Source of the DNA: Cohnella panacarvi Gsoil 349
GTDB taxonomy: Bacteria; Bacillota; Bacilli; Paenibacillales; Paenibacillaceae
DNA length: 64,000 bases
Assembly: GCF_000515335.1 (NCBI RefSeq)
Contig: NZ_KI911563.1
Coordinates: 3,748,869 to 3,812,868, forward strand
Direction of reading: 5' to 3'
Positions 1 to 64,000 of this stretch are shown piece by piece. Every line of letters starts with the position of its first letter. Position 1 is the stretch's first letter. Made by a program: the position numbers and the translations under genes. The notes under the pieces were generated by a model. That model worked only from the letters and a program-made list of their open reading frames with translations, did no database searches and was not told where the DNA came from.

Positions 1-1
1 A

Positions 2-787
2 CCGACTTCCGAGGAGCCATCTGCGTACGGAGCGAGGCTTGCGCAAGTCGTCGTCTTGTATCGACGGTGCATTGCCGGCGACAAACAAGCGTTGAACGAA
101 GCCGAAGAGTTGCTCGAAAGCCTTCGCGGCGAATATCCGGGTCGTCCGCTTGCGGATGCCTATCACGGAGGGATTATGATCCTGAAGGCGCGGGATAAGC
201 GCATTCCGTTGCTGAAACTGAGACACGCCCGCAAAGGGTTGAAGCTTCTAGACCATGCCGCGGCAGCGGCGCCGCAGGATCTTACCGTACGATTGCTTCG
301 CGGAAAGGCGGTATTCCATTTGCCGGAGGAGCATTTTCGCCGTACGGCGACGGTCATCGAGGATTATACCTTGCTGCTGCGGCACGAGGACGAACTGAAG
401 AAAAGAGTGAATCCCGAAGGCGTGCCCCAACTGATCGACGAGCTCGGAGACGCGTACCTCAGAGTCGGGCTGCACCAGGATGCGGCGAATTGTTGGAGAC
501 GATTGGAGCAACAGACGGAATATCCGGCCTATCAGCAACTGGCGCGAACGAAGCTTAAGTCCGTGGAAGGCAGGCCTCCGGTCGAGAAAGTCAAACGGAC
601 GACAGACGTGTCCGCCGCGTCCATCCTCGTTGGCCTCGTTGCGGGCGTAACGGGCAACACGCTTTTGGATATGGCCGGAATCGGCAGGAATAGCCCGAAT
701 TTCCGGCGCGGCAAGGGAAGCAAGAGAAAGATCGGCAATCAAAGCGGAGCCCGAAGAGACAGGAACGGGGATCGAGCGAGGAGGTGA
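2..787 (+). CDS. TPR-like helical protein, 5' end cut by window
   Basis: The frame is open to the first bases of the window, so the true start probably lies upstream; the first possible internal start is the TTG at 56. The visible protein is alpha-helical, with alternating Ala/Leu/Tyr patterns such as LGDAYLRVGLHQDAANCWRRL near the middle, typical of tetratricopeptide repeats. The C-terminus (about the last 40 residues) is Gly/Arg/Lys-rich and low in complexity. B. subtilis also has a TPR protein (YvcD) just upstream of trxB, which supports the assignment by context. Role unknown; probably a protein-protein interaction scaffold. The stop TGA lies inside the ribosome site of the next gene, so the two are probably co-transcribed. 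Confidence 0.7.
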   Translation, partial: PTSEEPSAYGARLAQVVVLYRRCIAGDKQALNEAEELLESLRGEYPGRPLADAYHGGIMILKARDKRIPLLKLRHARKGLKLLDHAAAAAPQDLTVRLLRGKAVFHLPEEHFRRTATVIEDYTLLLRHEDELKKRVNPEGVPQLIDELGDAYLRVGLHQDAANCWRRLEQQTEYPAYQQLARTKLKSVEGRPPVEKVKRTTDVSAASILVGLVAGVTGNTLLDMAGIGRNSPNFRRGKGSKRKIGNQSGARRDRNGDRARR

Positions 788-791
788 GCGA

Positions 792-1055
792 ATGTCCAAA
801 CGCAACAAAGTAATCTCCTATCTCTATGAGAACTTTCAAATAGAAGGCAAGACGATCCTATCGGCAGCCGCCGCAAGCGGTTTGCGGAGCGTGAACGAAC
901 AAATCAAGGAATCGACGGGCAATCCCGGGACTCCCCTTACGGTCGGCAGCATTCTCGGCGCCTTGAAAACCGGCATGCTATCGGCCAGCCAACAGGCTAT
1001 GGTAACGACGTTGGACCGCCTGAACGATAGGGCAGCGGGGGAAAATAAAGCGTAG
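792..1055 (+). CDS. Small conserved-looking protein of unknown function
   Basis: 87 residues starting MSKRNKVISYLYENFQ. A strong ribosome site (GAGGAGGTG, about 777-785) sits just before the ATG and overlaps the stop of the upstream gene, arguing for translation coupling. No signal peptide, membrane segment or known motif is visible; the sequence is mixed helical with a central Gly/Pro/Thr turn. It is the last gene of the upstream unit; a regulatory region for trxB follows. I do not recognise the family. Confidence 0.65.
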   Translation: MSKRNKVISYLYENFQIEGKTILSAAAASGLRSVNEQIKESTGNPGTPLTVGSILGALKTGMLSASQQAMVTTLDRLNDRAAGENKA

Positions 1056-1086
1056 ATTACGCGCGAGGCAAATCTGCGGCTTCTTC

Positions 1087-1151
1087 TTCATGAAATCTTC
1101 ATGATACGTTCATCAACCCTTCATGAAGCATCGGCGTAGGGGTGGTATCAT
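1087..1151 (+). promoter_or_regulatory. Four 11-bp-spaced direct repeats and -10 box upstream of trxB
   Basis: The heptamer TTCATGA (third copy TTCATCA) starts at 1087, 1098, 1109 and 1120, an exact 11-bp period. This is the geometry of PhoB/PhoP-family (OmpR-type) binding sites. A -10-like TATCAT lies at 1146-1151, 17 bp after 1123-1128, so the last repeat takes the place of the -35 element, as at activator-dependent promoters. The trxB start is 36 bp further on. The identity of the regulator is inference. Confidence 0.6.
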
Positions 1152-1186
1152 GAATGATAGATTGAAGACGAAGGAAGTGTCGTTAG

Positions 1187-2107
1187 ATGTATAAAACCAT
1201 TATTATCGGTACCGGTCCCGCGGGATTGACCGCGGCAATCTACTTGGCACGGGCGAACTTGAACCCGCTCGTTATCGAAGGACCCGAGCCGGGCGGCCAA
1301 TTAACGACGACGACAGAGGTCGAGAATTTCCCGGGCTTCCCTGAAGGCATCATGGGTCCCGAGCTTATGGCGAACATGCGCAAGCAAGCGGAGCGCTTCG
1401 GCGCCGAGTTCCGCTCCGGCTGGGTGAACTCGGTCGACATGTCGCAGCGTCCGTTCAAGCTGCAAGTCGAAGGTCTCGGCGAGCTTGTCGCGGAGACGCT
1501 GATCATCTCCACGGGCGCATCGGCTAAATATCTAGGCATTCCGGGGGAAAGAGACAACGTCGGACGCGGCGTAAGCACGTGCGCGACTTGCGACGGCTTC
1601 TTCTTCCGCGGCAAGAAAATCATCGTGATCGGCGGCGGCGACTCGGCGATGGAAGAAGCTCACTTCTTGACGCGCTTCGCCAGCGAGGTCGTGCTGGTCA
1701 ATCGCCGTAACGAGCTGCGGGCTTCGAAGATCATGCAAGACCGCGCGCGCGGCAACGAGAAAATCAGCTGGAGCTTGAACCGTACGCCGCTCGAGGTGCT
1801 AAGCGGACCGCTTGGCGTAACCGGGCTGAAAGTGAAGAACAACGAGACCGGCGAAGAAGAAGTGATCGAAGCGAGCGGCGTATTCGTCGCGATCGGCCAT
1901 ACGCCGAACACGAAGTTCCTCGGCGGTCAACTGAACACCGACGAGAACGGCTATCTGCTCGTCACGCCGGGCACGACGGAGACGAACGTTCCGGGCGTGT
2001 TCGCTTGCGGCGACGTGCAAGATCATCGTTACCGTCAAGCGATCAGCGCCGCGGGAACGGGATGCATGGCGGCGCTCGATTGCGAGCGATTCTTGGAAGG
2101 CCACTGA
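1187..2107 (+). CDS. trxB: Thioredoxin reductase (NADPH)
   Basis: 306 residues, the usual length of low-molecular-weight thioredoxin reductases. The N-terminal FAD-binding motif GTGPAG is at residues 8-13, the redox-active C132-A-T-C135 pair follows STG/CATCDG, the NADPH-binding GGGDSA is at about 149-154, and the C-terminal FAD motif ending in CGDVQD is present. It reduces thioredoxin with NADPH in the cytosol and supports ribonucleotide reductase and disulfide stress defence. It appears to have its own promoter behind four direct repeats and is followed by a GC-rich hairpin. Nothing is unusual in the protein itself. Confidence 0.97.
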   Translation: MYKTIIIGTGPAGLTAAIYLARANLNPLVIEGPEPGGQLTTTTEVENFPGFPEGIMGPELMANMRKQAERFGAEFRSGWVNSVDMSQRPFKLQVEGLGELVAETLIISTGASAKYLGIPGERDNVGRGVSTCATCDGFFFRGKKIIVIGGGDSAMEEAHFLTRFASEVVLVNRRNELRASKIMQDRARGNEKISWSLNRTPLEVLSGPLGVTGLKVKNNETGEEEVIEASGVFVAIGHTPNTKFLGGQLNTDENGYLLVTPGTTETNVPGVFACGDVQDHRYRQAISAAGTGCMAALDCERFLEGH

Positions 2108-2123
2108 AGAGTTAGACAGGGAA

Positions 2124-2151
2124 GGGCACGGGAGCGGAAGCTCCCGTGCCC
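2124..2151 (+). terminator. Hairpin after trxB
   Basis: A perfect 12-bp stem (2124-2135 with 2140-2151) closed by a GGAA tetraloop begins 16 bp after the trxB stop. The following bases are only weakly T-rich, so termination may be inefficient or the hairpin may protect the mRNA end. Confidence 0.6.
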
Positions 2152-2183
2152 AATGTGCTTTCTATGCAACTACTCCTGCGCGA

Positions 2184-2345
2184 TTAGTGGTCCGGCTCTT
2201 CGGCCTCGTCGACGCTGCAATTCGCGCTGACGGCCGATTGGAATTCTTCCTCGTTGGACGATCCAAGCTTGTCTCCGAATTGGTCCAAGCTTCCCGGCTT
2301 GCCGACCGGACCGTCGTTGTCCGGTTTGTTGTTGCGACCCGACAC
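2184..2345 (-). CDS. Small acidic hydrophilic protein, GTG start
   Basis: 53 residues if translation begins at the GTG at 2345 (fMet-SGRNNKPDNDGP...). This start is chosen because GGAGGAGGGTG lies directly upstream; a longer reading from 2396 has no ribosome site. The product is acidic, rich in Asp/Glu/Asn/Ser, and has a single Cys near the C-terminus. It lies between trxB and the OmpR-type regulator gene, on the regulator's strand but downstream of that gene's terminator. Function unknown; it could be a spurious ORF, but the ribosome site is convincing. Confidence 0.45.
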   Translation of the reverse strand: MSGRNNKPDNDGPVGKPGSLDQFGDKLGSSNEEEFQSAVSANCSVDEAEEPDH

Positions 2346-2394
2346 CTTGTCACCCTCCTCCGCGATAGAATGGTTGCACCGATTAGGATGCGCC

Positions 2395-2440
2395 AAAAAA
2401 CGAAAAAGGTTCGGCAGAATTCGAAGCTTCTGCCAAACCT
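2395..2440 (-). terminator. Terminator of the OmpR-type regulator gene
   Basis: Arms 2407-2419 and 2428-2440 pair over 13 bp with one G-U. Read on the minus strand the stem is followed by TTTTTCGTTTTTT. The hairpin begins at the stop codon of the regulator gene. Confidence 0.8.
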
Positions 2441-3179
2441 ATAGATCCGCCAAGCGATAGCCGACTCCTCGGACGGTGCTGATATAGCGCGGCGTGCGCG
2501 GATCGTCTCCGAGCTTATTGCGCAAGCTGCGAATGTGGACGTCGACCGTGTTGCTGCCCCACTCCGCCGCGGAGGCTTCCCCGCGTGCGTCGCTGATTAG
2601 CTCGTCGCGGGACTTCACGCGGCCTTCCGCGGCGAGCAACGATCGGAGAAGATCGAACTCGGTCCGCGTTAATTCGATTCTTGCCCCGCCTCGCATCACG
2701 GTCATCCGATGAGGGTCGAGCGCAAGGTCCTTGAACGCGAGCAACTCGGAAGACCGCTCGGTTTCCGCCGCCGTGGCATCCGGCAACAGGGCCGCCAGCG
2801 CCTTGATTCGCTGGATGACATGCCCGATCGGGCTCGGCCATTGCACCCAGTGGCCGCCGTACGCATCCGGATCTTCCGGCGCGATCTTAACGAGCGAGAT
2901 CGCCGGGGTTGATCCAAGCTCCGCGTAGCCGGGCGATGCGCTGTCCATGGTACGGTCTACGATGACGACGTTGCCCTTCATGATCCCAAGCAGCGGATCG
3001 TCCGCGTGATGAAGCAGCAACACGTCGTAGCAACGAACCGCCAAGTCGGCGACGAGAGAGCGAAGGGAAGCCGGACGAGGGCTGATCACGAGCACGCGGT
3101 TCGTAATCTCGCACAGCTCGATCGCTTCCGGATCGAACGTATCTTGCGGATCTTCTTGTAGCTGCCTTTGCTCCTGCAT
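2439..3179 (-). CDS. OmpR-family winged-helix regulator with degenerate receiver
   Basis: 246 residues from the ATG at 3179, chosen because GAGGAGGG lies 7 bp upstream; an ATG six codons earlier lacks a site. The C-terminal ~95 residues form a clear OmpR/PhoB winged helix (LTRTEFDLLRSLL, then TVDVHIRSLRNKLGDD and VRGVGYRL). The N-terminal half resembles a receiver, with VVIVD75 at the phosphoacceptor position, but the acidic pair expected after strand 1 is replaced by ISPRP at about 32-36. Phosphorylation may therefore be absent or atypical. No sensor kinase gene is adjacent. Possible targets include the 11-bp direct repeats at trxB, which fit this DNA-binding family; that link is inference. 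Confidence 0.85.
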   Translation of the reverse strand: MQEQRQLQEDPQDTFDPEAIELCEITNRVLVISPRPASLRSLVADLAVRCYDVLLLHHADDPLLGIMKGNVVIVDRTMDSASPGYAELGSTPAISLVKIAPEDPDAYGGHWVQWPSPIGHVIQRIKALAALLPDATAAETERSSELLAFKDLALDPHRMTVMRGGARIELTRTEFDLLRSLLAAEGRVKSRDELISDARGEASAAEWGSNTVDVHIRSLRNKLGDDPRTPRYISTVRGVGYRLADL

Positions 3180-3256
3180 GCGGACCCTCCTCTCCATTCG
3201 CTTATCGTCTCCGCGGCGTAATTTTTCCGAAATCCGATATTGCTTGAATGAGTATT

Positions 3257-3285
3257 AATGTAATCATAATCGCTAGGTCTGTCAA
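3257..3285 (-). promoter_or_regulatory. Promoter for the OmpR-type regulator
   Basis: On the minus strand TTGACA (3285-3280) and TACATT (3262-3257) are separated by 17 bp. The predicted transcript starts about 70 bp upstream of the ATG at 3179. Confidence 0.6.
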
Positions 3286-3400
3286 CCGCGCATAATAACC
3301 GTAGAACTTTGCCGATTTCCATAAACGCGCCATCGTCCGTCTTCCTCGTGATATAATCGTCACTATATATTCGAGTATGGATAGAAGGGGAGAGAGACGG

Positions 3401-4072
3401 ATGATTAAAGCGGTCGTGTTCGATTTGGATGGGACGTTGGTCGATACGGAAACTTGCGCGTACGAGGCGATGCGCGACATTTATAAGCAACATGGTCAGG
3501 AGCTGCCGCTCGACAAGTGGTCCCTGGCGATCGGCACGCACGGCGGATTCGACGGGTACGGGTATTTGGAGGAGAGAATCGGGAGGAAGCTGGACCGCAA
3601 AGCCATCCATAAACAATTCTGGGATTTGCACGAGGAACGGGTGAGCAAGATGCCGCTCAGACCCGGCGTCCTGGCTAGACTCGAAGAAGCGCGCGAGCTA
3701 GGGCTCAAGATCGGGCTGGCATCCAGCTCGCAGAGGTGGTGGATCGAGAAGGTAACCACGCTGGCGGGCATCCGCGAATACTTCGAAGCCGTCTGCTCCG
3801 CGGACGACGTCGAGCGCGTCAAACCGGATCCGGCCCTCTATCTGCATGCGGCGCAAGCGTTAGGCGTCGCACCGGGAGAGGCGATCGCGATCGAGGATTC
3901 GATGAACGGGCTTCGCGCCGCCAAGGCTGCCGGACTCGTCGCGCTCGTCACGCCGAATCCGGTCACGTCCCATATGGATTTCTCCGGCGCGGATGCCATC
4001 GTCCAAGACCTCGAGCATATCACTTTCGCGGAATTAGCCGGCCGTTACCCAGCCTCGTCGAAGTCCAAGTGA
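3401..4072 (+). CDS. HAD-superfamily hydrolase, beta-phosphoglucomutase/phosphatase type
   Basis: 223 residues from the ATG at 3401, which has AGGGGAGAG in front. Motif I is VFDLDGTLVDTE at the N-terminus (nucleophile Asp and acid/base Asp), motif II is the LASSS segment, motif III is the Lys of VKPDPALY, and motif IV is IEDSMNGLRAAKAAG. This is the layout of subfamily IA HAD phosphatases and beta-phosphoglucomutase-like enzymes with a helical cap. The substrate cannot be told from sequence. A TATAAT at 3352-3357 is a likely -10. The 3' end overlaps a convergent small gene by 28 bp. Confidence 0.88.
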   Translation: MIKAVVFDLDGTLVDTETCAYEAMRDIYKQHGQELPLDKWSLAIGTHGGFDGYGYLEERIGRKLDRKAIHKQFWDLHEERVSKMPLRPGVLARLEEARELGLKIGLASSSQRWWIEKVTTLAGIREYFEAVCSADDVERVKPDPALYLHAAQALGVAPGEAIAIEDSMNGLRAAKAAGLVALVTPNPVTSHMDFSGADAIVQDLEHITFAELAGRYPASSKSK

Positions 4073-4248
4073 GCTCTTGCCCGTTCGAGAGCCGCAATCA
4101 GCTCGTCTAGCTCGGCGCGGCTTTCGATATAATGGGTGACGAATTTCGGGCGGTAGCCGCTGGTCGACAGCTCGAGTTGTACGTGTCTCTTGGCTTTGTT
4201 CGCGACGATCAGAATGTTATCGGTAGAATACAGTACGTTATTCGACAT
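4045..4248 (-). CDS. Small conserved-looking protein of unknown function
   Basis: 67 residues, starting MSNNVLYSTDNILIVANKAKRHVQLELS. The composition is like a real folded protein: an N-terminal beta-rich part followed by an amphipathic helix (RAELDELIAALERARAHL). The only ribosome site is a weak GAGG about 10 bp before the ATG. The gene is convergent with the HAD hydrolase and overlaps its last 28 bp. I do not recognise the family. Confidence 0.55.
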   Translation of the reverse strand: MSNNVLYSTDNILIVANKAKRHVQLELSTSGYRPKFVTHYIESRAELDELIAALERARAHLDFDEAG

Positions 4249-4345
4249 ATAGAGAAGACCTCAACCTTCAATAATAGAATTGCGACTAACATACCATACA
4301 TTGGAAAATGCGGACAATACCGACTTCTAAGCTCAATGCGTTCCA

Positions 4346-4379
4346 ACTGGTACGTACAAGTGATCGAATATGTTATAAT
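4346..4379 (+). promoter_or_regulatory. AraR-type operator and promoter of araR
   Basis: The imperfect palindrome ACTGGTACGTACAAGT (4346-4361) closely matches the known B. subtilis AraR box core GTACGTAC. TATAAT follows at 4374-4379, so the operator covers the -35 position. This implies autoregulation of araR. Confidence 0.8.
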
Positions 4380-4411
4380 TGGTACACTACAACCGTTGCC
4401 GAGGTGCCGAC

Positions 4412-5515
4412 ATGTCCGGTAAGAATAGCCAGTCTCCGAAATATTTGCAGTTGAAGACGCAGATTTTGTCCTGGATCACGGGCGGGAAGTTCCGTCCCGG
4501 GGACAAGCTGCCGTCCGAGAACGAGCTCGCCGAGCAATTCGGGCTCAGCCGCCAGACGGTACGCCAATCGATCGGCGCGCTCGTACAGGAAGGCTGGCTT
4601 GCCCGCGAGCAGGGCAAAGGCACGTTCGTCAGCAAGCTGCCCGCGGAACGCAGAGTGAACGCCGACAATCGGACGATCGGCATCATTACGACCTATATCT
4701 CGGACTACATTTTCCCCTCGATCGTGCGCGGGGTCGAAGCGACGCTCAAGGAACGCGGATATCGGCTGCTTCTCTCCAGCACGGACAACCGCAAGGACCG
4801 CGAACGGGAGAGCCTAGAAGACATGCTTGGCCATGGCGTATGCGGACTTATCGTCGAGCCGACGAAAAGCGCGGAGGGCAATCCGAATTTCGATAACTAC
4901 TTGGCGCTCGAGGACCACGGAATCCCGCTAGTGATGATCAACGAGCGATATCCGGATCTCGAATGCCCGGGCGTACGGATGGACGACGAAGCGGGCGGGT
5001 TCCTGGCGGCCGACCATCTGCTGCAGCTCGGACATACGAGAATCGCCGGTTTCTTCAAGACGGACGACCTGCAGGGCGTCCGCCGGATGAAAGGCTTCAT
5101 GCGCGCGTTTCGCGAACGGGGCGTCGCGGCGGAACCGAGCTTGATCGTGAGATACGCCACCGAGGACAAGGACAGCAAGCCTCAACAAGCGCTTCGGGAC
5201 ATGCTGAAGACCGACCTGCCGCCGACGGCGCTCGTCTGCTATAACGATCAACTGGCCGTCGGATTCCTCGACGTGATCCGCGAGCTGGAGCTGCGCGTTC
5301 CGGAAGATTTATCGATCGTCGGCTACGACGACTCTTTCCTCGCGACGGCTTCCGAAATCAAGCTGACGACGATCGAGCACCCGAAGTCCGCGCTTGGCGA
5401 GCTGGCCGCGCAATGGCTCATCGACCGCTTGGAGACGGGGGACGATTCCTCGGCTCGGGACAAGCTGTACGCGCCGAAGCTGATCGAGCGGCAATCGACG
5501 GCTAAGCCGAAGTAA
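4412..5515 (+). CDS. araR: AraR, arabinose-responsive GntR/LacI repressor
   Basis: 367 residues from the ATG at 4412 (GAGGTG upstream; an earlier ATG at 4379 overlaps the -10 box). Residues ~5-72 form a GntR winged helix ([46 protein letters not shown]). Residues ~80-360 form a LacI/GalR-type sugar-binding domain ([38 protein letters not shown]). This chimeric architecture is diagnostic of AraR, which represses arabinose genes until L-arabinose binds. Two operators in this window, at its own promoter and at araD, support the call. Confidence 0.95.
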
Positions 5516-5523
5516 GCTTTTCC

Positions 5524-5553
5524 TCGACACACATGTACGTACAAGTGTATAAT
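5524..5553 (+). promoter_or_regulatory. araD promoter with AraR-type operator in the spacer
   Basis: TCGACA (5524-5529) and TATAAT (5548-5553) flank an 18-bp spacer that contains the near-palindrome ACATGTACGTACAAGT (5531-5546). A repressor bound there would block polymerase directly. The core GTACGTAC is identical to that at the araR promoter. Confidence 0.85.
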
Positions 5554-5610
5554 GAAAGGCAACAATACCTGTCAGAAACGCCTGCAGGACTTGCGAGAGG
5601 AGTGTTGTAC

Positions 5611-6318
5611 TTGTTAGAACAACTGAAGGAAATTGTCTGCCGGGCGAACCGGGAATTACCTCATTACGGCCTTGTTACGTTCACTTGGGGCAACGTCAGC
5701 GGCATCGACCGCGAATCGGGACTGATGGTCATTAAACCGAGCGGCGTTCCTTATGAAGAACTGCAACCGGAGCAGATGGTCGTCGTCGACCCGGACGGCA
5801 AAGTCGTGGAAGGAAATTTGCGCCCTTCGTCGGATACGCCTACGCACCTCGTGCTGTACCGCGAATTTCCGAACATCGGGGGCATCGTGCATACGCACTC
5901 CCCATGGGCGACGATCTGGTCGCAAGCCGGTCAAGGCATTCCGGCGCTCGGCACGACGCAAGCCGACTACTTCTACGGTACGATCCCGTGCACGCGCGCG
6001 ATGACCGACGAAGAGATCAACGGCGCGTATGAAGCGGAGACGGGCAACGTCATCGTGGAAGCGTTCCGCAACCTTAACCCTAACCAGGTGCCGGGCGTTC
6101 TCGTGAACAGCCATGCGCCCTTCGCTTGGGGCAAAGACGCGATGGACGCGCTGCATAACGCCGTCGTGCTCGAGGAAGTCGCGAAGATGGCCTACCACAC
6201 GCGCCAGTTGAACGCGGGCGTGCCGTCGATGTCGCAGACGCTGCTAGACCGGCATTATCTTCGCAAGCACGGCGCTAACGCTTACTACGGTCAGCCGGGC
6301 GACACGAGACATTCCTAA
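5611..6318 (+). CDS. araD: L-ribulose-5-phosphate 4-epimerase
   Basis: 235 residues from the TTG at 5611. This start is chosen because it follows GAGAGGAG by 8 bp and gives MLEQLKEIV, aligning with the known E. coli AraD N-terminus (MLEDLK); longer readings begin inside the promoter. Class II aldolase/epimerase motifs are clear: [23 protein letters not shown], the zinc-binding HTH ([12 protein letters not shown]), [16 protein letters not shown], and [10 protein letters not shown]. It converts L-ribulose 5-phosphate to D-xylulose 5-phosphate in arabinose catabolism. The kinase gene follows after 24 bp. Confidence 0.96.
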
Positions 6319-6342
6319 ATTTACACGGGCGGAGGAACATTC

Positions 6343-7941
6343 ATGGAAATCGATGTGACGAATGCCATTCTGGGCGGAAGAACGGTGCTCGGAATCGAGT
6401 TTGGCTCGACCCGAATCAAAGCGGTGCTCATCGGCGAAGACAACGCGCCTATCGCTTCCGGCAGCCATGATTGGGAGAATCAGTACGTCGACAATATTTG
6501 GACGTACAGCTTGTCTAGCATCTGGAAGGGCGTGCAAGAAAGCTATCGCGCGATGGCAGATGACGTGAAACGTCAATACGGCGTTCCCTTGCAGAAGATC
6601 GGCGCCATCGGCTTTAGCGGCATGATGCACGGCTACATGGCCTTCAACCAAGAAGGTGAACTGCTCGTTCCTTTCCGCACTTGGAGGAACAACATTACCG
6701 AGCAAGCCTCTGCGGAACTGAGCAAGCTGTTCGATTTCCATATTCCTCAACGTTGGAGCATCGCTCATTTGTATCAAGCGATCTTGAACGGGGAAGCGCA
6801 TGTCGCGGATATTCGTTTCCAGACGACGCTCGCCGGATATATTCATTGGCAATTGACGGGGCAGAAGGTGCTCGGGGTCGGCGAAGCGTCCGGCATGTTC
6901 CCGATCGATATCCATACGCGGACTTACGACGCATCGATGATTCGGCAATTCAACGAGCGGGTTGCCGCCGGCAACTTCTCGTGGAAGCTCGAGGATATTC
7001 TTCCGCGGGTGTTGGTTGCGGGCGAGAATGCCGGCGTGCTCACCGAAGAAGGGGCAAGGCTCCTGGACGTTACCGGAACGTTGCAGCCCGGCATTCCGTT
7101 CTGCCCGCCCGAGGGAGACGCGGGGACGGGCATGGTCGCGACGAACAGCGTAGCGAAGCGAACCGGCAACGTGTCCGCCGGAACTTCGGTATTCGCCATG
7201 GTCGTCCTCGAGCGACAATTGTCCAAAGCCTACGACGAGATCGATCTCGTGACGACGCCGACGGGCAGCCTCGTCGCGATGGCTCACTCCAATAACTGCT
7301 CCTCGGACCTGAACGCTTGGGTAGGCTTGTTCGACGAGTTCGCCAAGGCGATGGGACTAAGCGCAGACGCCGACAAGCTCTACGGAACGCTATATAATCT
7401 GGCGCTTCAAGGCGACCCGGACGGCGGCGGATTGCTGGCGTACGGGTACCTATCCGGCGAGCATATGACCCATTTCGAAGAGGGACGTCCTTTGTTCGTT
7501 CGTTCCCCGGGAAGCAACTTTAACTTGGCCAACTTCATGCGGGTTCATCTGTTTACCGCTTTGGGCGCGCTCAAGATCGGCATGGACATCCTGCTTAAGC
7601 AGGAAAAGGTTAAACTGGACGAGATCCTGGGCCACGGCGGCTTGTTCAAGACCGCGGGCGTAGGACAGAAGATTATGGCCGCCGCTCTTAACGTTCCGGT
7701 GTCCGTCATGGATACGGCGGGCGAAGGCGGCGCCTGGGGCATCGCCCTTCTGGCGTCGTATATGATGAATCGGTCGGAAGGCGAAACGTTGGAAGCGTAT
7801 CTCGGAGACAATGTTTTCGCGGGGAAAGCCGGCTCCAGGGTTGCTCCCGATGCCGTGGACGTGGAGGGCTTCGAAGCCTTCATGGAACGGTATACGAAGG
7901 GACTTGCCATCGAGAGAGCGGCCGTGGAGCATCTCGTATAG
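6343..7941 (+). CDS. FGGY-family carbohydrate kinase, probable L-ribulokinase (AraK type)
   Basis: 532 residues; GGAGGA lies ahead of the ATG. The N-terminal phosphate-binding motif [14 protein letters not shown], the segment [12 protein letters not shown], and the C-terminal [25 protein letters not shown] are FGGY kinase signatures. The sequence looks closer to the xylulokinase-like ribulokinases (AraK) described in clostridia than to classical AraB. Since araD, under an AraR operator, lies directly upstream, phosphorylation of L-ribulose is the likely role. No araA isomerase gene is present in the window. A terminator follows. Confidence 0.85.
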
Positions 7942-7960
7942 ATCGCTATTCATTCAAGAA

Positions 7961-7988
7961 AGCTGCCGCGTAATCGGCGGCTTTTTTT
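7961..7988 (+). terminator. Terminator of the araD-kinase operon
   Basis: AGCTGCCG (7961-7968) pairs with CGGCGGCT (7975-7982), one G-U, followed by a run of seven T. Confidence 0.85.
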
Positions 7989-8094
7989 GTCGCGCGCAAA
8001 TTTTTTCTTTAATTGTCGAAAACCGCTGGAACGAATTCGTTTCCCGGAAGTGTATATAGTTGAACTCACTTCATAACAAGAAAGGTTGATCACA

Positions 8095-8574
8095 ATGAAA
8101 CGTCGTCGGTTACTTAGCTTGGCTGTAGCGTTGATCGTACCTGCATTGTTAGTCGGGGGAATCGCGGGACCGTCTCCTCGCAGCGCGCTCGCCGAACCCG
8201 TAGGCTTCAAACTTCTGCCGGGAGACGTTATGCCGTTCAGCATTTTCGATCCTAACCATCTATACTTGGACAGCGGCTCGTGTTCGATTACCGCCAAGAC
8301 CGGCTCCGTTGTCGCAGCGGCCAACACCAGCGCCAACCAGAACGTGGATTCCATCGGAGTCACGATCTACGTGCAGAAATGGGACGGTTCGTCTTGGGGG
8401 AATTTCGGCTCAGGCAGTACGCTCGGCGGCAACAATACGGGCTTTTACTCCAATGCGGTGTCTATTGCCGTGACGCCGGGCTATTATTATCGTACTCGCG
8501 CGATTCACTGGGTCATCGAGAACGGAGTCTACGAGCAAGGCGAGAACGTATCGGGATCCGTGCTTGTCTCATGA
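8095..8574 (+). CDS. Small secreted protein of unknown function
   Basis: 159 residues from the ATG at 8095 (AAAGG upstream). The N-terminus MKRRRLLSLAVALIVPALLVGG...ALAEP is a clear signal peptide with probable cleavage after ALA. The mature part is rich in Gly/Ser/Asn and aromatic residues (VTIYVQKWDGSSWGNFGSG), suggesting a small beta-sandwich. Similar small exported proteins occur in Firmicutes, but I cannot name the family with confidence. Its last four bases overlap the next gene (ATGA), so the two are translationally coupled. Confidence 0.8.
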   Translation: MKRRRLLSLAVALIVPALLVGGIAGPSPRSALAEPVGFKLLPGDVMPFSIFDPNHLYLDSGSCSITAKTGSVVAAANTSANQNVDSIGVTIYVQKWDGSSWGNFGSGSTLGGNNTGFYSNAVSIAVTPGYYYRTRAIHWVIENGVYEQGENVSGSVLVS

Positions 8575-8918
8575 TCGATATCGGCTACTGGATTCAGGAT
8601 ACCCATCCTCATCCGAATGCCGTGGGAGTTCCTATGGATACGCTGGTCTCCATTACGTTCATACATGAGATGAACAGCCACTCTCTTAACGCCAGGAACA
8701 TCCTGATTCTAGACGGCAACCAGGGCGGAAGGCTCATCTCGGAGCACTTTCTGTTTCACTACGAGTCGGAACGTCGGACGCTTTTCATCTATCTGAAAGA
8801 GGACGCCAAGCGTTTCGGGCCGGATAACGTCATTGAGGTTATACTGACCGGAAGAATCGCGACCCGTCGCAACGAGCGAATGGAAGTTCCCTATCATTTG
8901 CGATTTCATACGCGTTAA
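8571..8918 (+). CDS. Single Big_5/SbsA-type Ig-like domain protein
   Basis: 115 residues starting MIDIGYWIQDTHPHPNAVGVP. The ATG overlaps the upstream stop as ATGA. Almost the whole protein fits one Ig-like domain of the SbsA/Big_5 type: P-x-x-x-A-V-G-V-P-M-D-T at ~14-24, then VSITFIHEMNSHSLNARNI and a closing VIEVILTGRI strand. Such domains normally occur in exported S-layer or multidomain surface proteins, but this one has no signal peptide of its own. It may work with the secreted protein encoded upstream. Confidence 0.7.
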   Translation: MIDIGYWIQDTHPHPNAVGVPMDTLVSITFIHEMNSHSLNARNILILDGNQGGRLISEHFLFHYESERRTLFIYLKEDAKRFGPDNVIEVILTGRIATRRNERMEVPYHLRFHTR

Positions 8919-8932
8919 ACGCTTAATGAAAA

Positions 8933-8968
8933 GGAGCAGCCCGCATGCCTTTCGGCACGGGCTGCTCC
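8933..8968. terminator. Bidirectional terminator between convergent genes
   Basis: A perfect 11-bp stem (8933-8943 with 8958-8968) contains an inner TGCC/GGCA stem. It lies 14 bp after one stop codon and 4 bp before the convergent one. T-tracts are weak on both sides. Confidence 0.7.
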
Positions 8969-8972
8969 CTCC

Positions 8973-9764
8973 TCATTCGTAAGCGATTCCGTCGTATATG
9001 CGCACGATTTGATCCGGCGGCAGTATGCCCGACAACGATACATGCAGGCTGCCGACAACCGTCTCCAGTCGCGTCGACCCGTTGTCGGCCGCATACAGAA
9101 CGCCGGGACCGTCTCCGAGCTCGACTTGTTCGACTTTAACGCCTTTCCTGCCTTCGCTCGCCGTCAAGCTCGTCCGGTCCTCCAGCTTGACGAAGCTGAA
9201 TGCAATTTGGTTGCCGTCTTGGTTCAAGTACAAGTAAACGGCGGAATCGGCGCGCGTCTTGTCGCCGTAGTAGCTGACCTGAACGTTGTTCAGCCGATAG
9301 CCGTCAGGGATATAGCGAAACGTCGGCGACGGAAAAGAAAGCAGCCCGTCCGCCTGCGCGGCGTCCGTCACGATCATACGGCTCACCGGTTGACCGGCGC
9401 TTCCGCTCTGCATGGCGTCGGGAGGCGGGGGAGTCTTGGCTTGGGATGGATTCTGATCTTCGGCACGCCCGAAAAAGTAAGATAATACGCCGGCGGAAGA
9501 TTCGTATAAAGTCGAGAAGACAGGCGGAATCGCGCGAACGTTAGACGTATTGCCGAACAGGAACGCGCCGAGCAGGAGCGCCGAGGCGAGAATCGCAAAT
9601 TTGCCGACTCTGGCTCGCCTTCTACGGGAGCTGTCGTATCTGCCGAGTTTCGTCTGAAGCTTCTCCCAAGAGGGGCGGTAATCCGTGCTCGGCTGCGGGG
9701 AGCCGCTCCGGGCAGCCGCCTCGAACGCCGCTTCGTAAAGCCTCTCGAATTCCTGTTTATTCAT
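8973..9764 (-). CDS. Membrane anti-sigma factor of the adjacent ECF sigma factor
   Basis: 263 residues. The N-terminal ~50 residues are cytosolic (FERLYEAAFEAAARSG, PSWEKLQTKLGRY). One membrane helix follows (about 54-70, FAILASALLLGAFLFG), then a Pro-rich linker, and an extracellular domain of ~150 residues resembling the DUF4367 sensor domain of Firmicute anti-sigma factors (TFRYIPDGYRLNNVQVSYYG, IAFSFVKLED). The start overlaps the end of the sigma gene by 8 bp, so the two are co-translated, as is usual for sigma/anti-sigma pairs. No zinc-binding HxxxCxxC motif is seen. Confidence 0.85.
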   Translation of the reverse strand: MNKQEFERLYEAAFEAAARSGSPQPSTDYRPSWEKLQTKLGRYDSSRRRRARVGKFAILASALLLGAFLFGNTSNVRAIPPVFSTLYESSAGVLSYFFGRAEDQNPSQAKTPPPPDAMQSGSAGQPVSRMIVTDAAQADGLLSFPSPTFRYIPDGYRLNNVQVSYYGDKTRADSAVYLYLNQDGNQIAFSFVKLEDRTSLTASEGRKGVKVEQVELGDGPGVLYAADNGSTRLETVVGSLHVSLSGILPPDQIVRIYDGIAYE

Positions 9765-10335
9765 GTCGGTCCCCCCAATCGAAACTCAGCTTTTTCTTCA
9801 GCAATACACGGGCGCGGTGCAATTTCCGCCGTACGCCGTTCTCCGTATCGTCGATTTGCGACGCGATCTCTTTGTACGACAATCCTTTTTTCCATTTAAG
9901 CTCTACGATAGCCCGTTGATCTTCCTTCAATTCCTGCAGGTGCTTTCCGATTTGTTCTTCCAGCGATTTCGCTACGACTTCTTGTTCCACCGACGTGGCG
10001 ACGGGGGGTTGATAAGCGAATAGATCGGCCCGTTCGTCGTCCAGGCTGATCCCCGTAATCTGGCGTTTGCGTTTGCGCAGATAGGTGTATGTAAAGTTGC
10101 GGCTGACGACTTTGATCCACGCCTTCAGATGTTCCTCGCTTTCGACCTCGGGCGATTTGCGCAGGGTCATCAAGAAAGTGTCGTGAATGATGTCCTCCGT
10201 CGCGGAGTGGTCGCTGATCATGAACATGATCGGGGAATAGAGAAATTGGTAGAACTCCCTATAAATTTGTTCCTGCACCGTATTGGACAGACGATGGAAA
10301 TTGGAACCGAGCAACAGCAGCAAGCTCGTCTGCAT
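9757..10335 (-). CDS. ECF (sigma-70 family group 4) sigma factor
   Basis: 192 residues. Region 2 is recognisable (REFYQFLYSPIMFMISDHSATEDIIHDTFL, then AWIKVVSRNFTYTYLRKRKR), and region 4 has a clear helix-turn-helix (LKEDQRAIVELKWKKGLSYKEIASQIDDTENGVRRKLHRARVLLKKKL). It would direct RNA polymerase to stress or envelope promoters when released by the membrane anti-sigma factor encoded directly downstream. An AGGTGA lies 10 bp before the ATG. It is divergent from the TVP38/DedA-type gene. Confidence 0.93.
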   Translation of the reverse strand: MQTSLLLLLGSNFHRLSNTVQEQIYREFYQFLYSPIMFMISDHSATEDIIHDTFLMTLRKSPEVESEEHLKAWIKVVSRNFTYTYLRKRKRQITGISLDDERADLFAYQPPVATSVEQEVVAKSLEEQIGKHLQELKEDQRAIVELKWKKGLSYKEIASQIDDTENGVRRKLHRARVLLKKKLSFDWGDRHE

Positions 10336-10435
10336 GAGGGGGATTCACCTGATTTCTTTTCGGATAAAATAGATTGAGGTTTGTTCTTCTATTCTAAGGG
10401 AAATTTCGCCAATCGGATAGCGTTAACCCTCGGTT

Positions 10436-10464
10436 TTGTGAACTTCTGTCTATTCCTGTATGAT
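10436..10464 (+). promoter_or_regulatory. Promoter of the TVP38/DedA-type gene
   Basis: TTGTGA (10436-10441) and TATGAT (10459-10464) are separated by 17 bp, 40 bp upstream of the TTG start. Confidence 0.6.
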
Positions 10465-10503
10465 TACACATAGTGTTGGCAAACAAAGGAAGGGGCCCGT
10501 CGA

Positions 10504-11217
10504 TTGCGTCGTTCTACTTGGGTGAAAATCGGAATCATAGCCGGCATCGTCGCCGCGCTGCTGTGGTTCGATTTCCGATATTTGAAGGTTACTCCGGAGA
10601 CGCTCCGCGGATGGGTGGACGACTTCGGATGGTACGCTCCCGTGATCTACATGGGCATGTACGTCGTGAGGCCCTTCATCCTGTTCCCGGCGTCCGTGCT
10701 GGCGATGGCGGGGGGTCTTGCGTTCGGTACTTGGTACGGCATGCTCTATACGTTGATCGGCGAAGTCATCGGCGCGGTGCTCTCGTTCCTGCTGGCTCGC
10801 AAAGTCGGGGCGGGGCTGTTCGGCGGCAAAGAAAACCCCCGTTTCCTCAAGCTCGAACGAGCGATGGAGAAACGGGGCTTCACGATGGTTCTTATGCTGA
10901 GAATCGCGCCATTCGTTCCTTTCGACTTGGTAAGCTACGCAGCGGGCGTGGCTCATGTGCCGTTGCGAGCGTACTTGATCGGAACGATCATAGGAACGCT
11001 GCCGGGCACGTTCGCATACAACTTCCTCGGCGCTACCTTAACTTCCGGGAATTGGCGCGATTATGTCATCGCCGGGATCGTGTTCGCGGTCGCGTTATCC
11101 GTGCCGTTCCTATTCCGGCGCAAGGTCGAGAAGCAAGTGGAAGAGAGCGCGTCGTCGCCTAAGGATAAAACGGTTGAAGCTTCGAGCTTAGAGCGGAACG
11201 GGAATCGCGTCAGTTAA
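10504..11217 (+). CDS. TVP38/TMEM64 (DedA/SNARE-associated) family membrane protein
   Basis: 237 residues from a TTG start with GGAAGGGG 8 bp upstream. About five hydrophobic segments are visible, including one at 8-22. The conserved family signature lies between ~55 and ~150: FILFPASVLAMAGGLAFGTWYG, GAVLSFLLARKVG, and VLMLRIAPFVPFDLVSYAAG. Proteins of this family act in the inner membrane and have been linked to lipid scrambling and membrane homeostasis; the substrate here is unknown. The C-terminal ~30 residues are charged. The 3' end overlaps the convergent proline-rich gene by 30 bp. Confidence 0.9.
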   Translation: MRRSTWVKIGIIAGIVAALLWFDFRYLKVTPETLRGWVDDFGWYAPVIYMGMYVVRPFILFPASVLAMAGGLAFGTWYGMLYTLIGEVIGAVLSFLLARKVGAGLFGGKENPRFLKLERAMEKRGFTMVLMLRIAPFVPFDLVSYAAGVAHVPLRAYLIGTIIGTLPGTFAYNFLGATLTSGNWRDYVIAGIVFAVALSVPFLFRRKVEKQVEESASSPKDKTVEASSLERNGNRVS

Positions 11218-11934
11218 GGCGTAATAGAGCTCGAGACCGATCAGGCTGCCGGGATCGGCGGGCAGCGACAGCAGCGTCTGCGGGATGACTCGCCCGTTGT
11301 AGCGCAAGCGGGCGTTCACGCCGCCGGATATCGGAATGCCGGCGACGCTATGGATGAACCCGAGCGGACCGAACGCGACGATTCCCGTCGATGCAAGGGC
11401 TTGCCGGATCGTGATGCCCGGGTAGAACGGAACGAAGTTCCTGTAGTTCACGCCTTGGAACGATGAACCGCCGTTTATCGTGACGGTGACGAAGCTTGGA
11501 CCGGGAATCGGCTGCGGAATCGGGATAGGCTGCGGTCCGGGAATCGGCAACGGGATCGGAATGGGGAAAGGCCCGAAGCCGGGCGGGAACGGATGCGGAT
11601 GCGGATGAGGATGAGGCGGCGGTGGCGGTGGCGGTGGCGGGAAATGCCCTGGCGGATGCGGGCCGGGTGACGGAGGGTGAGGCGAATGCCCCGGTCCGAC
11701 CGGGTGCAACAATCCGCGCGTGCCCGGCGATACCCACCAAGGAAGGGGACGGTTCAAATAGGATGGCGGTTCGCTATAATGCAGATGCACGACGTCGGCT
11801 CGGGCCGGCTTTTTTTTGTTTTTCGACGAGGCGGCGGATTTCGCTTGGGGCTGCCGGGCCGAAAGCTTCGCTTTCGGTTCGCTGGACGACCGGCGCAGCA
11901 GCGGCTGAGCGAAGGGCGACTTATTCTTCGGCAT
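11188..11934 (-). CDS. Proline/His-Pro-rich protein with C-terminal ubiquitin-like/SLBB-like domain
   Basis: 248 residues from the ATG at 11934 (GGAGGA upstream; an earlier in-frame ATG has none). Residues 1-45 are basic and disordered (MPKNKSPFAQPLLRRSSSEPKAK). Residues ~75-140 are low-complexity: runs of Pro, HPHPHPHP and repeated PIPIP/PGPQPIPIP. The C-terminal ~95 residues (FVTVTINGGSSF, PGITIRQALASTGIVAFG, ARLRYNGRVIPQTLL, IGLELYYAL) resemble the beta-grasp DUF4430/SLBB fold. No signal peptide. A spore-surface or matrix role is a guess. It overlaps the convergent gene by 30 bp. Confidence 0.7.
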   Translation of the reverse strand: MPKNKSPFAQPLLRRSSSEPKAKLSARQPQAKSAASSKNKKKPARADVVHLHYSEPPSYLNRPLPWWVSPGTRGLLHPVGPGHSPHPPSPGPHPPGHFPPPPPPPPPHPHPHPHPFPPGFGPFPIPIPLPIPGPQPIPIPQPIPGPSFVTVTINGGSSFQGVNYRNFVPFYPGITIRQALASTGIVAFGPLGFIHSVAGIPISGGVNARLRYNGRVIPQTLLSLPADPGSLIGLELYYALTDAIPVPL

Positions 11935-12097
11935 CGTTATTCCTCCTTGTGTAGGCGCATGTCGGGATACAGCAGGATATGCGCCCATGGGAAGCATGGT
12001 GCTTCCAATCGAATCGAGCTCCGGAGAAGGCGGATGAACGAATCGCGAATGAGGAAAGTTACCGAAGTCGGATTTTGCGCATGAAGGAGCAATCGGG

Positions 12098-12925
12098 ATG
12101 GAGACTGAAATGAGTTATGGCGACGACTATCATTACTTGCCCTTAACGTCTTTGGGCAGCGGAAAGGAACAAGAAGCCGCGCCGGGTTTGTTCTGCTTAA
12201 CGGTACAGATCGTGAACGTCATCTTCGCGAGTCTCGAAGGCAATGCCGGTTGGGTGCTCGTGGATGCCGGCATGCCCGGATCAGCCGAGAAGATCGTCGC
12301 CGCAGCCCGCGACCGATTCGGCGAGGATTCCCGGCCTGAGGCGATCGTGCTGACGCATGGCCATTTCGACCACGTGGGCGCGATCATCGAGCTAACGGAG
12401 CGGTGGAACGTTCCGGCATATGCCCATGTCGAAGAACTTCCGTATTTGACGGGCCGACAAGCGTATCCCCCGGGAGATCCTTCGGTCTCGAGAGGGCTTG
12501 TCGCCAAGCTGTCCCCGTGGTTTCCGAACGAGCCGATCGACCTCGGCGGGAACGTTATCGCACTTCCCGGGGATGGCTCGATTCCGGGACTGCCGGGTTG
12601 GGAATGGATTCATACGCCGGGACACACGCCAGGGCACGTGTCGCTGCTCAGGAAGGAAGACCGCGCATTGATTGCAGGGGACGCGTTCGTTACGGTGAAG
12701 CAGGAATACGTATATGATGTCGCCATGCAGAAGCAGGAGATCAGCGGTCCTCCTCAGTATTTCACGTCGGACTGGCGGGACGCATACGAATCGGCGAAGA
12801 AGCTCGCGGCGCTAAACCCGTCGGTCGCGGTGACCGGACACGGGGCGCCTATGTCGGGCATGGAGCTTACCGCTAACTTGAAGAGGCTGGTGGACGAGTT
12901 CGACCGGATCGCCGTTCCGCATTAA
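12098..12925 (+). CDS. Metallo-beta-lactamase-fold hydrolase
   Basis: 275 residues; AAGGAG precedes the ATG by 9 bp. The MBL metal-binding signature is THGHFDHVGA (~88-97), followed by HTPGHTPGHVSLL and GDAF, and a final His in VTGHGAPMSG. This matches the glyoxalase II/quorum-lactonase-like branch of the fold, which binds two metal ions. The true substrate is unknown. It stands alone between a divergent proline-rich gene and an SLH-like gene. Confidence 0.9.
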   Translation: METEMSYGDDYHYLPLTSLGSGKEQEAAPGLFCLTVQIVNVIFASLEGNAGWVLVDAGMPGSAEKIVAAARDRFGEDSRPEAIVLTHGHFDHVGAIIELTERWNVPAYAHVEELPYLTGRQAYPPGDPSVSRGLVAKLSPWFPNEPIDLGGNVIALPGDGSIPGLPGWEWIHTPGHTPGHVSLLRKEDRALIAGDAFVTVKQEYVYDVAMQKQEISGPPQYFTSDWRDAYESAKKLAALNPSVAVTGHGAPMSGMELTANLKRLVDEFDRIAVPH

Positions 12926-13055
12926 GGGATTCTCGTTTCGTCTCGTCTCGTCAAATGCGATATAGGTTTCGTTATTCTGATCAGAGATTGTTCAGAAGCT
13001 TTTGTTTATAATTGCGATAAGCAATAAAGCAGCCTATGCCGGAGCGTGAGCAGCG

Positions 13056-13523
13056 ATGAAGGACAAAATATCCTGTGCGATTACCGCCGGGGAGTTTACG
13101 GCGCTAGTAAGTCGGGAACTGGACTTAACCTGGGACGAACATGCGGAATTTCTGGTCCGGGCGGAATCGGTACTGAGCATGGAGACGAGCTGGGGCCTGC
13201 AGCCGGGCGCGTATACGTACTATTCCGACGACGCTTTCCGACACTCAAGGGAAATTAGCCGCGAAGAGGCGGCGGCCTTGATGGCGATCGCGTCCGAGCA
13301 GATCGGCGAGTATTCGCCGAAGCTGAGCAGAGAGGAAGTCGTTCGAACGATCTCGAGCTACAAGGACGGAAAGCTTGTGTCCGCATGGGCGATGCAGGCG
13401 CTGGCGACGGCGGTCGATCGGCAATGGATCGGTTGTCCGAACGCGGAAATCAAGCCGAAGCATTACTTGACCCCGTACGAGGCGATGACGATCGTCAAGA
13501 GGTTTGCAACGGCTATCCAATAA
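13056..13523 (+). CDS. SLH-domain-like protein without signal peptide
   Basis: 155 residues. The second half contains an S-layer-homology-like repeat: SREEVVRTISSYKDGKLVSAWAMQALATAVDRQWIGC, then AEIKPKHYLTPYEAMTIVKRF, matching the pattern DxxxxxxWAxxAIxxAVxxGLIxG...xPxxxxTRAEAAxxLxR. A weaker repeat lies earlier (SREEAAALMAIASEQIG). SLH domains normally bind pyruvylated cell-wall polymer after export, yet no signal peptide is visible, so either export is unusual or the fold has been re-used. The GGAG before the ATG is rather distant (about 11 bp). A strong terminator follows. Confidence 0.7.
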   Translation: MKDKISCAITAGEFTALVSRELDLTWDEHAEFLVRAESVLSMETSWGLQPGAYTYYSDDAFRHSREISREEAAALMAIASEQIGEYSPKLSREEVVRTISSYKDGKLVSAWAMQALATAVDRQWIGCPNAEIKPKHYLTPYEAMTIVKRFATAIQ

Positions 13524-13542
13524 TTTCCTGTCATGATACGAT

Positions 13543-13575
13543 AACTCCGATCCGCTTTCGCGGATTGGAGTTTTT
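13543..13575 (+). terminator. Terminator after the SLH-like gene
   Basis: AACTCCGATCCGC (13543-13555) pairs with 13560-13572 over 13 bp around a TTTC loop, followed by TTTTT. Confidence 0.88.
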
Positions 13576-13620
13576 AGCTTATGCGAATATTAAGACCAAA
13601 CATCGGAGGAGGTATGAGGG

Positions 13621-14514
13621 ATGTCGGTCTTGGCATGGTTGGTAGGCGGGATAGGCGCGGCGGCGGGTAGCATGACGGCTGCCGTGTACGGCTTGACGGT
13701 AAAAGCGCAAAAACCGCGCCAATTGCCGAATGAGACCGTTCCGCCCGTTCCTTACGAAGACGTATCGTGGCAGAGCCAAGGCAAATCGGTACGAGGGTGG
13801 TTTATGCCGCGGCCGGGAACGGTTCACGGGGAAGCATCGCCCGTTATCGTCGTCGCTCACGGCTGGGGTTCGAACCGTTCGCGGGTGCTGCGCTATGCTC
13901 TCCCGCTGCATGAAGAAGGCTTCGCGATTCTTATGTACGACGCTCGCAGCCATGGCGAAAGCGATCATTACCGCACGCCTTCCGGCTTGCAATTCCGGGA
14001 CGACCTGTGCGCGGCGATCGATTGGCTTCGGACGCGGCAGGACATCGAGGTTAACCGCATCGGCGTCATCGGCCATTCGCTCGGCGCATTCGGCGCGGTG
14101 TTGGCGATCGACGCGGGCGCACCGATCGCGGCTCTCGTCACCGATTCGATGCCGGTCCGCTTGGCGACGATGATCGGAGCAGAGCTGCGGCGCAGAAAGC
14201 TGCCGCAATTTCCGCTCGCGCATTTGATTCCGCAATTCATGGTTTGGCGGAGCCGGATTCCCCGAGCGATGATGCGCCGGGCGAATCCCGTCAAGATTTT
14301 GCGGGACAACGCGGAGAAGAACGGAGCTCCCGTGCTGCTCGTCCATTCGCGCAGAGACGAACTCATTCCCGTGTCGGAGCTGAATCTCGTGCTGGCCGGC
14401 GCACCGGGACTGCCCCACTTGTACGTGGAAGCGGAGGGGCATAGCGCCTCGGACCGCGACCCGGCGTTCTGGCCGGTCGTCAAACGATTTTTCGGCGAGC
14501 GACTAAAAAAGTAG
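13621..14514 (+). CDS. Membrane-anchored alpha/beta hydrolase
   Basis: 297 residues. One N-terminal hydrophobic segment (MSVLAWLVGGIGAAAGSMTAA) is likely a membrane anchor. The alpha/beta-hydrolase core follows: VIVVAHGWGSNRSR (oxyanion region), the nucleophile elbow GHSLGAFGA (~150-158), the acid in HSRRDELIP, and the catalytic His in EAEGHS. The closest general type is the YqkD/FrsA-like hydrolases of Firmicutes; substrate unknown. An AGGAGG lies about 12 bp before the ATG. Confidence 0.88.
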   Translation: MSVLAWLVGGIGAAAGSMTAAVYGLTVKAQKPRQLPNETVPPVPYEDVSWQSQGKSVRGWFMPRPGTVHGEASPVIVVAHGWGSNRSRVLRYALPLHEEGFAILMYDARSHGESDHYRTPSGLQFRDDLCAAIDWLRTRQDIEVNRIGVIGHSLGAFGAVLAIDAGAPIAALVTDSMPVRLATMIGAELRRRKLPQFPLAHLIPQFMVWRSRIPRAMMRRANPVKILRDNAEKNGAPVLLVHSRRDELIPVSELNLVLAGAPGLPHLYVEAEGHSASDRDPAFWPVVKRFFGERLKK

Positions 14515-14541
14515 GCTTGCGACATCGTCCGTCGCAAGCCT
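14513..14541 (+). terminator. Hairpin after the alpha/beta hydrolase gene
   Basis: An 11-bp perfect stem (14513-14523 with 14531-14541) overlaps the stop codon. The downstream sequence is A-rich rather than T-rich, so on the plus strand this is a weak terminator. Confidence 0.5.
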
Positions 14542-14855
14542 CAAAATATATATGATTGAAAAGGGGGGTCATGTAAACATCATAACCCCGGAAGATGAAG
14601 AGAACATGAACGTAATATTACGGTTCGATTACAAATGGGAGCGTTAACGGAACTCCGTTCTGCTATTTCCTCCATCAACCCGTCATGACAATCGGATAAC
14701 GGAATGTAGCTCCGTTAATCCGGCGCCGCGTACTCCATCCAACCCAACAACGCAACAATAACGGAACCGTGGTGCCGCTAAATGAGCGCACGCCCGGGAT
14801 TGAGCGAAATAGAGGCTCCCAAGTTCCGTTATGGCAAAACCGCTTGCCTAATCTA
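14515..14855. other. Intergenic gap with TAACGGAA-type motifs
   Basis: No gene is visible here between the hydrolase and the convergent CvfC-like gene. TAACGGAA, or its complement TTCCGTTA / TCCGTTA, occurs several times (near 14645, 14656, 14696, 14711, 14759 and 14827), partly as inverted pairs that could form small hairpins. One copy belongs to a diverged unit of the 50-bp repeat family described further on. Confidence 0.5.
14759..14805 (+). repeat. Diverged solo copy of the 50-bp repeat unit
   Basis: TAACGGAACCGTGGTGCCGC, continuing into TAAA, aligns with TAACGGCACCTCGTGCCGC-TAAA of the tandem array at 17451-18160. The 11-mer GTGCCGCTAAA is identical, and weaker similarity continues downstream (CACGCCCGGG against CACGTCCCGG). 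It lies 2.7 kb from the array. Confidence 0.55.
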
Positions 14856-15986
14856 TTATTGCTGCTCGCGCATACGCGTCATTTGCTGCCAGACGGAACC
14901 GGCTGCTTCCTCGCCGCGTTCGATTCTCGCCACGGCCATCTCCGCCTGAAGCTTCACCTCGAATTCAGTCTCGCTGCCGGCGGCGGCACTCAGCGCTTCC
15001 AGCGCGGTATCGTCCCCGATCTCGTACAGGAACCGCGCGGCGCGCCAACGGACCAGCTTGTTCGAATCGCTCAGAGCGCCGATCATCGGCGCGATCGCGG
15101 CCGGATCGCCCATGTCGGACAGCGTGTCCCCGGCCGTCCGCCGAACGGCGCCGGAGCTGTCGCGGAGCGCTTCGAACAAGTACGGCAGCGTCTCCGGCGT
15201 CCGCAGGTCGCCCAAGTAGACGACGGCCAACCGCCGCACGGACATCTGGCTGTCGCGCAGCGCCTTCGCGATCACCGGCAAATCGTCCGGCGTCGGCTTC
15301 AGCCGTTCCAATGCGGCATAACGTTCGCGCCAATCGGAAGCATCGAGAGCTTGGCTCACTTCTGCCGAGGAGAGCGGGGCAGGCGGAGCCGGAGGAGGCG
15401 CTTCCGGGCCCGCGGCGATCGCTTGCGCGACGAGGTCGCGCAGCCGAGCCTCGGAATACGCCGCGTCCAACTCGCGCGAGATCTCGTCGAGAATTTCTTG
15501 CGGCTCGCCGTAACGAATGCCCAGCTCTTCCAGCTTGCGCTCGCGAATCATCGTCGCGCCGGCCGCCTCGGTGACCGCTTGCGAGAACCGTTCCGGCATC
15601 GCCGCGCGGAACTCCTGTCCGCCGCTTCTGACCCGGATTTGAATCGGAATGCCCCGGAACATCTGCACTTTTACGACCGCTTCGCCGAAGCCGTCGGCGA
15701 CGAGCCCGTTGCTGACGACTCCTTCCCCGGCCGCGCCGAACGCTTCCTTCACGCCGTCCAATATCGCCGCCCAATCGGCGTTGCCTCTGCGGTCAATGGC
15801 GAGAAAGTCGGATGCGTGGAACACGGCTTTCACGCCGGGCACGCCGAGCAGTTTCGCGATCAGAGGCGGAGCGGCTCCGAGCTTCTCCGGAACGTAATTG
15901 TGCCATACCCCGGCATCGAGCCGAACGTCGACGTTCAGCTTCATCGTATTCGGGCTTGGAGTAGGTTCGATCGATAACAGTTTCAT
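14856..15986 (-). CDS. CvfC/YpgR-like protein: Nfu-N domain plus HEAT repeats
   Basis: 376 residues. The N-terminus (SIEPTPSPNTMKLNVDV, VPGVKAVFHASDFLAIDR) matches the Nfu/NifU N-terminal domain. The C-terminal half has PBS-lyase-type HEAT repeats (ALRDSQMSVRRLAVVYLGDL, ALRDSSGAVRRTAGDTLSDMGDP, ALSDSNKLVRWRAARFLYEIGDD). This architecture is that of the conserved virulence factor C family (S. aureus CvfC, B. subtilis YpgR). The molecular function is not settled; an Fe-S or scaffolding role is plausible. The linker at ~190-205 is Pro/Ala-rich. It is convergent with the alpha/beta hydrolase. Confidence 0.85.
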   Translation of the reverse strand: MKLLSIEPTPSPNTMKLNVDVRLDAGVWHNYVPEKLGAAPPLIAKLLGVPGVKAVFHASDFLAIDRRGNADWAAILDGVKEAFGAAGEGVVSNGLVADGFGEAVVKVQMFRGIPIQIRVRSGGQEFRAAMPERFSQAVTEAAGATMIRERKLEELGIRYGEPQEILDEISRELDAAYSEARLRDLVAQAIAAGPEAPPPAPPAPLSSAEVSQALDASDWRERYAALERLKPTPDDLPVIAKALRDSQMSVRRLAVVYLGDLRTPETLPYLFEALRDSSGAVRRTAGDTLSDMGDPAAIAPMIGALSDSNKLVRWRAARFLYEIGDDTALEALSAAAGSETEFEVKLQAEMAVARIERGEEAAGSVWQQMTRMREQQ

Positions 15987-16173
15987 AAAGAAAAGTCCCT
16001 CTCTTTCCGTAAAGTGGTGCAGGGGTTAAGAACTATTGTGTCCCCGTACTAGGGTTTCTACTTGAACCGGCTCGTGCTAAGTCGATCACGCCCGTTCGGG
16101 CGGTTGCCACTATTATCCTCCAATATAAGCGGGGGGAGCAAGCGATGACGAAACAAGGAATGAAATCAAGGTC

Positions 16174-16203
16174 TTCACTGCTCATGAAATGGAGTGCTAT
16201 AAT
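16174..16203 (+). promoter_or_regulatory. Promoter of the membrane/TlpA fusion gene
   Basis: TTCACT (16174-16179), an 18-bp spacer and TATAAT (16198-16203) preceded by TGC (extended -10), 33 bp before the probable start. Confidence 0.6.
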
Positions 16204-16229
16204 CGAGGCAATGGCGTTCACGGGAGGAT

Positions 16230-17429
16230 ATGGAATTGTATTCTTTTCAAATCGGTTCGTTGGTGTTGAACGGTCAACTCTTGTTATACATCGGTTTCGG
16301 TTTAATCGGATATTCGGCGCTGCGTTTTTGGTCGGCACGGCAAGGCTTGGATCGGTCGGCCGGCTTAACGGAAGCGGCCGGGCCGGCTTTTTTGCTATGG
16401 CTCGCCGTATGGAAGCTGAGCCCACTGCTGCTCGATTTCGGCATAACGAGCGGCAATTGGAGCTCGCTGCTGTTCCTGGACGGCGGAGCGATGGGGCAAT
16501 TGCTGGCAGGGACTGCGGTCGTCGTCTACATCGTTTATCAGTTGAATCGCAGACATTGGCCCTTGGAGCAGCTTGCGTCGGCTTTAGCCGTCTATATCGC
16601 GGGAGGCACGATATTTTATCAGGCCGCGCTTCTCGTCATCCGTATCGACCCGCCTCTATATCCCGCTTTGACGCTGGCATGGGCCGCCGTCTACGCGGCG
16701 TACGCGCTGACTCGGCAGCGGCAACGGTACCCGATCGCTTCGAGCGCGATTTTTCTTGGCTCGCTGGCTTGGCTTGCGTTTCCGACCGAACATCGTCTGA
16801 CGATACTCTTCTCCCTTAGCAGCATGCAGGCGTTCTGCCTGGCGGCCGCGTTCTGGGTGTCGAGCGTTAGCCAGAGCTCCCGGACGGCAATCCGCCAGCT
16901 GCCTGTCCTTCTCCTTGTCATGGGGGCGATCGCCTACTCTTTATACGACTCCGCCATTCGTCCGTCCGAGTCGGTTGCGGAGCCTGGACAAGCGGCGTCT
17001 TTAACGACGGGTCTCCATCTCAACCAGCTCGCTCCCGACTTTACGCTGCGTGATCTGCAAGGCAACGCCGTGAGCTTATCCGAATATCGGGGACGCAAAG
17101 TCATCGTGAACTTCTGGGCGTCCTGGTGCCCGCCGTGCAAGGCGGAGATGCCGCATATGCAACGTTTTTACAAGAAATACGGCAGCGACGATATCGTGCT
17201 GCTAAGCGTCAATTTGACGTCGCTTGAGAAGTCGGGCGCAGCGGCGAAGAAGTTCGTCGATAAGAGCGGGATTAGCTTCCCGATCGCTCTGGACGAGGAT
17301 GGCGCCGTTCTTGACCTTTATAAAGTCAGAGCTTACCCGACCACGTACGTGCTGGACGAACGCGGCGTCTCGCAGGACATTATTGTCGGTCCGATGACGA
17401 CCGATTTTATGGAGACTTTGTTGCGATAG
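16230..17429 (+). CDS. Polytopic membrane protein fused to a TlpA/ResA-type thioredoxin domain
   Basis: 399 residues from the ATG at 16230; however GGGAGG ends only 2 bp before it, so the in-frame TTG at 16236 (8-bp spacing) may be the real start. Residues ~8-240 contain about six membrane segments whose first part (FQIGSLVLNGQLLLYIGFGLIGY) faintly resembles Lgt. Residues ~260-399 form a peroxiredoxin/TlpA-like domain: APDFTLRDLQG, VIVNFWASWC-PPC with C300 and C303, and the cis-Pro loop AYPTTYVLDERG. The domain should face outside and reduce or exchange disulfides, for example in cytochrome c maturation or envelope redox balance. The N-terminal fusion is unusual for this family. Confidence 0.85.
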   Translation: MELYSFQIGSLVLNGQLLLYIGFGLIGYSALRFWSARQGLDRSAGLTEAAGPAFLLWLAVWKLSPLLLDFGITSGNWSSLLFLDGGAMGQLLAGTAVVVYIVYQLNRRHWPLEQLASALAVYIAGGTIFYQAALLVIRIDPPLYPALTLAWAAVYAAYALTRQRQRYPIASSAIFLGSLAWLAFPTEHRLTILFSLSSMQAFCLAAAFWVSSVSQSSRTAIRQLPVLLLVMGAIAYSLYDSAIRPSESVAEPGQAASLTTGLHLNQLAPDFTLRDLQGNAVSLSEYRGRKVIVNFWASWCPPCKAEMPHMQRFYKKYGSDDIVLLSVNLTSLEKSGAAAKKFVDKSGISFPIALDEDGAVLDLYKVRAYPTTYVLDERGVSQDIIVGPMTTDFMETLLR

Positions 17430-17450
17430 ATTCGCCATTATGTTTTCATA

Positions 17451-18160
17451 TGCCGCTAAAGGCACGTCCCAGCGCGCTTGCAGGGTTTAACGGCACCTCG
17501 TGCCGCTAAAGGCACGTCCCGGCGCGCTTGCAGGTTTTAACGGCACCTCGTGCCGCTAAAGGCACGTCCCAGCGCGCTTGCAGGTTTTAACGGCACCTCG
17601 TGCCGCTAAAGGCACGTCCCGTCGCGCTTGCAGATTTTAACGGCACCTCGTGCCGCTAAAGGCACGTCCCGGCGCGCTTGCAGGTTTTAACGGCACCTCG
17701 TGCCGCTAAAGGCACGTCCCAGCGTGCTTGCAGGTTTTAACGGCACCTCGTGCCGTTAAAGGCACGTCCCAGCGCGCTTGCAGGGTTTAACGGCACCTCG
17801 TGCCGCTAAACCCACATCCCGGCGCGCTTGCAGGTTTTAACGGCACCTCGTGCCGCTAAAGGCACGTCCCAGCGCGCTTGCAGGGTTTAACGGCACCTCG
17901 TGCCGCTAAAGGCACGTCCCGTCGCGCTTGCAGATTTTAACGGCACCTCGTGCCGCTAAAGGCACGTCCCAGCGCGCTTGCAGGTTTTAACGGCACCTCG
18001 TGCCGCTAAAGGCACGTCCCGGCGCGCTTGCAGGTTTTAACGGTACCTCGTGCCGCTAAAGGCACGTCCCAGCGCGCTTGCAGGTTTTAACGGCACCTCG
18101 TGCCGCTAAAGGCACGTCCCAGCGCGCTTGCAGGTTTTAACGGCACCTCGTGCCGCTAGA
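17451..18160. repeat. Fourteen tandem copies of a 50-bp unit
   Basis: Units begin with TGCCGCTAAA every 50 bp exactly from 17451 to 18101 (14 full units), followed by a partial TGCCGCTAGA at 18151-18160. Each unit holds GGCACGTCCC, a variable dinucleotide (AG, GG or GT), CGCGCTTGCAG, a variable G/T/A position and TTTAACGGCACCTCG. Across unit junctions TTTAACGGCAC-CTC-GTGCCGCTAAA is an 11-bp inverted repeat with one mismatch (perfect at the 17751 unit), so each junction can fold into a hairpin. There are no unique spacers, and 50 is not a multiple of 3, so this is neither CRISPR nor coding. It fills the gap between the TlpA-fusion and MBL genes. Confidence 0.95.
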
Positions 18161-18203
18161 GTCTCGTTCAATGCGCATTACGGGCGCTATTTTCCCTCCT
18201 TCA

Positions 18204-18233
18204 TTGGTACATTTCTAGGTTTCCTGCTATAGT
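18204..18233 (+). promoter_or_regulatory. Promoter of the MBL/ABC-F operon
   Basis: TTGGTA (18204-18209), an 18-bp spacer and TATAGT (18228-18233). Because the -10 box abuts the ATG at 18234, that ATG cannot be the translation start. Confidence 0.65.
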
Positions 18234-18266
18234 ATGAGGAGAGATTATCATCCGGAGGGATTACAA

Positions 18267-19231
18267 TTGCGAAGGCGCTTCGGCAACTTGGATTCCATCT
18301 TTGCCGGCAAAGCATCGATGGATCAATTCGACCGTTGGCGTGAGGACCGTCTCCGTAAATTGCGGAACAAAGGCTATGGCAACGTTGTTCCTAATGTCGT
18401 TCCCGATCTTCGTTTCTTGCAGCATAATCGAAGCGAACCCACTATCACTTGGATCGGACATTCGACGTTCCTGATTCAGATGGCAGGCTTGAATATCGTT
18501 ACAGACCCGGTATGGGCGAGGCGTATGGCGTTCCGCAAGCGAATGACTCCGCCGGGCATCGAACTGTCGGACATGCCGTCCGTAGACGTCGTGCTCATCT
18601 CCCATTCCCACTATGACCACCTTCATATTCCTTCGCTGCGCAGGCTCAGGGGGCCGAAGAGGATGATCGTCCCCGCCGGGCTCCGGCGCAAGCTCCTGCT
18701 TCGGGGCTTCCTTCAAGCCGAAGAGCTGCATTGGTGGGAAGATACCGCGCATCACCGCATCAAGTTCACGTTCGTTCCCGCCCAGCATTGGACGAGGCGC
18801 AACCCTTGGGATATGAATACGTCCCACTGGGGCGGATGGGTGATGCAGTGCGATCATGGCCCTACGATCTACTTCGCCGGGGACAGCGGTTATTTTCGCG
18901 GATTCTCGGAAATCGGCCGGAAGTTCAAGATCGACATGGCGTTGCTGCCGATCGGGGCGTACGATCCCGAATGGTTCATGGCGTCTCAGCACGTCAGTCC
19001 GGAGGAAGCGCTGCAAGCGTTCTTGGATTTGAGGGCGCAATATTTCGTGCCCATGCATTACGGAGCGTTCAAGCTATCAGACGATACGCCGCTCGAAGCG
19101 CTTCAGCGGCTGGAGGCGTCCCGCAAGGCGAATGGCGTACCGGAGGACAGGATCTGTCTGCTGCGGCATGGAGAAACGATGAGATTTACGAGCAATAAGC
19201 CAGATTACGATGCAAAGGATGGATTAGACTC

Positions 19232-19235
<4 letters not shown>
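18267..19235 (+). CDS. MBL-fold hydrolase, UlaG/NAPE-PLD-like
   Basis: 322 residues from the TTG at 18267, chosen because GGAGGG lies 8 bp upstream and the earlier ATG (18234) overlaps the promoter. The motif TWIGHSTFLIQM followed by TDPVWARR and the metal site SHSHYDHLHIPSL is typical of the UlaG/NAPE-PLD-like branch of MBL proteins, with later metal ligands in FAGDSGYFRGF and MHYGAF. Members cleave phosphodiesters or lactones; the substrate is unknown here. The stop overlaps the next start (ATGA), so it forms an operon with the ABC-F gene. Confidence 0.88.
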
Positions 19236-20854
<1,619 letters not shown>

Positions 20855-20870
20855 GGCAATAAGCCTCTAC

Positions 20871-20906
20871 AATTCCTATTCGCGTTAGCGCGGATAGGAA
20901 TTTTTT
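20871..20906 (+). terminator. Terminator of the MBL/ABC-F operon
   Basis: A 14-bp stem (20871-20884 with 20889-20902, one G-U) with a TTAG loop, running into six T. Confidence 0.9.
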
Positions 20907-20999
20907 GCGTCGCGGCGAATAGGGACAATGGCACAGCCCAAGCGAGAATTCCGCTCCTGCATAGGATGAATCAGCCTAATAAAAGGAGCGAAAGCGATT

Positions 21000-21458
21000 A
21001 TGGGATTTTTTCCGATACCGGGCCCGGGAGGCGGATTTCCAGGAGGGCCGGGATTTCCGGGAGGTCCGGGGTTTCCAGGGGGACCAGGGGGACCAGGATT
21101 TCCAGGGGGACCAGGAGGACCAGGGTTTCCGGGAGGCCCGGGATTTCCGGGGGGAGGGTTCCCCGGAGCGCCCGGAGGTCCGGGACCGGGGCAGGCGCAG
21201 GCACCGACCGCCCCGCCTCCGCAGTTCACGCCGCAGTTGCCCCCTCAGGCGCAAGCCGGCACGTTCGCGGTCGACCCGGGCGGCATCCGGTTCTGCTTAT
21301 TCCGCAACACTTACGTTTGGTTGAACAACGGAGAACAGTTTTGGTTTTACCCCGTCTTCGTGGGAAGAACCTCCGTCGCCGGGTTTAGATGGTTCGGTTT
21401 CTTCTGGTCCTACTTCGGCATAGATACGTCCCGAATCCGCTCCTATACGTGCTTCTAA
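21000..21458 (+). CDS. Collagen-like Gly-X-Y protein with aromatic C-terminal domain
   Basis: 152 residues; AGGAG lies 10 bp ahead of the ATG. Residues ~8-65 are made of GGPGFPGGP-type collagen-like triplets. A Pro/Gln/Ala linker follows, then a ~60-residue C-terminal domain rich in Phe/Trp/Tyr (RFCLFRNTYVWLNNGEQFWFYPVF, RWFGFFWSYFG) ending in Cys-Phe. No signal peptide. Similar C-terminal domains occur in small Bacillales proteins; a spore-coat or exosporium role is plausible because collagen-like proteins are common there, but this is inference. Confidence 0.8.
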   Translation: MGFFPIPGPGGGFPGGPGFPGGPGFPGGPGGPGFPGGPGGPGFPGGPGFPGGGFPGAPGGPGPGQAQAPTAPPPQFTPQLPPQAQAGTFAVDPGGIRFCLFRNTYVWLNNGEQFWFYPVFVGRTSVAGFRWFGFFWSYFGIDTSRIRSYTCF

Positions 21459-21525
21459 AGATGAGGCCGGCGCCTGCAGTCTAGGTGCCGGTTTCTTTCT
21501 TTATGTTTCCTTATGACATTCACCT

Positions 21526-22136
21526 GGACTATAACGACGGGGTGAGGGGGAGATGGCCTAATTAGCAACCATTTGCAGTTATCCGAGGCCGAGTCGAATG
21601 TCGGCGTTACAATAAAACACATACGCATTTATTTACTGTTCCGGACAAGCATACGGCTGCATTTTACTAAAATAACTGAAAATCGTTGGTATTCGCCTCA
21701 CGCTGGAGCTTATTGCTTGAAATAACTGCGAATGGTTGTTACTTTTTCGAATTGACCCCGTTCCGGACTACAACGACGGGGTGACACGGACTACATCGAC
21801 GGAGAGAGGAAAATCCGGACTAAATAGCAACCATTTGCAGTTATCCGAGGCCGAGTCGAATGTCGGCGTTACAATAAAACACATCCGCATGTATTTACTG
21901 TTCCGGACAAGCATAAGGCTGCATTTTACTAAAATAACTGAAAATCGTTGGTATTCGCCTCACGCTGGAGCTTATTGCTTGAAATAACTGCGAATGGTTG
22001 TTATTTTTTCAAATCGGCCCCGTTCCGGACTACAACGACGGGGGTGACACGGACTACAACGACGAGTTAAGGGGGAGATGGCCTAAATAGCAACCATTTG
22101 CAGTTATCCGAGGCCGAGTCGAATGTCGGCGTTACA
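21526..22136. repeat. Tandem ~262-bp repeat with 20-bp inverted ends (2 full copies plus a fragment)
   Basis: A 179-bp core lies at 21563-21741 and again at 21825-22003, nearly identical. Each core starts with TAGCAACCATTTGCAGTTAT and ends with its near-complement ATAACTGCGAATGGTTGTTA (18/20). An internal ATAACTGAAAATCGTTGGTA is a third, weaker copy of the same 20-mer. A truncated third copy (49 bp) is at 22088-22136. The cores are separated by linkers containing CGGACTACAACGACGGGG, itself repeated at 21764 and 22027. Starts are 262 and 263 bp apart. No credible gene is present. Confidence 0.92.
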
Positions 22137-22168
22137 CCCGAATAGACACCGTGTGATTCACCGCCTAT

Positions 22169-22190
22169 AACCGCCGATCGGCGGTTTTTT
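22169..22190 (+). terminator. Terminator-like hairpin without an adjacent upstream gene
   Basis: AACCGCC-GATC-GGCGGTT (22169-22186) followed by TTTTTT. The nearest upstream gene ends 0.7 kb away, beyond the repeat array, so it may end transcripts crossing the repeats. Confidence 0.75.
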
Positions 22191-22209
22191 GGCGTTGCCA
22201 AATCATTCC

Positions 22210-22239
22210 TTGTAAGCGCGTGCTACCCCTTGATATAAC
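22210..22239 (+). promoter_or_regulatory. Promoter of the SH3/NlpC-P60 gene
   Basis: TTGTAA (22210-22215), 18-bp spacer, TATAAC (22234-22239). A second perfect TATAAT at 22342-22347 lacks a good -35. Confidence 0.55.
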
Positions 22240-22245
22240 GGCACT

Positions 22246-22403
22246 TCGCTACCATATACCTAGTCCTGCCATGGAACTGATTTCCCACGGAGGAAATCTA
22301 GCCTGGTCATGACGGCGGATGGAAGGCTGATCTAGCCGTTCTATAATGAGGTTGGGGAAGTGTCATCCCCACTACCAGAGTTCACACCAAAGGAGCGATC
22401 GAA
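22246..22403 (+). promoter_or_regulatory. Structured 5' leader of the NlpC/P60 gene, class unknown
   Basis: About 158 nt of untranslated leader is predicted from the promoter to the GTG. It can form three hairpins: GATTTCC/GGAAATC (22279-22285 with 22292-22298), GGCT/AGCC (22325-22328 with 22334-22337), and a GGGGA/TCCCC stem (22354-22358 with 22366-22370). Compared from memory with c-di-AMP, c-di-GMP, SAM, guanidine, purine, lysine and T-box leaders, it shows none of their conserved cores. Confidence 0.35.
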
Positions 22404-23615
22404 GTGAGGAAAGGTTTATTGATCGTGACGTCTGCGCTTGCGATGCTTATGTCTGTTCCGACGTTCGCGTCGGCGGCAACCGGAGGGAGCTCCGCCAACA
22501 TCGTCAGCACGGTTAGCTTCCGCAGCGGTCCAAGCACATCATCGACGGTTATGAAGTATTTAAAGGCTGGCGACAAAGTTACGATCGTGGAAGAGACGAA
22601 TTCGTACTGGTATAAAGTGAAGGATAGCAACGGTCAGATCGGGTACGTGTCGTCGAACGAGAAATACATAGACGTGGTCGAGCAAGCCGTAACGACGACC
22701 AACGCCGTGATCGTCAGCTCCGTCTCGTTCCGCAAGGGACCTTCGACTAGCGACGAGCGGATCAGGTACCTTAAGAAGGACGAGAAAGTTACGATTACGA
22801 GCAAAATGAACAGCTATTGGTACGCGGTCAAGGATGCAGGCGGGGTCTCCGGCTACATCAGCACGTCCGCGGATTACGTCAAAGTAACGGGCTCCATCCC
22901 GGCTCCCCCGGCCGGAAGCGACACGAACCCGGACACGACCGCAAGCAACGCGGTAATCGTAGCTTCGGTCTCCTTCCGCGACGCGCCTTCGACGAGCGGA
23001 ACGCGCATGAGATATTTGCAGAAGGACGAGAAGGTGCGCATTACCAAGAAGGTAAACGACTATTGGTACGCGATAACGGATGCCAAAGGCGTCGCCGGCT
23101 ACATCAGCACGTCCGGCTCCTATGTGAAGGTCACCGGGGACATCCCGAAGCCGCCGGCTCAAAATTTGCCGATCGCCCAGCAAGTCGAGCTCGTGATCGC
23201 GGCTGGCAACAAGTACCTCGGCACGCCTTACGAGTTCGGCTCGGACCGCGGAACGACGGCCACGTTCGATTGCTCGGATTTCGTCCGGCAAGCGTTCAAG
23301 GACGCGTTGGAGCTCGTCCTTCCGGCAGACTCGCGCCAGCAGGGGGAATACGTAAGAGCGAACAACTCCGTATCGACGGATTGGCGTACGCTGAAGCGTG
23401 GCGATCTGATGTTCTTCATGGATTACGCCGGCTCCGCCGCTTCGAATTATGCGGATAAATCTCCTTTCGGGGAAACGATTACCCACGTCGGCATTTATCT
23501 CGGCAATGGCCAAATCCTGCATACCTACTCCAAAGAATCCGGCGGAGTGCGAGTCGATCACATTGAAGGAACCGCATGGGAGCATCGCTTCTTGTACGGA
23601 GGCAGCGCGCTCTAA
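22404..23615 (+). CDS. Secreted SH3/NlpC-P60 peptidoglycan endopeptidase
   Basis: 403 residues from the GTG at 22404, with AGGAG 8 bp upstream. Signal peptide MRKGLLIVTSALAMLMSVPTFASA. Three bacterial SH3 domains follow (~32-92, ~100-162, ~183-245), each with a V-x-F-R-x-x-P-S-T core and a WY-x-V/I segment, for wall binding. The NlpC/P60 domain (~258-403) has C290 in FDCSDF, H361 in THVGIYLGNG and a third polar residue near H373. It should cleave D-Glu-meso-DAP-type peptide links during growth or cell separation. A strong terminator follows. Confidence 0.93.
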   Translation: MRKGLLIVTSALAMLMSVPTFASAATGGSSANIVSTVSFRSGPSTSSTVMKYLKAGDKVTIVEETNSYWYKVKDSNGQIGYVSSNEKYIDVVEQAVTTTNAVIVSSVSFRKGPSTSDERIRYLKKDEKVTITSKMNSYWYAVKDAGGVSGYISTSADYVKVTGSIPAPPAGSDTNPDTTASNAVIVASVSFRDAPSTSGTRMRYLQKDEKVRITKKVNDYWYAITDAKGVAGYISTSGSYVKVTGDIPKPPAQNLPIAQQVELVIAAGNKYLGTPYEFGSDRGTTATFDCSDFVRQAFKDALELVLPADSRQQGEYVRANNSVSTDWRTLKRGDLMFFMDYAGSAASNYADKSPFGETITHVGIYLGNGQILHTYSKESGGVRVDHIEGTAWEHRFLYGGSAL

Positions 23616-23628
23616 CTTCATAAAGCAT

Positions 23629-23671
23629 AAAGCTCGCGCATCCGCCGAATGAGGCGTTGCGCGAGCTTTTT
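23629..23671. terminator. Bidirectional terminator
   Basis: AAAGCTCGCGCA (23629-23640) pairs perfectly with 23658-23669 and is followed by T's; the complement also ends in AT-rich sequence, serving the convergent Nif3-like gene. Confidence 0.88.
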
Positions 23672-23677
23672 GTCATT

Positions 23678-24472
23678 TTAGATGTATCGGAACAAAGGCT
23701 CTTCTTCAATATAATGTATAGGCACGCCCGGAAATTTAGCGCTTAACCATTCGGCCAACAAGCGCATGCCGGGCACTTCGCTCTCCCTATGTCCGAGGAC
23801 GATCAGAGCTCTGCTCCGGCCGAGCCGGGCAGCATCCTTAACGTACTCGGGCGTTTCCCATTCGGGGCCTTCGCCGACGATCAGCAGATCAAGCTTCTCC
23901 CTTTCGAACAACGGTATCGCGTGATCGCCGCCCCCGCGGTAGCCGACGGCTATGCCGACCCGGTTGCAAAGCCGCGATACGTCGCCGACGACGCGCACCG
24001 ATGATAACCCGAGGCGCCGCTTCATTAACCGTGCGATCTCATCCACGGTAACGTCGCCGGGTAAAGCTAAGAAAGACGCGGTAGAATCATGTCGGACGAC
24101 GGAAGCCTCCCATCCCATGGAGCGGACTAGGCCGAGCATTATTCCGTCGGGCTCGAGTCGGTGCCAATGATCGTGATTGCGGTAGACGGACATGCCCGCG
24201 CGTGCGATGAGCTCGCGTTTGGCTTGAACGACGGGATCGTCCTCGTACCGGCGAGGATCGTGGTGGTGGTTGTAATAAATGCCTTCGTGAGTCACGAGCA
24301 GATTCGCGCCGGCTTCGATCGCTTTCTCGATCGCTTCGATCGAAGCCGAGAACGAGACCGCTATCGCTCGAACCGTCGAGTCCGGCTCGCCGGCGATCAA
24401 GATGTCCGACGAACGTGGATCGCGATCCGGCATCGTCATTACGGCGATGATATCGCCAATCGTAATCTTCAT
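23678..24472 (-). CDS. Nif3-like dinuclear-metal protein
   Basis: 264 residues from the ATG at 24472 (GGAAGGTG 8 bp upstream; an earlier ATG has no site). Features of the Nif3/GTP-cyclohydrolase-I-type-2 family are the metal-binding LLVTHEGIYYNH, NHDHWHR (early half), and GHRESE near the C-terminus where a conserved H-x-x-x-E closes the site. The family forms toroidal hexamers with two metal ions; enzymatic roles are debated. It stands alone, convergent with the NlpC/P60 gene and divergent from the YesN-type regulator. A possible extended -10 (TGGTATGCT) is seen about 25 bp upstream on the minus strand. Confidence 0.85.
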   Translation of the reverse strand: MKITIGDIIAVMTMPDRDPRSSDILIAGEPDSTVRAIAVSFSASIEAIEKAIEAGANLLVTHEGIYYNHHHDPRRYEDDPVVQAKRELIARAGMSVYRNHDHWHRLEPDGIMLGLVRSMGWEASVVRHDSTASFLALPGDVTVDEIARLMKRRLGLSSVRVVGDVSRLCNRVGIAVGYRGGGDHAIPLFEREKLDLLIVGEGPEWETPEYVKDAARLGRSRALIVLGHRESEVPGMRLLAEWLSAKFPGVPIHYIEEEPLFRYI

Positions 24473-24550
24473 AATTCGCACCTTCCTTAGCAAGAAGCAT
24501 ACCACGATTTGGGTATTGTCATTTACTTATTAACTTTGATAAATTTAGAT

Positions 24551-24578
24551 TTGTAAGTTTTACAAAATAAAATATAAA
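24551..24578 (+). promoter_or_regulatory. Probable promoter of the first YesN/YesM operon
   Basis: TTGTAA (24551-24556), 16-bp spacer, TATAAA (24573-24578), in an AT-rich stretch. Confidence 0.45.
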
Positions 24579-24643
24579 CTTTTCTAAGTTTCTTTCGGGG
24601 TGTCGATGCGGTAAAATGGATTGCATTGTGTATTTGTTCGGGA

Positions 24644-24657
24644 TGAAAGCGATTACA
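24644..24657 (+). promoter_or_regulatory. cre site (CcpA operator)
   Basis: TGAAAGCGATTACA fits the consensus TGWNANCGNTNWCA at every position. It lies between the probable promoter and the start codon of the YesN-type regulator, where CcpA would block elongation under preferred sugars. Confidence 0.8.
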
Positions 24658-24676
24658 TATATTGGGAGGGATACGC

Positions 24677-26254
24677 ATGATGAAAGTCATACTGGTCGAC
24701 GACGAGATCTTTGTGCGTAAAGGTCTGCTTGCGCTCATCCCCTGGCAGCGGCTTGGTTACGAGGTCGTCGGCGAAGCGGATGACGGCGAGGAAGCAACGA
24801 AGCTGATCGAGCGGTTAAGCCCGGACGTGGTCATCACGGACATCAGGATGCCCGTGATGGATGGCTTGCGGATGATCGGGAACATAAGGGATAACGGAGG
24901 ATATGCGCCTAAATTTATTATTATCAGCGGCTACAGCGATTTCAAATACGCCCAGCAGGCCGTCCGATACGGCGTGCAAGATTTCATATTGAAGCCGATC
25001 GACGAGGACGAGCTGACGGTCGCGCTGATTCGGATCAAAGACATGATCGAAGAAGAACATAGAGGAAAATCCGCGCCGCGCGTAGATTTCGACGCCGCCT
25101 TGCTGGAAAGCTGGTATTCGGGCGCGGTGAACGAAGAGATGGCTTCGGTTACCGCGGAGCTGCTCGATATCCGCCAAGACAAGGAATACTGCTGCATTCT
25201 GGTCGAACGCAACAACATCGGCTTCGGGCAAGAGCGGGAGCCGTGGGCGATCGAACAGATGAGCGACCTGAAACGGATCCTATTCGAAGCGATTGCTCCC
25301 GATCGCAAAGCGATTGTATACGATGCGGGCTTATCCGCGTTCGGCTTGCTGACGACGCAGGGGGCGCCGGGCGATACGGTTCAGGAGTGGGAAGCGTTCG
25401 CCGCCAGGATGCTGTGGGCGACGCCGCAGGAGCTTAGGCCGAATATGCGCTTGTACGTCGGCAAACCGGGCATGGGCGTAGCGGGTGTTACCGAATCGCA
25501 TAAGACCGCTAAGGAATTGGTGCAATACAAGTTCGCGTTGGACGGACAATCGGTGATTTCCTATGAAGAAGCTTCGCGGGTGTCGCTTAAATACAAGCAG
25601 TCAGACGCCAAGCTGAACGCGGAGCTGATGGAGGCGATTGAGGAGGGCAAGGAGCTTGCGGTGCGAGCGGCGATCGACAAGCTGTTCGAAGCGTTCACCG
25701 TGGAGAAATTCGCTCCCGAATCGGTGCAAGCGTCCATCGCGCAGAGCGTGCTCGGAATTACGAAGATCGTCCGCGAGCTTGATGGCGACGAGAACGAGCT
25801 CGCTTCCTTGAAAGCGATGATGCAGTGGTCGAACGAGCCGAAAACGGCGTTCGGACTGAAAAGCATGATCATCGCTTTCGTCATGGAGAGCGTCGCTTAC
25901 ATTACCGACAAGCGCAAATACCGCTCGAAAGGCGGCATCCAGAAGGTCAAGCAATATATCGAAGCCCATTATCACGAGAACATGAGCCTCAAAAGCATCT
26001 CCAAAACTTTCTATATGAATCCTGTTTATCTCGGGCAGCTTTTCAAGAAAACGTACGGCGTCTATTTCAACGATTACTTGCTCGAGATCCGCATTACGGA
26101 GGCGAAAAAGCTGCTGCGGCAGACCGACCTTAAAGTCTACGAGGTCGCTGAGCGCGTCGGTTTCTGCAATCCGGACTATTTCGTTACGCAATTCGAGAAG
26201 GTGGAGCATAAGACGCCGACCGAATACAAGAACAGTCTTCTCACTAAAAAATAA
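24677..26254 (+). CDS. YesN-type AraC-family response regulator (aldouronate locus)
   Basis: 525 residues from the ATG at 24677 (GGGAGGG upstream). Residues ~1-120 are a receiver domain with VDDE, the phosphoacceptor in VVITDIRMPVMDG, and the Lys in ILKPID. A ~290-residue middle region of unknown fold follows. The C-terminal ~100 residues carry two AraC helix-turn-helix motifs (MSLKSISKTFYMNPVYLGQLFKKTYG and KVYEVAERVGFCNPDYFVTQFEK). It pairs with the YesM-type kinase downstream and should activate the transporter operon. A cre site precedes it. Confidence 0.93.
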   Translation: MMKVILVDDEIFVRKGLLALIPWQRLGYEVVGEADDGEEATKLIERLSPDVVITDIRMPVMDGLRMIGNIRDNGGYAPKFIIISGYSDFKYAQQAVRYGVQDFILKPIDEDELTVALIRIKDMIEEEHRGKSAPRVDFDAALLESWYSGAVNEEMASVTAELLDIRQDKEYCCILVERNNIGFGQEREPWAIEQMSDLKRILFEAIAPDRKAIVYDAGLSAFGLLTTQGAPGDTVQEWEAFAARMLWATPQELRPNMRLYVGKPGMGVAGVTESHKTAKELVQYKFALDGQSVISYEEASRVSLKYKQSDAKLNAELMEAIEEGKELAVRAAIDKLFEAFTVEKFAPESVQASIAQSVLGITKIVRELDGDENELASLKAMMQWSNEPKTAFGLKSMIIAFVMESVAYITDKRKYRSKGGIQKVKQYIEAHYHENMSLKSISKTFYMNPVYLGQLFKKTYGVYFNDYLLEIRITEAKKLLRQTDLKVYEVAERVGFCNPDYFVTQFEKVEHKTPTEYKNSLLTKK

Positions 26255-26271
26255 GACGCGGTGATTATCGA

Positions 26272-28023
26272 ATGCTCGTCAAGCTGAAGCGCGCGTTAAG
26301 TCTGAAAGACGTGAGGCTGCGCAACAAAATGCTGCTCGTCTACATCGTGTCCGTATTCGTACCTGTCGTGCTTACTAACGTTATTTTCTACGACATTACG
26401 ACCACCAACGTCAAGAAGCAGAAGATGCGGGACGTATCGCTTACGCTCGAGCAGCTGCGCAACGAACTGTCGGCGCAATTCAATTTCCTGGCGGGAGTCG
26501 CCTATGAGCTTTACGCCGATTCGGTGCTTAATTCGTACTTGGACGAGTACTATGAGAAGTCCGCGGATTACGTCGAGAACTACAACACGTATATAGCCAA
26601 TCGGCTGGAGAAGTACAGCCCGTTGTATCAAGCGGTTCAATCGATCACGATCTTTACGAATAACCAGTCGATCATATTCGGCGGAAGAATATTCCCGATT
26701 ACGGAAGAGATACAAACCACGAATTGGTTCCATACGTTGTCGGGAATGTCGTCCTCTGAAATTCTGGTGGACAAGTCCGCGCCGATCGATTCCGGCAACG
26801 CGGAGCAACTCAGCTTCATTCAGAAGATGGACAGCGTCGCCACGGGCGAGCCCAACAAAATTCTGAGAATCGAGGTCCACCCCAAGCTGCTCGGGCAAAT
26901 CTTCAGCGACGTTACGTTGGAAGGCAAGCTCTATTTGCTTGAAGGCGACCGAATTATCTATTCGAATAATCCGGACGTCGATCTTGCCAAATCGAACTCC
27001 TATAAAGCCGTTTCCATGCGCGGCGATTCGGTCGTGCTGGAGGAGAACTTGAATCAGAACTATCTGAAGAATTGGCGAATCGTAGGCGAATTCGAGGATA
27101 GGATCGTCCTGTCGGAGGTAAGCAAATCCAAAGAATTCGTGCTTTATATGGCGGCTCCGAATCTCGTCGTGCCGACGTTAATTATCATTTGGTTCACTCG
27201 CTCCCTTAACTCCCGGTTGATCCGGATATTGAAGCAAATGAAGCGGGTCAAGAATCAGTCGTTCGAGACGATCGAGGACCAAGAATCCAAAGACGAGATC
27301 GGCCAGCTGACGGGCGAATTCAACCGTATGACGCTGCAGGTCAAGAGTTTGATCGACGATGTGTACGTAGCCGACATCCAGAAGAAAGAACTGGAGCTCG
27401 AACGGCGCAAGGCGCAATTTAACGCGCTCCAAAGCCAGATCAACCCGCATTTTCTGTTCAATGCGCTGGAGACGATCCGGATGCGCAGCTTGATCAAGAA
27501 CGAGACGGAGACGGCCAAAATCATTCATAATATGGCGAAAATTTTCCGGACGTCGCTCACCTGGGGCAAGGACAAAGTAACCGTCAGCGAAGAGATGGAA
27601 TTCATCGTCTGTTTCCTAGAAATCCAGAAATACCGGTTCGAAGACAGAATGAAATACAACCTGAACATCGATCCCGCGGCGCGGCGCTGCACCGTTCCCA
27701 AGATGATGTTCCTGCCGTTCGTCGAGAACGCCAGCATTCATGGGATCGAGCCGCTGAAGACCGGCGGTCAGATCGACGTTAAGATCGCTCGCGAAGAGGA
27801 CGAGCTTCTGTTCGAAATACGCGACAACGGCATCGGTATGGACGCGGAGAAGGTCAAGCGCTTCTACGGATATTTAGAGAGCGAGGCGGAAATCGGGGAA
27901 AGAATCGGCGTACAAAACGTCATATATCGACTTAAATTGATGTATGGCGACAGGTTCCGACTCGTGATCGAAAGCGCACCGGGACGAGGGACTTATATTA
28001 GTTTGCGGATTCCTATCGATTAA
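26272..28023 (+). CDS. YesM-type sensor histidine kinase (aldouronate locus)
   Basis: 583 residues. A membrane helix at ~22-44 and another at ~295-312 flank an extracellular sensor region. A HAMP-like segment follows, then the His_kinase signature QINPHFLFNALETIRMRS, and an HATPase_c domain (PFVENASIHGIEPL, IRDNGIGMD, GIGVQNVIYRLKLMYG). The gene is 17 bp after the regulator gene. The sensor region probably detects the sugar, directly or through the binding protein. Confidence 0.92.
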   Translation: MLVKLKRALSLKDVRLRNKMLLVYIVSVFVPVVLTNVIFYDITTTNVKKQKMRDVSLTLEQLRNELSAQFNFLAGVAYELYADSVLNSYLDEYYEKSADYVENYNTYIANRLEKYSPLYQAVQSITIFTNNQSIIFGGRIFPITEEIQTTNWFHTLSGMSSSEILVDKSAPIDSGNAEQLSFIQKMDSVATGEPNKILRIEVHPKLLGQIFSDVTLEGKLYLLEGDRIIYSNNPDVDLAKSNSYKAVSMRGDSVVLEENLNQNYLKNWRIVGEFEDRIVLSEVSKSKEFVLYMAAPNLVVPTLIIIWFTRSLNSRLIRILKQMKRVKNQSFETIEDQESKDEIGQLTGEFNRMTLQVKSLIDDVYVADIQKKELELERRKAQFNALQSQINPHFLFNALETIRMRSLIKNETETAKIIHNMAKIFRTSLTWGKDKVTVSEEMEFIVCFLEIQKYRFEDRMKYNLNIDPAARRCTVPKMMFLPFVENASIHGIEPLKTGGQIDVKIAREEDELLFEIRDNGIGMDAEKVKRFYGYLESEAEIGERIGVQNVIYRLKLMYGDRFRLVIESAPGRGTYISLRIPID

Positions 28024-28073
28024 CCGCGACAAACCTACTATGGTTTTCAAAGTACAGACTATAGTTTATTGGG

Positions 28074-28115
28074 TGAACAAAGACGCATCATGCCTCTATA
28101 ATGAAAGTGCTTACA
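28074..28115 (+). promoter_or_regulatory. Promoter and cre-like site of the lplA-type operon
   Basis: TGAACA (28074-28079), 17-bp spacer, TATAAT (28097-28102). TGAAAGTGCTTACA (28102-28115) matches the cre consensus except for one base (T for C) and covers the transcription start. Confidence 0.75.
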
Positions 28116-28149
28116 AAAAAAGCTTTATCTATGAAAGGGGATCTCATGA

Positions 28150-29865
28150 ATGGCTAAGAAACTGCTTTATGGCACGATGGCAGCTGCACTGGTTCTCTCG
28201 GCTACCGCCTGCGGCGGGAACAACAACGACGAGAAGAATACGGCATCGTCCAGCGCGCCGGCAAGCTCCGCGGATGCGTCTGGAAGCGCTCCCGCATCGG
28301 AAGCTCCGAAAGATAAAGTAACTTATTCCTACTTCCTCGGCGTAGCGAATGCACCGGACGTTAACACGAACGAAACGACGATCGGCAGGCTTCTCGAAGA
28401 GCAAACCGGCGTCAACTTTAAAATCGAACACGTGGTAGGCGACCTGAAAGCGAAAGTCGGTACGATGATCGCATCCAACGACTATCCTGACGTTATCAAC
28501 CCGGATGCCGCGATCGACATGCTCGTCGATGCAGGCGCATTCATCGATCTGACGGATTTGATCGAGAAAAACCCGAACATCAAACGCGTATACGGTCCGT
28601 TCCTTCCTCAAATGAAGGCGGCAGACGGTAAAATCTACTACTTGCCGATCACGGCTCAAGTAGGCGAATACGCTCCGGATCCTGAAATCAACCAAGGCGC
28701 TTTCTGGATTCAACGCCGCGTGTTGAAAGAAGCCGGCTATCCGAAGATCAAAACGTTCGACGAGTACATGAACCTGATCGAAGAATTCGTCAGCAAGCAC
28801 AAAGACGAAGATCTGACGGGCTTCATCTCCCTGACGCATGACTGGCGCTTCTTCGCAATCGCTAACGTGCCGATGCACCTTGACGGATATCCGAACGACG
28901 GCAACGTCGAAATCGACATGAATACGTTGGAAGCGAAGACGTACTTCACGACCGATTCCACGAAACGTTTCCTACAGAAACTGAACGACTTCAATGCTAA
29001 AGGCTTGTTCGACAAGGCTTCCTTCGTAGACAACTACGACCAATACCTTGCGAAGCTGTCCTCCAAGAAAGTCGTCGGCTTCTTCGATTACGGTTGGCAA
29101 TCGGGCAACGCCCGCAACCTGTTGAGAGATGCTGCAAGGGCAGATCAGTCTCAAGACGATTTCGTATACTTCCCAATGCCGCTGACATGGGATGGCAGCA
29201 AAGACCAATTGCAAGATCCTCCTGGATTCGTTAAAAACCGCGGTATCGGTATCTCCGTAAGCGCGAAAGATCCAGAAAGAATCATGGCATTCTGGGATAA
29301 CCTGCTTAATGAAGAGAACCAAGTCATGAAGAGCTGGGGCATCAAAGGCGAGACGTATGATGTGGACGCGAATGGCCGCTTCTTCCGCACCGCTGAGATG
29401 ATTAAGATGATCGACGAGCCGTTCAACTTGAAATTCGGCTTCAGATACTTCAACTTCGACTGGCCGCAATACGGCGCGAACTCGACGTTGGCAGACGGCA
29501 ACGCGTTCGCTCCTGGCTTCCAACCGGAAGTGTTCCAATTAGGCTTGACGGAAGGCGACAAAACGATTCTTAATGCGTATGGCGTTAAGACTTACTCCGA
29601 GCTCTTCGCTAAACCGGATGACCGTCCATGGTTCCCAGCTTGGGGTATTCCTAAAGCTCAAGGATCGCCAGAACAAATCTGGGAAACGAAGCATGACGAA
29701 GTTATCAAGAAATACTATCCTAAGATCGTCCTTGCGAAACCGGCGGACTTCGAGAAAGTATGGGCGGAGTACACTGCAGAGTTCGGCAAGCTTGACACTG
29801 CTGGATACGAGAAATGGTATACGGAGCAAATCAAACTTGCAGTCGAAGCTGCTAAAGTTAAGTAA
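28150..29865 (+). CDS. Lipoprotein sugar-binding protein, LplA type (probable aldouronate binding)
   Basis: 571 residues. Lipoprotein signal MAKKLLYGTMAAALVLSATAC, with lipobox LSATAC, then a Ser/Ala/Glu linker and an extracellular solute-binding domain of the large family-1-like type found with YesM/YesN systems (YYLPITAQVGEYAPDPEI, WIQRRVLKEAGYPKIKTFDEYMNLIEEF). It delivers an oligosaccharide to the permeases encoded next. The GH67 gene in the same locus suggests methylglucuronoxylose-type aldouronates. The codon choice is noticeably biased toward frequent codons, consistent with high expression. Confidence 0.9.
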   Translation: MAKKLLYGTMAAALVLSATACGGNNNDEKNTASSSAPASSADASGSAPASEAPKDKVTYSYFLGVANAPDVNTNETTIGRLLEEQTGVNFKIEHVVGDLKAKVGTMIASNDYPDVINPDAAIDMLVDAGAFIDLTDLIEKNPNIKRVYGPFLPQMKAADGKIYYLPITAQVGEYAPDPEINQGAFWIQRRVLKEAGYPKIKTFDEYMNLIEEFVSKHKDEDLTGFISLTHDWRFFAIANVPMHLDGYPNDGNVEIDMNTLEAKTYFTTDSTKRFLQKLNDFNAKGLFDKASFVDNYDQYLAKLSSKKVVGFFDYGWQSGNARNLLRDAARADQSQDDFVYFPMPLTWDGSKDQLQDPPGFVKNRGIGISVSAKDPERIMAFWDNLLNEENQVMKSWGIKGETYDVDANGRFFRTAEMIKMIDEPFNLKFGFRYFNFDWPQYGANSTLADGNAFAPGFQPEVFQLGLTEGDKTILNAYGVKTYSELFAKPDDRPWFPAWGIPKAQGSPEQIWETKHDEVIKKYYPKIVLAKPADFEKVWAEYTAEFGKLDTAGYEKWYTEQIKLAVEAAKVK

Positions 29866-29877
29866 TAGCTAAATAGT

Positions 29878-29939
29878 AATAAGCGAAAGGCCGGCTTATA
29901 CGTGCTATCGTCGCGAATAAGTTCGACCTTTCGCTTATT
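29878..29939 (+). promoter_or_regulatory. Stem-loop between binding-protein and permease genes
   Basis: AATAAGCGAAAGG (29878-29890) pairs perfectly with 29927-29939, with inner pairing GGCTTAT/AATAAGTT. No strong T-tract. Such hairpins commonly protect the binding-protein mRNA and lower permease expression. Confidence 0.75.
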
Positions 29940-29973
29940 CAATTAGTAAGACCGGTCCGGAAGGAGAATATAT

Positions 29974-30945
29974 ATGGAGAGCAATATCACAACTGCAACG
30001 TCATCCGTGACGTCGAACAAGCCAACGGGACTGAAGCTTTTTTTTAGGAAACTAGTACAGCAACGGATGCTCGTCTTGATGTCCGTTCCTTTCGTCATCT
30101 GGCTTTTCCTCTTTAAATACATGCCGCTGTGGGGTTGGACAACGGCGTTCCAGAAGTACAAGCCGGCTAGGAGTTTCTCCGAGCAAGAGTGGGTCGGCTG
30201 GGATCAATTCAACTTTCTGTTCAGCGACGAACGGTTTTTGCGCGTATTAAGGAATACGCTCGCGATGAGCGGAATCAACCTTATACTTGGATTTGTTACT
30301 GCAGTAATACTGGCATTGTTGCTTAACGAATTGCGTTCGGTCATTTTCAAGCGCGTCGTACAGACGGTAACTTATATGCCTCACTTTCTTTCTTGGGTCG
30401 TAGCGGCGGGCATTATTCAATCGACGCTTTCAACAGACGGCATCATCAACGTTTTATTGATTAAACTAGGCTTCATCGATAAGGGCAATGAAATCCTGTT
30501 CCTTGGGATTCCTAAAGATTTCTGGGGCATTCTCGGCGCGGGTACGGTATGGAAAGAAATTGGCTGGAATACGATCGTGTACTTAGCTGCGATCGCGACG
30601 ATCGATCCCTCGCAGTACGAAGCTGCGGAGATGGACGGAGCCGGACGTTTTAGAAGAATGTGGCATATTACGTTGCCGGGCATCCGATCGGTTATCATCG
30701 TCTTGCTTATTCTGAACATTGGCAATCTGATGCAATCGGGATTCGAGGCGCAATATCTGCTTGGTAACGGCATGAACATCGATTATTCCGAGAACATTGA
30801 TATATTCGTACTGAAATACGGTCTTGAACAAAGCAACTTCTCATTAGCCGTTGCGGGCGGTATGTTTAAGAGCGTTGTCAGCATCGTGCTACTGGTCATC
30901 GCGAACAACGTTGCTAAACGATTCGGCGGTAGCAGAGTATTCTAA
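29974..30945 (+). CDS. ABC sugar permease, LplB type
   Basis: 323 residues; AAGGAG precedes the ATG. About six membrane helices, the first at ~35-55 (LVLMSVPFVIWLFLF). The binding-protein-dependent permease signature is EAAEMDGAGRFRRMWHITLPGI (~212-233), the EAA loop that contacts the ATPase. It is one half of the importer. No ATPase gene is present, so a shared MsmK/MsmX-type ATPase encoded elsewhere is expected. Confidence 0.93.
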   Translation: MESNITTATSSVTSNKPTGLKLFFRKLVQQRMLVLMSVPFVIWLFLFKYMPLWGWTTAFQKYKPARSFSEQEWVGWDQFNFLFSDERFLRVLRNTLAMSGINLILGFVTAVILALLLNELRSVIFKRVVQTVTYMPHFLSWVVAAGIIQSTLSTDGIINVLLIKLGFIDKGNEILFLGIPKDFWGILGAGTVWKEIGWNTIVYLAAIATIDPSQYEAAEMDGAGRFRRMWHITLPGIRSVIIVLLILNIGNLMQSGFEAQYLLGNGMNIDYSENIDIFVLKYGLEQSNFSLAVAGGMFKSVVSIVLLVIANNVAKRFGGSRVF

Positions 30946-30961
30946 GAAGGAGGTTTACTAG

Positions 30962-31891
30962 ATGGCAAATTCAGCTTCAGGGACGGCGCCCAAGAAACTT
31001 CGCAGAGACTCGTCTATCGGCGACCGGATCTTCGACATAGCTAATATCGTATTCCTTTGTTTACTGATGGTCGCATCTTTGTACCCTTTCTTGAATCAGC
31101 TTGCGCTATCGTTGAACCAAGCGATGGATTCGATCAAGGGCGGCATCTATATATGGCCGAGACATTTCTCGCTAGAGAACTATAAATACGTTTTTAAAGA
31201 TAATCAGGTCTATCAGGCAACTATGATTTCCTTCCTCCGTTTGATTGTAGGTACGGTCTTCTCCGTATTCTCTACCGCGATAGTGGCGTATACGATCAGC
31301 CGGCCGGATTTCGTGTTACGGAAGTTCGTTACGATCGCATTCGTCTTGACCGCTTATATTAACCCGGGGATTATCCCTGACTTCCTGAACATTCGCGATT
31401 TGCATCTGGTTAATAGCTTCTGGGTATATATTTGGCCGGGATTGATCGGCGTATTCACCCTGATTCTCGTTCGTTCGTTCATCGACGAGCTTCCGGAAAG
31501 CATTATGGAATCCGCGAGAATCGACGGCGCGGGAGAGTTCAAGACGTTAATGAGCATCGTATTGCCGCTCTGTCTTCCCGTTCTTGCAACCATTGCGCTA
31601 TTCACCGCGGTGTTCCAATGGAACTCTTGGATCGATGTATTCCTGTACAACTCTTCGAATGAAAAGTTAAGCACGCTGCAATACGAGCTGCAGAAGATTC
31701 TTCAGAACTCCAGCGCCGCATCGTCCGCGACGAGCGCGTTCTCGAATTCGCAGGCAGCAGCCACGATGGTTACGCCGCTTTCGATTCGCGCCACGATGAC
31801 GATCGTAGCCTCGGTTCCGATGATCATGATGTATCCGTTCCTGCAGAAGTACTTCGTTAAAGGTATGACCGTAGGCGGCGTAAAAGGTTAA
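30962..31891 (+). CDS. ABC sugar permease, LplC/YtcP type
   Basis: 309 residues, with GGAGG before the ATG. Six membrane helices; the EAA motif is ESARIDGAGEFKTLMSIVLPLCLPVLA (~180-206), in the MalG/LplC style. The C-terminus ends in QKYFVKGMTVGGVKG, typical of this subunit. It pairs with the upstream permease; the 16-bp gap implies co-transcription. A Ser/Ala-rich cytoplasmic or external loop at ~245-270 (SSAASSATSAFSNSQAAA) is usual for the LplC/YtcP group. Confidence 0.93.
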   Translation: MANSASGTAPKKLRRDSSIGDRIFDIANIVFLCLLMVASLYPFLNQLALSLNQAMDSIKGGIYIWPRHFSLENYKYVFKDNQVYQATMISFLRLIVGTVFSVFSTAIVAYTISRPDFVLRKFVTIAFVLTAYINPGIIPDFLNIRDLHLVNSFWVYIWPGLIGVFTLILVRSFIDELPESIMESARIDGAGEFKTLMSIVLPLCLPVLATIALFTAVFQWNSWIDVFLYNSSNEKLSTLQYELQKILQNSSAASSATSAFSNSQAAATMVTPLSIRATMTIVASVPMIMMYPFLQKYFVKGMTVGGVKG

Positions 31892-32041
31892 GAACAAGAA
31901 AGCTGTACGAGGCTTTCACACACGATTTCCTTATATGGAAGCCATGAACGCTACGACGACCACGTCGCAGCGTTCACTGCTATTAGAGCACATTAACGGC
32001 TTTACTGCATAGAACAAGGATGAACTAGCGGGGGTGCAATC

Positions 32042-34072
32042 TTGGCAAGCAAAGCATACAAAGCATGGCTGCAATACGAGAGAATCGAACAGGTAGGTAT
32101 TCGCAACGCATACATTAAACTGCTTGGCAACGTGGTGCTGCCGTCCGAAATATCGGAATATAGCCCGGCGCTTCGAGAACTGAAGGATGCCTGCAGGTCG
32201 ATGCTCGGCATCGAACCCCTTGCGTCCGAACGTCCAAGCAATCCTTCTTATACGAAGTTTGGATATGCAACGGGTTCGGAACGGGAGCAATTGCGGGACG
32301 AAGGCTATCGCATTCATTCGGTACCGACGGATGCCGGCACTTGCTTGTCGCTTGTCGCCGGCGGACCGTCCGGATTGATCTACGGAGTCTTCCATTTGTT
32401 GCGGCTTATCGGTTCGCAAGCGTCTTTGTCCGACATCGATATTCGCGAGAAGCCGGCAAGCGAGCTTCGCATGCTGAACCAGTGGGATAACGCAGACGGC
32501 AGCATCGAACGCGGTTATGCGGGCCAATCGATCTTTTACTATAACGATCAAATCGCCTCAAGGCTCGACAGGGTTAGAGACTATGCCCGTCTGGCAGCCT
32601 CCGTCGGCATTAACGGCATCGCGATTAATAACGTTAACGTGCATAAAGCCGAGACGGCGTTCATTACGGAGAGTCTCCTTCCGGAAGTGTCTCGAGTCGC
32701 CGACGTGTTCAGGTCGTACGGCATTCGCCTGTTCTTAAGCGTTAACTTCGCCGCCCCGATTCAAGTCGGCGGATTGGCAACGGCCGATCCCCTTGATCCG
32801 GGCGTATGCCAATGGTGGAAGCAGACTGCCAAGACGATCTATGATTTTATTCCGGATTTCGGCGGATTTCTGGTCAAAGCCGATTCCGAGCACAGGCCGG
32901 GGCCGTTCACCTATGGACGGGATCACGCGGACGGGGCGAATATGTTGGCAGACGCGCTCGCTCCGCATCGCGGCATCGTCATCTGGCGTTGCTTCGTATA
33001 CAACTGCATGCAGGACTGGCGCGATCGTTCGACGGATCGGGCACGGGCCGCTTACGATCATTTCACGCCATTGGACGGCAAGTTCAAGGACAACGTGATC
33101 CTGCAGATCAAGAACGGACCGATGGACTTCCAAGTACGCGAACCGGTATCTCCGCTGTTCGGAGCGATGACACGGACGAACCAGGTCATGGAGTTCCAGG
33201 TTACCCAGGAATATACTGGGCAGCAGAGACATCTGTGTTATCTCGTTCCGCAGTGGAAAGAAGTGCTTGAATTCGATACGCACGCGAAGGGATCGGGCTC
33301 GCTGGTCAAGCGCGTTGCGGACGGTAGCTTGTTCGGGACGAAACATTCGGGGTATGCGGCAGTATCCAACATCGGGGATGACGACAACTGGACCGGACAC
33401 ACGCTGGCGCAAGCGAACTTGTACGGTTACGGCCGGTTGATCTGGAATCCGGACCTTTCGGCAGAACGGATCGCGGACGAATGGATTCGTCAGACGTTCG
33501 GCAACGAAGAGCGCGTCGTATCCGTGATCAGCCGTATGTTAATGGGCTCGTGGAGAACCTACGAGAACTATACGGCGCCGCTCGGCGTAGGCTGGATGGT
33601 AGCGCCGAACCACCATTACGGTCCGGATGTAGACGGCTACGAATACTCGCGTTGGGGTACGTACCACTTCGCGGACCGGGACGGAATCGGCGTCGATCGG
33701 ACGACCGGGACGGGTACCGGCTATAGCGCGCAATACCATGCTCCTAACTCGGCCGTGTATAACGACGTCACGACGTGTCCTGACGAGCTTTTGCTCTTTT
33801 TCCACCATGTTCCTTACACGCACCGGCTGCATTCCGGCTTGACGGTCATTCAGCACATATACGATACTCACTTCGAGGGCGCGGAACAGGCGAACGGTCT
33901 GCTTAAGCAGTGGAGCGAGCTGGAGGGCTTGATCGACTCCGCTCGATTCGGACCGGTACGGGAGCGGCTGCGCGAGCAAGCCGAGCATGCCAAGCATTGG
34001 CGCGACGTTATTAATACGTATTTCTACCGCAAGTCCGGCGTGCCGGACGAGAAGGGCAGAACCATTTACTAA
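32042..34072 (+). CDS. aguA: GH67 alpha-glucuronidase
   Basis: 676 residues from the TTG at 32042 (GGGGGTG upstream). Glycoside hydrolase family 67 motifs are unmistakable: [22 protein letters not shown] with E283 as general acid, KNGPMDFQ with D362, and VTQEY with E390 as the base pair. These correspond to E285, D364 and E392 of the Geobacillus enzyme with a constant offset of two. No signal peptide, so it acts in the cytosol and removes 4-O-methyl-glucuronic acid from imported aldouronates. It is the last gene of the locus; a terminator follows. Confidence 0.95.
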
Positions 34073-34086
34073 CACATGAGTCAACT

Positions 34087-34117
34087 AAGGGGTGAAGCTT
34101 CGACTTCATCCCTTTTT
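34087..34117 (+). terminator. Terminator after aguA
   Basis: AAGGGGTGAAG (34087-34097) pairs with CTTCATCCCTT (34104-34114), one G-U, followed by TTTTT. It separates the aldouronate locus from the second two-component system. Confidence 0.85.
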
Positions 34118-34168
34118 GTGCACCGCGCGAACGATAGGCATGCCCCGCAGAGAAAGGTTGATTACGCG

Positions 34169-35938
34169 ATGTGGCCCAAACTAGCCAAGCTCAATTCGCT
34201 TCGGAACCAGATGCTGTTCGGATTCCTCTTCGTGATGATCGCCATTCTCACGTTCGTGGGCGCCATTACGTTCGATTCCGTCTCGACGATGTTGAAGAAC
34301 AACGCGGCGAAGCATATTCAACAGACCGCCGTGCAGGCGAACGGAAGATTGGAAGGCATTCTCGAGCAGGTCGACTCGCACACCACTCTCGTGGCCACGA
34401 ACGCATACGTGCAGCAGTTGCTGCTTAAAGTGAGGAACGGCGGAGAAGCGTTGTTAACGGAACGGCAAGCGCTGCCCGCGATCATGAACACGATTCCGCT
34501 CTTCGCCAGCGGAGTGAGATCGGTCGAGCTATATACGCATGACCTCAAACGGTTATTTCCGCTGAACAACGTGAGATTGGACGAGAAAGTGAGCGAGAAG
34601 TGGATAAGGAAGACGACCGAAGGGAAAGGCGGACTCGTATGGTTCGGTATCGATCCCGCGGATGCGAGCGCGCTGATCGCGATTCGGCAGGTCAGTCTGC
34701 TTCATCAGAACTTCGCGACGGGCGGCTATCTGCTCGTCCGCATCGATCGCAAGGCGTTCGCGCTAGACTCGCTGCAGGGAGAAGCGAACGGACAAGAGAC
34801 GATGCTGCTCGTCGGGACGGAAGGGCAGTTGCTCGCCTCCAATACGGAGAGCGTCAATGAAGAGGAAGCGCTGAGCCTGGCCGCGACGGATCGCGAGACC
34901 GTGCACCTGCATGACCGGACATACGTGATGGTGAAGCAGCAATCGGCGGTCACCGGATGGACGCTGCTCATCTTGACACCGGTTCACGCGATTACGGAAG
35001 GCATCTCGGTGCTTCGAACGACGATCGTCGTATCGGCGGCCATCGGAACGGTGCTATTCATCTTGTTGTCGCTGCTGCTCTCGACGGTCATCTCGCGTCC
35101 GATCCTGCGGCTGATCAAGACGATGAGGGGCGCGAGGCTCGGAGGGTTAAAGCCCGCGGAGATCGTGTCTTCGACCATCGAGATTAACGAGCTGAACCAT
35201 ACGTATAACAAGATGGTCGAGGATATTAACGGGCTGATCCGTCTCGTGTACGAAAAAGAGCTGCTGCAGAGCCGGTCGGAGCTGAAGGCGCTGCAGGCGC
35301 AGATCAACCCCCATTTTTTGTATAACACGTTGGAAGCGTTATATTGGTCTCTTCAGGAGAAGGAAGAGGAAGAGCTGGCCGATTTCGTCGTAGCGATGTC
35401 CGATCTGTTCCGCTATACGATCACGGGACCGAACAAGGCGGAATGGGTGACGCTGCGGGACGAACTCGACCATATCGAGAAGTACCTGCTCATCATGAAG
35501 CTTCGGTTCGGCGGACGTCTGCGCTGGGTGATCGACTGTCCCGTCGAATTCGGGTCCGCGAAATTACCTAAGCTGCTCATTCAGCCTTTCGTAGAGAATG
35601 CCATTCTCCATGGCTTCGAGAGCAAGATCGGTCCGGGCACCGTATCGTTGACCGTTGAGCTTGCGGATGACGGCGAAAGCCTGCTCGTCACCGTCGAAGA
35701 CGATGGAGCCGGCATGGACGAAGAGACGCTGGGCTTACTCAGGGAAAGCTTGGTGAGCGATAACATCCAACTGCCGTCCACGAAGAAGACAGGTATGGGA
35801 ATTACGAACGTGGAACGACGGATGCGATTATTTTACGGCGATAATCTTACGGTAACCGACGCGGTTACCATTGACAGCGTCAAGGATCAGGGAACGATCG
35901 TCAGGATCCGGATTCCGCTGGCGGGGGGAACAGAATGA
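34169..35938 (+). CDS. YesM-type sensor histidine kinase (second sugar locus)
   Basis: 589 residues from the ATG at 34169 (AGAAAGG ~11 bp upstream; longer readings run through the preceding terminator). Membrane helix at ~15-37, an extracellular dCache-like sensor (~40-270), a second helix at ~280-305, HAMP, then QINPHFLYNTLEALYWSL (phosphoacceptor His) and an ATP-binding domain (PFVENAILHGFESKIG, VEDDGAGMDEE, GMGITNVERRMRLFYG). The stop overlaps the next start (ATGA), so kinase and regulator are coupled. Confidence 0.92.
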   Translation: MWPKLAKLNSLRNQMLFGFLFVMIAILTFVGAITFDSVSTMLKNNAAKHIQQTAVQANGRLEGILEQVDSHTTLVATNAYVQQLLLKVRNGGEALLTERQALPAIMNTIPLFASGVRSVELYTHDLKRLFPLNNVRLDEKVSEKWIRKTTEGKGGLVWFGIDPADASALIAIRQVSLLHQNFATGGYLLVRIDRKAFALDSLQGEANGQETMLLVGTEGQLLASNTESVNEEEALSLAATDRETVHLHDRTYVMVKQQSAVTGWTLLILTPVHAITEGISVLRTTIVVSAAIGTVLFILLSLLLSTVISRPILRLIKTMRGARLGGLKPAEIVSSTIEINELNHTYNKMVEDINGLIRLVYEKELLQSRSELKALQAQINPHFLYNTLEALYWSLQEKEEEELADFVVAMSDLFRYTITGPNKAEWVTLRDELDHIEKYLLIMKLRFGGRLRWVIDCPVEFGSAKLPKLLIQPFVENAILHGFESKIGPGTVSLTVELADDGESLLVTVEDDGAGMDEETLGLLRESLVSDNIQLPSTKKTGMGITNVERRMRLFYGDNLTVTDAVTIDSVKDQGTIVRIRIPLAGGTE

Positions 35939-36735
35939 GAACGAAAGCGATATTGATCGTGGACGATGAACCGCGGACTCGGCAAGGCTTGAAAAGCATG
36001 CTCGAAAAGTGGGGGACGGGCAACTGCAGGATCATGACCGCCGACAATGGACATGAGGCGCTGCGGATGCTCCGTGAATCTCCGATCGACCTGATGATTA
36101 CGGACATCCGCATGCCCGAGATCAGCGGTCTGCAACTCGCGGCGCAAATCCAAGAGAGCCAGCTGCCCCATCAGCCGGCGGTCATCTTGATCTCAGGCTA
36201 CGCGGAGTTCGAATATGCCCAGCAAGCCATTCAGCTCGGCGTCGTGAACTACTTGCTGAAGCCGGTCAGCCGGGAGAAGCTGATCGAAGCCGCCCGACAA
36301 GCGCTGGATGCGGGAGAAGAGCGCAACCGCGTCGGCATCATGCGCAAATTCGTCGATCCGCAGCTTCTCGAGACGGATGCGGATCGCGCGAACCTTAGCG
36401 AGACGATTCGCAAAGCGCTCGACTACATCGACGAGCATCTCGCGGGCACGATCAGCCTGCGCGAGGTGGCGGAGTACGTCCATCTGAACGCCAGCTACTT
36501 CAGCGTGCTGTTCAAAGAGCAGCTTCATATGACGTTCAGCGAGTTCATCGCGCGCAAGAAGCTCCAGAAAGCGAAGGAGATGCTCGTGACGACGAAGCTT
36601 CCGATCGCGGAAATCGCGGAGCGCGTCGGCTACCAGACGGCGAAATACTTCAATAAAGTATTCAAGGAATACGAGGGAAGAAGCCCGGGACAATACCGTT
36701 CCGAGTTAACGGAAGATCCTAACGATATCCAATAG
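35935..36735 (+). CDS. Short YesN-type AraC-family response regulator (second sugar locus)
   Basis: 266 residues. Receiver domain at ~1-125 with VDDE, phosphoacceptor Asp in LMITDIRMPEISG and Lys in LLKPVS. It is joined almost directly to an AraC-type DNA-binding domain (ISLREVAEYVHLNASYFSVLFKEQLHMTFSEFIARKKL and PIAEIAERVGYQTAKYFNKVFKEYEG). It lacks the long middle region of the first YesN-type protein, so it is half the size. The likely target is the adjacent importer operon. Confidence 0.93.
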   Translation: MRTKAILIVDDEPRTRQGLKSMLEKWGTGNCRIMTADNGHEALRMLRESPIDLMITDIRMPEISGLQLAAQIQESQLPHQPAVILISGYAEFEYAQQAIQLGVVNYLLKPVSREKLIEAARQALDAGEERNRVGIMRKFVDPQLLETDADRANLSETIRKALDYIDEHLAGTISLREVAEYVHLNASYFSVLFKEQLHMTFSEFIARKKLQKAKEMLVTTKLPIAEIAERVGYQTAKYFNKVFKEYEGRSPGQYRSELTEDPNDIQ

Positions 36736-36874
36736 AAGATCCGAATGATATCCAATAATGGTGGAACAATAGCCAACAGCAGTGCCCTTATCTCGAGCAG
36801 AAGGCAATGATACACTGAATATCGAAGGAAAGCGCATTCAATTCCTTTACAATCGATACAGGGGGTTTTCGTTC

Positions 36875-38245
36875 ATGAAAAAGAAAGCGTTAACGGCGAG
36901 CACAATGCTGCTCTCGCTCTCGCTGGTGCTTGCCGCCTGCGGAGGAAGTAACAATAACAACGGTAACAATGGGGCTTCTCCAGCCGCTTCCCCAAGCGCG
37001 CCGGCGGCAGAGTCGTCCGAAGCGCCTGCAAGCGAAGCATCCGGAGAGCCGATCACGCTCAACATGATGCATCTGTGGCCGGAAGGCAGCAGCCTGCAAC
37101 AATTCAAGCTCGTGAATCAAATCATCGAAGAATACAAATCGGTAGCGCCGAACGTAACGATCAAGACGGAAGTATTGGAGAACGAACAGTACAAAGACAA
37201 GATCAGCGTGCTCTCTTCCTCCAATGAACTTCCGGACGTCGGCCTGACTTGGGCGGCTGGTTTCTTGGAGCCATACGTCAAGGGTAACCGCTTCGCTCCG
37301 CTTGACGATCTGCTCCAAGGCGAGCTGAAAGACAAGTTCGTTCCGGGCACGCCGGAAGCTTACTCCTCCGGCGGCAAAGTATACGGTCTTCCGCTCGAGC
37401 TTAATATCGTACCGATCTACTATAACAAAGAAATTTTCGCGAACAACAACCTTCAGCCACCGCAAACGCTGGATGACCTGAAGAACATTATCAAGACGTT
37501 GAGCGACAAAGGAATTACCCCGATCACGCTCGGCGGCAAAGACGCTTGGACGGTATCGTTCTGGTACATGTACCTGGCTGAACGTTTCGGCGGTACGGAA
37601 TTGCTCGATCAATCCGTCGCGAACAACACGTTCAACGATCCGGCGTTGCTAGAAGCGGCTAAAGCTTCGCAAGAGCTGGTCGACATGAACGCGTTCATCA
37701 AAGGCTTCAACGGCTTGTCCAACGACGAGGCGAAAGCCGAATTCGCCAGCGAGCAAGCGGCGATGTACGCCATGGGTACGTGGGAAGTTCCGAACTACAC
37801 GACGAACCCTGACGTGCCTCAAGAATTCAAAGATAAAGTCGGCTTCTTCAAATTCCCGACCGTAACCGGCGGCAAAGGCGGCGTTAACGATTGGGTCGGC
37901 GGTCCGGGCGTTGGCCTGTACGTCTCCGAGAGCTCCCCGCACAAGGAAGAAGCGAAGAAATTCGTCAGCTTCTTCGTACAGAAGTGGGGCGAACATTCGG
38001 TCGTAGACGCAGGCGTTATCCCGGCTACGAAGGTCGATACGTCCAAGATCAATCTTCCGCCGCTGTTCATCGAGCTGCTTAACGAGCTGAACAACGCGAA
38101 CAACCTGACGCTGTTCCTTGACGTTCAGATGAAGCCGGTCGCAGCCGACGAGCATAAGAAACTCGCGCAAGCGCTGTACGGCAAATCGATCTCTCCTGAA
38201 GATTTCTTGAAGAAGCACGAAGAAGCGCTGAAAGCAGGCAAATAA
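36875..38245 (+). CDS. Lipoprotein sugar-binding protein, MsmE-like
   Basis: 456 residues from the ATG at 36875 (GGGGG upstream; longer readings give no signal peptide at the start). Signal MKKKALTASTMLLSLSLVLAAC with lipobox LAAC, an Asn/Gly/Ser/Ala linker, then a family-1 solute-binding domain (MMHLWPEGSSLQQFKLVNQIIEEY, LPLELNIVPIYYNKEIF, GVNDWVGGPGVGLYV). Substrate unknown; oligosaccharides are likely. A cre-like GGAAAGCGCATTCA (36827-36840, two mismatches) and a weak promoter TTATCT-17-TACACT (36788-36816) lie upstream. Confidence 0.9.
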   Translation: MKKKALTASTMLLSLSLVLAACGGSNNNNGNNGASPAASPSAPAAESSEAPASEASGEPITLNMMHLWPEGSSLQQFKLVNQIIEEYKSVAPNVTIKTEVLENEQYKDKISVLSSSNELPDVGLTWAAGFLEPYVKGNRFAPLDDLLQGELKDKFVPGTPEAYSSGGKVYGLPLELNIVPIYYNKEIFANNNLQPPQTLDDLKNIIKTLSDKGITPITLGGKDAWTVSFWYMYLAERFGGTELLDQSVANNTFNDPALLEAAKASQELVDMNAFIKGFNGLSNDEAKAEFASEQAAMYAMGTWEVPNYTTNPDVPQEFKDKVGFFKFPTVTGGKGGVNDWVGGPGVGLYVSESSPHKEEAKKFVSFFVQKWGEHSVVDAGVIPATKVDTSKINLPPLFIELLNELNNANNLTLFLDVQMKPVAADEHKKLAQALYGKSISPEDFLKKHEEALKAGK

Positions 38246-38260
38246 ACGTTAGTTCTTAAA

Positions 38261-38300
38261 CAAGAGAAGGGCGTGGCGCATTGGCTGCGTCCTTCTCTTG
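38261..38300 (+). promoter_or_regulatory. Stem-loop between binding-protein and permease genes
   Basis: CAAGAGAAGG (38261-38270) pairs perfectly with CCTTCTCTTG (38291-38300). The placement is the same as in the first importer operon, suggesting differential expression of binding protein and permeases. Confidence 0.7.
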
Positions 38301-38331
38301 CTTGTACGACCGAGGAGGTAATACACACGCC

Positions 38332-39213
38332 ATGGAAAAAGTGATGTCGAACAAAGGGATAATCGCGCTATACGTATTGCCGTCCTTGCTTCTGATCTTG
38401 GCCGTTATCTACGTGCCGATCGTACTGACCGGCTATTACGGACTGATGGAGTGGGATGCCGTCAGCCCGATGCAATACATCGGACTGGACAACTATTCGA
38501 GACTGATCGAAGACGGAGCGTTCTGGGCCAGCGTCAGGCATTCGCTTGTGTTCGCCGTAATGTCCACGTTGAGCTTGGCTCTCTACTTAGCCGTTGCCAT
38601 GATTCTTTCCGGCAACATTCGCGGCGCGAATCTGCTGCGCAAAGTTTATTTGATTCCGATGCTGCTGTCTTCGGTTGCGATCGCCCAGCTTTGGCTGAAA
38701 ATTTATCATCCGACTACGGGCATTCTGAACGGCTTTCTTGAATGGATCGGCATCGAGAATACGCCCGCTTGGCTCTCGGATCCGAAAGTCGTGCTATGGG
38801 CCGTGTTCATTCCGATCCTATGGCAGTACGCCGGGTTCTACATCATCATCTACTATGCCGCGCTCAAGAACATTCCGGGTACTTTGGTCGAAGCGGCCCG
38901 CATCGACGGAGCGACTTCCGTCCAGATCGCGCTTCGCATCAAGCTTCCGTTAATTTTCGAAGTGATCAAAGTGACTATCGTGCTGGCCGTTGTCGGCTCG
39001 CTGAAATATTTCGATCTCATCTACGTCATGACGGGCGGCGGTCCGAACGGCGCGAGCGAGGTCATGGCGTCTTTCATGTACAATGCGGCTTTCGACCGCA
39101 AGGAATTCGGATACGGAAGCGCAGTCGGCTTCTTCCTGCTCGTCATCTGCTTAATCGCGACATGGGGCATCCGCAGACTGACGGCGACCAAAGACACGAT
39201 CGAATATTCTTAA
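38332..39213 (+). CDS. ABC sugar permease, MsmF/UgpA type
   Basis: 293 residues from the ATG at 38332; GAGGAGG lies ~13 bp upstream and longer readings run through the stem-loop. Six membrane helices, starting IALYVLPSLLLILAVIYVPIVL. The EAA loop is VEAARIDGATSVQIALRIKLPLIFEVIK (~185-212). The later segment YDLIYVMTGGGPNGASEV-like (FDLIYVMTGGGPNGASEVMASFMYNAAF in this protein) is typical of UgpA/MsmF subunits. Confidence 0.92.
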   Translation: MEKVMSNKGIIALYVLPSLLLILAVIYVPIVLTGYYGLMEWDAVSPMQYIGLDNYSRLIEDGAFWASVRHSLVFAVMSTLSLALYLAVAMILSGNIRGANLLRKVYLIPMLLSSVAIAQLWLKIYHPTTGILNGFLEWIGIENTPAWLSDPKVVLWAVFIPILWQYAGFYIIIYYAALKNIPGTLVEAARIDGATSVQIALRIKLPLIFEVIKVTIVLAVVGSLKYFDLIYVMTGGGPNGASEVMASFMYNAAFDRKEFGYGSAVGFFLLVICLIATWGIRRLTATKDTIEYS

Positions 39214-39229
39214 GCAGGAGGAGATCCGG

Positions 39230-40105
39230 ATGAATTCCGCCAATACAATGAAACTGCCAGCAACGGAGTCCCGTTCGTTCGCCGGTCGACTCGGCAAGGG
39301 CGTATTATATATCGTGCTCGTCGTAGCAGCCGTCGTTCAGTTGCTGCCGCTTGTCTGGCTGCTTCTTTTCTCGCTCAAAAACAATCAAGAAGTGTTCAAT
39401 TTGCCTGCGTTCTCGCTTCCGAAGGAGCTGCGTTGGGAAAACTACGAGCTCGTATGGACAAGAGGTCATATCGGCCGGTACTTGTGGAACAGCGTATGGA
39501 TTACGGCCGCATCGGTAGCGTTCACGATCCTGCTCGCGAGCTTCGTTACGTACGCGATTACGCGCATGAGATGGCGCCTGAGCTCGCTCGTGCTCGGTCT
39601 GTTCATGATCGGGATCATGATTCCGGTGCATTCGACCCTGATTCCGCTCTTCAATATGTTCAATCAAGCGGATCTGATCGATTCGCAGCTTAGTCTGCTG
39701 ATCACGTACACGGCGTTCAACTTGCCGTTGACGATCATGATCTTGCTCGGCTTCTATTACGCCCTCCCGCGCGAAGTCGAGGAAGCGGCCATTATGGACG
39801 GCTGCAGCGTGAACCGGTTGTTCTTCCGAATCGTTCTGCCGATGACTTCTTCCGTCATCGCGACGGCGGCGATCATCAACATGATCTACAACTGGAATGA
39901 GTTCATCTTCGTTAATACGTTCATCAGTTCGGACTCGCTCAAGACGCTGACGGTCGGTGTTCAGAACTTCATCGGCCAATACACGGTGAACTGGGGCGCG
40001 ATCGGCGCGACGCTGATGCTCAGTATTCTGCCGATTCTGCTCGTATTCCTGGCGCTTAGCAACCGCATCGTAGAAGGCATTGCCGCAGGTTCGGTCAAAG
40101 GTTGA
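39230..40105 (+). CDS. ABC sugar permease, MsmG/UgpE type
   Basis: 291 residues; AGGAGGAG precedes the ATG. Six membrane helices and the EAA loop EEAAIMDGCSVNRLFFRIVLPM (~183-204), followed by NWNEFIFVNTFISS-type segment and the C-terminal EGIAAGSVKG motif typical of MalG-type subunits. It completes the second importer; again no ATPase gene is present. Confidence 0.92.
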   Translation: MNSANTMKLPATESRSFAGRLGKGVLYIVLVVAAVVQLLPLVWLLLFSLKNNQEVFNLPAFSLPKELRWENYELVWTRGHIGRYLWNSVWITAASVAFTILLASFVTYAITRMRWRLSSLVLGLFMIGIMIPVHSTLIPLFNMFNQADLIDSQLSLLITYTAFNLPLTIMILLGFYYALPREVEEAAIMDGCSVNRLFFRIVLPMTSSVIATAAIINMIYNWNEFIFVNTFISSDSLKTLTVGVQNFIGQYTVNWGAIGATLMLSILPILLVFLALSNRIVEGIAAGSVKG

Positions 40106-40152
40106 GTTTTCGAATCGAGCATACTGTGGGTTGAAGAATAGACGTTGGAACG

Positions 40153-40193
40153 GAGAAGCACCCTTGCCGCGAAATCGGCGAAGGGTGCTTCTC
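40153..40193. terminator. Bidirectional terminator
   Basis: GAGAAGCACCCTT-GCCG (40153-40169) pairs with CGGC and AAGGGTGCTTCTC (40176-40193, one bulged G). It lies between convergent permease and glycosyltransferase genes. Confidence 0.85.
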
Positions 40194-40197
40194 TTCG

Positions 40198-41313
40198 TTA
40201 TTCCATGAGCGCTAATAGCGCTTCCGAGCACTTGGCAGGATGGTACTCCGCATTGCGCAGCGCCAGCAGCGTGTCCCGATGCTGATCGGCCGCGTACGGT
40301 TCCTGAATGAGCCGCAGCCAACGATCGATCGTCTCCGTCGACGTCATCAGTTCGCCGAACCCGTGGGTGACGAAGTAATCCGCGTTCTCTTCCTCTTGGC
40401 CGGGAATCGGCTCGTAGAAGAGCATCGGAATGCCTTTGGCCATGCCCTCGGTGCACGTCATTCCGCCAGGCTTCGTCACGAGCAGGTCGGAGACGTCCAT
40501 CAGCTTGCTGACTTCTTTCGTGAATCCCAGCACATGAACGTTCGGGTGCTGGAATAAAGGATTGGCAAGAAGTTTCTCCCGGGACTTCTGATTGTTGCCG
40601 AGGCACAGGATGATCTGTACTTTGTCGGCTTTGCTCGCGATATACTCTACCAGATTGTCGCCGTATAGCAATCCCCAACCGCCGCCCATGATCAGAACGG
40701 TAGGCATGTCCTTCAATTTGAACTGAGCCAAGATGTCCGCGCGGTCATGCGGATGCCAGAAGTTCGGATGTACGGGTATTCCGGTTACTTCGATGCTGGA
40801 CGCCGGAATCCCGCGCGCGATGAGCTTATTCCGTACGGTAGGCGTGCTCACGAGATACGTGTTGACCTCGGGATTCGTCCAAGTCGCGTGCGCGTCGTAA
40901 TCCGTTATGAGCGTATACAAAGGCACGTCTAGTCCCAATCGTTTCAAGCGGCTGACGACAGCGTTCGGAAACGGGTGGGTACAGACGATAGAATCCGGTT
41001 TCAATTGTCGAAGCACTTCCGAAACGTGGTTGTAGAATAGCCGGTGCAGCGCGAACTGCTTAATTTTATTCAATGATTTATGGTAATGGCTGCGATAGAT
41101 CTTGCCGACCAGCTTAGGCTGATTACTTACGGTTTTGCGGTAAGCGGACAAGATCAAGGGTCCGATGATCGGATTCAGGAACGTACCGAGCTCGATGACT
41201 CTCGTCTGAATCTTGGGCGAAAGCTGTCTTAATCCGACAGCGAGCGCATATGCGGCTTGCGTGTGTCCGGTACCGAAACCTTCGGAAAGCAGCAGAACTC
41301 TTTTTTTGCGCAT
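40198..41313 (-). CDS. UgtP/MGDG-synthase-like glycosyltransferase
   Basis: 371 residues from the ATG at 41313 (GGGGGAT upstream). GT-B fold with an N-terminal MGDG-synthase-like domain (LLLSEGFGTGHTQAAYALAVGL) and a C-terminal nucleotide-sugar domain (VLIMGGGWGLLYGDN, VLGFTKEVSKLMDVSDLLVTKPGGMTCTEGMAKGIPMLFYEPIPGQEEEN). This is the layout of processive diacylglycerol beta-glucosyltransferase UgtP, which makes glycolipid anchors for lipoteichoic acid. Paenibacilli often have several paralogues, so the acceptor is not certain. Confidence 0.85.
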   Translation of the reverse strand: MRKKRVLLLSEGFGTGHTQAAYALAVGLRQLSPKIQTRVIELGTFLNPIIGPLILSAYRKTVSNQPKLVGKIYRSHYHKSLNKIKQFALHRLFYNHVSEVLRQLKPDSIVCTHPFPNAVVSRLKRLGLDVPLYTLITDYDAHATWTNPEVNTYLVSTPTVRNKLIARGIPASSIEVTGIPVHPNFWHPHDRADILAQFKLKDMPTVLIMGGGWGLLYGDNLVEYIASKADKVQIILCLGNNQKSREKLLANPLFQHPNVHVLGFTKEVSKLMDVSDLLVTKPGGMTCTEGMAKGIPMLFYEPIPGQEEENADYFVTHGFGELMTSTETIDRWLRLIQEPYAADQHRDTLLALRNAEYHPAKCSEALLALME

Positions 41314-41477
41314 TAGAGACAATCCCCCACTTTACCTACTACCATATTACGCTTTAGAGAGCCCTGGAACAAGTGCGTAAGCGCGGATAAAGCATAAAAC
41401 CATAATTTCCTGGAAGTTTTCTTCGGGGATGGCGTTGAGTACAATGGGAGTAATACGAATGGAGGATGGATGCCGCA

Positions 41478-41858
41478 ATGGAAAAAGGCGAAGCTTTGCC
41501 GGAAATCGCGAGAGTAGGCCATAAAACGGGAGAATACATAGGAGAAATCGTAGAGCGGGACGAGAGAAGGGCGCTTGTGCGAATATTGGCGGTGCTCAAG
41601 CACCCCATGCAAGGGGATCTGCATCATCCGTACGATCCGGACGTTCCTCTCTTCCACGAGAGGCGCGCTTTATCGTATACGGAAAAAGTATGGGTCCCGC
41701 GTCAAAGCGCGGAGCCCTATCGCGGCGAGGTGCCGGACTTCGGAGATTCTTTGAAGCGCGCGCTCGGCGAGGAGCTCGGCCGAATGGATACGCTGGGCCG
41801 TTGGGCTGCCCGATGCGCGGAGAACCTTGAAACGTTGCGCCGGGATTATGGGTATTAA
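41478..41858 (+). CDS. kapB: KapB-like kinase-associated lipoprotein B homologue
   Basis: 126 residues from the ATG at 41478; a nearer ATG at 41466 touches the GGAGG and is unlikely. The sequence (GHKTGEYIGEIVERDERRALVRILAVLKHPMQGDLHHP, VPLFHERRALSYTEKVWVP, DSLKRALGEELGRMD) matches the known B. subtilis KapB, which is required for KinB-dependent input to the sporulation phosphorelay. Here no kinB lies next to it. Weak -10 TACAAT at 41440-41445. Confidence 0.85.
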   Translation: MEKGEALPEIARVGHKTGEYIGEIVERDERRALVRILAVLKHPMQGDLHHPYDPDVPLFHERRALSYTEKVWVPRQSAEPYRGEVPDFGDSLKRALGEELGRMDTLGRWAARCAENLETLRRDYGY

Positions 41859-41975
41859 GTCGCGAAATTCGACCGGCGAGGATTAATTTGCCATTTCGTC
41901 TTCAGGATCGGTCCGGTCAATCCGTTAATAAAGGTAGAAGTTTCCGAAATTCTGCCTATGGAGGACTAGCTTGAG

Positions 41976-44210
41976 ATGAACATGCGGAACGAAACGACTA
42001 GAAGGCAATCCTGGACATGGCGGTTGTGCGCGGCGGTTATCGCGATCGCGTTGACGATCGTCCCTTGGTCCAGCGTTAGCGCGGCCGAAGAGACGGTGCT
42101 CGGCGTTGAGCTGGATTCCGTCAGCGAGCCGGTAGCGGTAATCGTGGAAGGCGAACCGTATTCGATTAGAGCGTGGGCGACGGTATCGACCACGTCCAAT
42201 AAGAAGGACGTATCGGATAGCGCCACATGGACGTCCTCGTCCTCTCTCATTAAAGTGAACAAAGGCGTGATCACCGCGACCGGCGAAGTGTCGTCGGCGA
42301 CGATTACCGTCAAATATTCGGGTTTTACCGACGAAGTGAAGGTCAAATCGGTCTATCAATACAAGGAAGTCAAGCTGGAGCTGGAAGGCGCGGACGCGCC
42401 TGCGACCAAGACCGTGCAGTTGGGCAATGAACTGATCCTGAAGGCCAACGGCGTAAAGGACGATAGCAGCGTGGACAACGTGACGGAAGCGGCGACTTGG
42501 ACGTCTTCCAACACGGCCGTCGCGACCGTCGACGACGGTAAGGTTACGCTCGTAAGCGCGGGCAAGGCGACGATAATCGCGAAGCGTCTTGGCCGCTCGG
42601 ACACGATCGAGTTGACCGTCGAATCGCCTTATTCGGCGATCAAGATTTATTCCGATCCGGTCATCGACGGTCCGATCGAGATGTACGTAGGCGATAATGA
42701 TCGTATCCTGGTTGCCAAGGCCGTGCCGAAGTCGGGCGGAGCGGAAGCGACGATAACCGAGGATGCGACGTGGACGTCGAGCAACAGCAACGTCGTCAAA
42801 GTCGAAGACGGCAAAGTAACGGCCGTCGGAGCGGGTACGGCGGTCGTCACCGCTAAGCAGCACGGCGTATCCGAGTCGGTTACGTTCTATGTGCGTACGG
42901 CGTTCGAGGCGATGAAGCTGCTGCCGGACAAACCGATCGCGGTCACGCTGTACGGCGCGGGAGTGGAGCTCGAGGCCAGCGTCGTCAAAGGAACGAGCCC
43001 TGCGGATGACGTTACCGGCGAGGCGGAATGGAAGACGGGGGATGCTTTCATCGCCACGATCGTGAAGTCGGGCGATAAGGTTACCGTCGTGCCTAGAAGC
43101 GTAGGTTCGACGAAAGTATCGGCAACCTACAAAGGGCTGACCAAGGAGCAGACGATTACCGTCTATCCGAGCATCGTCAGCGTGGATATCGCCAAAGACG
43201 AGCTGGATGTATTCGTGGAGGATACGGCTTCGTTGCCCGCGGTTTCTGGCGGTACGGCGGCCGGAGGCTCGCAGGATATTAGCAAGCTCGTACAATGGAC
43301 ATCGTCGGACAGCGCGGTCGTCGCGATCGAGGACGGCAAGTGGAAGGCGCTGAAGACGGGCACGGCGACGCTGACCGCGAAGGTCGAGAACGAAGCGGGC
43401 GTCCCTGGCGCGGTCAAGACCGACACGATTACGGTGAACGTACACAACAAAGTGCTTACCCTGGACTCGGATATTACGGCGATAAGCGTAGTGACGGGTA
43501 AAGAAGCCAATCTTCCTCCGGTGAAGATCATTTACGAGAACGGCAACGAAGAGGTTATTACCGATAAAATAACATGGAAAGTATCAAGTCCGAACTTGCT
43601 CGTAAAGGCGCCGAAGATCAAAGGCCTGAAAGCTTCGACGGTAACGTTGACGGGCAGCTACTTAAGCAAGACGATAACCTTCAAAGTGACGATCGAAGAA
43701 GAGTTTACTTCGTTCCAGATTACTCCGACGGGAGGTCTGCAGCTTACGCTGAATAAGTCGCAATCGATCAAGGTGACCGGGTTGACGAAGAGCGGGAAGA
43801 AGGTATCGCTTGCCTCCCGGCTCGATTGGCAAGCTTCCGAACCGGACCTGGTGTCGATCAACAAGTCTTCGATCAAAGGGCTGAAAGAAGGCAGCGGCAA
43901 GCTGACGGCGGTCATTCAAGGCAAAACGTTGGAAGTGTCGTATAAAGTAACGGCCAAGCTGACGAAGCTCGCCGCTTCCGTCAAGTCGATCAAACAGGTT
44001 GCGATCGGCACGACCGAAACGGTTAAGCTGACGGCAGACTTCGAGAACGGTAAATCGAACGACGTTACGGCCGAAGCGAAATGGACGACGTCGAACGCCA
44101 GAGTCGCTACGGTAACGAACGGAATCATTAAGTTCGTGGGCAAAGGATCGGCTTCGATCAAAGCTTCCTATGGGGGCAAAACCGTAACCGTGTCCGTCTC
44201 CGCGAAATAA
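41976..44210 (+). CDS. Secreted protein of tandem Big_2 Ig-like domains
   Basis: 744 residues; GGAGG precedes the ATG. Signal peptide ends near WSSVSAAEE (~residue 39). The rest is about eight bacterial Ig-like group-2 units of ~80-85 residues, each with a W-x-S/T-S-x-x-x-V/I-A-x-V...G-x-V-T/K-x-x-x-x-G-x-A-x-I/V core, for example TWTSSNTAVATVDDGKVTLV and TWTSSNSNVVKVEDGKVTAV. There is no catalytic domain, SLH domain or LPXTG anchor. It is probably an extracellular matrix or adhesion protein. A terminator shared with the convergent gene follows. Confidence 0.9.
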   Translation: MNMRNETTRRQSWTWRLCAAVIAIALTIVPWSSVSAAEETVLGVELDSVSEPVAVIVEGEPYSIRAWATVSTTSNKKDVSDSATWTSSSSLIKVNKGVITATGEVSSATITVKYSGFTDEVKVKSVYQYKEVKLELEGADAPATKTVQLGNELILKANGVKDDSSVDNVTEAATWTSSNTAVATVDDGKVTLVSAGKATIIAKRLGRSDTIELTVESPYSAIKIYSDPVIDGPIEMYVGDNDRILVAKAVPKSGGAEATITEDATWTSSNSNVVKVEDGKVTAVGAGTAVVTAKQHGVSESVTFYVRTAFEAMKLLPDKPIAVTLYGAGVELEASVVKGTSPADDVTGEAEWKTGDAFIATIVKSGDKVTVVPRSVGSTKVSATYKGLTKEQTITVYPSIVSVDIAKDELDVFVEDTASLPAVSGGTAAGGSQDISKLVQWTSSDSAVVAIEDGKWKALKTGTATLTAKVENEAGVPGAVKTDTITVNVHNKVLTLDSDITAISVVTGKEANLPPVKIIYENGNEEVITDKITWKVSSPNLLVKAPKIKGLKASTVTLTGSYLSKTITFKVTIEEEFTSFQITPTGGLQLTLNKSQSIKVTGLTKSGKKVSLASRLDWQASEPDLVSINKSSIKGLKEGSGKLTAVIQGKTLEVSYKVTAKLTKLAASVKSIKQVAIGTTETVKLTADFENGKSNDVTAEAKWTTSNARVATVTNGIIKFVGKGSASIKASYGGKTVTVSVSAK

Positions 44211-44217
44211 AGTCAAT

Positions 44218-44260
44218 AACAACGCCTCCGTGCCATGTAGATGGCCGCGGAGGCGTTGTT
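44218..44260. terminator. Bidirectional terminator
   Basis: AACAACGCCTCCG (44218-44230) pairs perfectly with CGGAGGCGTTGTT (44248-44260), with an inner GCC/GGC. It lies between two convergent genes. Confidence 0.85.
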
Positions 44261-44294
44261 GCGTATCTTATAGGTTCAAGACGCTAATCTTATG

Positions 44295-45569
44295 TTAGGA
44301 ATTAATGAATGCGGTTTGGATCGGGTTGCGGTACACCAGGTCGAAGTCGAGCGCTTTGACGATGACGGCGATCGGAACGTACGTTTTGCCTTCTTTGCCG
44401 AATGCCTGGATGAATGCCGGAGGCGTCTCCAGCTTTATTCGCACTCCGTCGACGTACATATAAGACGCGCCGATCGTCATTTTGACGACGTGGTTATTTT
44501 TGCTTAGCGTTACCGTCTTCGTTGCCTTGTCCCATTGTCTTTCCGCTTGCACGGCCGTCGCTAAATCCCCGATCGGCAGAAAGTTCGTGTTGTTCTTGTT
44601 GATCGGTTTGTAAGGAAGCTCTTGGCCGTTCACGATAACGGAGAGAGTTACCCCTTCAGGTTTAGGTTTGGGCGCGAGATACGTCTTCCAATCGTCGATC
44701 GCTTCGACGTAGGCTTTGGCCATCGCTTCGTATCCGGCTTGTTTCGGATGATTGTCGGGCTCGATCGCCGTAAAGTACGTGAACTCTTTGACCTGATAGG
44801 CGAATTTGTCGCTGACGCGGGCGATGCGAAGAGGGATTCCGTCCGCTTGAAGCTTCGTTGCCAATTCGTCGAGCGCAGCCGAAAGCTTATACACGTTAGC
44901 GAGCAGATCCTTGTAGAGCGGGTGCAATTCCAGGAACGGCAAGTACTGGTCCGCGAGCACGATTTCGGCGTTCGGAGCCATCTCGTGCAGCTTGCGCATA
45001 AGCGTATCCACGTTCGCTGTATAATTATTCATATTCGTATCGAACTCGGTCTGCATGATCGTCTTGGCGTCGTTGTCGTTATCGAACATCTTTTTGATGA
45101 AATCCCCGAAGTCGTTGCCTCCGACCGTCAAGACGACCAGATTCGCGTCTGCAAGCGCCGGGGCGATCTCCGAAGCTCTGGCAGCGATCGAATCGGCCTG
45201 CTTCTTCGTTCTTGGATCAGGGAAACCGGAGTAGTCTTGCAAGTCGTCCGCGGTTAGCGATCGGCCCGCTTGCGCGCCTTCGAGCAGCTTTGTCAGTCCG
45301 GGCGTCGTCAATCCGAGGATGGCGTAGTTCGCAAGCTGCGCGCGGCCGCGGAACAGCGCTTGCTCGTAAATCCGTTCTGCGTACCCGTAAGGTACGGACT
45401 TCTCGTTCATCCCCTTCTCGTAACCGACGGTGATGGAATCGCCTAGGGCTACGATTTTATATACGTCAGGTTTAGCGACAGAAACCCCCTCTTCGGCATA
45501 GGCAATTGAGGGTAAAGTGACAATTAGTGCAAAAAAACTAACAATCAATACATGGACGAAACGCTTCAT
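44295..45569 (-). CDS. Secreted SGNH/GDSL hydrolase with C-terminal stalk domain
   Basis: 424 residues from the ATG at 45569 (GGGAGG upstream). Signal peptide MKRFVHVLIVSFFALIVTLPSIAYA. SGNH blocks: I = VALGDSITVGY (nucleophile Ser), III = VLTVGGNDFGDF, V = EPDNHPKQAGYEAMA (Asp/His pair). The C-terminal ~115 residues resemble the copper-amine-oxidase-N 'stalk' domain common in Paenibacillus exported proteins (VIVNGQELPYKPINKNNTNFLPIGDLATAV, VTLSKNNHVVKMTIGASYMYVDG). It is likely an extracellular esterase or lipase; substrate unknown. Confidence 0.9.
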   Translation of the reverse strand: MKRFVHVLIVSFFALIVTLPSIAYAEEGVSVAKPDVYKIVALGDSITVGYEKGMNEKSVPYGYAERIYEQALFRGRAQLANYAILGLTTPGLTKLLEGAQAGRSLTADDLQDYSGFPDPRTKKQADSIAARASEIAPALADANLVVLTVGGNDFGDFIKKMFDNDNDAKTIMQTEFDTNMNNYTANVDTLMRKLHEMAPNAEIVLADQYLPFLELHPLYKDLLANVYKLSAALDELATKLQADGIPLRIARVSDKFAYQVKEFTYFTAIEPDNHPKQAGYEAMAKAYVEAIDDWKTYLAPKPKPEGVTLSVIVNGQELPYKPINKNNTNFLPIGDLATAVQAERQWDKATKTVTLSKNNHVVKMTIGASYMYVDGVRIKLETPPAFIQAFGKEGKTYVPIAVIVKALDFDLVYRNPIQTAFINS

Positions 45570-45875
45570 ACCCTGATTTTCCTCCCTTTTCCCGTTAACA
45601 TTCCGAACATCCTTAGGAATGTTTATCGGCATTATAAAAAATATTAAATTGCCATCCCAACGACGATGGTGTTAAAATAACATAATCCTTTATGAATATT
45701 TATGAATAATTACTGTATTCCTCCGCGAAATCCGCCTTTCCCGACCCTGTCGTTGTTTAATCGAAACCTTATCTCACTATTCTAGGTGATTTTGCTAGGG
45801 AAATGAAGCCGGAAGTTCAGAATGATTGTTGAACCCCGAATGCATTAAAATTCGCATATAGAAAGGTTGCTTTAT
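45570..45875. other. Divergent intergenic region between SGNH hydrolase and gltB
   Basis: The region is AT-rich. For the minus-strand hydrolase gene, TTGGGA (45660-45655) and TATAAT (45636-45631) are 18 bp apart. TTATGAATA is directly repeated at a 10-bp step near 45690-45708. For gltB, the inverted repeat GTTCA-N10-TGAAC (45815-45834) about 40 bp before the start could be a regulator site, for example of a LysR-type GltC-like protein. I see no gene here. Confidence 0.5.
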
Positions 45876-50483
<4,608 letters not shown>

Positions 50484-50496
50484 TCATATCATGAAG

Positions 50497-50532
50497 CAGT
50501 CCGTAGAACGAATCGTTCTACGGACTGTTTTT
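50497..50532 (+). terminator. Terminator of gltB
   Basis: A 14-bp perfect stem (50497-50510 with 50514-50527), 3-nt loop, then TTTTT. Confidence 0.92.
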
Positions 50533-50707
50533 CATGGCTAGAATGTAAGGGTTGTTCAATAAAATGTGCAGATTTGGAATATTTCGACAAAACCTCCGTT
50601 AAAAAAAGGCTGACATGACAACAGCGCTCGACACCCTCTGCGCGCCGGTTCTCCTATAATAACCTTAATGTTTCATAGAGTACGAAATGAGAGGGTATGG
50701 GTGCGCA

Positions 50708-50836
50708 ATGGAGAAGGATTTGCAAGAGGGTAAGCAACCGTTGGAAATCGACATCCATAGGATCTTAACGCAGCTGGGTATTGAGTCTGATAAATGGCCT
50801 GAAGAATTCAAGAAGCCTGTATCGCAATACTGCTAA
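50708..50836 (+). CDS. Possible 42-residue microprotein
   Basis: An ORF starting MEKDLQEGKQPLEIDIHRIL and ending KKPVSQYC lies between gltB and the convergent repressor gene. It is preceded by AGAGGG about 13 bp away, which is not ideal, and followed by a terminator at the right distance. The composition (amphipathic helix, terminal Cys) is protein-like. I do not recognise it. Confidence 0.45.
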   Translation: MEKDLQEGKQPLEIDIHRILTQLGIESDKWPEEFKKPVSQYC

Positions 50837-50858
50837 GCTTACATACGCTCTTAACGAT

Positions 50859-50903
50859 AAAAACCTCGGATCAAGTTGCCGCCGCAACCGATTCGAGGTT
50901 TTT
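50859..50903. terminator. Bidirectional terminator
   Basis: AAAAACCTCG (50859-50868) pairs with CGAGGTTTTT (50894-50903), with an inner GTTGC/GCAAC stem. T-tracts occur on both strands. It serves the 42-residue ORF and the XRE gene. Confidence 0.85.
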
Positions 50904-50916
50904 GCCGTTTCATTCG

Positions 50917-51288
50917 TTATTCGTCCATATTCCGTTCGGCCCGAATGAAAGCGATGAATCTTCTGGCCTCGGCCGGAGTCAATTTGCGTCCGTCGATCGT
51001 CAGCGAGAACTTCTCCAGCAGCTCGTTGTTGGAGAGCTCAAGCTCGTCAGTGAACTGTCTGACGTCCGGGTCCAAGGTTGTCGTAGGCTGGGACGTTCTG
51101 CCCGCCAAGTAATCGAGAGAGACGTGGAACAGATCCGCTACCTTGGATAAGGTCTCGGTATCGGGCTCCCTGCGATTTTTCTCGTAATGCGATAACGCCG
51201 CTCGCGAGATTCCGAGGGAAGTAGCTAGTTCTTCTTGTGTGAGTCCGCGCTGATCCCGTAGGAACGCGATACGGTTACCGATGTTCAT
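50917..51288 (-). CDS. SinR/Xre-like HTH repressor, candidate master regulator of the EPS region
   Basis: 123 residues from the ATG at 51288, with GGGAGGG 6 bp upstream. Residues 1-62 form an XRE/cI-type helix-turn-helix (IGNRIAFLRDQRGLTQEELATSLGISRAALSHYEKNRREPDTETLSKVADLFHVSLDYLAGR in sequence terms: helix 2 LTQEELATSLG, recognition helix SRAALSHYEK). The C-terminal ~55 residues (ELELSNNELLEKFSL, LTPAEARRFIAFIRAER) are helical and may mediate oligomerisation. The gene is divergent from the PilZ-LCP operon, whose promoter carries two 15-bp dyads, and a variant dyad lies in front of this gene. Repression of the neighbouring operons is inference. Confidence 0.88.
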   Translation of the reverse strand: MNIGNRIAFLRDQRGLTQEELATSLGISRAALSHYEKNRREPDTETLSKVADLFHVSLDYLAGRTSQPTTTLDPDVRQFTDELELSNNELLEKFSLTIDGRKLTPAEARRFIAFIRAERNMDE

Positions 51289-51351
51289 TATATCCCTCCC
51301 AGGATGGATATCTATTTTCATCATAATAGGTTTGGTGGATAAATGCATTCA

Positions 51352-51370
51352 TTGCGACAAAATGTCGCAA
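51352..51370. promoter_or_regulatory. Variant dyad operator in front of the XRE gene
   Basis: TTGCGACAAAATGTCGCAA is a perfect 8+3+8 palindrome. Its centre ACAAAATGT is identical to that of the operator at 51446, but AT is replaced by CG in both arms (GCGACA-AAA-TGTCGC). It lies 64 bp upstream of the XRE start codon and 76 bp before the next dyad. Confidence 0.7.
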
Positions 51371-51438
51371 CCTTATATCAACGGTATTTCCAATCCGCGA
51401 GATTCCTATACCTGGGCGGAAAAGCAACACGTTCGGCC

Positions 51439-51467
51439 TTGACTTGATACAAAATGTATCGTAGAGT
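51439..51467 (+). promoter_or_regulatory. Promoter of the PilZ-LCP operon
   Basis: TTGACT (51439-51444), 17-bp spacer, TAGAGT (51462-51467). The spacer holds the 15-bp dyad at 51446-51460. Confidence 0.7.
51446..51460. promoter_or_regulatory. 15-bp dyad operator, PilZ-LCP site 1
   Basis: GATACAAAATGTATC, perfect 6+3+6 dyad, entirely inside the -35/-10 spacer. Confidence 0.8.
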
Positions 51468-51481
51468 AGAGGGTAGTTGCT

Positions 51482-51496
51482 GATACATATTGTATC
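51482..51496. promoter_or_regulatory. 15-bp dyad operator, PilZ-LCP site 2
   Basis: GATACATATTGTATC, perfect dyad, centred 36 bp downstream of site 1, just after the expected transcription start. TGATACATATTGTATCTTA (51481-51499) is identical over 19 bp to the EPS operon operator at 57278-57296. Confidence 0.85.
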
Positions 51497-51514
51497 TTAA
51501 GGCCTGGTGATCCT

Positions 51515-51973
51515 ATGGATTCGGATGAACCGTTCAATCGCCGCAAGTATATTCGATTCGGGTTATACGCTCCATTATATGCGGAGCTGTCATTGCATCG
51601 TGTCGGCGCGCAATACCGAAGGAGCCGATCGGCGATCGTATTGCTGGATAATATCAGCTTCGGCGGTTGTCTGTTCCGAACGAATCTGATCATTCCGCCC
51701 CGAGAGGACGTGGAGTGGTTGTTAAGGCTTCGATTCGGACGGTACGCGATGCATGCGAAAGCGATCGTCGTTCGTTCGGGCGATGAGGAAGGGTATAACC
51801 TGTACGGCGCGAAGTGGAAGCTCTCCGCTTACGAACGCCACCTTTTCCAATATCGTCTGAATGAGTACTTGCAGGCGACTTACGTCTTCGCGCCGCATAT
51901 TCAGACGTTATATCGACAAGTGATGGAACGCACCGCCGATCAGCAATTCAAGAAATTCGACATCATCTCTTGA
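51515..51973 (+). CDS. PilZ-domain protein (probable c-di-GMP receptor)
   Basis: 152 residues; GGTGAT lies 6 bp before the ATG. The two PilZ signature motifs are intact: RxxxR as R10-KYI-R14 and NxSxxG as N46-I-S48-F-G-G51. The remaining beta-barrel pattern (VEWLLRLRFGRYAMHAKAIVVRSGDEEGYNLYGAKW) fits. PilZ domains bind cyclic di-GMP and pass the signal to partner proteins, often for exopolysaccharide production. There is no second domain, but the C-terminal ~45 residues are helical. It is co-transcribed with the LCP gene (20-bp gap) under two operators. Confidence 0.85.
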   Translation: MDSDEPFNRRKYIRFGLYAPLYAELSLHRVGAQYRRSRSAIVLLDNISFGGCLFRTNLIIPPREDVEWLLRLRFGRYAMHAKAIVVRSGDEEGYNLYGAKWKLSAYERHLFQYRLNEYLQATYVFAPHIQTLYRQVMERTADQQFKKFDIIS

Positions 51974-51992
51974 AGCCTTGGGGGTATTCGTA

Positions 51993-53063
51993 TTGAGACG
52001 CTCTAAATGGATGAGAATCAGCCTCTATACGCTCCTTGCGTGTGTCGTCATCGTTGCTGCAGGGGCCGGTTTGGCGTGGTATAAGCTGGAGAATACGATC
52101 AATGCCATGTATGAGCCGTTGCCGAGCACGGAGTGGACGCAGCCCGTATTCGAGCAGGAGACCGCGCAAGAGGACGTACCCGGACGGCAATCGGATCCAG
52201 AGGAGGAGAAGGAAGCGGAGGACGTCGATGAGGGGAGAGGCAAAGTCGTCAAAGCCGTGCAGGCGACCGGCGACGAGAAGCTTACCGACGAAGAGGTCGA
52301 CCGCTTGCTGCACCCGAATCTGGACCGGAAGGACCCGTTCTGCATCCTCTTGCTCGGAGTAGATGAGCGGCCGTCGGATCGCGGGCGCAGCGATACGATG
52401 ATTCTGCTGTCGATTCAGCCTGCCAAGCATTCGGCGCTCGCGATTTCCATACCGCGCGACACGAGGGTGCTTATCCCGGAACGGGAAGCTTACGACAAAA
52501 TCAATCATGCGTACGCGTTCGGAGGCACGGCGCTTTCGGTAGCGACGGTCGAGAGACTGTTCGGCGTACCGATCGCCTACTATATGAAGACGAATATGGA
52601 GGGCATCGTCGATATCGTCGATACGGTAGGGGGCGTGGACGTAGACAATGCTCGGCCATTCACCTATGAAGGCGTTACGTTCCCTAAGGGCGAGCAGCGC
52701 TTGGACGGCGCGAACGCCCTGCTGTACGTGCGGATGCGCAAGGAGGATCCGAGCGGCGACTTCGGCCGCACGCAGCGGCAACGCCAGCTGCTGTCCGCCA
52801 TTATCGATCGCGTCGTCAGCTTCCGTTCGCTCGGCAAGCTGCCGCATATTCTGTCCAAGCTGTCGGAGGACGTCAGGACGAACCTGACATCGGGCGATCT
52901 GTTCGATCTGGCGACCGAGTACAAGTCCGAGATCAAGCAGATCGATACGTTGTACTTGAACGGTACGGGCCGAATGATGGACGGCATCTATTACTACTCG
53001 GTTCAGCCGAAGGACCGGGCGAAGATACAGCAGCAGCTGTTGTCGCATCTCAGAGGGGCGTAA
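51993..53063 (+). CDS. LytR-CpsA-Psr (LCP) family glycopolymer transferase
   Basis: 356 residues from the TTG at 51993 (GGGGGT 9 bp upstream; the TTG at 51978 lies inside that site). One N-terminal membrane helix (ISLYTLLACVVIVAAGAGLAWY), an acidic low-complexity linker (~50-75, QSDPEEEKEAEDVDEG), then the LCP domain: LLLGVDERPSDRGRSDTMILLSI, ISIPRDTRV, KINHAYAFGG, VDTVGGVDVDN, and RMRKEDPSGDFGRTQRQRQLL with the conserved Arg residues. LCP enzymes attach teichoic acids or capsular polymers from lipid carriers to peptidoglycan. Linking it to the EPS operon by shared operators fits that role. Confidence 0.92.
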   Translation: MRRSKWMRISLYTLLACVVIVAAGAGLAWYKLENTINAMYEPLPSTEWTQPVFEQETAQEDVPGRQSDPEEEKEAEDVDEGRGKVVKAVQATGDEKLTDEEVDRLLHPNLDRKDPFCILLLGVDERPSDRGRSDTMILLSIQPAKHSALAISIPRDTRVLIPEREAYDKINHAYAFGGTALSVATVERLFGVPIAYYMKTNMEGIVDIVDTVGGVDVDNARPFTYEGVTFPKGEQRLDGANALLYVRMRKEDPSGDFGRTQRQRQLLSAIIDRVVSFRSLGKLPHILSKLSEDVRTNLTSGDLFDLATEYKSEIKQIDTLYLNGTGRMMDGIYYYSVQPKDRAKIQQQLLSHLRGA

Positions 53064-53086
53064 ATCAGCACTTTCTGACAAATTCC

Positions 53087-53115
53087 TTGACAAGGGCAGG
53101 AAACTGCCCTATCTT
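53087..53115 (+). promoter_or_regulatory. Promoter of the Cys-rich microprotein gene
   Basis: TTGACA (53087-53092), 17-bp spacer, TATCTT (53110-53115). Confidence 0.65.
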
Positions 53116-53123
53116 TATTTTAT

Positions 53124-53158
53124 GATACACAATGTATACACATGAGACAATTTGTATG
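53124..53158. promoter_or_regulatory. Two dyad operators downstream of the microprotein promoter
   Basis: GATACACAATGTATA (53124-53138, one mismatch to GATACA-N3-TGTATC) and GAGACAATTTGTATG (53144-53158, two mismatches), centred 20 bp apart, just after the expected start of transcription. Confidence 0.65.
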
Positions 53159-53174
53159 AATTGGAGAGAGAATC

Positions 53175-53318
53175 ATGGACCATTCCGTATTGTTTTACTG
53201 CCTCGTGTGCAACAAGCTGAAAACGATGGAGCAAGCGAACTGTCTTTTCCGGACCGGATACTATAAAGCGCTGCATCCGCTCGGTTGCTGCGTCAATTGC
53301 GAATGGCGGGCAAAATAA
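53175..53318 (+). CDS. 47-residue Cys-rich microprotein, zinc-ribbon-like
   Basis: The protein starts MDHSVLFYCLVCNKLKTMEQ and ends PLGCCVNCEWRAK. Cysteines are arranged C-x2-C (residues 9 and 12) and C-C-x2-C (38, 39, 42), with one more at 23. This is a treble-clef/zinc-ribbon-like spacing. GGAGAGAG lies 5 bp before the ATG. The gene has its own consensus promoter with two operator dyads, so it is clearly a regulated gene despite its size. It is too short for normal ORF calling. Function unknown; it could be a small regulatory or metal-binding adaptor. Confidence 0.7.
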   Translation: MDHSVLFYCLVCNKLKTMEQANCLFRTGYYKALHPLGCCVNCEWRAK

Positions 53319-53400
53319 AATTTGCCTAAATAAGGTATGTAGCTGAACCTTAGATTGGTATAATGAGGGTGCTTTGCAATTGATCTACGGAGGGAAGCTC

Positions 53401-54327
53401 ATGTCACTCGCACCTGTCGTTCGCTTGGATAACGTCACGAAAGTGATCGGCAAACGAACGATTATCGACCGGGTATCCTTTGACGTATACCCGGGGGAAG
53501 TGTTCGGATTTCTCGGTCCGAACGGATCGGGCAAGACGACGACGATCCGCATGATGGTCGGATTAATGGCTCTGACGTCGGGAGACATCCAGATCGAAGG
53601 CCATAGCGTGAAGACCGATTTTCCGAAGGCGATCGTCCATGTCGGCGCCATCGTCGAAAATCCGGAAATGTATAAATTCCTGACGGGTTATCAGAACTTG
53701 CTCCATTACGCGCGGATGAATCCGGCGGTAACGAAAGAAAGAATCCAAGAGGTTATCGAGCTTGTCGGACTTCAGGACCGCATTCACGACAAGGTAAAGA
53801 AGTATTCGCTCGGCATGCGCCAGCGGCTTGGCGTCGCGCAAGCGATGATGCACCGCCCGAAGCTTCTCGTGCTTGACGAGCCGACGAACGGACTGGACCC
53901 CGCGGGAATCCGCGAGCTAAGGGATTATTTGCGCAAGATCGCGCAAGACGAAAGCGTGGCCGTGCTCGTATCGTCTCACTTGCTGTCCGAGATGGAGCTG
54001 ATGTGCGATCGCGTCGCCATTCTTCAGAAGGGCCAGATCATCGACGTCCGGTCGATCCGCGGCGACGACGCGGCCGTACATACGCAGGCCGATAACGAGG
54101 TGTTGTTCGAAGTCGATCATCCCGATGCGGCGCTCGGCGTACTGGAAGGTTCGTACGGCGCTAGGATTGCGGACGGATTGCTATCGATTAAGGCGGACCG
54201 CAGTTCGGTTGCGGCAACGAACCGCAGACTCGTGGAAGCGGGGATTAACGTCTACGGCATTCGCGTGAAGACGAAGACGTTGGAAGACCAATTCCTTGAA
54301 ATGACGGGAAGTGAACACATTGGCTAA
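53401..54327 (+). CDS. ABC transporter ATP-binding protein (ABC-2 type exporter)
   Basis: 308 residues from the ATG at 53401 (GGAGGG upstream). Walker A is FLGPNGSGKTT, signature YSLGMRQRLGVAQAM, Walker B LLVLDEPTNGLDP, and the switch His is in LVSSHLLSEMEL. The C-terminal ~80 residues are the usual extension of BcrA/NatA-type exporters. A strong extended -10 (TGGTATAAT, ending at 53364) lies upstream. No GATACA-type dyad precedes it, so it is not obviously part of the neighbouring regulon. It is co-transcribed with the permease gene. Confidence 0.92.
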   Translation: MSLAPVVRLDNVTKVIGKRTIIDRVSFDVYPGEVFGFLGPNGSGKTTTIRMMVGLMALTSGDIQIEGHSVKTDFPKAIVHVGAIVENPEMYKFLTGYQNLLHYARMNPAVTKERIQEVIELVGLQDRIHDKVKKYSLGMRQRLGVAQAMMHRPKLLVLDEPTNGLDPAGIRELRDYLRKIAQDESVAVLVSSHLLSEMELMCDRVAILQKGQIIDVRSIRGDDAAVHTQADNEVLFEVDHPDAALGVLEGSYGARIADGLLSIKADRSSVAATNRRLVEAGINVYGIRVKTKTLEDQFLEMTGSEHIG

Positions 54328-55132
54328 CTTCGTGAAGCTCGTACAGAACGAGAATATGAAAATCTATCGCAGAGTCGGAACCTGGGTGATGCTCGGCATA
54401 TTGATTCTTCTTCCGATATTGGTGTCGACGCTCCTCTATTTCGCCGGTCAGGATGACGGCAGTAAAGTAACGGGCTTCGAGATGATGCAGGTCGACGCGA
54501 TATTCGCGTTCATGCTCGTGACGATTTTCTCGGTCATCATTGCTTCGGGGTCGGTGGCGAGCGAATTCTCATGGGGCACGATTAAACTGTTGCTCATTCG
54601 TCCATGGAGCCGCACCAGCATTCTGCTCTCTAAATTTATCGCGCTCGTGCTGTTCTTGCTATTAACCTCGATCATCGCTTATTTGACCTGTTTCTTCGTC
54701 AATCTCGCTTTCTTCGGCGCGACGAACGCGGTCGACGAGGTGATCCCCGAGTTGAACGCGGGCGCGGGCGTCATGTTCAGGGAACTGGGCGAATTCGTGT
54801 GGACGGAGTTCGTGGCCACACTCGTCATTGCCTCGTTCTCCTTCATGCTGTCCGCGGCGCTGCGCAGCAACGGTCTGGCGATCGGGTTGTCGCTCGCCAT
54901 CGTGTTCCTGTCGGATGCGTTCGCGAGCCTGTTCCTGATGATCGATCAGCCGTGGATCAAATTCGTGTTGTTCCTTAACCTGGACTTGATGCAATTCATG
55001 AACGGGCATACGGGACCGATCGATGACGATCCGATGTCGCTTGGCTTCGCAGTCGGCGTACTGGCCGCATACTTCGTTATTTTCAACGCCATCTCGTTAT
55101 TGGTATTCCGCAAACGGGATGTAGCCGCTTAA
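54320..55132 (+). CDS. ABC-2 type transporter permease
   Basis: 270 residues from the TTG at 54320, with GGAAGTG upstream; a GTG at 54311 is possible. Six hydrophobic segments are visible (WVMLGILILLPILVSTLLYF, AFMLVTIFSVIIASGSV, FIALVLFLLLTSIIAYLTCFFV, FVATLVIASFSFMLSAAL, LAIGLSLAIVFLSDAFASLFLM, LAAYFVIFNAISLLVF). The segment VASEFSWGTIKLLLIRPWSR is typical of ABC-2 permeases. It overlaps the ATPase gene by 8 bp. The exported compound is unknown. A strong terminator follows. Confidence 0.9.
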   Translation: MANFVKLVQNENMKIYRRVGTWVMLGILILLPILVSTLLYFAGQDDGSKVTGFEMMQVDAIFAFMLVTIFSVIIASGSVASEFSWGTIKLLLIRPWSRTSILLSKFIALVLFLLLTSIIAYLTCFFVNLAFFGATNAVDEVIPELNAGAGVMFRELGEFVWTEFVATLVIASFSFMLSAALRSNGLAIGLSLAIVFLSDAFASLFLMIDQPWIKFVLFLNLDLMQFMNGHTGPIDDDPMSLGFAVGVLAAYFVIFNAISLLVFRKRDVAA

Positions 55133-55145
55133 TGCAGTTAAACGA

Positions 55146-55192
55146 ATAGCCTTCGCCTAAAGACGTTATGTCGGATAGGCGAAGGCTATTTT
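55146..55192 (+). terminator. Terminator of the ABC-2 operon
   Basis: ATAGCCTTCGCCTA (55146-55159) pairs perfectly with 55176-55189, followed by T's. Confidence 0.9.
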
Positions 55193-55220
55193 GTTTATTG
55201 GCGAACTTTGTCCAGAAGGG

Positions 55221-55249
55221 TTGACCTGCTCATAATTGTATCATAAGAT
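55221..55249 (+). promoter_or_regulatory. Promoter of the FemAB/CelD-like gene
   Basis: TTGACC (55221-55226), 17-bp spacer, TAAGAT (55244-55249). Confidence 0.65.
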
Positions 55250-55265
55250 AGATACAATACGTATC
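55235..55265. promoter_or_regulatory. Dyad operator(s) at the FemAB/CelD-like promoter
   Basis: GATACAATACGTATC (55251-55265) has one mismatch to GATACA-N3-TGTATC. A further half-site TGTATC (55237-55242) forms ATTGTATC-N8-GATACAAT with it. The sites flank the -10 box and the start. Confidence 0.65.
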
Positions 55266-55277
55266 ATTTGGGAAAGG

Positions 55278-56249
55278 GTGGTCAGCCTGAATAGCAAGAG
55301 TAAGTACAGGGAGCTGTGCAAGGTCAGCAACGATATTCCGATCTTCTCTATGGATTGGTGGCTCGACATTACGGCGGGTGATTCCAATTGGGATGTCAGC
55401 GTGGTGGAAAGCGGAGGAGAGATTATCGCCAGCCTTCCCTATTACCGGTTTAAAAAGTACGGTCTCGAGATGATTCGAATGCCGAAGTTGACTCCAGCGA
55501 TGGGCGTATGGATTCGTTATCCCAGCGATCAGAAATATGCGACCAGGTTGGCGTATGAAAAGGAGACCTTCACGAAGCTCATCGACCAATTGCCAGAATT
55601 CGACTCCTTTTATCAACACTTCTACTGGACGATAACGAATTGGATGCCGTTTCATTGGAAGGGATTCACTCAGAGCACGGACTATACATATCTGTTGGAG
55701 GATTTAAGCGACCTAGACGCGGTGTTCGCCGGATTCAGGGAGAATATCCGTCGGGAAATCCGTAAGGCTCAGAAGCAGTTGACGGTAGAGCGATCGGAAG
55801 ATATTGCAAAGTTCTACGAGATCCAGAGTAAAACCTATCAGCGTCAGAACCTGAAGATGCCCTACTCCTTCGAATTTCTGAAAAAGCTGGACGATGCATG
55901 CAAACGCCGAAGCTGTCGTGCGATGTGGTTCGCTGCCGATTCCTTAGGACAAGTACACAGCGTCATGTATGTCGTATGGGATTCCAAATACGTGTACTAT
56001 CTCATGGGGGGCGGAGACCCCTTGTTGCGAACAAGCGGCGCCATGTCGCTGTTAATGTGGCGGGCGATCCAGGAAGCGTCGGGACTTTCGCGGCAATTCG
56101 ACTTCGTGGGCAGCATGTACGAATCGATCGACAGGTTCTTTAGAGGATTCGGAGCAGTACAGAAGCCCTATTTTCAATTATCCAAGACAAACGGAAAGTT
56201 AATGAAAATGGTTTTGCTGGCGAAGGATGCATATCGGATCTTTCGTTAA
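55278..56249 (+). CDS. GNAT-fold acyltransferase, FemAB/CelD-like
   Basis: 323 residues if started at the GTG at 55278; the CTG at 55287 is also possible, and no ATG fits near the promoter. The protein has the double-GNAT pattern of the FemAB/BioF2-like (CelD) acetyltransferases linked to polysaccharide loci: FSMDWWLDITAG at the N-terminus, FRENIRREIRKAQKQLTVERS in the middle, and SGAMSLLMWRAIQEASGLSRQFDFVGSMYESIDRFFRGFGA near the end. It may modify a glycan or nucleotide sugar with an acyl or aminoacyl group. It is a single-gene unit with its own operator-bearing promoter. Confidence 0.82.
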   Translation: MVSLNSKSKYRELCKVSNDIPIFSMDWWLDITAGDSNWDVSVVESGGEIIASLPYYRFKKYGLEMIRMPKLTPAMGVWIRYPSDQKYATRLAYEKETFTKLIDQLPEFDSFYQHFYWTITNWMPFHWKGFTQSTDYTYLLEDLSDLDAVFAGFRENIRREIRKAQKQLTVERSEDIAKFYEIQSKTYQRQNLKMPYSFEFLKKLDDACKRRSCRAMWFAADSLGQVHSVMYVVWDSKYVYYLMGGGDPLLRTSGAMSLLMWRAIQEASGLSRQFDFVGSMYESIDRFFRGFGAVQKPYFQLSKTNGKLMKMVLLAKDAYRIFR

Positions 56250-56300
56250 TTTTATGGCTCCTGTACGAAAGTCCTTCCGTTCAAGGCATTGTACGCATGA

Positions 56301-56336
56301 AAGCAACCGTGTCGCTATGCGGCAGGTTGCTTTTTT
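56301..56336 (+). terminator. Terminator of the FemAB/CelD-like gene
   Basis: AAGCAACC (56301-56308) pairs with GGTTGCTT (56325-56332), with an inner TGTCGC/GCGGCA stem, then T6. Confidence 0.88.
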
Positions 56337-56590
56337 GTCATTTCGGAAAGTATAAGATTTGGGGTTAGAGGCTGCCCTGTTTCAATAGGGTGATGCGGGA
56401 TGAGAACGGGGCGTATAGCGGATGCCCGAGGGGCGTGTTCGTTGGTCCTGGCGTGATAGTCGCTATCGTGTGACCGTGAATACGGACGCACGATAGCGAA
56501 GGAGCGACCCCCACTCTCTCCGCCAACCAATAGAACCTACCTGCGATAGTACAGCTATTTCATAGAACCGGTAGGGTGCTAAATCAATAA

Positions 56591-56718
56591 ATGCAAATGT
56601 GCAGGCGATATCTAGCCGCGTGACTCCATCGAAGGTTTGCAGGACTAATACCTGCATTTTTGCAGGATGAAAAGTTAAACGAGCGATCTCGGGTAGGATT
56701 ACCTGCAGAATTGCAGGT
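56591..56718. repeat. Cluster of TGCA-type palindromes
   Basis: CCTGCA-TTTT-TGCAGG (56651-56666) and CCTGCA-GAAT-TGCAGG (56702-56717) are perfect dyads 51 bp apart. ATGCAAATGTGCAGG (56591-56605) and TTGCAGG near 56637 are partial copies. Confidence 0.6.
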
Positions 56719-56731
56719 GTGGAGCGACGAA

Positions 56732-56988
56732 AGTAGGAGGACAAAGTGTGCGAACCCCCGATGCTACGGCTCAGTAGGAGGACAAAGAGTGCGAACCCCC
56801 GATGGTACGGCTCAGTAGGAGGACAAAGCGTGCGAACCCCCGATGCAGCGACGGAAGTAGGAGGACAAAGCGTGCGAACCCCCGATGCTACGGCTCAGTA
56901 GGAGGACAAAGCGTGCGAACCTCCGATGGTACGGCTCAGTAGGAGGACAAAGAGTGCGAACCCCCGATGCAGCGACGGAAGTAGGAGG
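56732..56988. repeat. 41-bp tandem repeat with 124-bp higher-order unit
   Basis: AGTAGGAGG starts at 56732, 56773, 56814, 56856, 56897, 56938 and 56980 (steps 41, 41, 42, 41, 41, 42). Each unit continues with ACAAAG(C/A/T)GTGCGAACC and CCCGATG. The unit ends follow the order CTACGGCTC, GTACGGCTC, CAGCGACGGA twice, so the array is a duplicated trimer of 124 bp. Units are nearly identical and have no unique spacers. Confidence 0.92.
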
Positions 56989-57104
56989 TCCGTCCATCCT
57001 GCCGCGCTCTGACGTACGCCGCCTTTGGCGCCTAAAGCGCACGCCGGGAGAGCCGAGGAAAAAGATTGGCAACAGTACCTTAATGGTTGAGACGAGCACG
57101 CACG

Positions 57105-57129
57105 ACCGATCCGAGTAGGATCGGTTTTT
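57105..57129 (+). terminator. Orphan terminator upstream of the EPS operon
   Basis: ACCGATCC-GAGTA-GGATCGGT (57105-57125) followed by T's. No gene ends nearby; it may insulate the EPS promoter or end a non-coding transcript. Confidence 0.8.
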
Positions 57130-57140
57130 ATATTATTATA

Positions 57141-57155
57141 GAAACAAAATGTATC
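57141..57155. promoter_or_regulatory. Dyad operator, EPS site 1 (upstream)
   Basis: GAAACAAAATGTATC, one mismatch to GATACA-N3-TGTATC, with the same AAA centre as the PilZ site 1. Confidence 0.6.
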
Positions 57156-57184
57156 AACAAAGAAACGATGCGCCAGCGGTTTCG

Positions 57185-57199
57185 TATACCAAATGTATC
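57185..57199. promoter_or_regulatory. Dyad operator, EPS site 2 (upstream)
   Basis: TATACCAAATGTATC, two mismatches in the left arm; centred 44 bp after site 1. Half-sites TGTATG follow at 57204 and 57227. Confidence 0.5.
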
Positions 57200-57270
57200 A
57201 TTATGTATGCGCTTTATTTAGAAAGATGTATGATTGTCGGGTTTTATTGCATGGAAAGCGAAAAAATGAG

Positions 57271-57300
57271 TTGACAGTGATACATATTGTATCTTATATT
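57271..57300 (+). promoter_or_regulatory. Promoter of the EPS operon
   Basis: TTGACA (57271-57276) and TTATAT (57294-57299, 17-bp spacer) or TATATT (57295-57300, 18-bp). The spacer is filled by a perfect dyad. Confidence 0.75.
57279..57293. promoter_or_regulatory. Dyad operator, EPS site 3 (in promoter)
   Basis: GATACATATTGTATC, perfect 6+3+6 dyad, identical to PilZ-LCP site 2 and 2 bp after the -35 box. Confidence 0.88.
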
Positions 57301-57313
57301 AGAGCTACAAAAT

Positions 57314-57328
57314 GATACATATGGTATC
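57314..57328. promoter_or_regulatory. Dyad operator, EPS site 4 (downstream)
   Basis: GATACATATGGTATC, one mismatch, centred 35 bp after site 3; this copies the 36-bp pairing at the PilZ-LCP promoter. Confidence 0.75.
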
Positions 57329-57353
57329 AAAACCACATTAAAGGAGACTCTCC

Positions 57354-58514
57354 ATGGGTACAAAGAAAAGAATTGGCGTTGTCGGTACGGGACTAATCGG
57401 TCGGGGTCTCATTATGGCCATCGAGAATGATTCGGAGCTTGAAATTTCGAGAATTCTGACCCGGCGAAACATCGAAACGATGCAATCGTTCCCCAGTTCG
57501 ACGGTTCTGACCAATAGCATAGACGAGTTGATCGCGAATTCGGACCTGATCGTGGAATGCAGCGGCGACGTTCTGTACGGAACGGATGTTATCGACCAAG
57601 CCATCCGCGCTTCCCTCCCGGTCGTCACGATGAATACGGAGCTGCAGGTAACGACCGGCTCGTACTTCGCGCGCAGAGGTCTGATTACGGAAGCGGAGGG
57701 CGATCAGCCCGGCTGTATCGCGGCGTTGAGGGAGAACGTTCTGCAGATGGGATTCAACCCTCTCGTATACGGCAACGTCAAAGGGTTTCTGAAGCTGGAT
57801 CCTAGCAGGGAAGAGATGGAGTATTGGTCCGGGCGCAACGGTACGACGCTCGGAATGACGACTTCCTTCACGGACGGGACGAAGGTTCAGATGGAGCAAG
57901 TGCTCGTGGCGAACGGCCTTGGCGCCGGAATCGCCCAGGACGGTCTGCTCGGCGTAGCATGCGAAACGGCTCACGAAGGCGGCGTTCAGATGGCGGAGCA
58001 AGCCAAGAAGGTCGGCGAGCCGCTAAGCGATTACATACTCTCTCCGAAGTCTCCTCCGGGCGTATTCGTAACCGCCGAAATCGATGAGCGGCACAAGGAT
58101 GCGCTTCGGTATTACAAGATGGGGGAAGGGCCTTACTATACGCTGCTCGTGAACTATCATCTCTGCCATCTCGAAATTCTGAAGACGGTTCGTCGAGTGC
58201 TAGCCGGCGGAGGCATCTTGCTGAACAACGGAGAGCATCCAAGAATCAGCGCTGCAGCCGTCGCGAAGAAGGATCTTCATCCCGGAGATACGATCGACAG
58301 AGGAATCGGCAGCTTCGAAGTTAGAGGCGTTGCGGTAGAGATCGCCCGTAATCCGGAACATGTTCCGATCGGATTGTTGTCGCAGGCCGTCATCCGGCGA
58401 CCTGTATCGGCGGGGCAGATTCTCACCTTCGAGGATGTCGAGCTTCCGCCTAGCCTGGCTTTGAACGCATGGTTGGAAATCAGAGAAGGCGCTCTTCATG
58501 CTGTCGCCCAGTAA
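57354..58514 (+). CDS. NAD(P)-dependent oxidoreductase with SAF domain (COG4091-like)
   Basis: 386 residues; AGGAG lies 8 bp before the ATG. The N-terminus is a Rossmann fold (RIGVVGTGLIGRGLIMAIE) similar to homoserine dehydrogenase. The middle region (VTMNTELQVTTGSYFARRG, EGDQPGCIAALRENVLQMGFNPLVYGNVKGFLKLDP) and C-terminal SAF-type segment (AVAKKDLHPGDTIDRGIGSFEVRG, PVSAGQILTFEDVEL) match COG4091 predicted dehydrogenases. It probably oxidises or reduces a small hydroxyacid or branched sugar derivative. It leads the EPS operon, so it may make an unusual precursor; this is inference. Confidence 0.8.
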   Translation: MGTKKRIGVVGTGLIGRGLIMAIENDSELEISRILTRRNIETMQSFPSSTVLTNSIDELIANSDLIVECSGDVLYGTDVIDQAIRASLPVVTMNTELQVTTGSYFARRGLITEAEGDQPGCIAALRENVLQMGFNPLVYGNVKGFLKLDPSREEMEYWSGRNGTTLGMTTSFTDGTKVQMEQVLVANGLGAGIAQDGLLGVACETAHEGGVQMAEQAKKVGEPLSDYILSPKSPPGVFVTAEIDERHKDALRYYKMGEGPYYTLLVNYHLCHLEILKTVRRVLAGGGILLNNGEHPRISAAAVAKKDLHPGDTIDRGIGSFEVRGVAVEIARNPEHVPIGLLSQAVIRRPVSAGQILTFEDVELPPSLALNAWLEIREGALHAVAQ

Positions 58515-58560
58515 CACTGCTTGGACCAATTAACATGCTACCCGTTATGGAGGAGTCGCC

Positions 58561-59451
58561 ATGAAGAAGGTAAGAAAAGCGATCATTCCGGCAGCGGGCC
58601 TCGGCACTCGGTTTCTGCCCGCTACGAAAGCTATGCCGAAGGAAATGCTGCCTATTATCGACAAGCCTACGATTCAATACATCGTGGAAGAAGCCATCGC
58701 GTCGGGCATCGAAGACATTATTATCGTGACGGGCAAAGGAAAACGCGCGATCGAAGATCATTTCGACCATGCGTTCGAGCTCGAGTCTACGCTGACGGAG
58801 AAAGGGAAGCTGAAGCTGCTCGAGGAGGTACGCCGGCCTTCCGGCTTCGACATTCATTATATCCGCCAGAAGGAGCCGAGAGGTCTCGGCCATGCGGTAT
58901 GGTGCGCCAGGCGGTTCATCGGCGACGAACCGTTCGCCGTTCTGCTTGGGGATGATATCGTGCAAGGGGAAGACCCGTGCCTCGGACAGCTCATTCGCCA
59001 GTACGATCGAATGCAGTCTTCCATTATCGGCGTACAGCCGGTTCATGACCAAGAGACGCATCGGTACGGCATCGTCGACGGTTATCAGCGGGAAGACAGT
59101 CTCTATCACGTACGCACGCTTGTGGAGAAGCCGCTGCCCGGTACAGCCCCGTCGAACCTCGCGATTATGGGCCGCTACATCCTCACGCCTGAAATTTTCC
59201 AGATTCTCGAGCATCAGGAGACAGGGGCAGGCGGGGAGATTCAACTTACGGATGCGATTCGCAAGTTGAATGAACTGCAAGACGTATTTGCCTGTCACTT
59301 CGAAGGCGTCAGAAGCGACGTCGGGGAGAAGCTCGGGTTCATCATGACGACGCTGAGGTACGCGCTGCAGAACGACGAGCTTAAACATCCTCTTCTGCAC
59401 GAACTGGAGAACATCTTGAAGCAACAGACCGCATCGCAGGCGATTGTATAA
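58561..59451 (+). CDS. galU: UTP-glucose-1-phosphate uridylyltransferase
   Basis: 296 residues with GGAGG ahead of the ATG. The nucleotidyltransferase motif is [24 protein letters not shown] (residues ~9-32). The uridine and sugar-binding segments [27 protein letters not shown], and [26 protein letters not shown] follow, and [10 protein letters not shown] near residue 225. It makes UDP-glucose, the main donor for exopolysaccharide and glycolipid synthesis, and lies second in the EPS operon. Confidence 0.96.
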
Positions 59452-59480
59452 ACAGAGAGAAAGGGAGAGGAAGAGGAGGC

Positions 59481-60176
59481 ATGCACAACTATTCCGATAA
59501 TAACGAAGCGCTTGTCATGGGAGGGGCCTATTCCGTCGAATCCCCTTATATCGGTATCGCTACGGCAGACCGTGGTTATATCTTCAGAAAAAGATTGTTC
59601 GACGTATTCTTCGCTGCCGCCGGAATTTTGTTCCTCTTGCCTGTCTTCATCATCGTCGCGGCTGTGATCAAAATAACGGAGCCCCGAGGATCCGTGTTCT
59701 TCAAACAAACCAGAATCGGCAAAGACGGCAAGCCGTTCAACATGTATAAGTTCAGGTCAATGGTGGAGAACGCGGAGCAATTGCTGGCGGAGCTGCAACA
59801 CCGGAACGAAATTCAGGGCGCCATGTTCAAGATGAAGTCCGATCCGCGCGTAACGAGGATCGGGAAGCTGATCCGCAAGACGAGTTTGGATGAGTTGCCT
59901 CAATTGTGGAACGTACTGAAGGGCGATATGAGTCTGGTCGGCCCAAGGCCGGGACTGCCGCAGGAGGTGGCCCAATATACGAGCCGCGACCGTCTTCGGT
60001 TACTGGTGCCGCCAGGTTGTACTGGATTGTGGCAGGTGAGCGGAAGAAACGGACTCTCTTTTATGCAAATGGTAGAGATGGATTTGGATTATATTAGCCG
60101 CAGAAGCCTGTTGTTCGATTTGCGGCTTATCTTAAAAACATTCGTCGTTATCGTATATCCGAAAAACGCTTATTGA
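59481..60176 (+). CDS. Undecaprenyl-phosphate sugar phosphotransferase (initiating EPS enzyme)
   Basis: 231 residues; AGAGGAGG precedes the ATG. One membrane segment (~35-58, LFDVFFAAAGILFLLPVFIIVAAVI) is followed by the bacterial sugar-transferase domain: FKQTRIGKDGKPFNMYKFRSM, DPRVTRIGKLIRKTSLDELPQLWNVLKGDMSLVGPRP, and PGCTGLWQVSGRN. It transfers a sugar phosphate from a UDP-sugar to undecaprenyl phosphate and so starts each repeat unit. It is a short, single-helix (EpsL/WcaJ C-terminal) type. Confidence 0.94.
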   Translation: MHNYSDNNEALVMGGAYSVESPYIGIATADRGYIFRKRLFDVFFAAAGILFLLPVFIIVAAVIKITEPRGSVFFKQTRIGKDGKPFNMYKFRSMVENAEQLLAELQHRNEIQGAMFKMKSDPRVTRIGKLIRKTSLDELPQLWNVLKGDMSLVGPRPGLPQEVAQYTSRDRLRLLVPPGCTGLWQVSGRNGLSFMQMVEMDLDYISRRSLLFDLRLILKTFVVIVYPKNAY

Positions 60177-60217
60177 GGCAAGACGATAACAGAATCGAAG
60201 AGAGAAGGTTATAGCCG

Positions 60218-60946
60218 ATGGATCTTAGGAAAATGGCAGGCGTAATCCGCAACAGACTCGGAATGATTTCGGTAATTGTGATCATCTGCTGTCTAGCCGC
60301 CGGATTGTCCACCCAGTACCTGGTCGAGCCGAAATACGAGGCGTCCGTTAAAGTCATGGTCAACAAAACGTCCGACGCCGGAATCACGCTCGATGACGTG
60401 TCGGTGAACGTATTGCTTACCGAGACTTATTTGGAGCTGGCCCAGACAGATGCCGTAATGGGGCAAGTAGCCAGCGAATACCCTGAATTCGGGCTTGATA
60501 GCGGCGATCTGGTAGACAAGGTTCATTTCGCTGCAGCCGACAAGACGCAAGTGATCACCATGACGGTGCGCGACGCGTCTTATAAACGGGCTGCGACGAT
60601 CGTTAATGCGGCAGCTTCGGCGTTGCAGACGAAGGCGTCCGAGATCATGAAGGAAGACAATATTACAATACTCGATCACGCGTCGCTTGATAAAGTGCCG
60701 CCGCCGGTATCGCCAAGCATCGCCATGAACACAACGATCGCATTCATCCTTTCGCTTGCGGTTGCTGTCGCAGTAGCGTTCCTGCTAGAAAATCTTGACG
60801 AAACGATTAGAGACGAAGAGACCGCTAAGAACGTACTCGGCGTACCTTCTTTGGCCTCGATCGGCCGAATCGAGCAAACGAGCAAGCCAGGGAAAACGGC
60901 GGTAAGAAAGGCGAGTGATGGCGTCTATGCCACGGCAAACCAATGA
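60218..60946 (+). CDS. Wzz/EpsA-type chain-length regulator (BY-kinase adaptor)
   Basis: 242 residues. Membrane helices at ~13-33 (LGMISVIVIICCLAAGLSTQYL) and ~170-190 (IAFILSLAVAVAVAFLLEN) flank a helical extracellular part. EPKYEASVKVMVNKTS and the proline-rich PPPVSPSIAMN before helix 2 are typical of Wzz/CpsC proteins. In Firmicutes this membrane protein activates the separate tyrosine kinase encoded next; the coding regions overlap by 29 bp. It controls polymer length and export together with the Wzy polymerase. Confidence 0.92.
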   Translation: MDLRKMAGVIRNRLGMISVIVIICCLAAGLSTQYLVEPKYEASVKVMVNKTSDAGITLDDVSVNVLLTETYLELAQTDAVMGQVASEYPEFGLDSGDLVDKVHFAAADKTQVITMTVRDASYKRAATIVNAAASALQTKASEIMKEDNITILDHASLDKVPPPVSPSIAMNTTIAFILSLAVAVAVAFLLENLDETIRDEETAKNVLGVPSLASIGRIEQTSKPGKTAVRKASDGVYATANQ

Positions 60947-61565
60947 GATTCCGTTAGTGACGATGTCTACTCCGGGGGTATCCGTATCCGAAGCCTTCCG
61001 TTCTTTGCGAACGAATACGCAATACACGCTCGACGGTATAGAGAGTCCCGTCATTGCCGTCACATCAAGCCAACGCTCCGAGGGAAAATCAACGACGTCG
61101 CTTAACTTGGCGGCCGCTTATGCGCAAGAAGGCCGGCGCACGCTATTGATTGACGCTAATCTCCGCAACCCTGTCCTGCACACCGCGTTCGGCATAACGA
61201 ACCGGACGGGTTTAACTCAGGTGCTTGCCGAAGGGACTCCAATCGATACCTGCACGATGCATAGCGGGATTGATCGGCTAAACCTGCTGACTTCCGGGCC
61301 GACTCCTTACAACCCGTCCGAATTGCTGGCGTCCCGCCGAATGGATGAGCTGCTGGAGAATGCCAGAAAGAAGTACGAAATCGTGATCATTGACACGCCT
61401 TCTCTGCTTGAAGTTACCGACTCTCAGCTCATTGCCTCGAAGTGCGATGGCATTCTGCTCGTCATACGCTCCGGCAAAGTGAAGCAATCTGCGGCGGTCA
61501 AGGCGAAAGAGCTGCTCATTCATGTGAAAGCCAACGTTCTGGGCTTCGTGCTGAACGGAGCGTAA
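60918..61565 (+). CDS. CpsD/EpsB-type BY-kinase lacking the C-terminal Tyr cluster
   Basis: 215 residues from the ATG at 60918 (AAAGG 7 bp upstream; GTG 60915 and ATG 60927 are alternatives). Walker A is SSQRSEGKSTTSLNLA, Walker A' is LLIDANLRNP, in which the usual second Asp is Asn, and Walker B is IVIIDTPSLLEV. The protein ends KANVLGFVLNGA: the Tyr-rich tail that normally follows VLNG and is autophosphorylated is absent. It may regulate as an ATPase only, or phosphorylate other targets. Confidence 0.9.
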   Translation: MASMPRQTNEIPLVTMSTPGVSVSEAFRSLRTNTQYTLDGIESPVIAVTSSQRSEGKSTTSLNLAAAYAQEGRRTLLIDANLRNPVLHTAFGITNRTGLTQVLAEGTPIDTCTMHSGIDRLNLLTSGPTPYNPSELLASRRMDELLENARKKYEIVIIDTPSLLEVTDSQLIASKCDGILLVIRSGKVKQSAAVKAKELLIHVKANVLGFVLNGA

Positions 61566-61571
61566 CCGCCT

Positions 61572-62906
61572 ATGTATAGACTTGCGCTTGGTGGATACAG
61601 GACGGGCAATATGACTTCATTATTACTCGTGCTTGTCGCGGTCGGGCTTGGCCTCTCGATTGCTTATCAGCCGCTCTTTACTGCCGCAGCCCTCGTCGGA
61701 ATAGCCGTACTCCTTCTTTCCGTGCTGTCTCCGGAGCGGGTCAGTTATATGCTGCTTGTCTCGTCCGCCATCTCGGTCCAGTATCTCTACGACGGCCAAG
61801 TGCTAGGATTGGATCTGCTATCCCTCCATAAGCTCGGCATTCTGTTGCTCTCCATTCCGGCCGCTTTCCGGTACGGTGTCTACGCGAAGCATGCGATGCC
61901 CGTAGCCGCGCTTGCCGCCATGCTGGGCTTCACTTATTTTCTGGCCGATACGCCTCCGTTGCTTGGCGAGATCGAACCGATTAAATCGTTCATCGGATTG
62001 GCATCGCCGTTCGTGCTGCTTCTGATTCGTTGGCCTAAGAAGACGGCCGCCATGATTGTCAACATTCTCTGTTTCCTGCCGCTTATCAGCGTGCTTGTCG
62101 GTTTCGTATTGGAGGCGGCCGGAATCGGCAGTTTGTTCGTCCAAGAGTTCAACGGCTCCACGCGGTTAACAGGCGCCAATATTCCGGCTCACCTCGCTTT
62201 CCTCGCTTTCATGGCGTTCATGGTTGCGACCATTGAAGCGAAGCGCCGGCCCGATCGGCTAGTCTTCTATTACGCGATGATGTCGGTCAATTTCCTTATT
62301 CTATTGCTGACCGGCACAAGAGGCGCGCTGATTTCGTTAATGCTAATGGTATTTCTGTTCATGTATGACTTGACGAAGCAATTCCTGAAAGGAAAGACGG
62401 CGCTCATCATCCCGTTGATCGGATTTATAGCCGTACTCGTAACGTCCGTGTGGCTGCAGCTTGACAACTTGCAGAAGAGGTCGTTCGAACGGGCGACCGA
62501 AGCGGGAATCGATCTATCCGGACGGCTCGAAGCCTGGCAGTTCTTCCTTAAGGGAGTCAGCGGATCGCCTTGGTTTGGCAAAGGGCTCGGCGCGGTCCTT
62601 GTGGCGAACGACGGAAGCATCTATGAGGGCTTTAACGTGCCGCATAACGAATATATCCGTTTTTATTACGACGGCGGCATCATTGGAGCGATTCTTCTGT
62701 TCGCGGCAATCCTTTACGTATTCAGGAACGTCATACGCGAAACCGCTAAAGAACTGCGGATATTTATGACCGCTTTGATCATCGGTTTTCTAATTTACTC
62801 AATCTCCGACAATACGTTGTCGACCCTGCAATTTATCCTGCCGTTCTGTATTTACCTTAATGCGTCCGGTGCCTTATCGGGGACAGATAAGGAGAAGCCC
62901 GCATGA
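61572..62906 (+). CDS. O-antigen-ligase/Wzy-type EPS polymerase
   Basis: 444 residues with ten or more membrane segments. The O-antigen ligase/polymerase domain appears at ~240-390: LLTGTRGALISLMLMVFLFMY, an external loop with RSFERATEAGIDLSGRLEAWQFFLKGVSGSPWFGKGLGAVL, and the conserved HNEYIRFYYDGGIIGAIL. It should join lipid-linked repeat units outside the membrane. The stop overlaps the next start (ATGA). Confidence 0.9.
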   Translation: MYRLALGGYRTGNMTSLLLVLVAVGLGLSIAYQPLFTAAALVGIAVLLLSVLSPERVSYMLLVSSAISVQYLYDGQVLGLDLLSLHKLGILLLSIPAAFRYGVYAKHAMPVAALAAMLGFTYFLADTPPLLGEIEPIKSFIGLASPFVLLLIRWPKKTAAMIVNILCFLPLISVLVGFVLEAAGIGSLFVQEFNGSTRLTGANIPAHLAFLAFMAFMVATIEAKRRPDRLVFYYAMMSVNFLILLLTGTRGALISLMLMVFLFMYDLTKQFLKGKTALIIPLIGFIAVLVTSVWLQLDNLQKRSFERATEAGIDLSGRLEAWQFFLKGVSGSPWFGKGLGAVLVANDGSIYEGFNVPHNEYIRFYYDGGIIGAILLFAAILYVFRNVIRETAKELRIFMTALIIGFLIYSISDNTLSTLQFILPFCIYLNASGALSGTDKEKPA

Positions 62907-63664
62907 GCAAAGTGAAGCTGTTTAACGTCCTCTTCGACAATTACGATTATGACGACCTACTGGGGTATATCGACCGTACGATTCAATCGGGTAAGCCTTC
63001 TTATATTCTCACTTGCAACGTGGATCATTTAATGAAGCTTCAGAGCGACGCTCATTTCCGGGAAGTATACAACGACGCGGGAGCGATCGTCGCAGACGGG
63101 ATGCCGGTTGTCTGGGCATCCCGTCTGCTGAAGAGGCGGCTGAAGCAACGGGTTGCAGGCGCGGATATCGTCAATGAGCTTGGGAATCGGCTTGCGAAGA
63201 GGGGGTACCGAATTTTCCTTCTCGGGGCTGCCGAGGGGATCGCCGACAGGGCGAGATGTAACCTTGAGGTTAAGATTCCGGGAATCAACGTCGTAGGTAC
63301 CTATTCGCCATCCTACGGATTCGATCGCAATGAAGAAGAATGCGAGAGGATTAATGCGATGCTCCGAATCGCGAAACCTGATATCGTGCTTGTCGGCGCG
63401 GGCGCCCCGAAGCAGGAAAAGTGGATTTACCGCCATTACCGCGAGTATGGCGCGCCGATATCGATTGGCGTAGGCGCAGCCCTGGACTTCATGGCGGGAG
63501 AAATCAAGAGGGCGCCGGTATGGTTTCAACGAACGTCTCTGGAATGGCTGTGGCGATTATTTCAGGAGCCGAAGAGGCTTTGGAGGCGGTACTTGGTAGA
63601 CGATGTGAAGTTCCTGGGCCTACTGATCAGGGAAATGCGAGTCCGGAAGGAGGAGAGCCGATGA
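62903..63664 (+). CDS. WecG/TagA/CpsF family glycosyltransferase (GT26)
   Basis: 253 residues. GT26 signatures: YILTCNVDHLMKLQSD, IVADGMPVVWASRLL, RIFLLGAAEGIADRA, DIVLVGAGAPKQEKWIYRH, SIGVGAALDFMAGEIKRAPVWFQRTSLEWLWRLFQEPKRLWRRYL. Relatives (TagA, WecG) add N-acetylmannosamine(uronate) to a lipid-linked sugar. Here it probably adds an early sugar of the EPS repeat unit. It is translationally coupled on both sides by ATGA overlaps. Confidence 0.94.
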   Translation: MSKVKLFNVLFDNYDYDDLLGYIDRTIQSGKPSYILTCNVDHLMKLQSDAHFREVYNDAGAIVADGMPVVWASRLLKRRLKQRVAGADIVNELGNRLAKRGYRIFLLGAAEGIADRARCNLEVKIPGINVVGTYSPSYGFDRNEEECERINAMLRIAKPDIVLVGAGAPKQEKWIYRHYREYGAPISIGVGAALDFMAGEIKRAPVWFQRTSLEWLWRLFQEPKRLWRRYLVDDVKFLGLLIREMRVRKEESR

Positions 63665-64000
63665 CTGCAGGACGTCCGAACCGCATGGTTAGCGTCATTA
63701 TACCGATCTATAACGGTCAACGATATATTGAGACGACGATTAGGAGCATACTCGACCAGACCTATGGCGATTATGAAGTTTTATGCATGATAGACGGTAC
63801 GAGCGATGACTCGGCTGTCATCATCGAGAGGCTGAATAACGGGAAAATCCAACAATTTCACCATGCTAATCGGGGAGCTACCTATACCCGGAACAGAGGC
63901 TTGCAGCTGGCCCGGGGGGAATACGTCCTGTTTCTGGATCAGGACGACGTTCTGGAGCCGCAGTTCCTCGAAGCTGCCATTCTAGAACTGGAACGCACGG
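63661..64000 (+). CDS. Family 2 glycosyltransferase, 3' end cut by window
   Basis: The first 113 residues are visible, starting MTAGRPNRMVSVIIPIYNGQ. GT2/GT-A motifs: VSVIIPIYNGQRYIETTIRSILDQTY, the donor-binding MIDGTSDDS, GATYTRNRGLQLARGEYVLFLDQDD (DxD-like). The start overlaps the upstream stop (ATGA). It is part of the EPS operon and probably transfers a sugar to the growing repeat unit; the specificity cannot be told from the visible part. Confidence 0.93.
   Translation, partial: MTAGRPNRMVSVIIPIYNGQRYIETTIRSILDQTYGDYEVLCMIDGTSDDSAVIIERLNNGKIQQFHHANRGATYTRNRGLQLARGEYVLFLDQDDVLEPQFLEAAILELERT

Follow-up and report, generated by a model that had tools for sequence, protein, structure and literature searches.

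The window, by which we mean the whole 64-kb stretch of Cohnella panacarvi Gsoil 349 DNA analyzed here, carries a series of 15-bp dyads, GATACA-N3-TGTATC, next to the gene of a 123-aa XRE/HTH_3 regulator (50917..51288, minus strand; PF01381, E 7.6e-19), which we call XRE1 and propose as their cognate repressor. XRE1 belongs to HTH_3 (67.9 bits, cut-off 23) and falls outside the RstR family (NF041951), against which it also scores 67.9 bits, under the curated cut-off of 80. The I-x-RAALSHYEKNRR of its recognition-helix region is invariant among 45 aligned XRE1 proteins (the window protein and 44 of 80 named orthologues), and a large ORF, glutamate synthase by reading, adjoins its gene. Upstream of the XRE1 promoter, also on the minus strand, lies a variant dyad, TGCGACA-TTT-TGTCGCA (51353..51369), a candidate autoregulatory site; matches to this variant (at most four mismatches, within 300 bp) occur in 53 of 81 loci (80 named loci and the window), at least four of the 53 being actually GATACA dyads, and the reversed pattern occurs in 5 of 81.

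The features that follow are on the plus strand. The promoter of the PilZ-LCP gene pair (51439..51467) exactly matches a 29-bp composite, being built of a -35 box TTGACT (51439-51444), a putative operator acting as spacer (51446-51460) and a -10 box TAGAGT (51462-51467), and a second perfect dyad (51482..51496) follows 36 bp downstream of the first. The genes behind it encode a PilZ-domain protein (51515..51973; PF07238, E 5.6e-6, 27.1 bits against a cut-off of 22.5) and a LytR-CpsA-Psr (LCP) protein (51978..53063; PF03816, E 5.1e-48). The next promoter (53087..53115; TTGACA, 17 bp, TATCTT) carries a dyad with one mismatch immediately 3' of its -10 box (53124..53138) and another with two mismatches (53144..53158), and precedes a Cys-rich microprotein of 47 aa (53175..53318) that is DUF3973-like (PF13119, E 6.8e-4) and stays below the Pfam cut-off (20.1 against 25 bits); its relatives were recovered with a purpose-built HMM. 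At the third promoter (55221..55249; TTGACC, 17-bp spacer, TAAGAT) the spacer ends in a half operator, TTGTATCA, and a dyad with one mismatch (55251..55265) abuts the -10 box on its 3' side; the gene it serves encodes a FemAB/CelD-like GNAT protein (55278..56249, start codon uncertain; PF13480, E 2.7e-18). Finally, the EPS operon (57354..63664) is preceded by upstream dyads with one mismatch (57141..57155) and two mismatches (57185..57199), by a promoter (57271..57300; TTGACA, TATATT) whose 18-bp spacer holds a putative operator (57279-57293), and by a second promoter dyad with one mismatch (57314..57328), 35 bp downstream of the first. The operon starts with genes for a DRL/SAF oxidoreductase, a GalU-type nucleotidyltransferase (58561) and a sugar transferase (59481), all three assigned by Pfam; the later chain-length, tyrosine-kinase, polymerase and TagA-like genes, as well as the single-operon status, come from ORF reading.

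An earlier note on this DNA had listed nine dyads, and all of them are present where it placed them: three are perfect (51446, 51482, 57279), four have one mismatch (53124, 55251, 57141, 57314) and two have two mismatches (53144, 57185). Its description of the four promoters as having TTGAC-type -35 boxes with 17-bp spacers is right for the -35 box throughout and for the spacer at three of them, the exception being the EPS promoter, where the 18-bp reading (TATATT) is better than the 17-bp one (TTATAT). The window holds seven dyads at up to one mismatch, against a shuffle mean of 0.10, and ten at up to two mismatches, against 1.29 expected, and neither count was reached in any of 100 shuffles; at up to three mismatches the count (21 against 16.2, not significant, matched or exceeded in 16 of 100 shuffles) is uninformative. 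The tenth dyad, at 36809, is the only addition, and since it has two mismatches, the claim that the 64 kb contain no further comparable full dyad holds.

Throughout the 4.77-Mb genome, 18 dyads were found at up to one mismatch, as against four matches of the reversed pattern, and 12 of the 18 lie inside one 36.4-kb surface-polysaccharide region (binomial p 7e-22); the motif is not common across the genome, as the earlier note's reading required. The cluster extends further than the 51446..57328 and the four promoters first assigned to it: the sites and the four dyad-bearing promoters stand, while the dyads run past the window to genome position 3836676, which corresponds to window position 87808, and the regulon is larger, with further dyad promoters, past the window's right end, at rml, sugar-modification and glycosyltransferase genes. 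XRE1-adjacent clusters are also seen in genome G133, where 47 kb hold 12 of 32 sites, and in G012, where 57 kb hold 11 of 23; in G062, only two of the 20 sites listed, out of 25, are near XRE1, and for G066 and G105 the dyads are given as counts, without positions.

XRE1 orthologues occur in most examined genomes of the family and the order. Conservation of the dyad upstream of orthologues, which the earlier note had proposed as a check, was found in 78 of 80 named Cohnella/Paenibacillus-type loci (at most two mismatches, no further than 400 bp from the XRE gene) and was absent in the other two; at up to one mismatch, a dyad lies within 400 bp upstream in 70 of the 80. These 80 loci together hold 186 dyads at up to one mismatch, 167 of them shortly ahead of the start of a called gene, and a single match of the reversed control. 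Chance origin of the dyads is ruled out by the shuffles, the genome-wide counts and this reversed control.

At many sites the dyad itself is the promoter spacer, giving the 29-bp composite TTGACA-T-GATACAnnnTGTATC-A-TAnnnT. A TTGAC start lies exactly 7 bp before the dyad in 69 cases over 203 sites, on either strand (runner-up offset, 12), and a further dyad often lies about 33-35 bp downstream of the spacer dyad (at +28 to +40 in 32 of 45 comparable promoters). The composite has 126 matches across 148 family genomes and none in the control. Moreover, it is found in 73 of the 101 family genomes with XRE1, one of which (G053) has an XRE1 that matches only weakly (E 8e-23, 40% identity), and in none of the 47 without (Fisher p 3e-19; genus-stratified p 2.6e-4). 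The strict composite is missing in 28 of the 101. Among 47 genomes of the order outside the family, the composite occurs in 28 of 39 with XRE1 and 0 of 8 without (p 2e-4), so that none of the 55 genomes without XRE1, in the family and the rest of the order, carries it. Co-occurrence thus ties the local XRE protein to the dyad sites.

The genes behind the sites include those of polysaccharide types. From 66 composite occurrences in 60 loci we obtained 58 called genes (eight occurrences had no gene, one gene was counted twice, in L210/L238, and a few calls are doubtful short ORFs), which include Wzz (10), NTP_transf_5 (5), CpsB (4), GalU/RmlA-type (4) and PilZ (2) matches. For the dyads in general, 188 genes beside them were reduced to 119 by setting aside 69 XRE1 genes, and the 119 control genes drawn from XRE1 loci, not behind a dyad, to 110 by dropping nine ORFs of roughly 1,500 aa and upward, which from their length and position are glutamate synthase. 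Because the XRE1 loci are polysaccharide islands in any case and these controls are also polysaccharide genes (sugar transferase 9, CpsD-like AAA_31 6, Wzz 5), Pfam gene-content enrichment on its own is weak evidence; CpsD-like AAA_31 was found in 3 of 119 genes behind dyads against 6 of 110 controls. Targets that are not plainly polysaccharide genes are the sulfotransferase-like genes in genus g7 and XRE2, a paralogue at genome position 795915 with a second copy at 4339950. The promoters of both paralogues carry dyads, and in several genomes besides this one the XRE2 promoter matches the composite exactly, as it does here; these two distant genes seem to be part of the regulon. The earlier suggestion that c-di-GMP sensing takes part in the switch fares less well: the window PilZ protein has, by reading, both RxxxR and NxSxxG, but both motifs appear in only 16 of 49 divergent genes behind dyads of relatives, which were picked by place and size rather than by domain.

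The analysis shows the sites, their placement in promoters, and that they are conserved and found together with XRE1; from this we infer binding, repression and signal-driven release. We put at roughly 80% the probability that the dyad is the XRE1 operator and that XRE1 regulates, probably by silencing, a surface-polysaccharide regulon; most likely, XRE1 is the repressor of an order-wide exopolysaccharide regulon. An XRE1 dimer would bind the 15-bp dyad via its invariant recognition helix. With the predicted operator at many sites in the -35/-10 spacer, and often a second one just past the expected transcription start, bound XRE1 should therefore exclude RNA polymerase and keep the regulon silent. 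The silenced set would comprise PilZ-LCP, the Cys-rich microprotein, the FemAB-like gene and the EPS operon, together with the rml, sugar-modification and glycosyltransferase promoters right of the window, until a signal releases repression.

That the sites are instead bound mainly by XRE2 and its second copy, XRE1 having other targets, is rather unlikely. The paralogues' own-promoter dyads would fit such an arrangement, as would the presence of XRE2 in 54 of the 73 composite-bearing genomes, but XRE1 genes adjoin the dyads, each of the 15 g7 genomes carries XRE1 together with the composite yet gives no XRE2 match at E 1e-20, and the one genome in which XRE2 occurs alone (G046) lacks the composite. 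Its occurrence in 19 of 29 XRE1 genomes without XRE2 disfavors XRE2 as sole regulator. Even less probable is activation by XRE1, for which the two upstream dyads of the EPS promoter (57141, 57185) occupy a possible position; the main operators, however, lie between -35 and -10 or past the start, at promoters with near-consensus -35 boxes, and operators so placed usually block polymerase. We give hardly any credence to the dyads being RNA hairpins or an artefact of promoter composition. Although the motif is AT-rich, sits at promoters and has a sizeable reversed background at up to one mismatch in some genomes (12 reversed against 32 forward matches in G133), the exact-pattern and composite controls give zero or one match per genome, the XRE1 loci 1 against 186, the composite depends on the XRE1 gene, and spacer dyads are not transcribed from their own promoter.

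Exopolysaccharides of Paenibacillus and Cohnella have practical use, and a candidate master EPS regulator now comes with a predicted target list, while a promoter with its putative operator as spacer offers a regulated part ready for use. The literature matches listed contain no description of the dyad operator or of an XRE1 regulator in Paenibacillus/Cohnella; in the portion of PMC7911366 available to us, B. subtilis SinR is raised no more firmly than as a suggestion for later work on EPS control.

Compared by operator rather than by protein, one of the closest known systems is that of the Bacillus subtilis PBSX Xre, whose consensus operator, quoted as GATACATTTTGTATC in PMC4243335, is the same dyad as that of the XRE1-locus sites; perfect copies of this PBSX-type operator, GATACAnnnTGTATC, occur in the window. 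PBSX Xre controls a defective prophage, whereas XRE1 is a widespread chromosomal gene with sites at polysaccharide promoters, and control of prophage genes was not found here, EPS and PilZ types lying behind the sites and the composite occurring in one viral contig. This contig, L240, is the only one with the exact composite in a collection of 2.9 million viral contigs, and has it in a phage immunity module, flanked by a Cro-like gene on one side and on the other by the gene of an XRE repressor that contains SRARWEHWE (roles by reading); there it serves phage genes, whereas XRE1 sites mark host polysaccharide genes. Since a tblastn search of the phage collection with XRE1 also gave 383 records, every one below 60% identity, a phage origin for this composite promoter is disfavored.

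Among solved structures, the top sequence match of XRE1, in the HTH part only, is ICEBs1 ImmR (7t8i, E 1.2e-12; profile 3e-16). The C-terminal domain of XRE1 has a counterpart in PDB 9sf2. ImmR, which is cleaved by ImmA, guards a mobile element. No M78 antirepressor lies beside XRE1 (3.80 Mb), the three Peptidase_M78 matches of the genome being at 2.10, 3.56 and 4.41 Mb, which rejects an ImmR/ImmA-type module with an adjacent M78 protease; the three short loci around these matches hold no dyads at up to two mismatches.

SinR shares with XRE1 the XRE type and, as predicted for XRE1, EPS gene targets, and the two are weakly similar in their HTH (1b0n, profile E 1.9e-6). The SinR box, GTTCTYT, is unlike the XRE1-locus dyad. 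The SinI domain (PF08671) has no match in the Cohnella panacarvi Gsoil 349 genome, the B. subtilis control being positive, which argues against SinR/SinI as the switch at this locus; across genomes the domain occurs less often with XRE1 (19 of 101) than without it (26 of 47; p 1.5e-5, uncorrected for kinship). We tentatively speculate, with more doubt than belief, that an ancestor of this order took a repressor of the phage-immunity type, along with its operator, into its chromosome, where they were fused into promoter spacers and became a master EPS switch that replaced SinR/SinI in many lineages, is released by the co-regulated Cys-rich microprotein or a protease, and in some lineages stands above SinR/SinI via a promoter antisense over sinR into sinI. 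We conclude that XRE1 would work like SinR, yet be of another lineage.

The dyad GATACA-N3-TGTATC occurs in the window well above chance: there are seven copies with no more than one mismatch where dinucleotide shuffles predict 0.10, and ten with no more than two where they predict 1.29 (none of 100 shuffles reached seven or ten, respectively). All nine copies that the earlier note had assigned to the PilZ-LCP, Cys-rich microprotein, FemAB/CelD-like and EPS operon promoters were recovered where claimed, three of them perfect, four with one mismatch and two with two, and one more, with two mismatches, lies at 36809. The accompanying description of the promoters held for the TTGAC -35 box at all four and for the 17-bp spacer at three, the EPS operon being better described by 18 bp. 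The interval that separates the FemAB-like gene from the EPS operon also carries a 41-bp unit in tandem (56732-56970, 5.8 copies). On the 4.77-Mb chromosome, of which the window covers 3748869-3812868, the motif is infrequent, as the idea of a local regulon had implied: 18 sites were found at up to one mismatch versus 4 for the reversed pattern used as control, and 7 versus 0 with no mismatch. The segment 3800314-3836690 holds 12 of these 18 sites (p 7e-22) and five of the six exact copies of the composite, a 29-bp promoter in which the dyad forms the spacer between -35 and -10. To the right of the window, with genes named by reading, dyads precede a glycosyltransferase-like gene (3819673) and a FAD-oxidoreductase/rmlC-type cluster (3825011 and 3825046), and two more, at 3836578 and 3836676, separate rmlA from a nucleotidyltransferase-ABC-HprK-like cluster. 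A cluster that reads as lasso-peptide-like, with an HprK-like kinase, a PqqD-like protein, an ABC transporter and a nucleotidyltransferase, was seen in loci L018 (656-4677) and L165, and shares with rmlA a divergent promoter region rich in dyads. Elsewhere, a dyad at 795752 and a pair at 4339786/4339838 each precede an XRE paralogue, while those at 2286170 (beside an ORF read as DUF1256-like), 728581 (intergenic) and 1845537 (within a gene) are at the level of the reversed control. For both of these paralogues of the Cohnella panacarvi genome (L014, 2753-3257; L019, 3787-4301), the dyads lie in the gene's own promoter.

In five single-chromosome relatives, dyads exceeded reversed matches throughout (23/4, 32/12, 20/5, 21/2 and 25/4). 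Beside the gene for XRE1, the XRE-family regulator encoded in the window at 50917-51288 (minus strand), lie 12 of 32 sites within 47 kb in genome G133, 11 of 23 within 57 kb in G012 and only 2 of the 20 sites listed in G062. Across 80 named Cohnella, Paenibacillus and related loci with XRE1, we counted 186 dyads at up to one mismatch against a single reversed match; 167 shortly precede a called gene start, 3 fall within a gene and 16 elsewhere. Conservation upstream of XRE1 orthologues was borne out as well, a dyad being present within 400 bp in 70 of the 80 loci at up to one mismatch and in 78 at up to two, with none found under the looser threshold in L100 and L101. The dyad also has a preferred placement: over 203 sites (up to one mismatch; either strand) from the 80 loci, the window and seven own stretches, the start of TTGAC lies exactly 7 bp ahead of the dyad in 69 cases, and at any other offset no more than 12 times. 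The resulting layout is TTGACA-T-GATACAnnnTGTATC-A-TAnnnT, the operator plus one flanking base per side making up the 17-bp spacer. In 32 of 45 promoters with TTGACnnGATACnnnnnGTATC, a second dyad follows 28-40 bp downstream (25 of the 32 at 33-35), and is thus placed just past the expected start. This layout does not apply to the microprotein and FemAB-like promoters, whose full dyads lie only after the -10. The profile of 339 sites (up to two mismatches), which leans to the search pattern through the selection of sites, gives G1 at 92%, A2 or T at 80/17% and A6 or G at 76/17%, with T3, A4 and C5 strongly conserved.

What most strongly points to XRE1 as the cognate protein is that presence of the composite follows XRE1, also where its paralogue XRE2 (genome position 795915, second copy at 4339950) is lacking. 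XRE1, whose nearest named relatives are from Cohnella, is matched at E 1e-20 or better in 101 of the 148 family genomes, and in 39 of 47 genomes from other parts of the order. A search of these 148 genomes for the strict composite gave 126 matches, against 0 for the reversed control; 73 of the 101 genomes with XRE1 have it, and none of the 47 that lack XRE1 does (Fisher p 3.4e-19, or 2.6e-4 as the product over mixed genera); outside the family it occurs in 28 of 39 versus 0 of 8 (p 2.4e-4). XRE2 is present in 73 of the 148 family genomes; the composite was found in 19 of 29 XRE1-only genomes, and the sole XRE2-only genome has none. The motif I-x-RAALSHYEKNRR-x-PD is invariant across 45 aligned XRE1 proteins, residues 2-119 match PDB 9sf2 (E 4e-9), and the nearest NCBIfam models are RstR repressors, at a score under the cut-off. 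Just upstream of the XRE1 promoter, a variant dyad of the same spacing (TGCGACA-TTT-TGTCGCA, 51353-51369) may serve autoregulation. Matches to it with up to four mismatches lie within 300 bp upstream of XRE1 in 53 of 81 loci (reversed control, 5), at least 4 of the 53 being GATACA dyads instead; in relatives the right half is often TGTTTCA.

Comparison of Pfam families between 119 dyad-adjacent genes of the named loci (PilZ 15, Wzz 11, ABC 5, NTP_transferase 4, CpsB 3, CpsD-like AAA_31 3) and 110 control genes drawn from these loci (sugar transferase 9, AAA_31 6, Wzz 5, LCP 3, NTP_transferase 3, CpsB 2; no PilZ among the first 25 families) identifies the XRE1 loci as EPS islands, within which dyads favour certain promoters. 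The 58 genes called behind composites include Wzz (10), XRE-type HTH (7), sulfotransferase (6), NTP_transf_5 (5), GalU/RmlA type (4), CpsB (4) and PilZ (2). The PilZ motifs, on which the putative c-di-GMP link is based, are present in 16 of 49 divergent genes and are not conserved. The Cys-rich microprotein, which is DUF3973-like, has 31 matches in the named loci and the window; for 21 of them a dyad with at most two mismatches lies no more than 330 bp upstream (27 of 39 with redundant loci added). In genus g7 (L183, L185, L187, L189, L191 and L194), a sulfotransferase-like gene at a distance from XRE1 is preceded by a second composite.

The sites, their spacing, their conservation and their dependence on the presence of XRE1 are directly seen. 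We propose that XRE1 would bind the dyad as a dimer through its invariant helix, that an operator within the spacer would exclude RNA polymerase, and that the second operator would reinforce this exclusion. Candidate signals are the co-regulated DUF3973-like microprotein, a protease targeting the conserved C-terminal domain of XRE1, or a ligand.

Among known systems, the consensus for the PBSX repressor Xre is quoted in PMC4243335 as GATACATTTTGTATC. The Paenibacillus/Cohnella literature, in titles and abstract openings among the matches listed, holds no description of the dyad operator or XRE1. A single viral contig (L240) was found with an exact composite, which has a Cro-like gene on one side and on the other a phage XRE repressor (roles by reading); this immunity-like region spans 5858-6692, and the repressor carries SRARWEHWE. 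XRE1 appears to resemble SinR in its targets. The SinI domain has no match in the Cohnella panacarvi genome and occurs in 19 of 101 genomes with XRE1 versus 26 of 47 without (p 1.5e-5, kinship ignored); XRE1 and the SinI domain tend to be mutually exclusive. In two g16 genomes (L241, 1640-1668; L242, 2405-2433), a composite stands behind sinR on the opposite strand, antisense over sinR into sinI, a putative link between the XRE1 and SinR/SinI switches.
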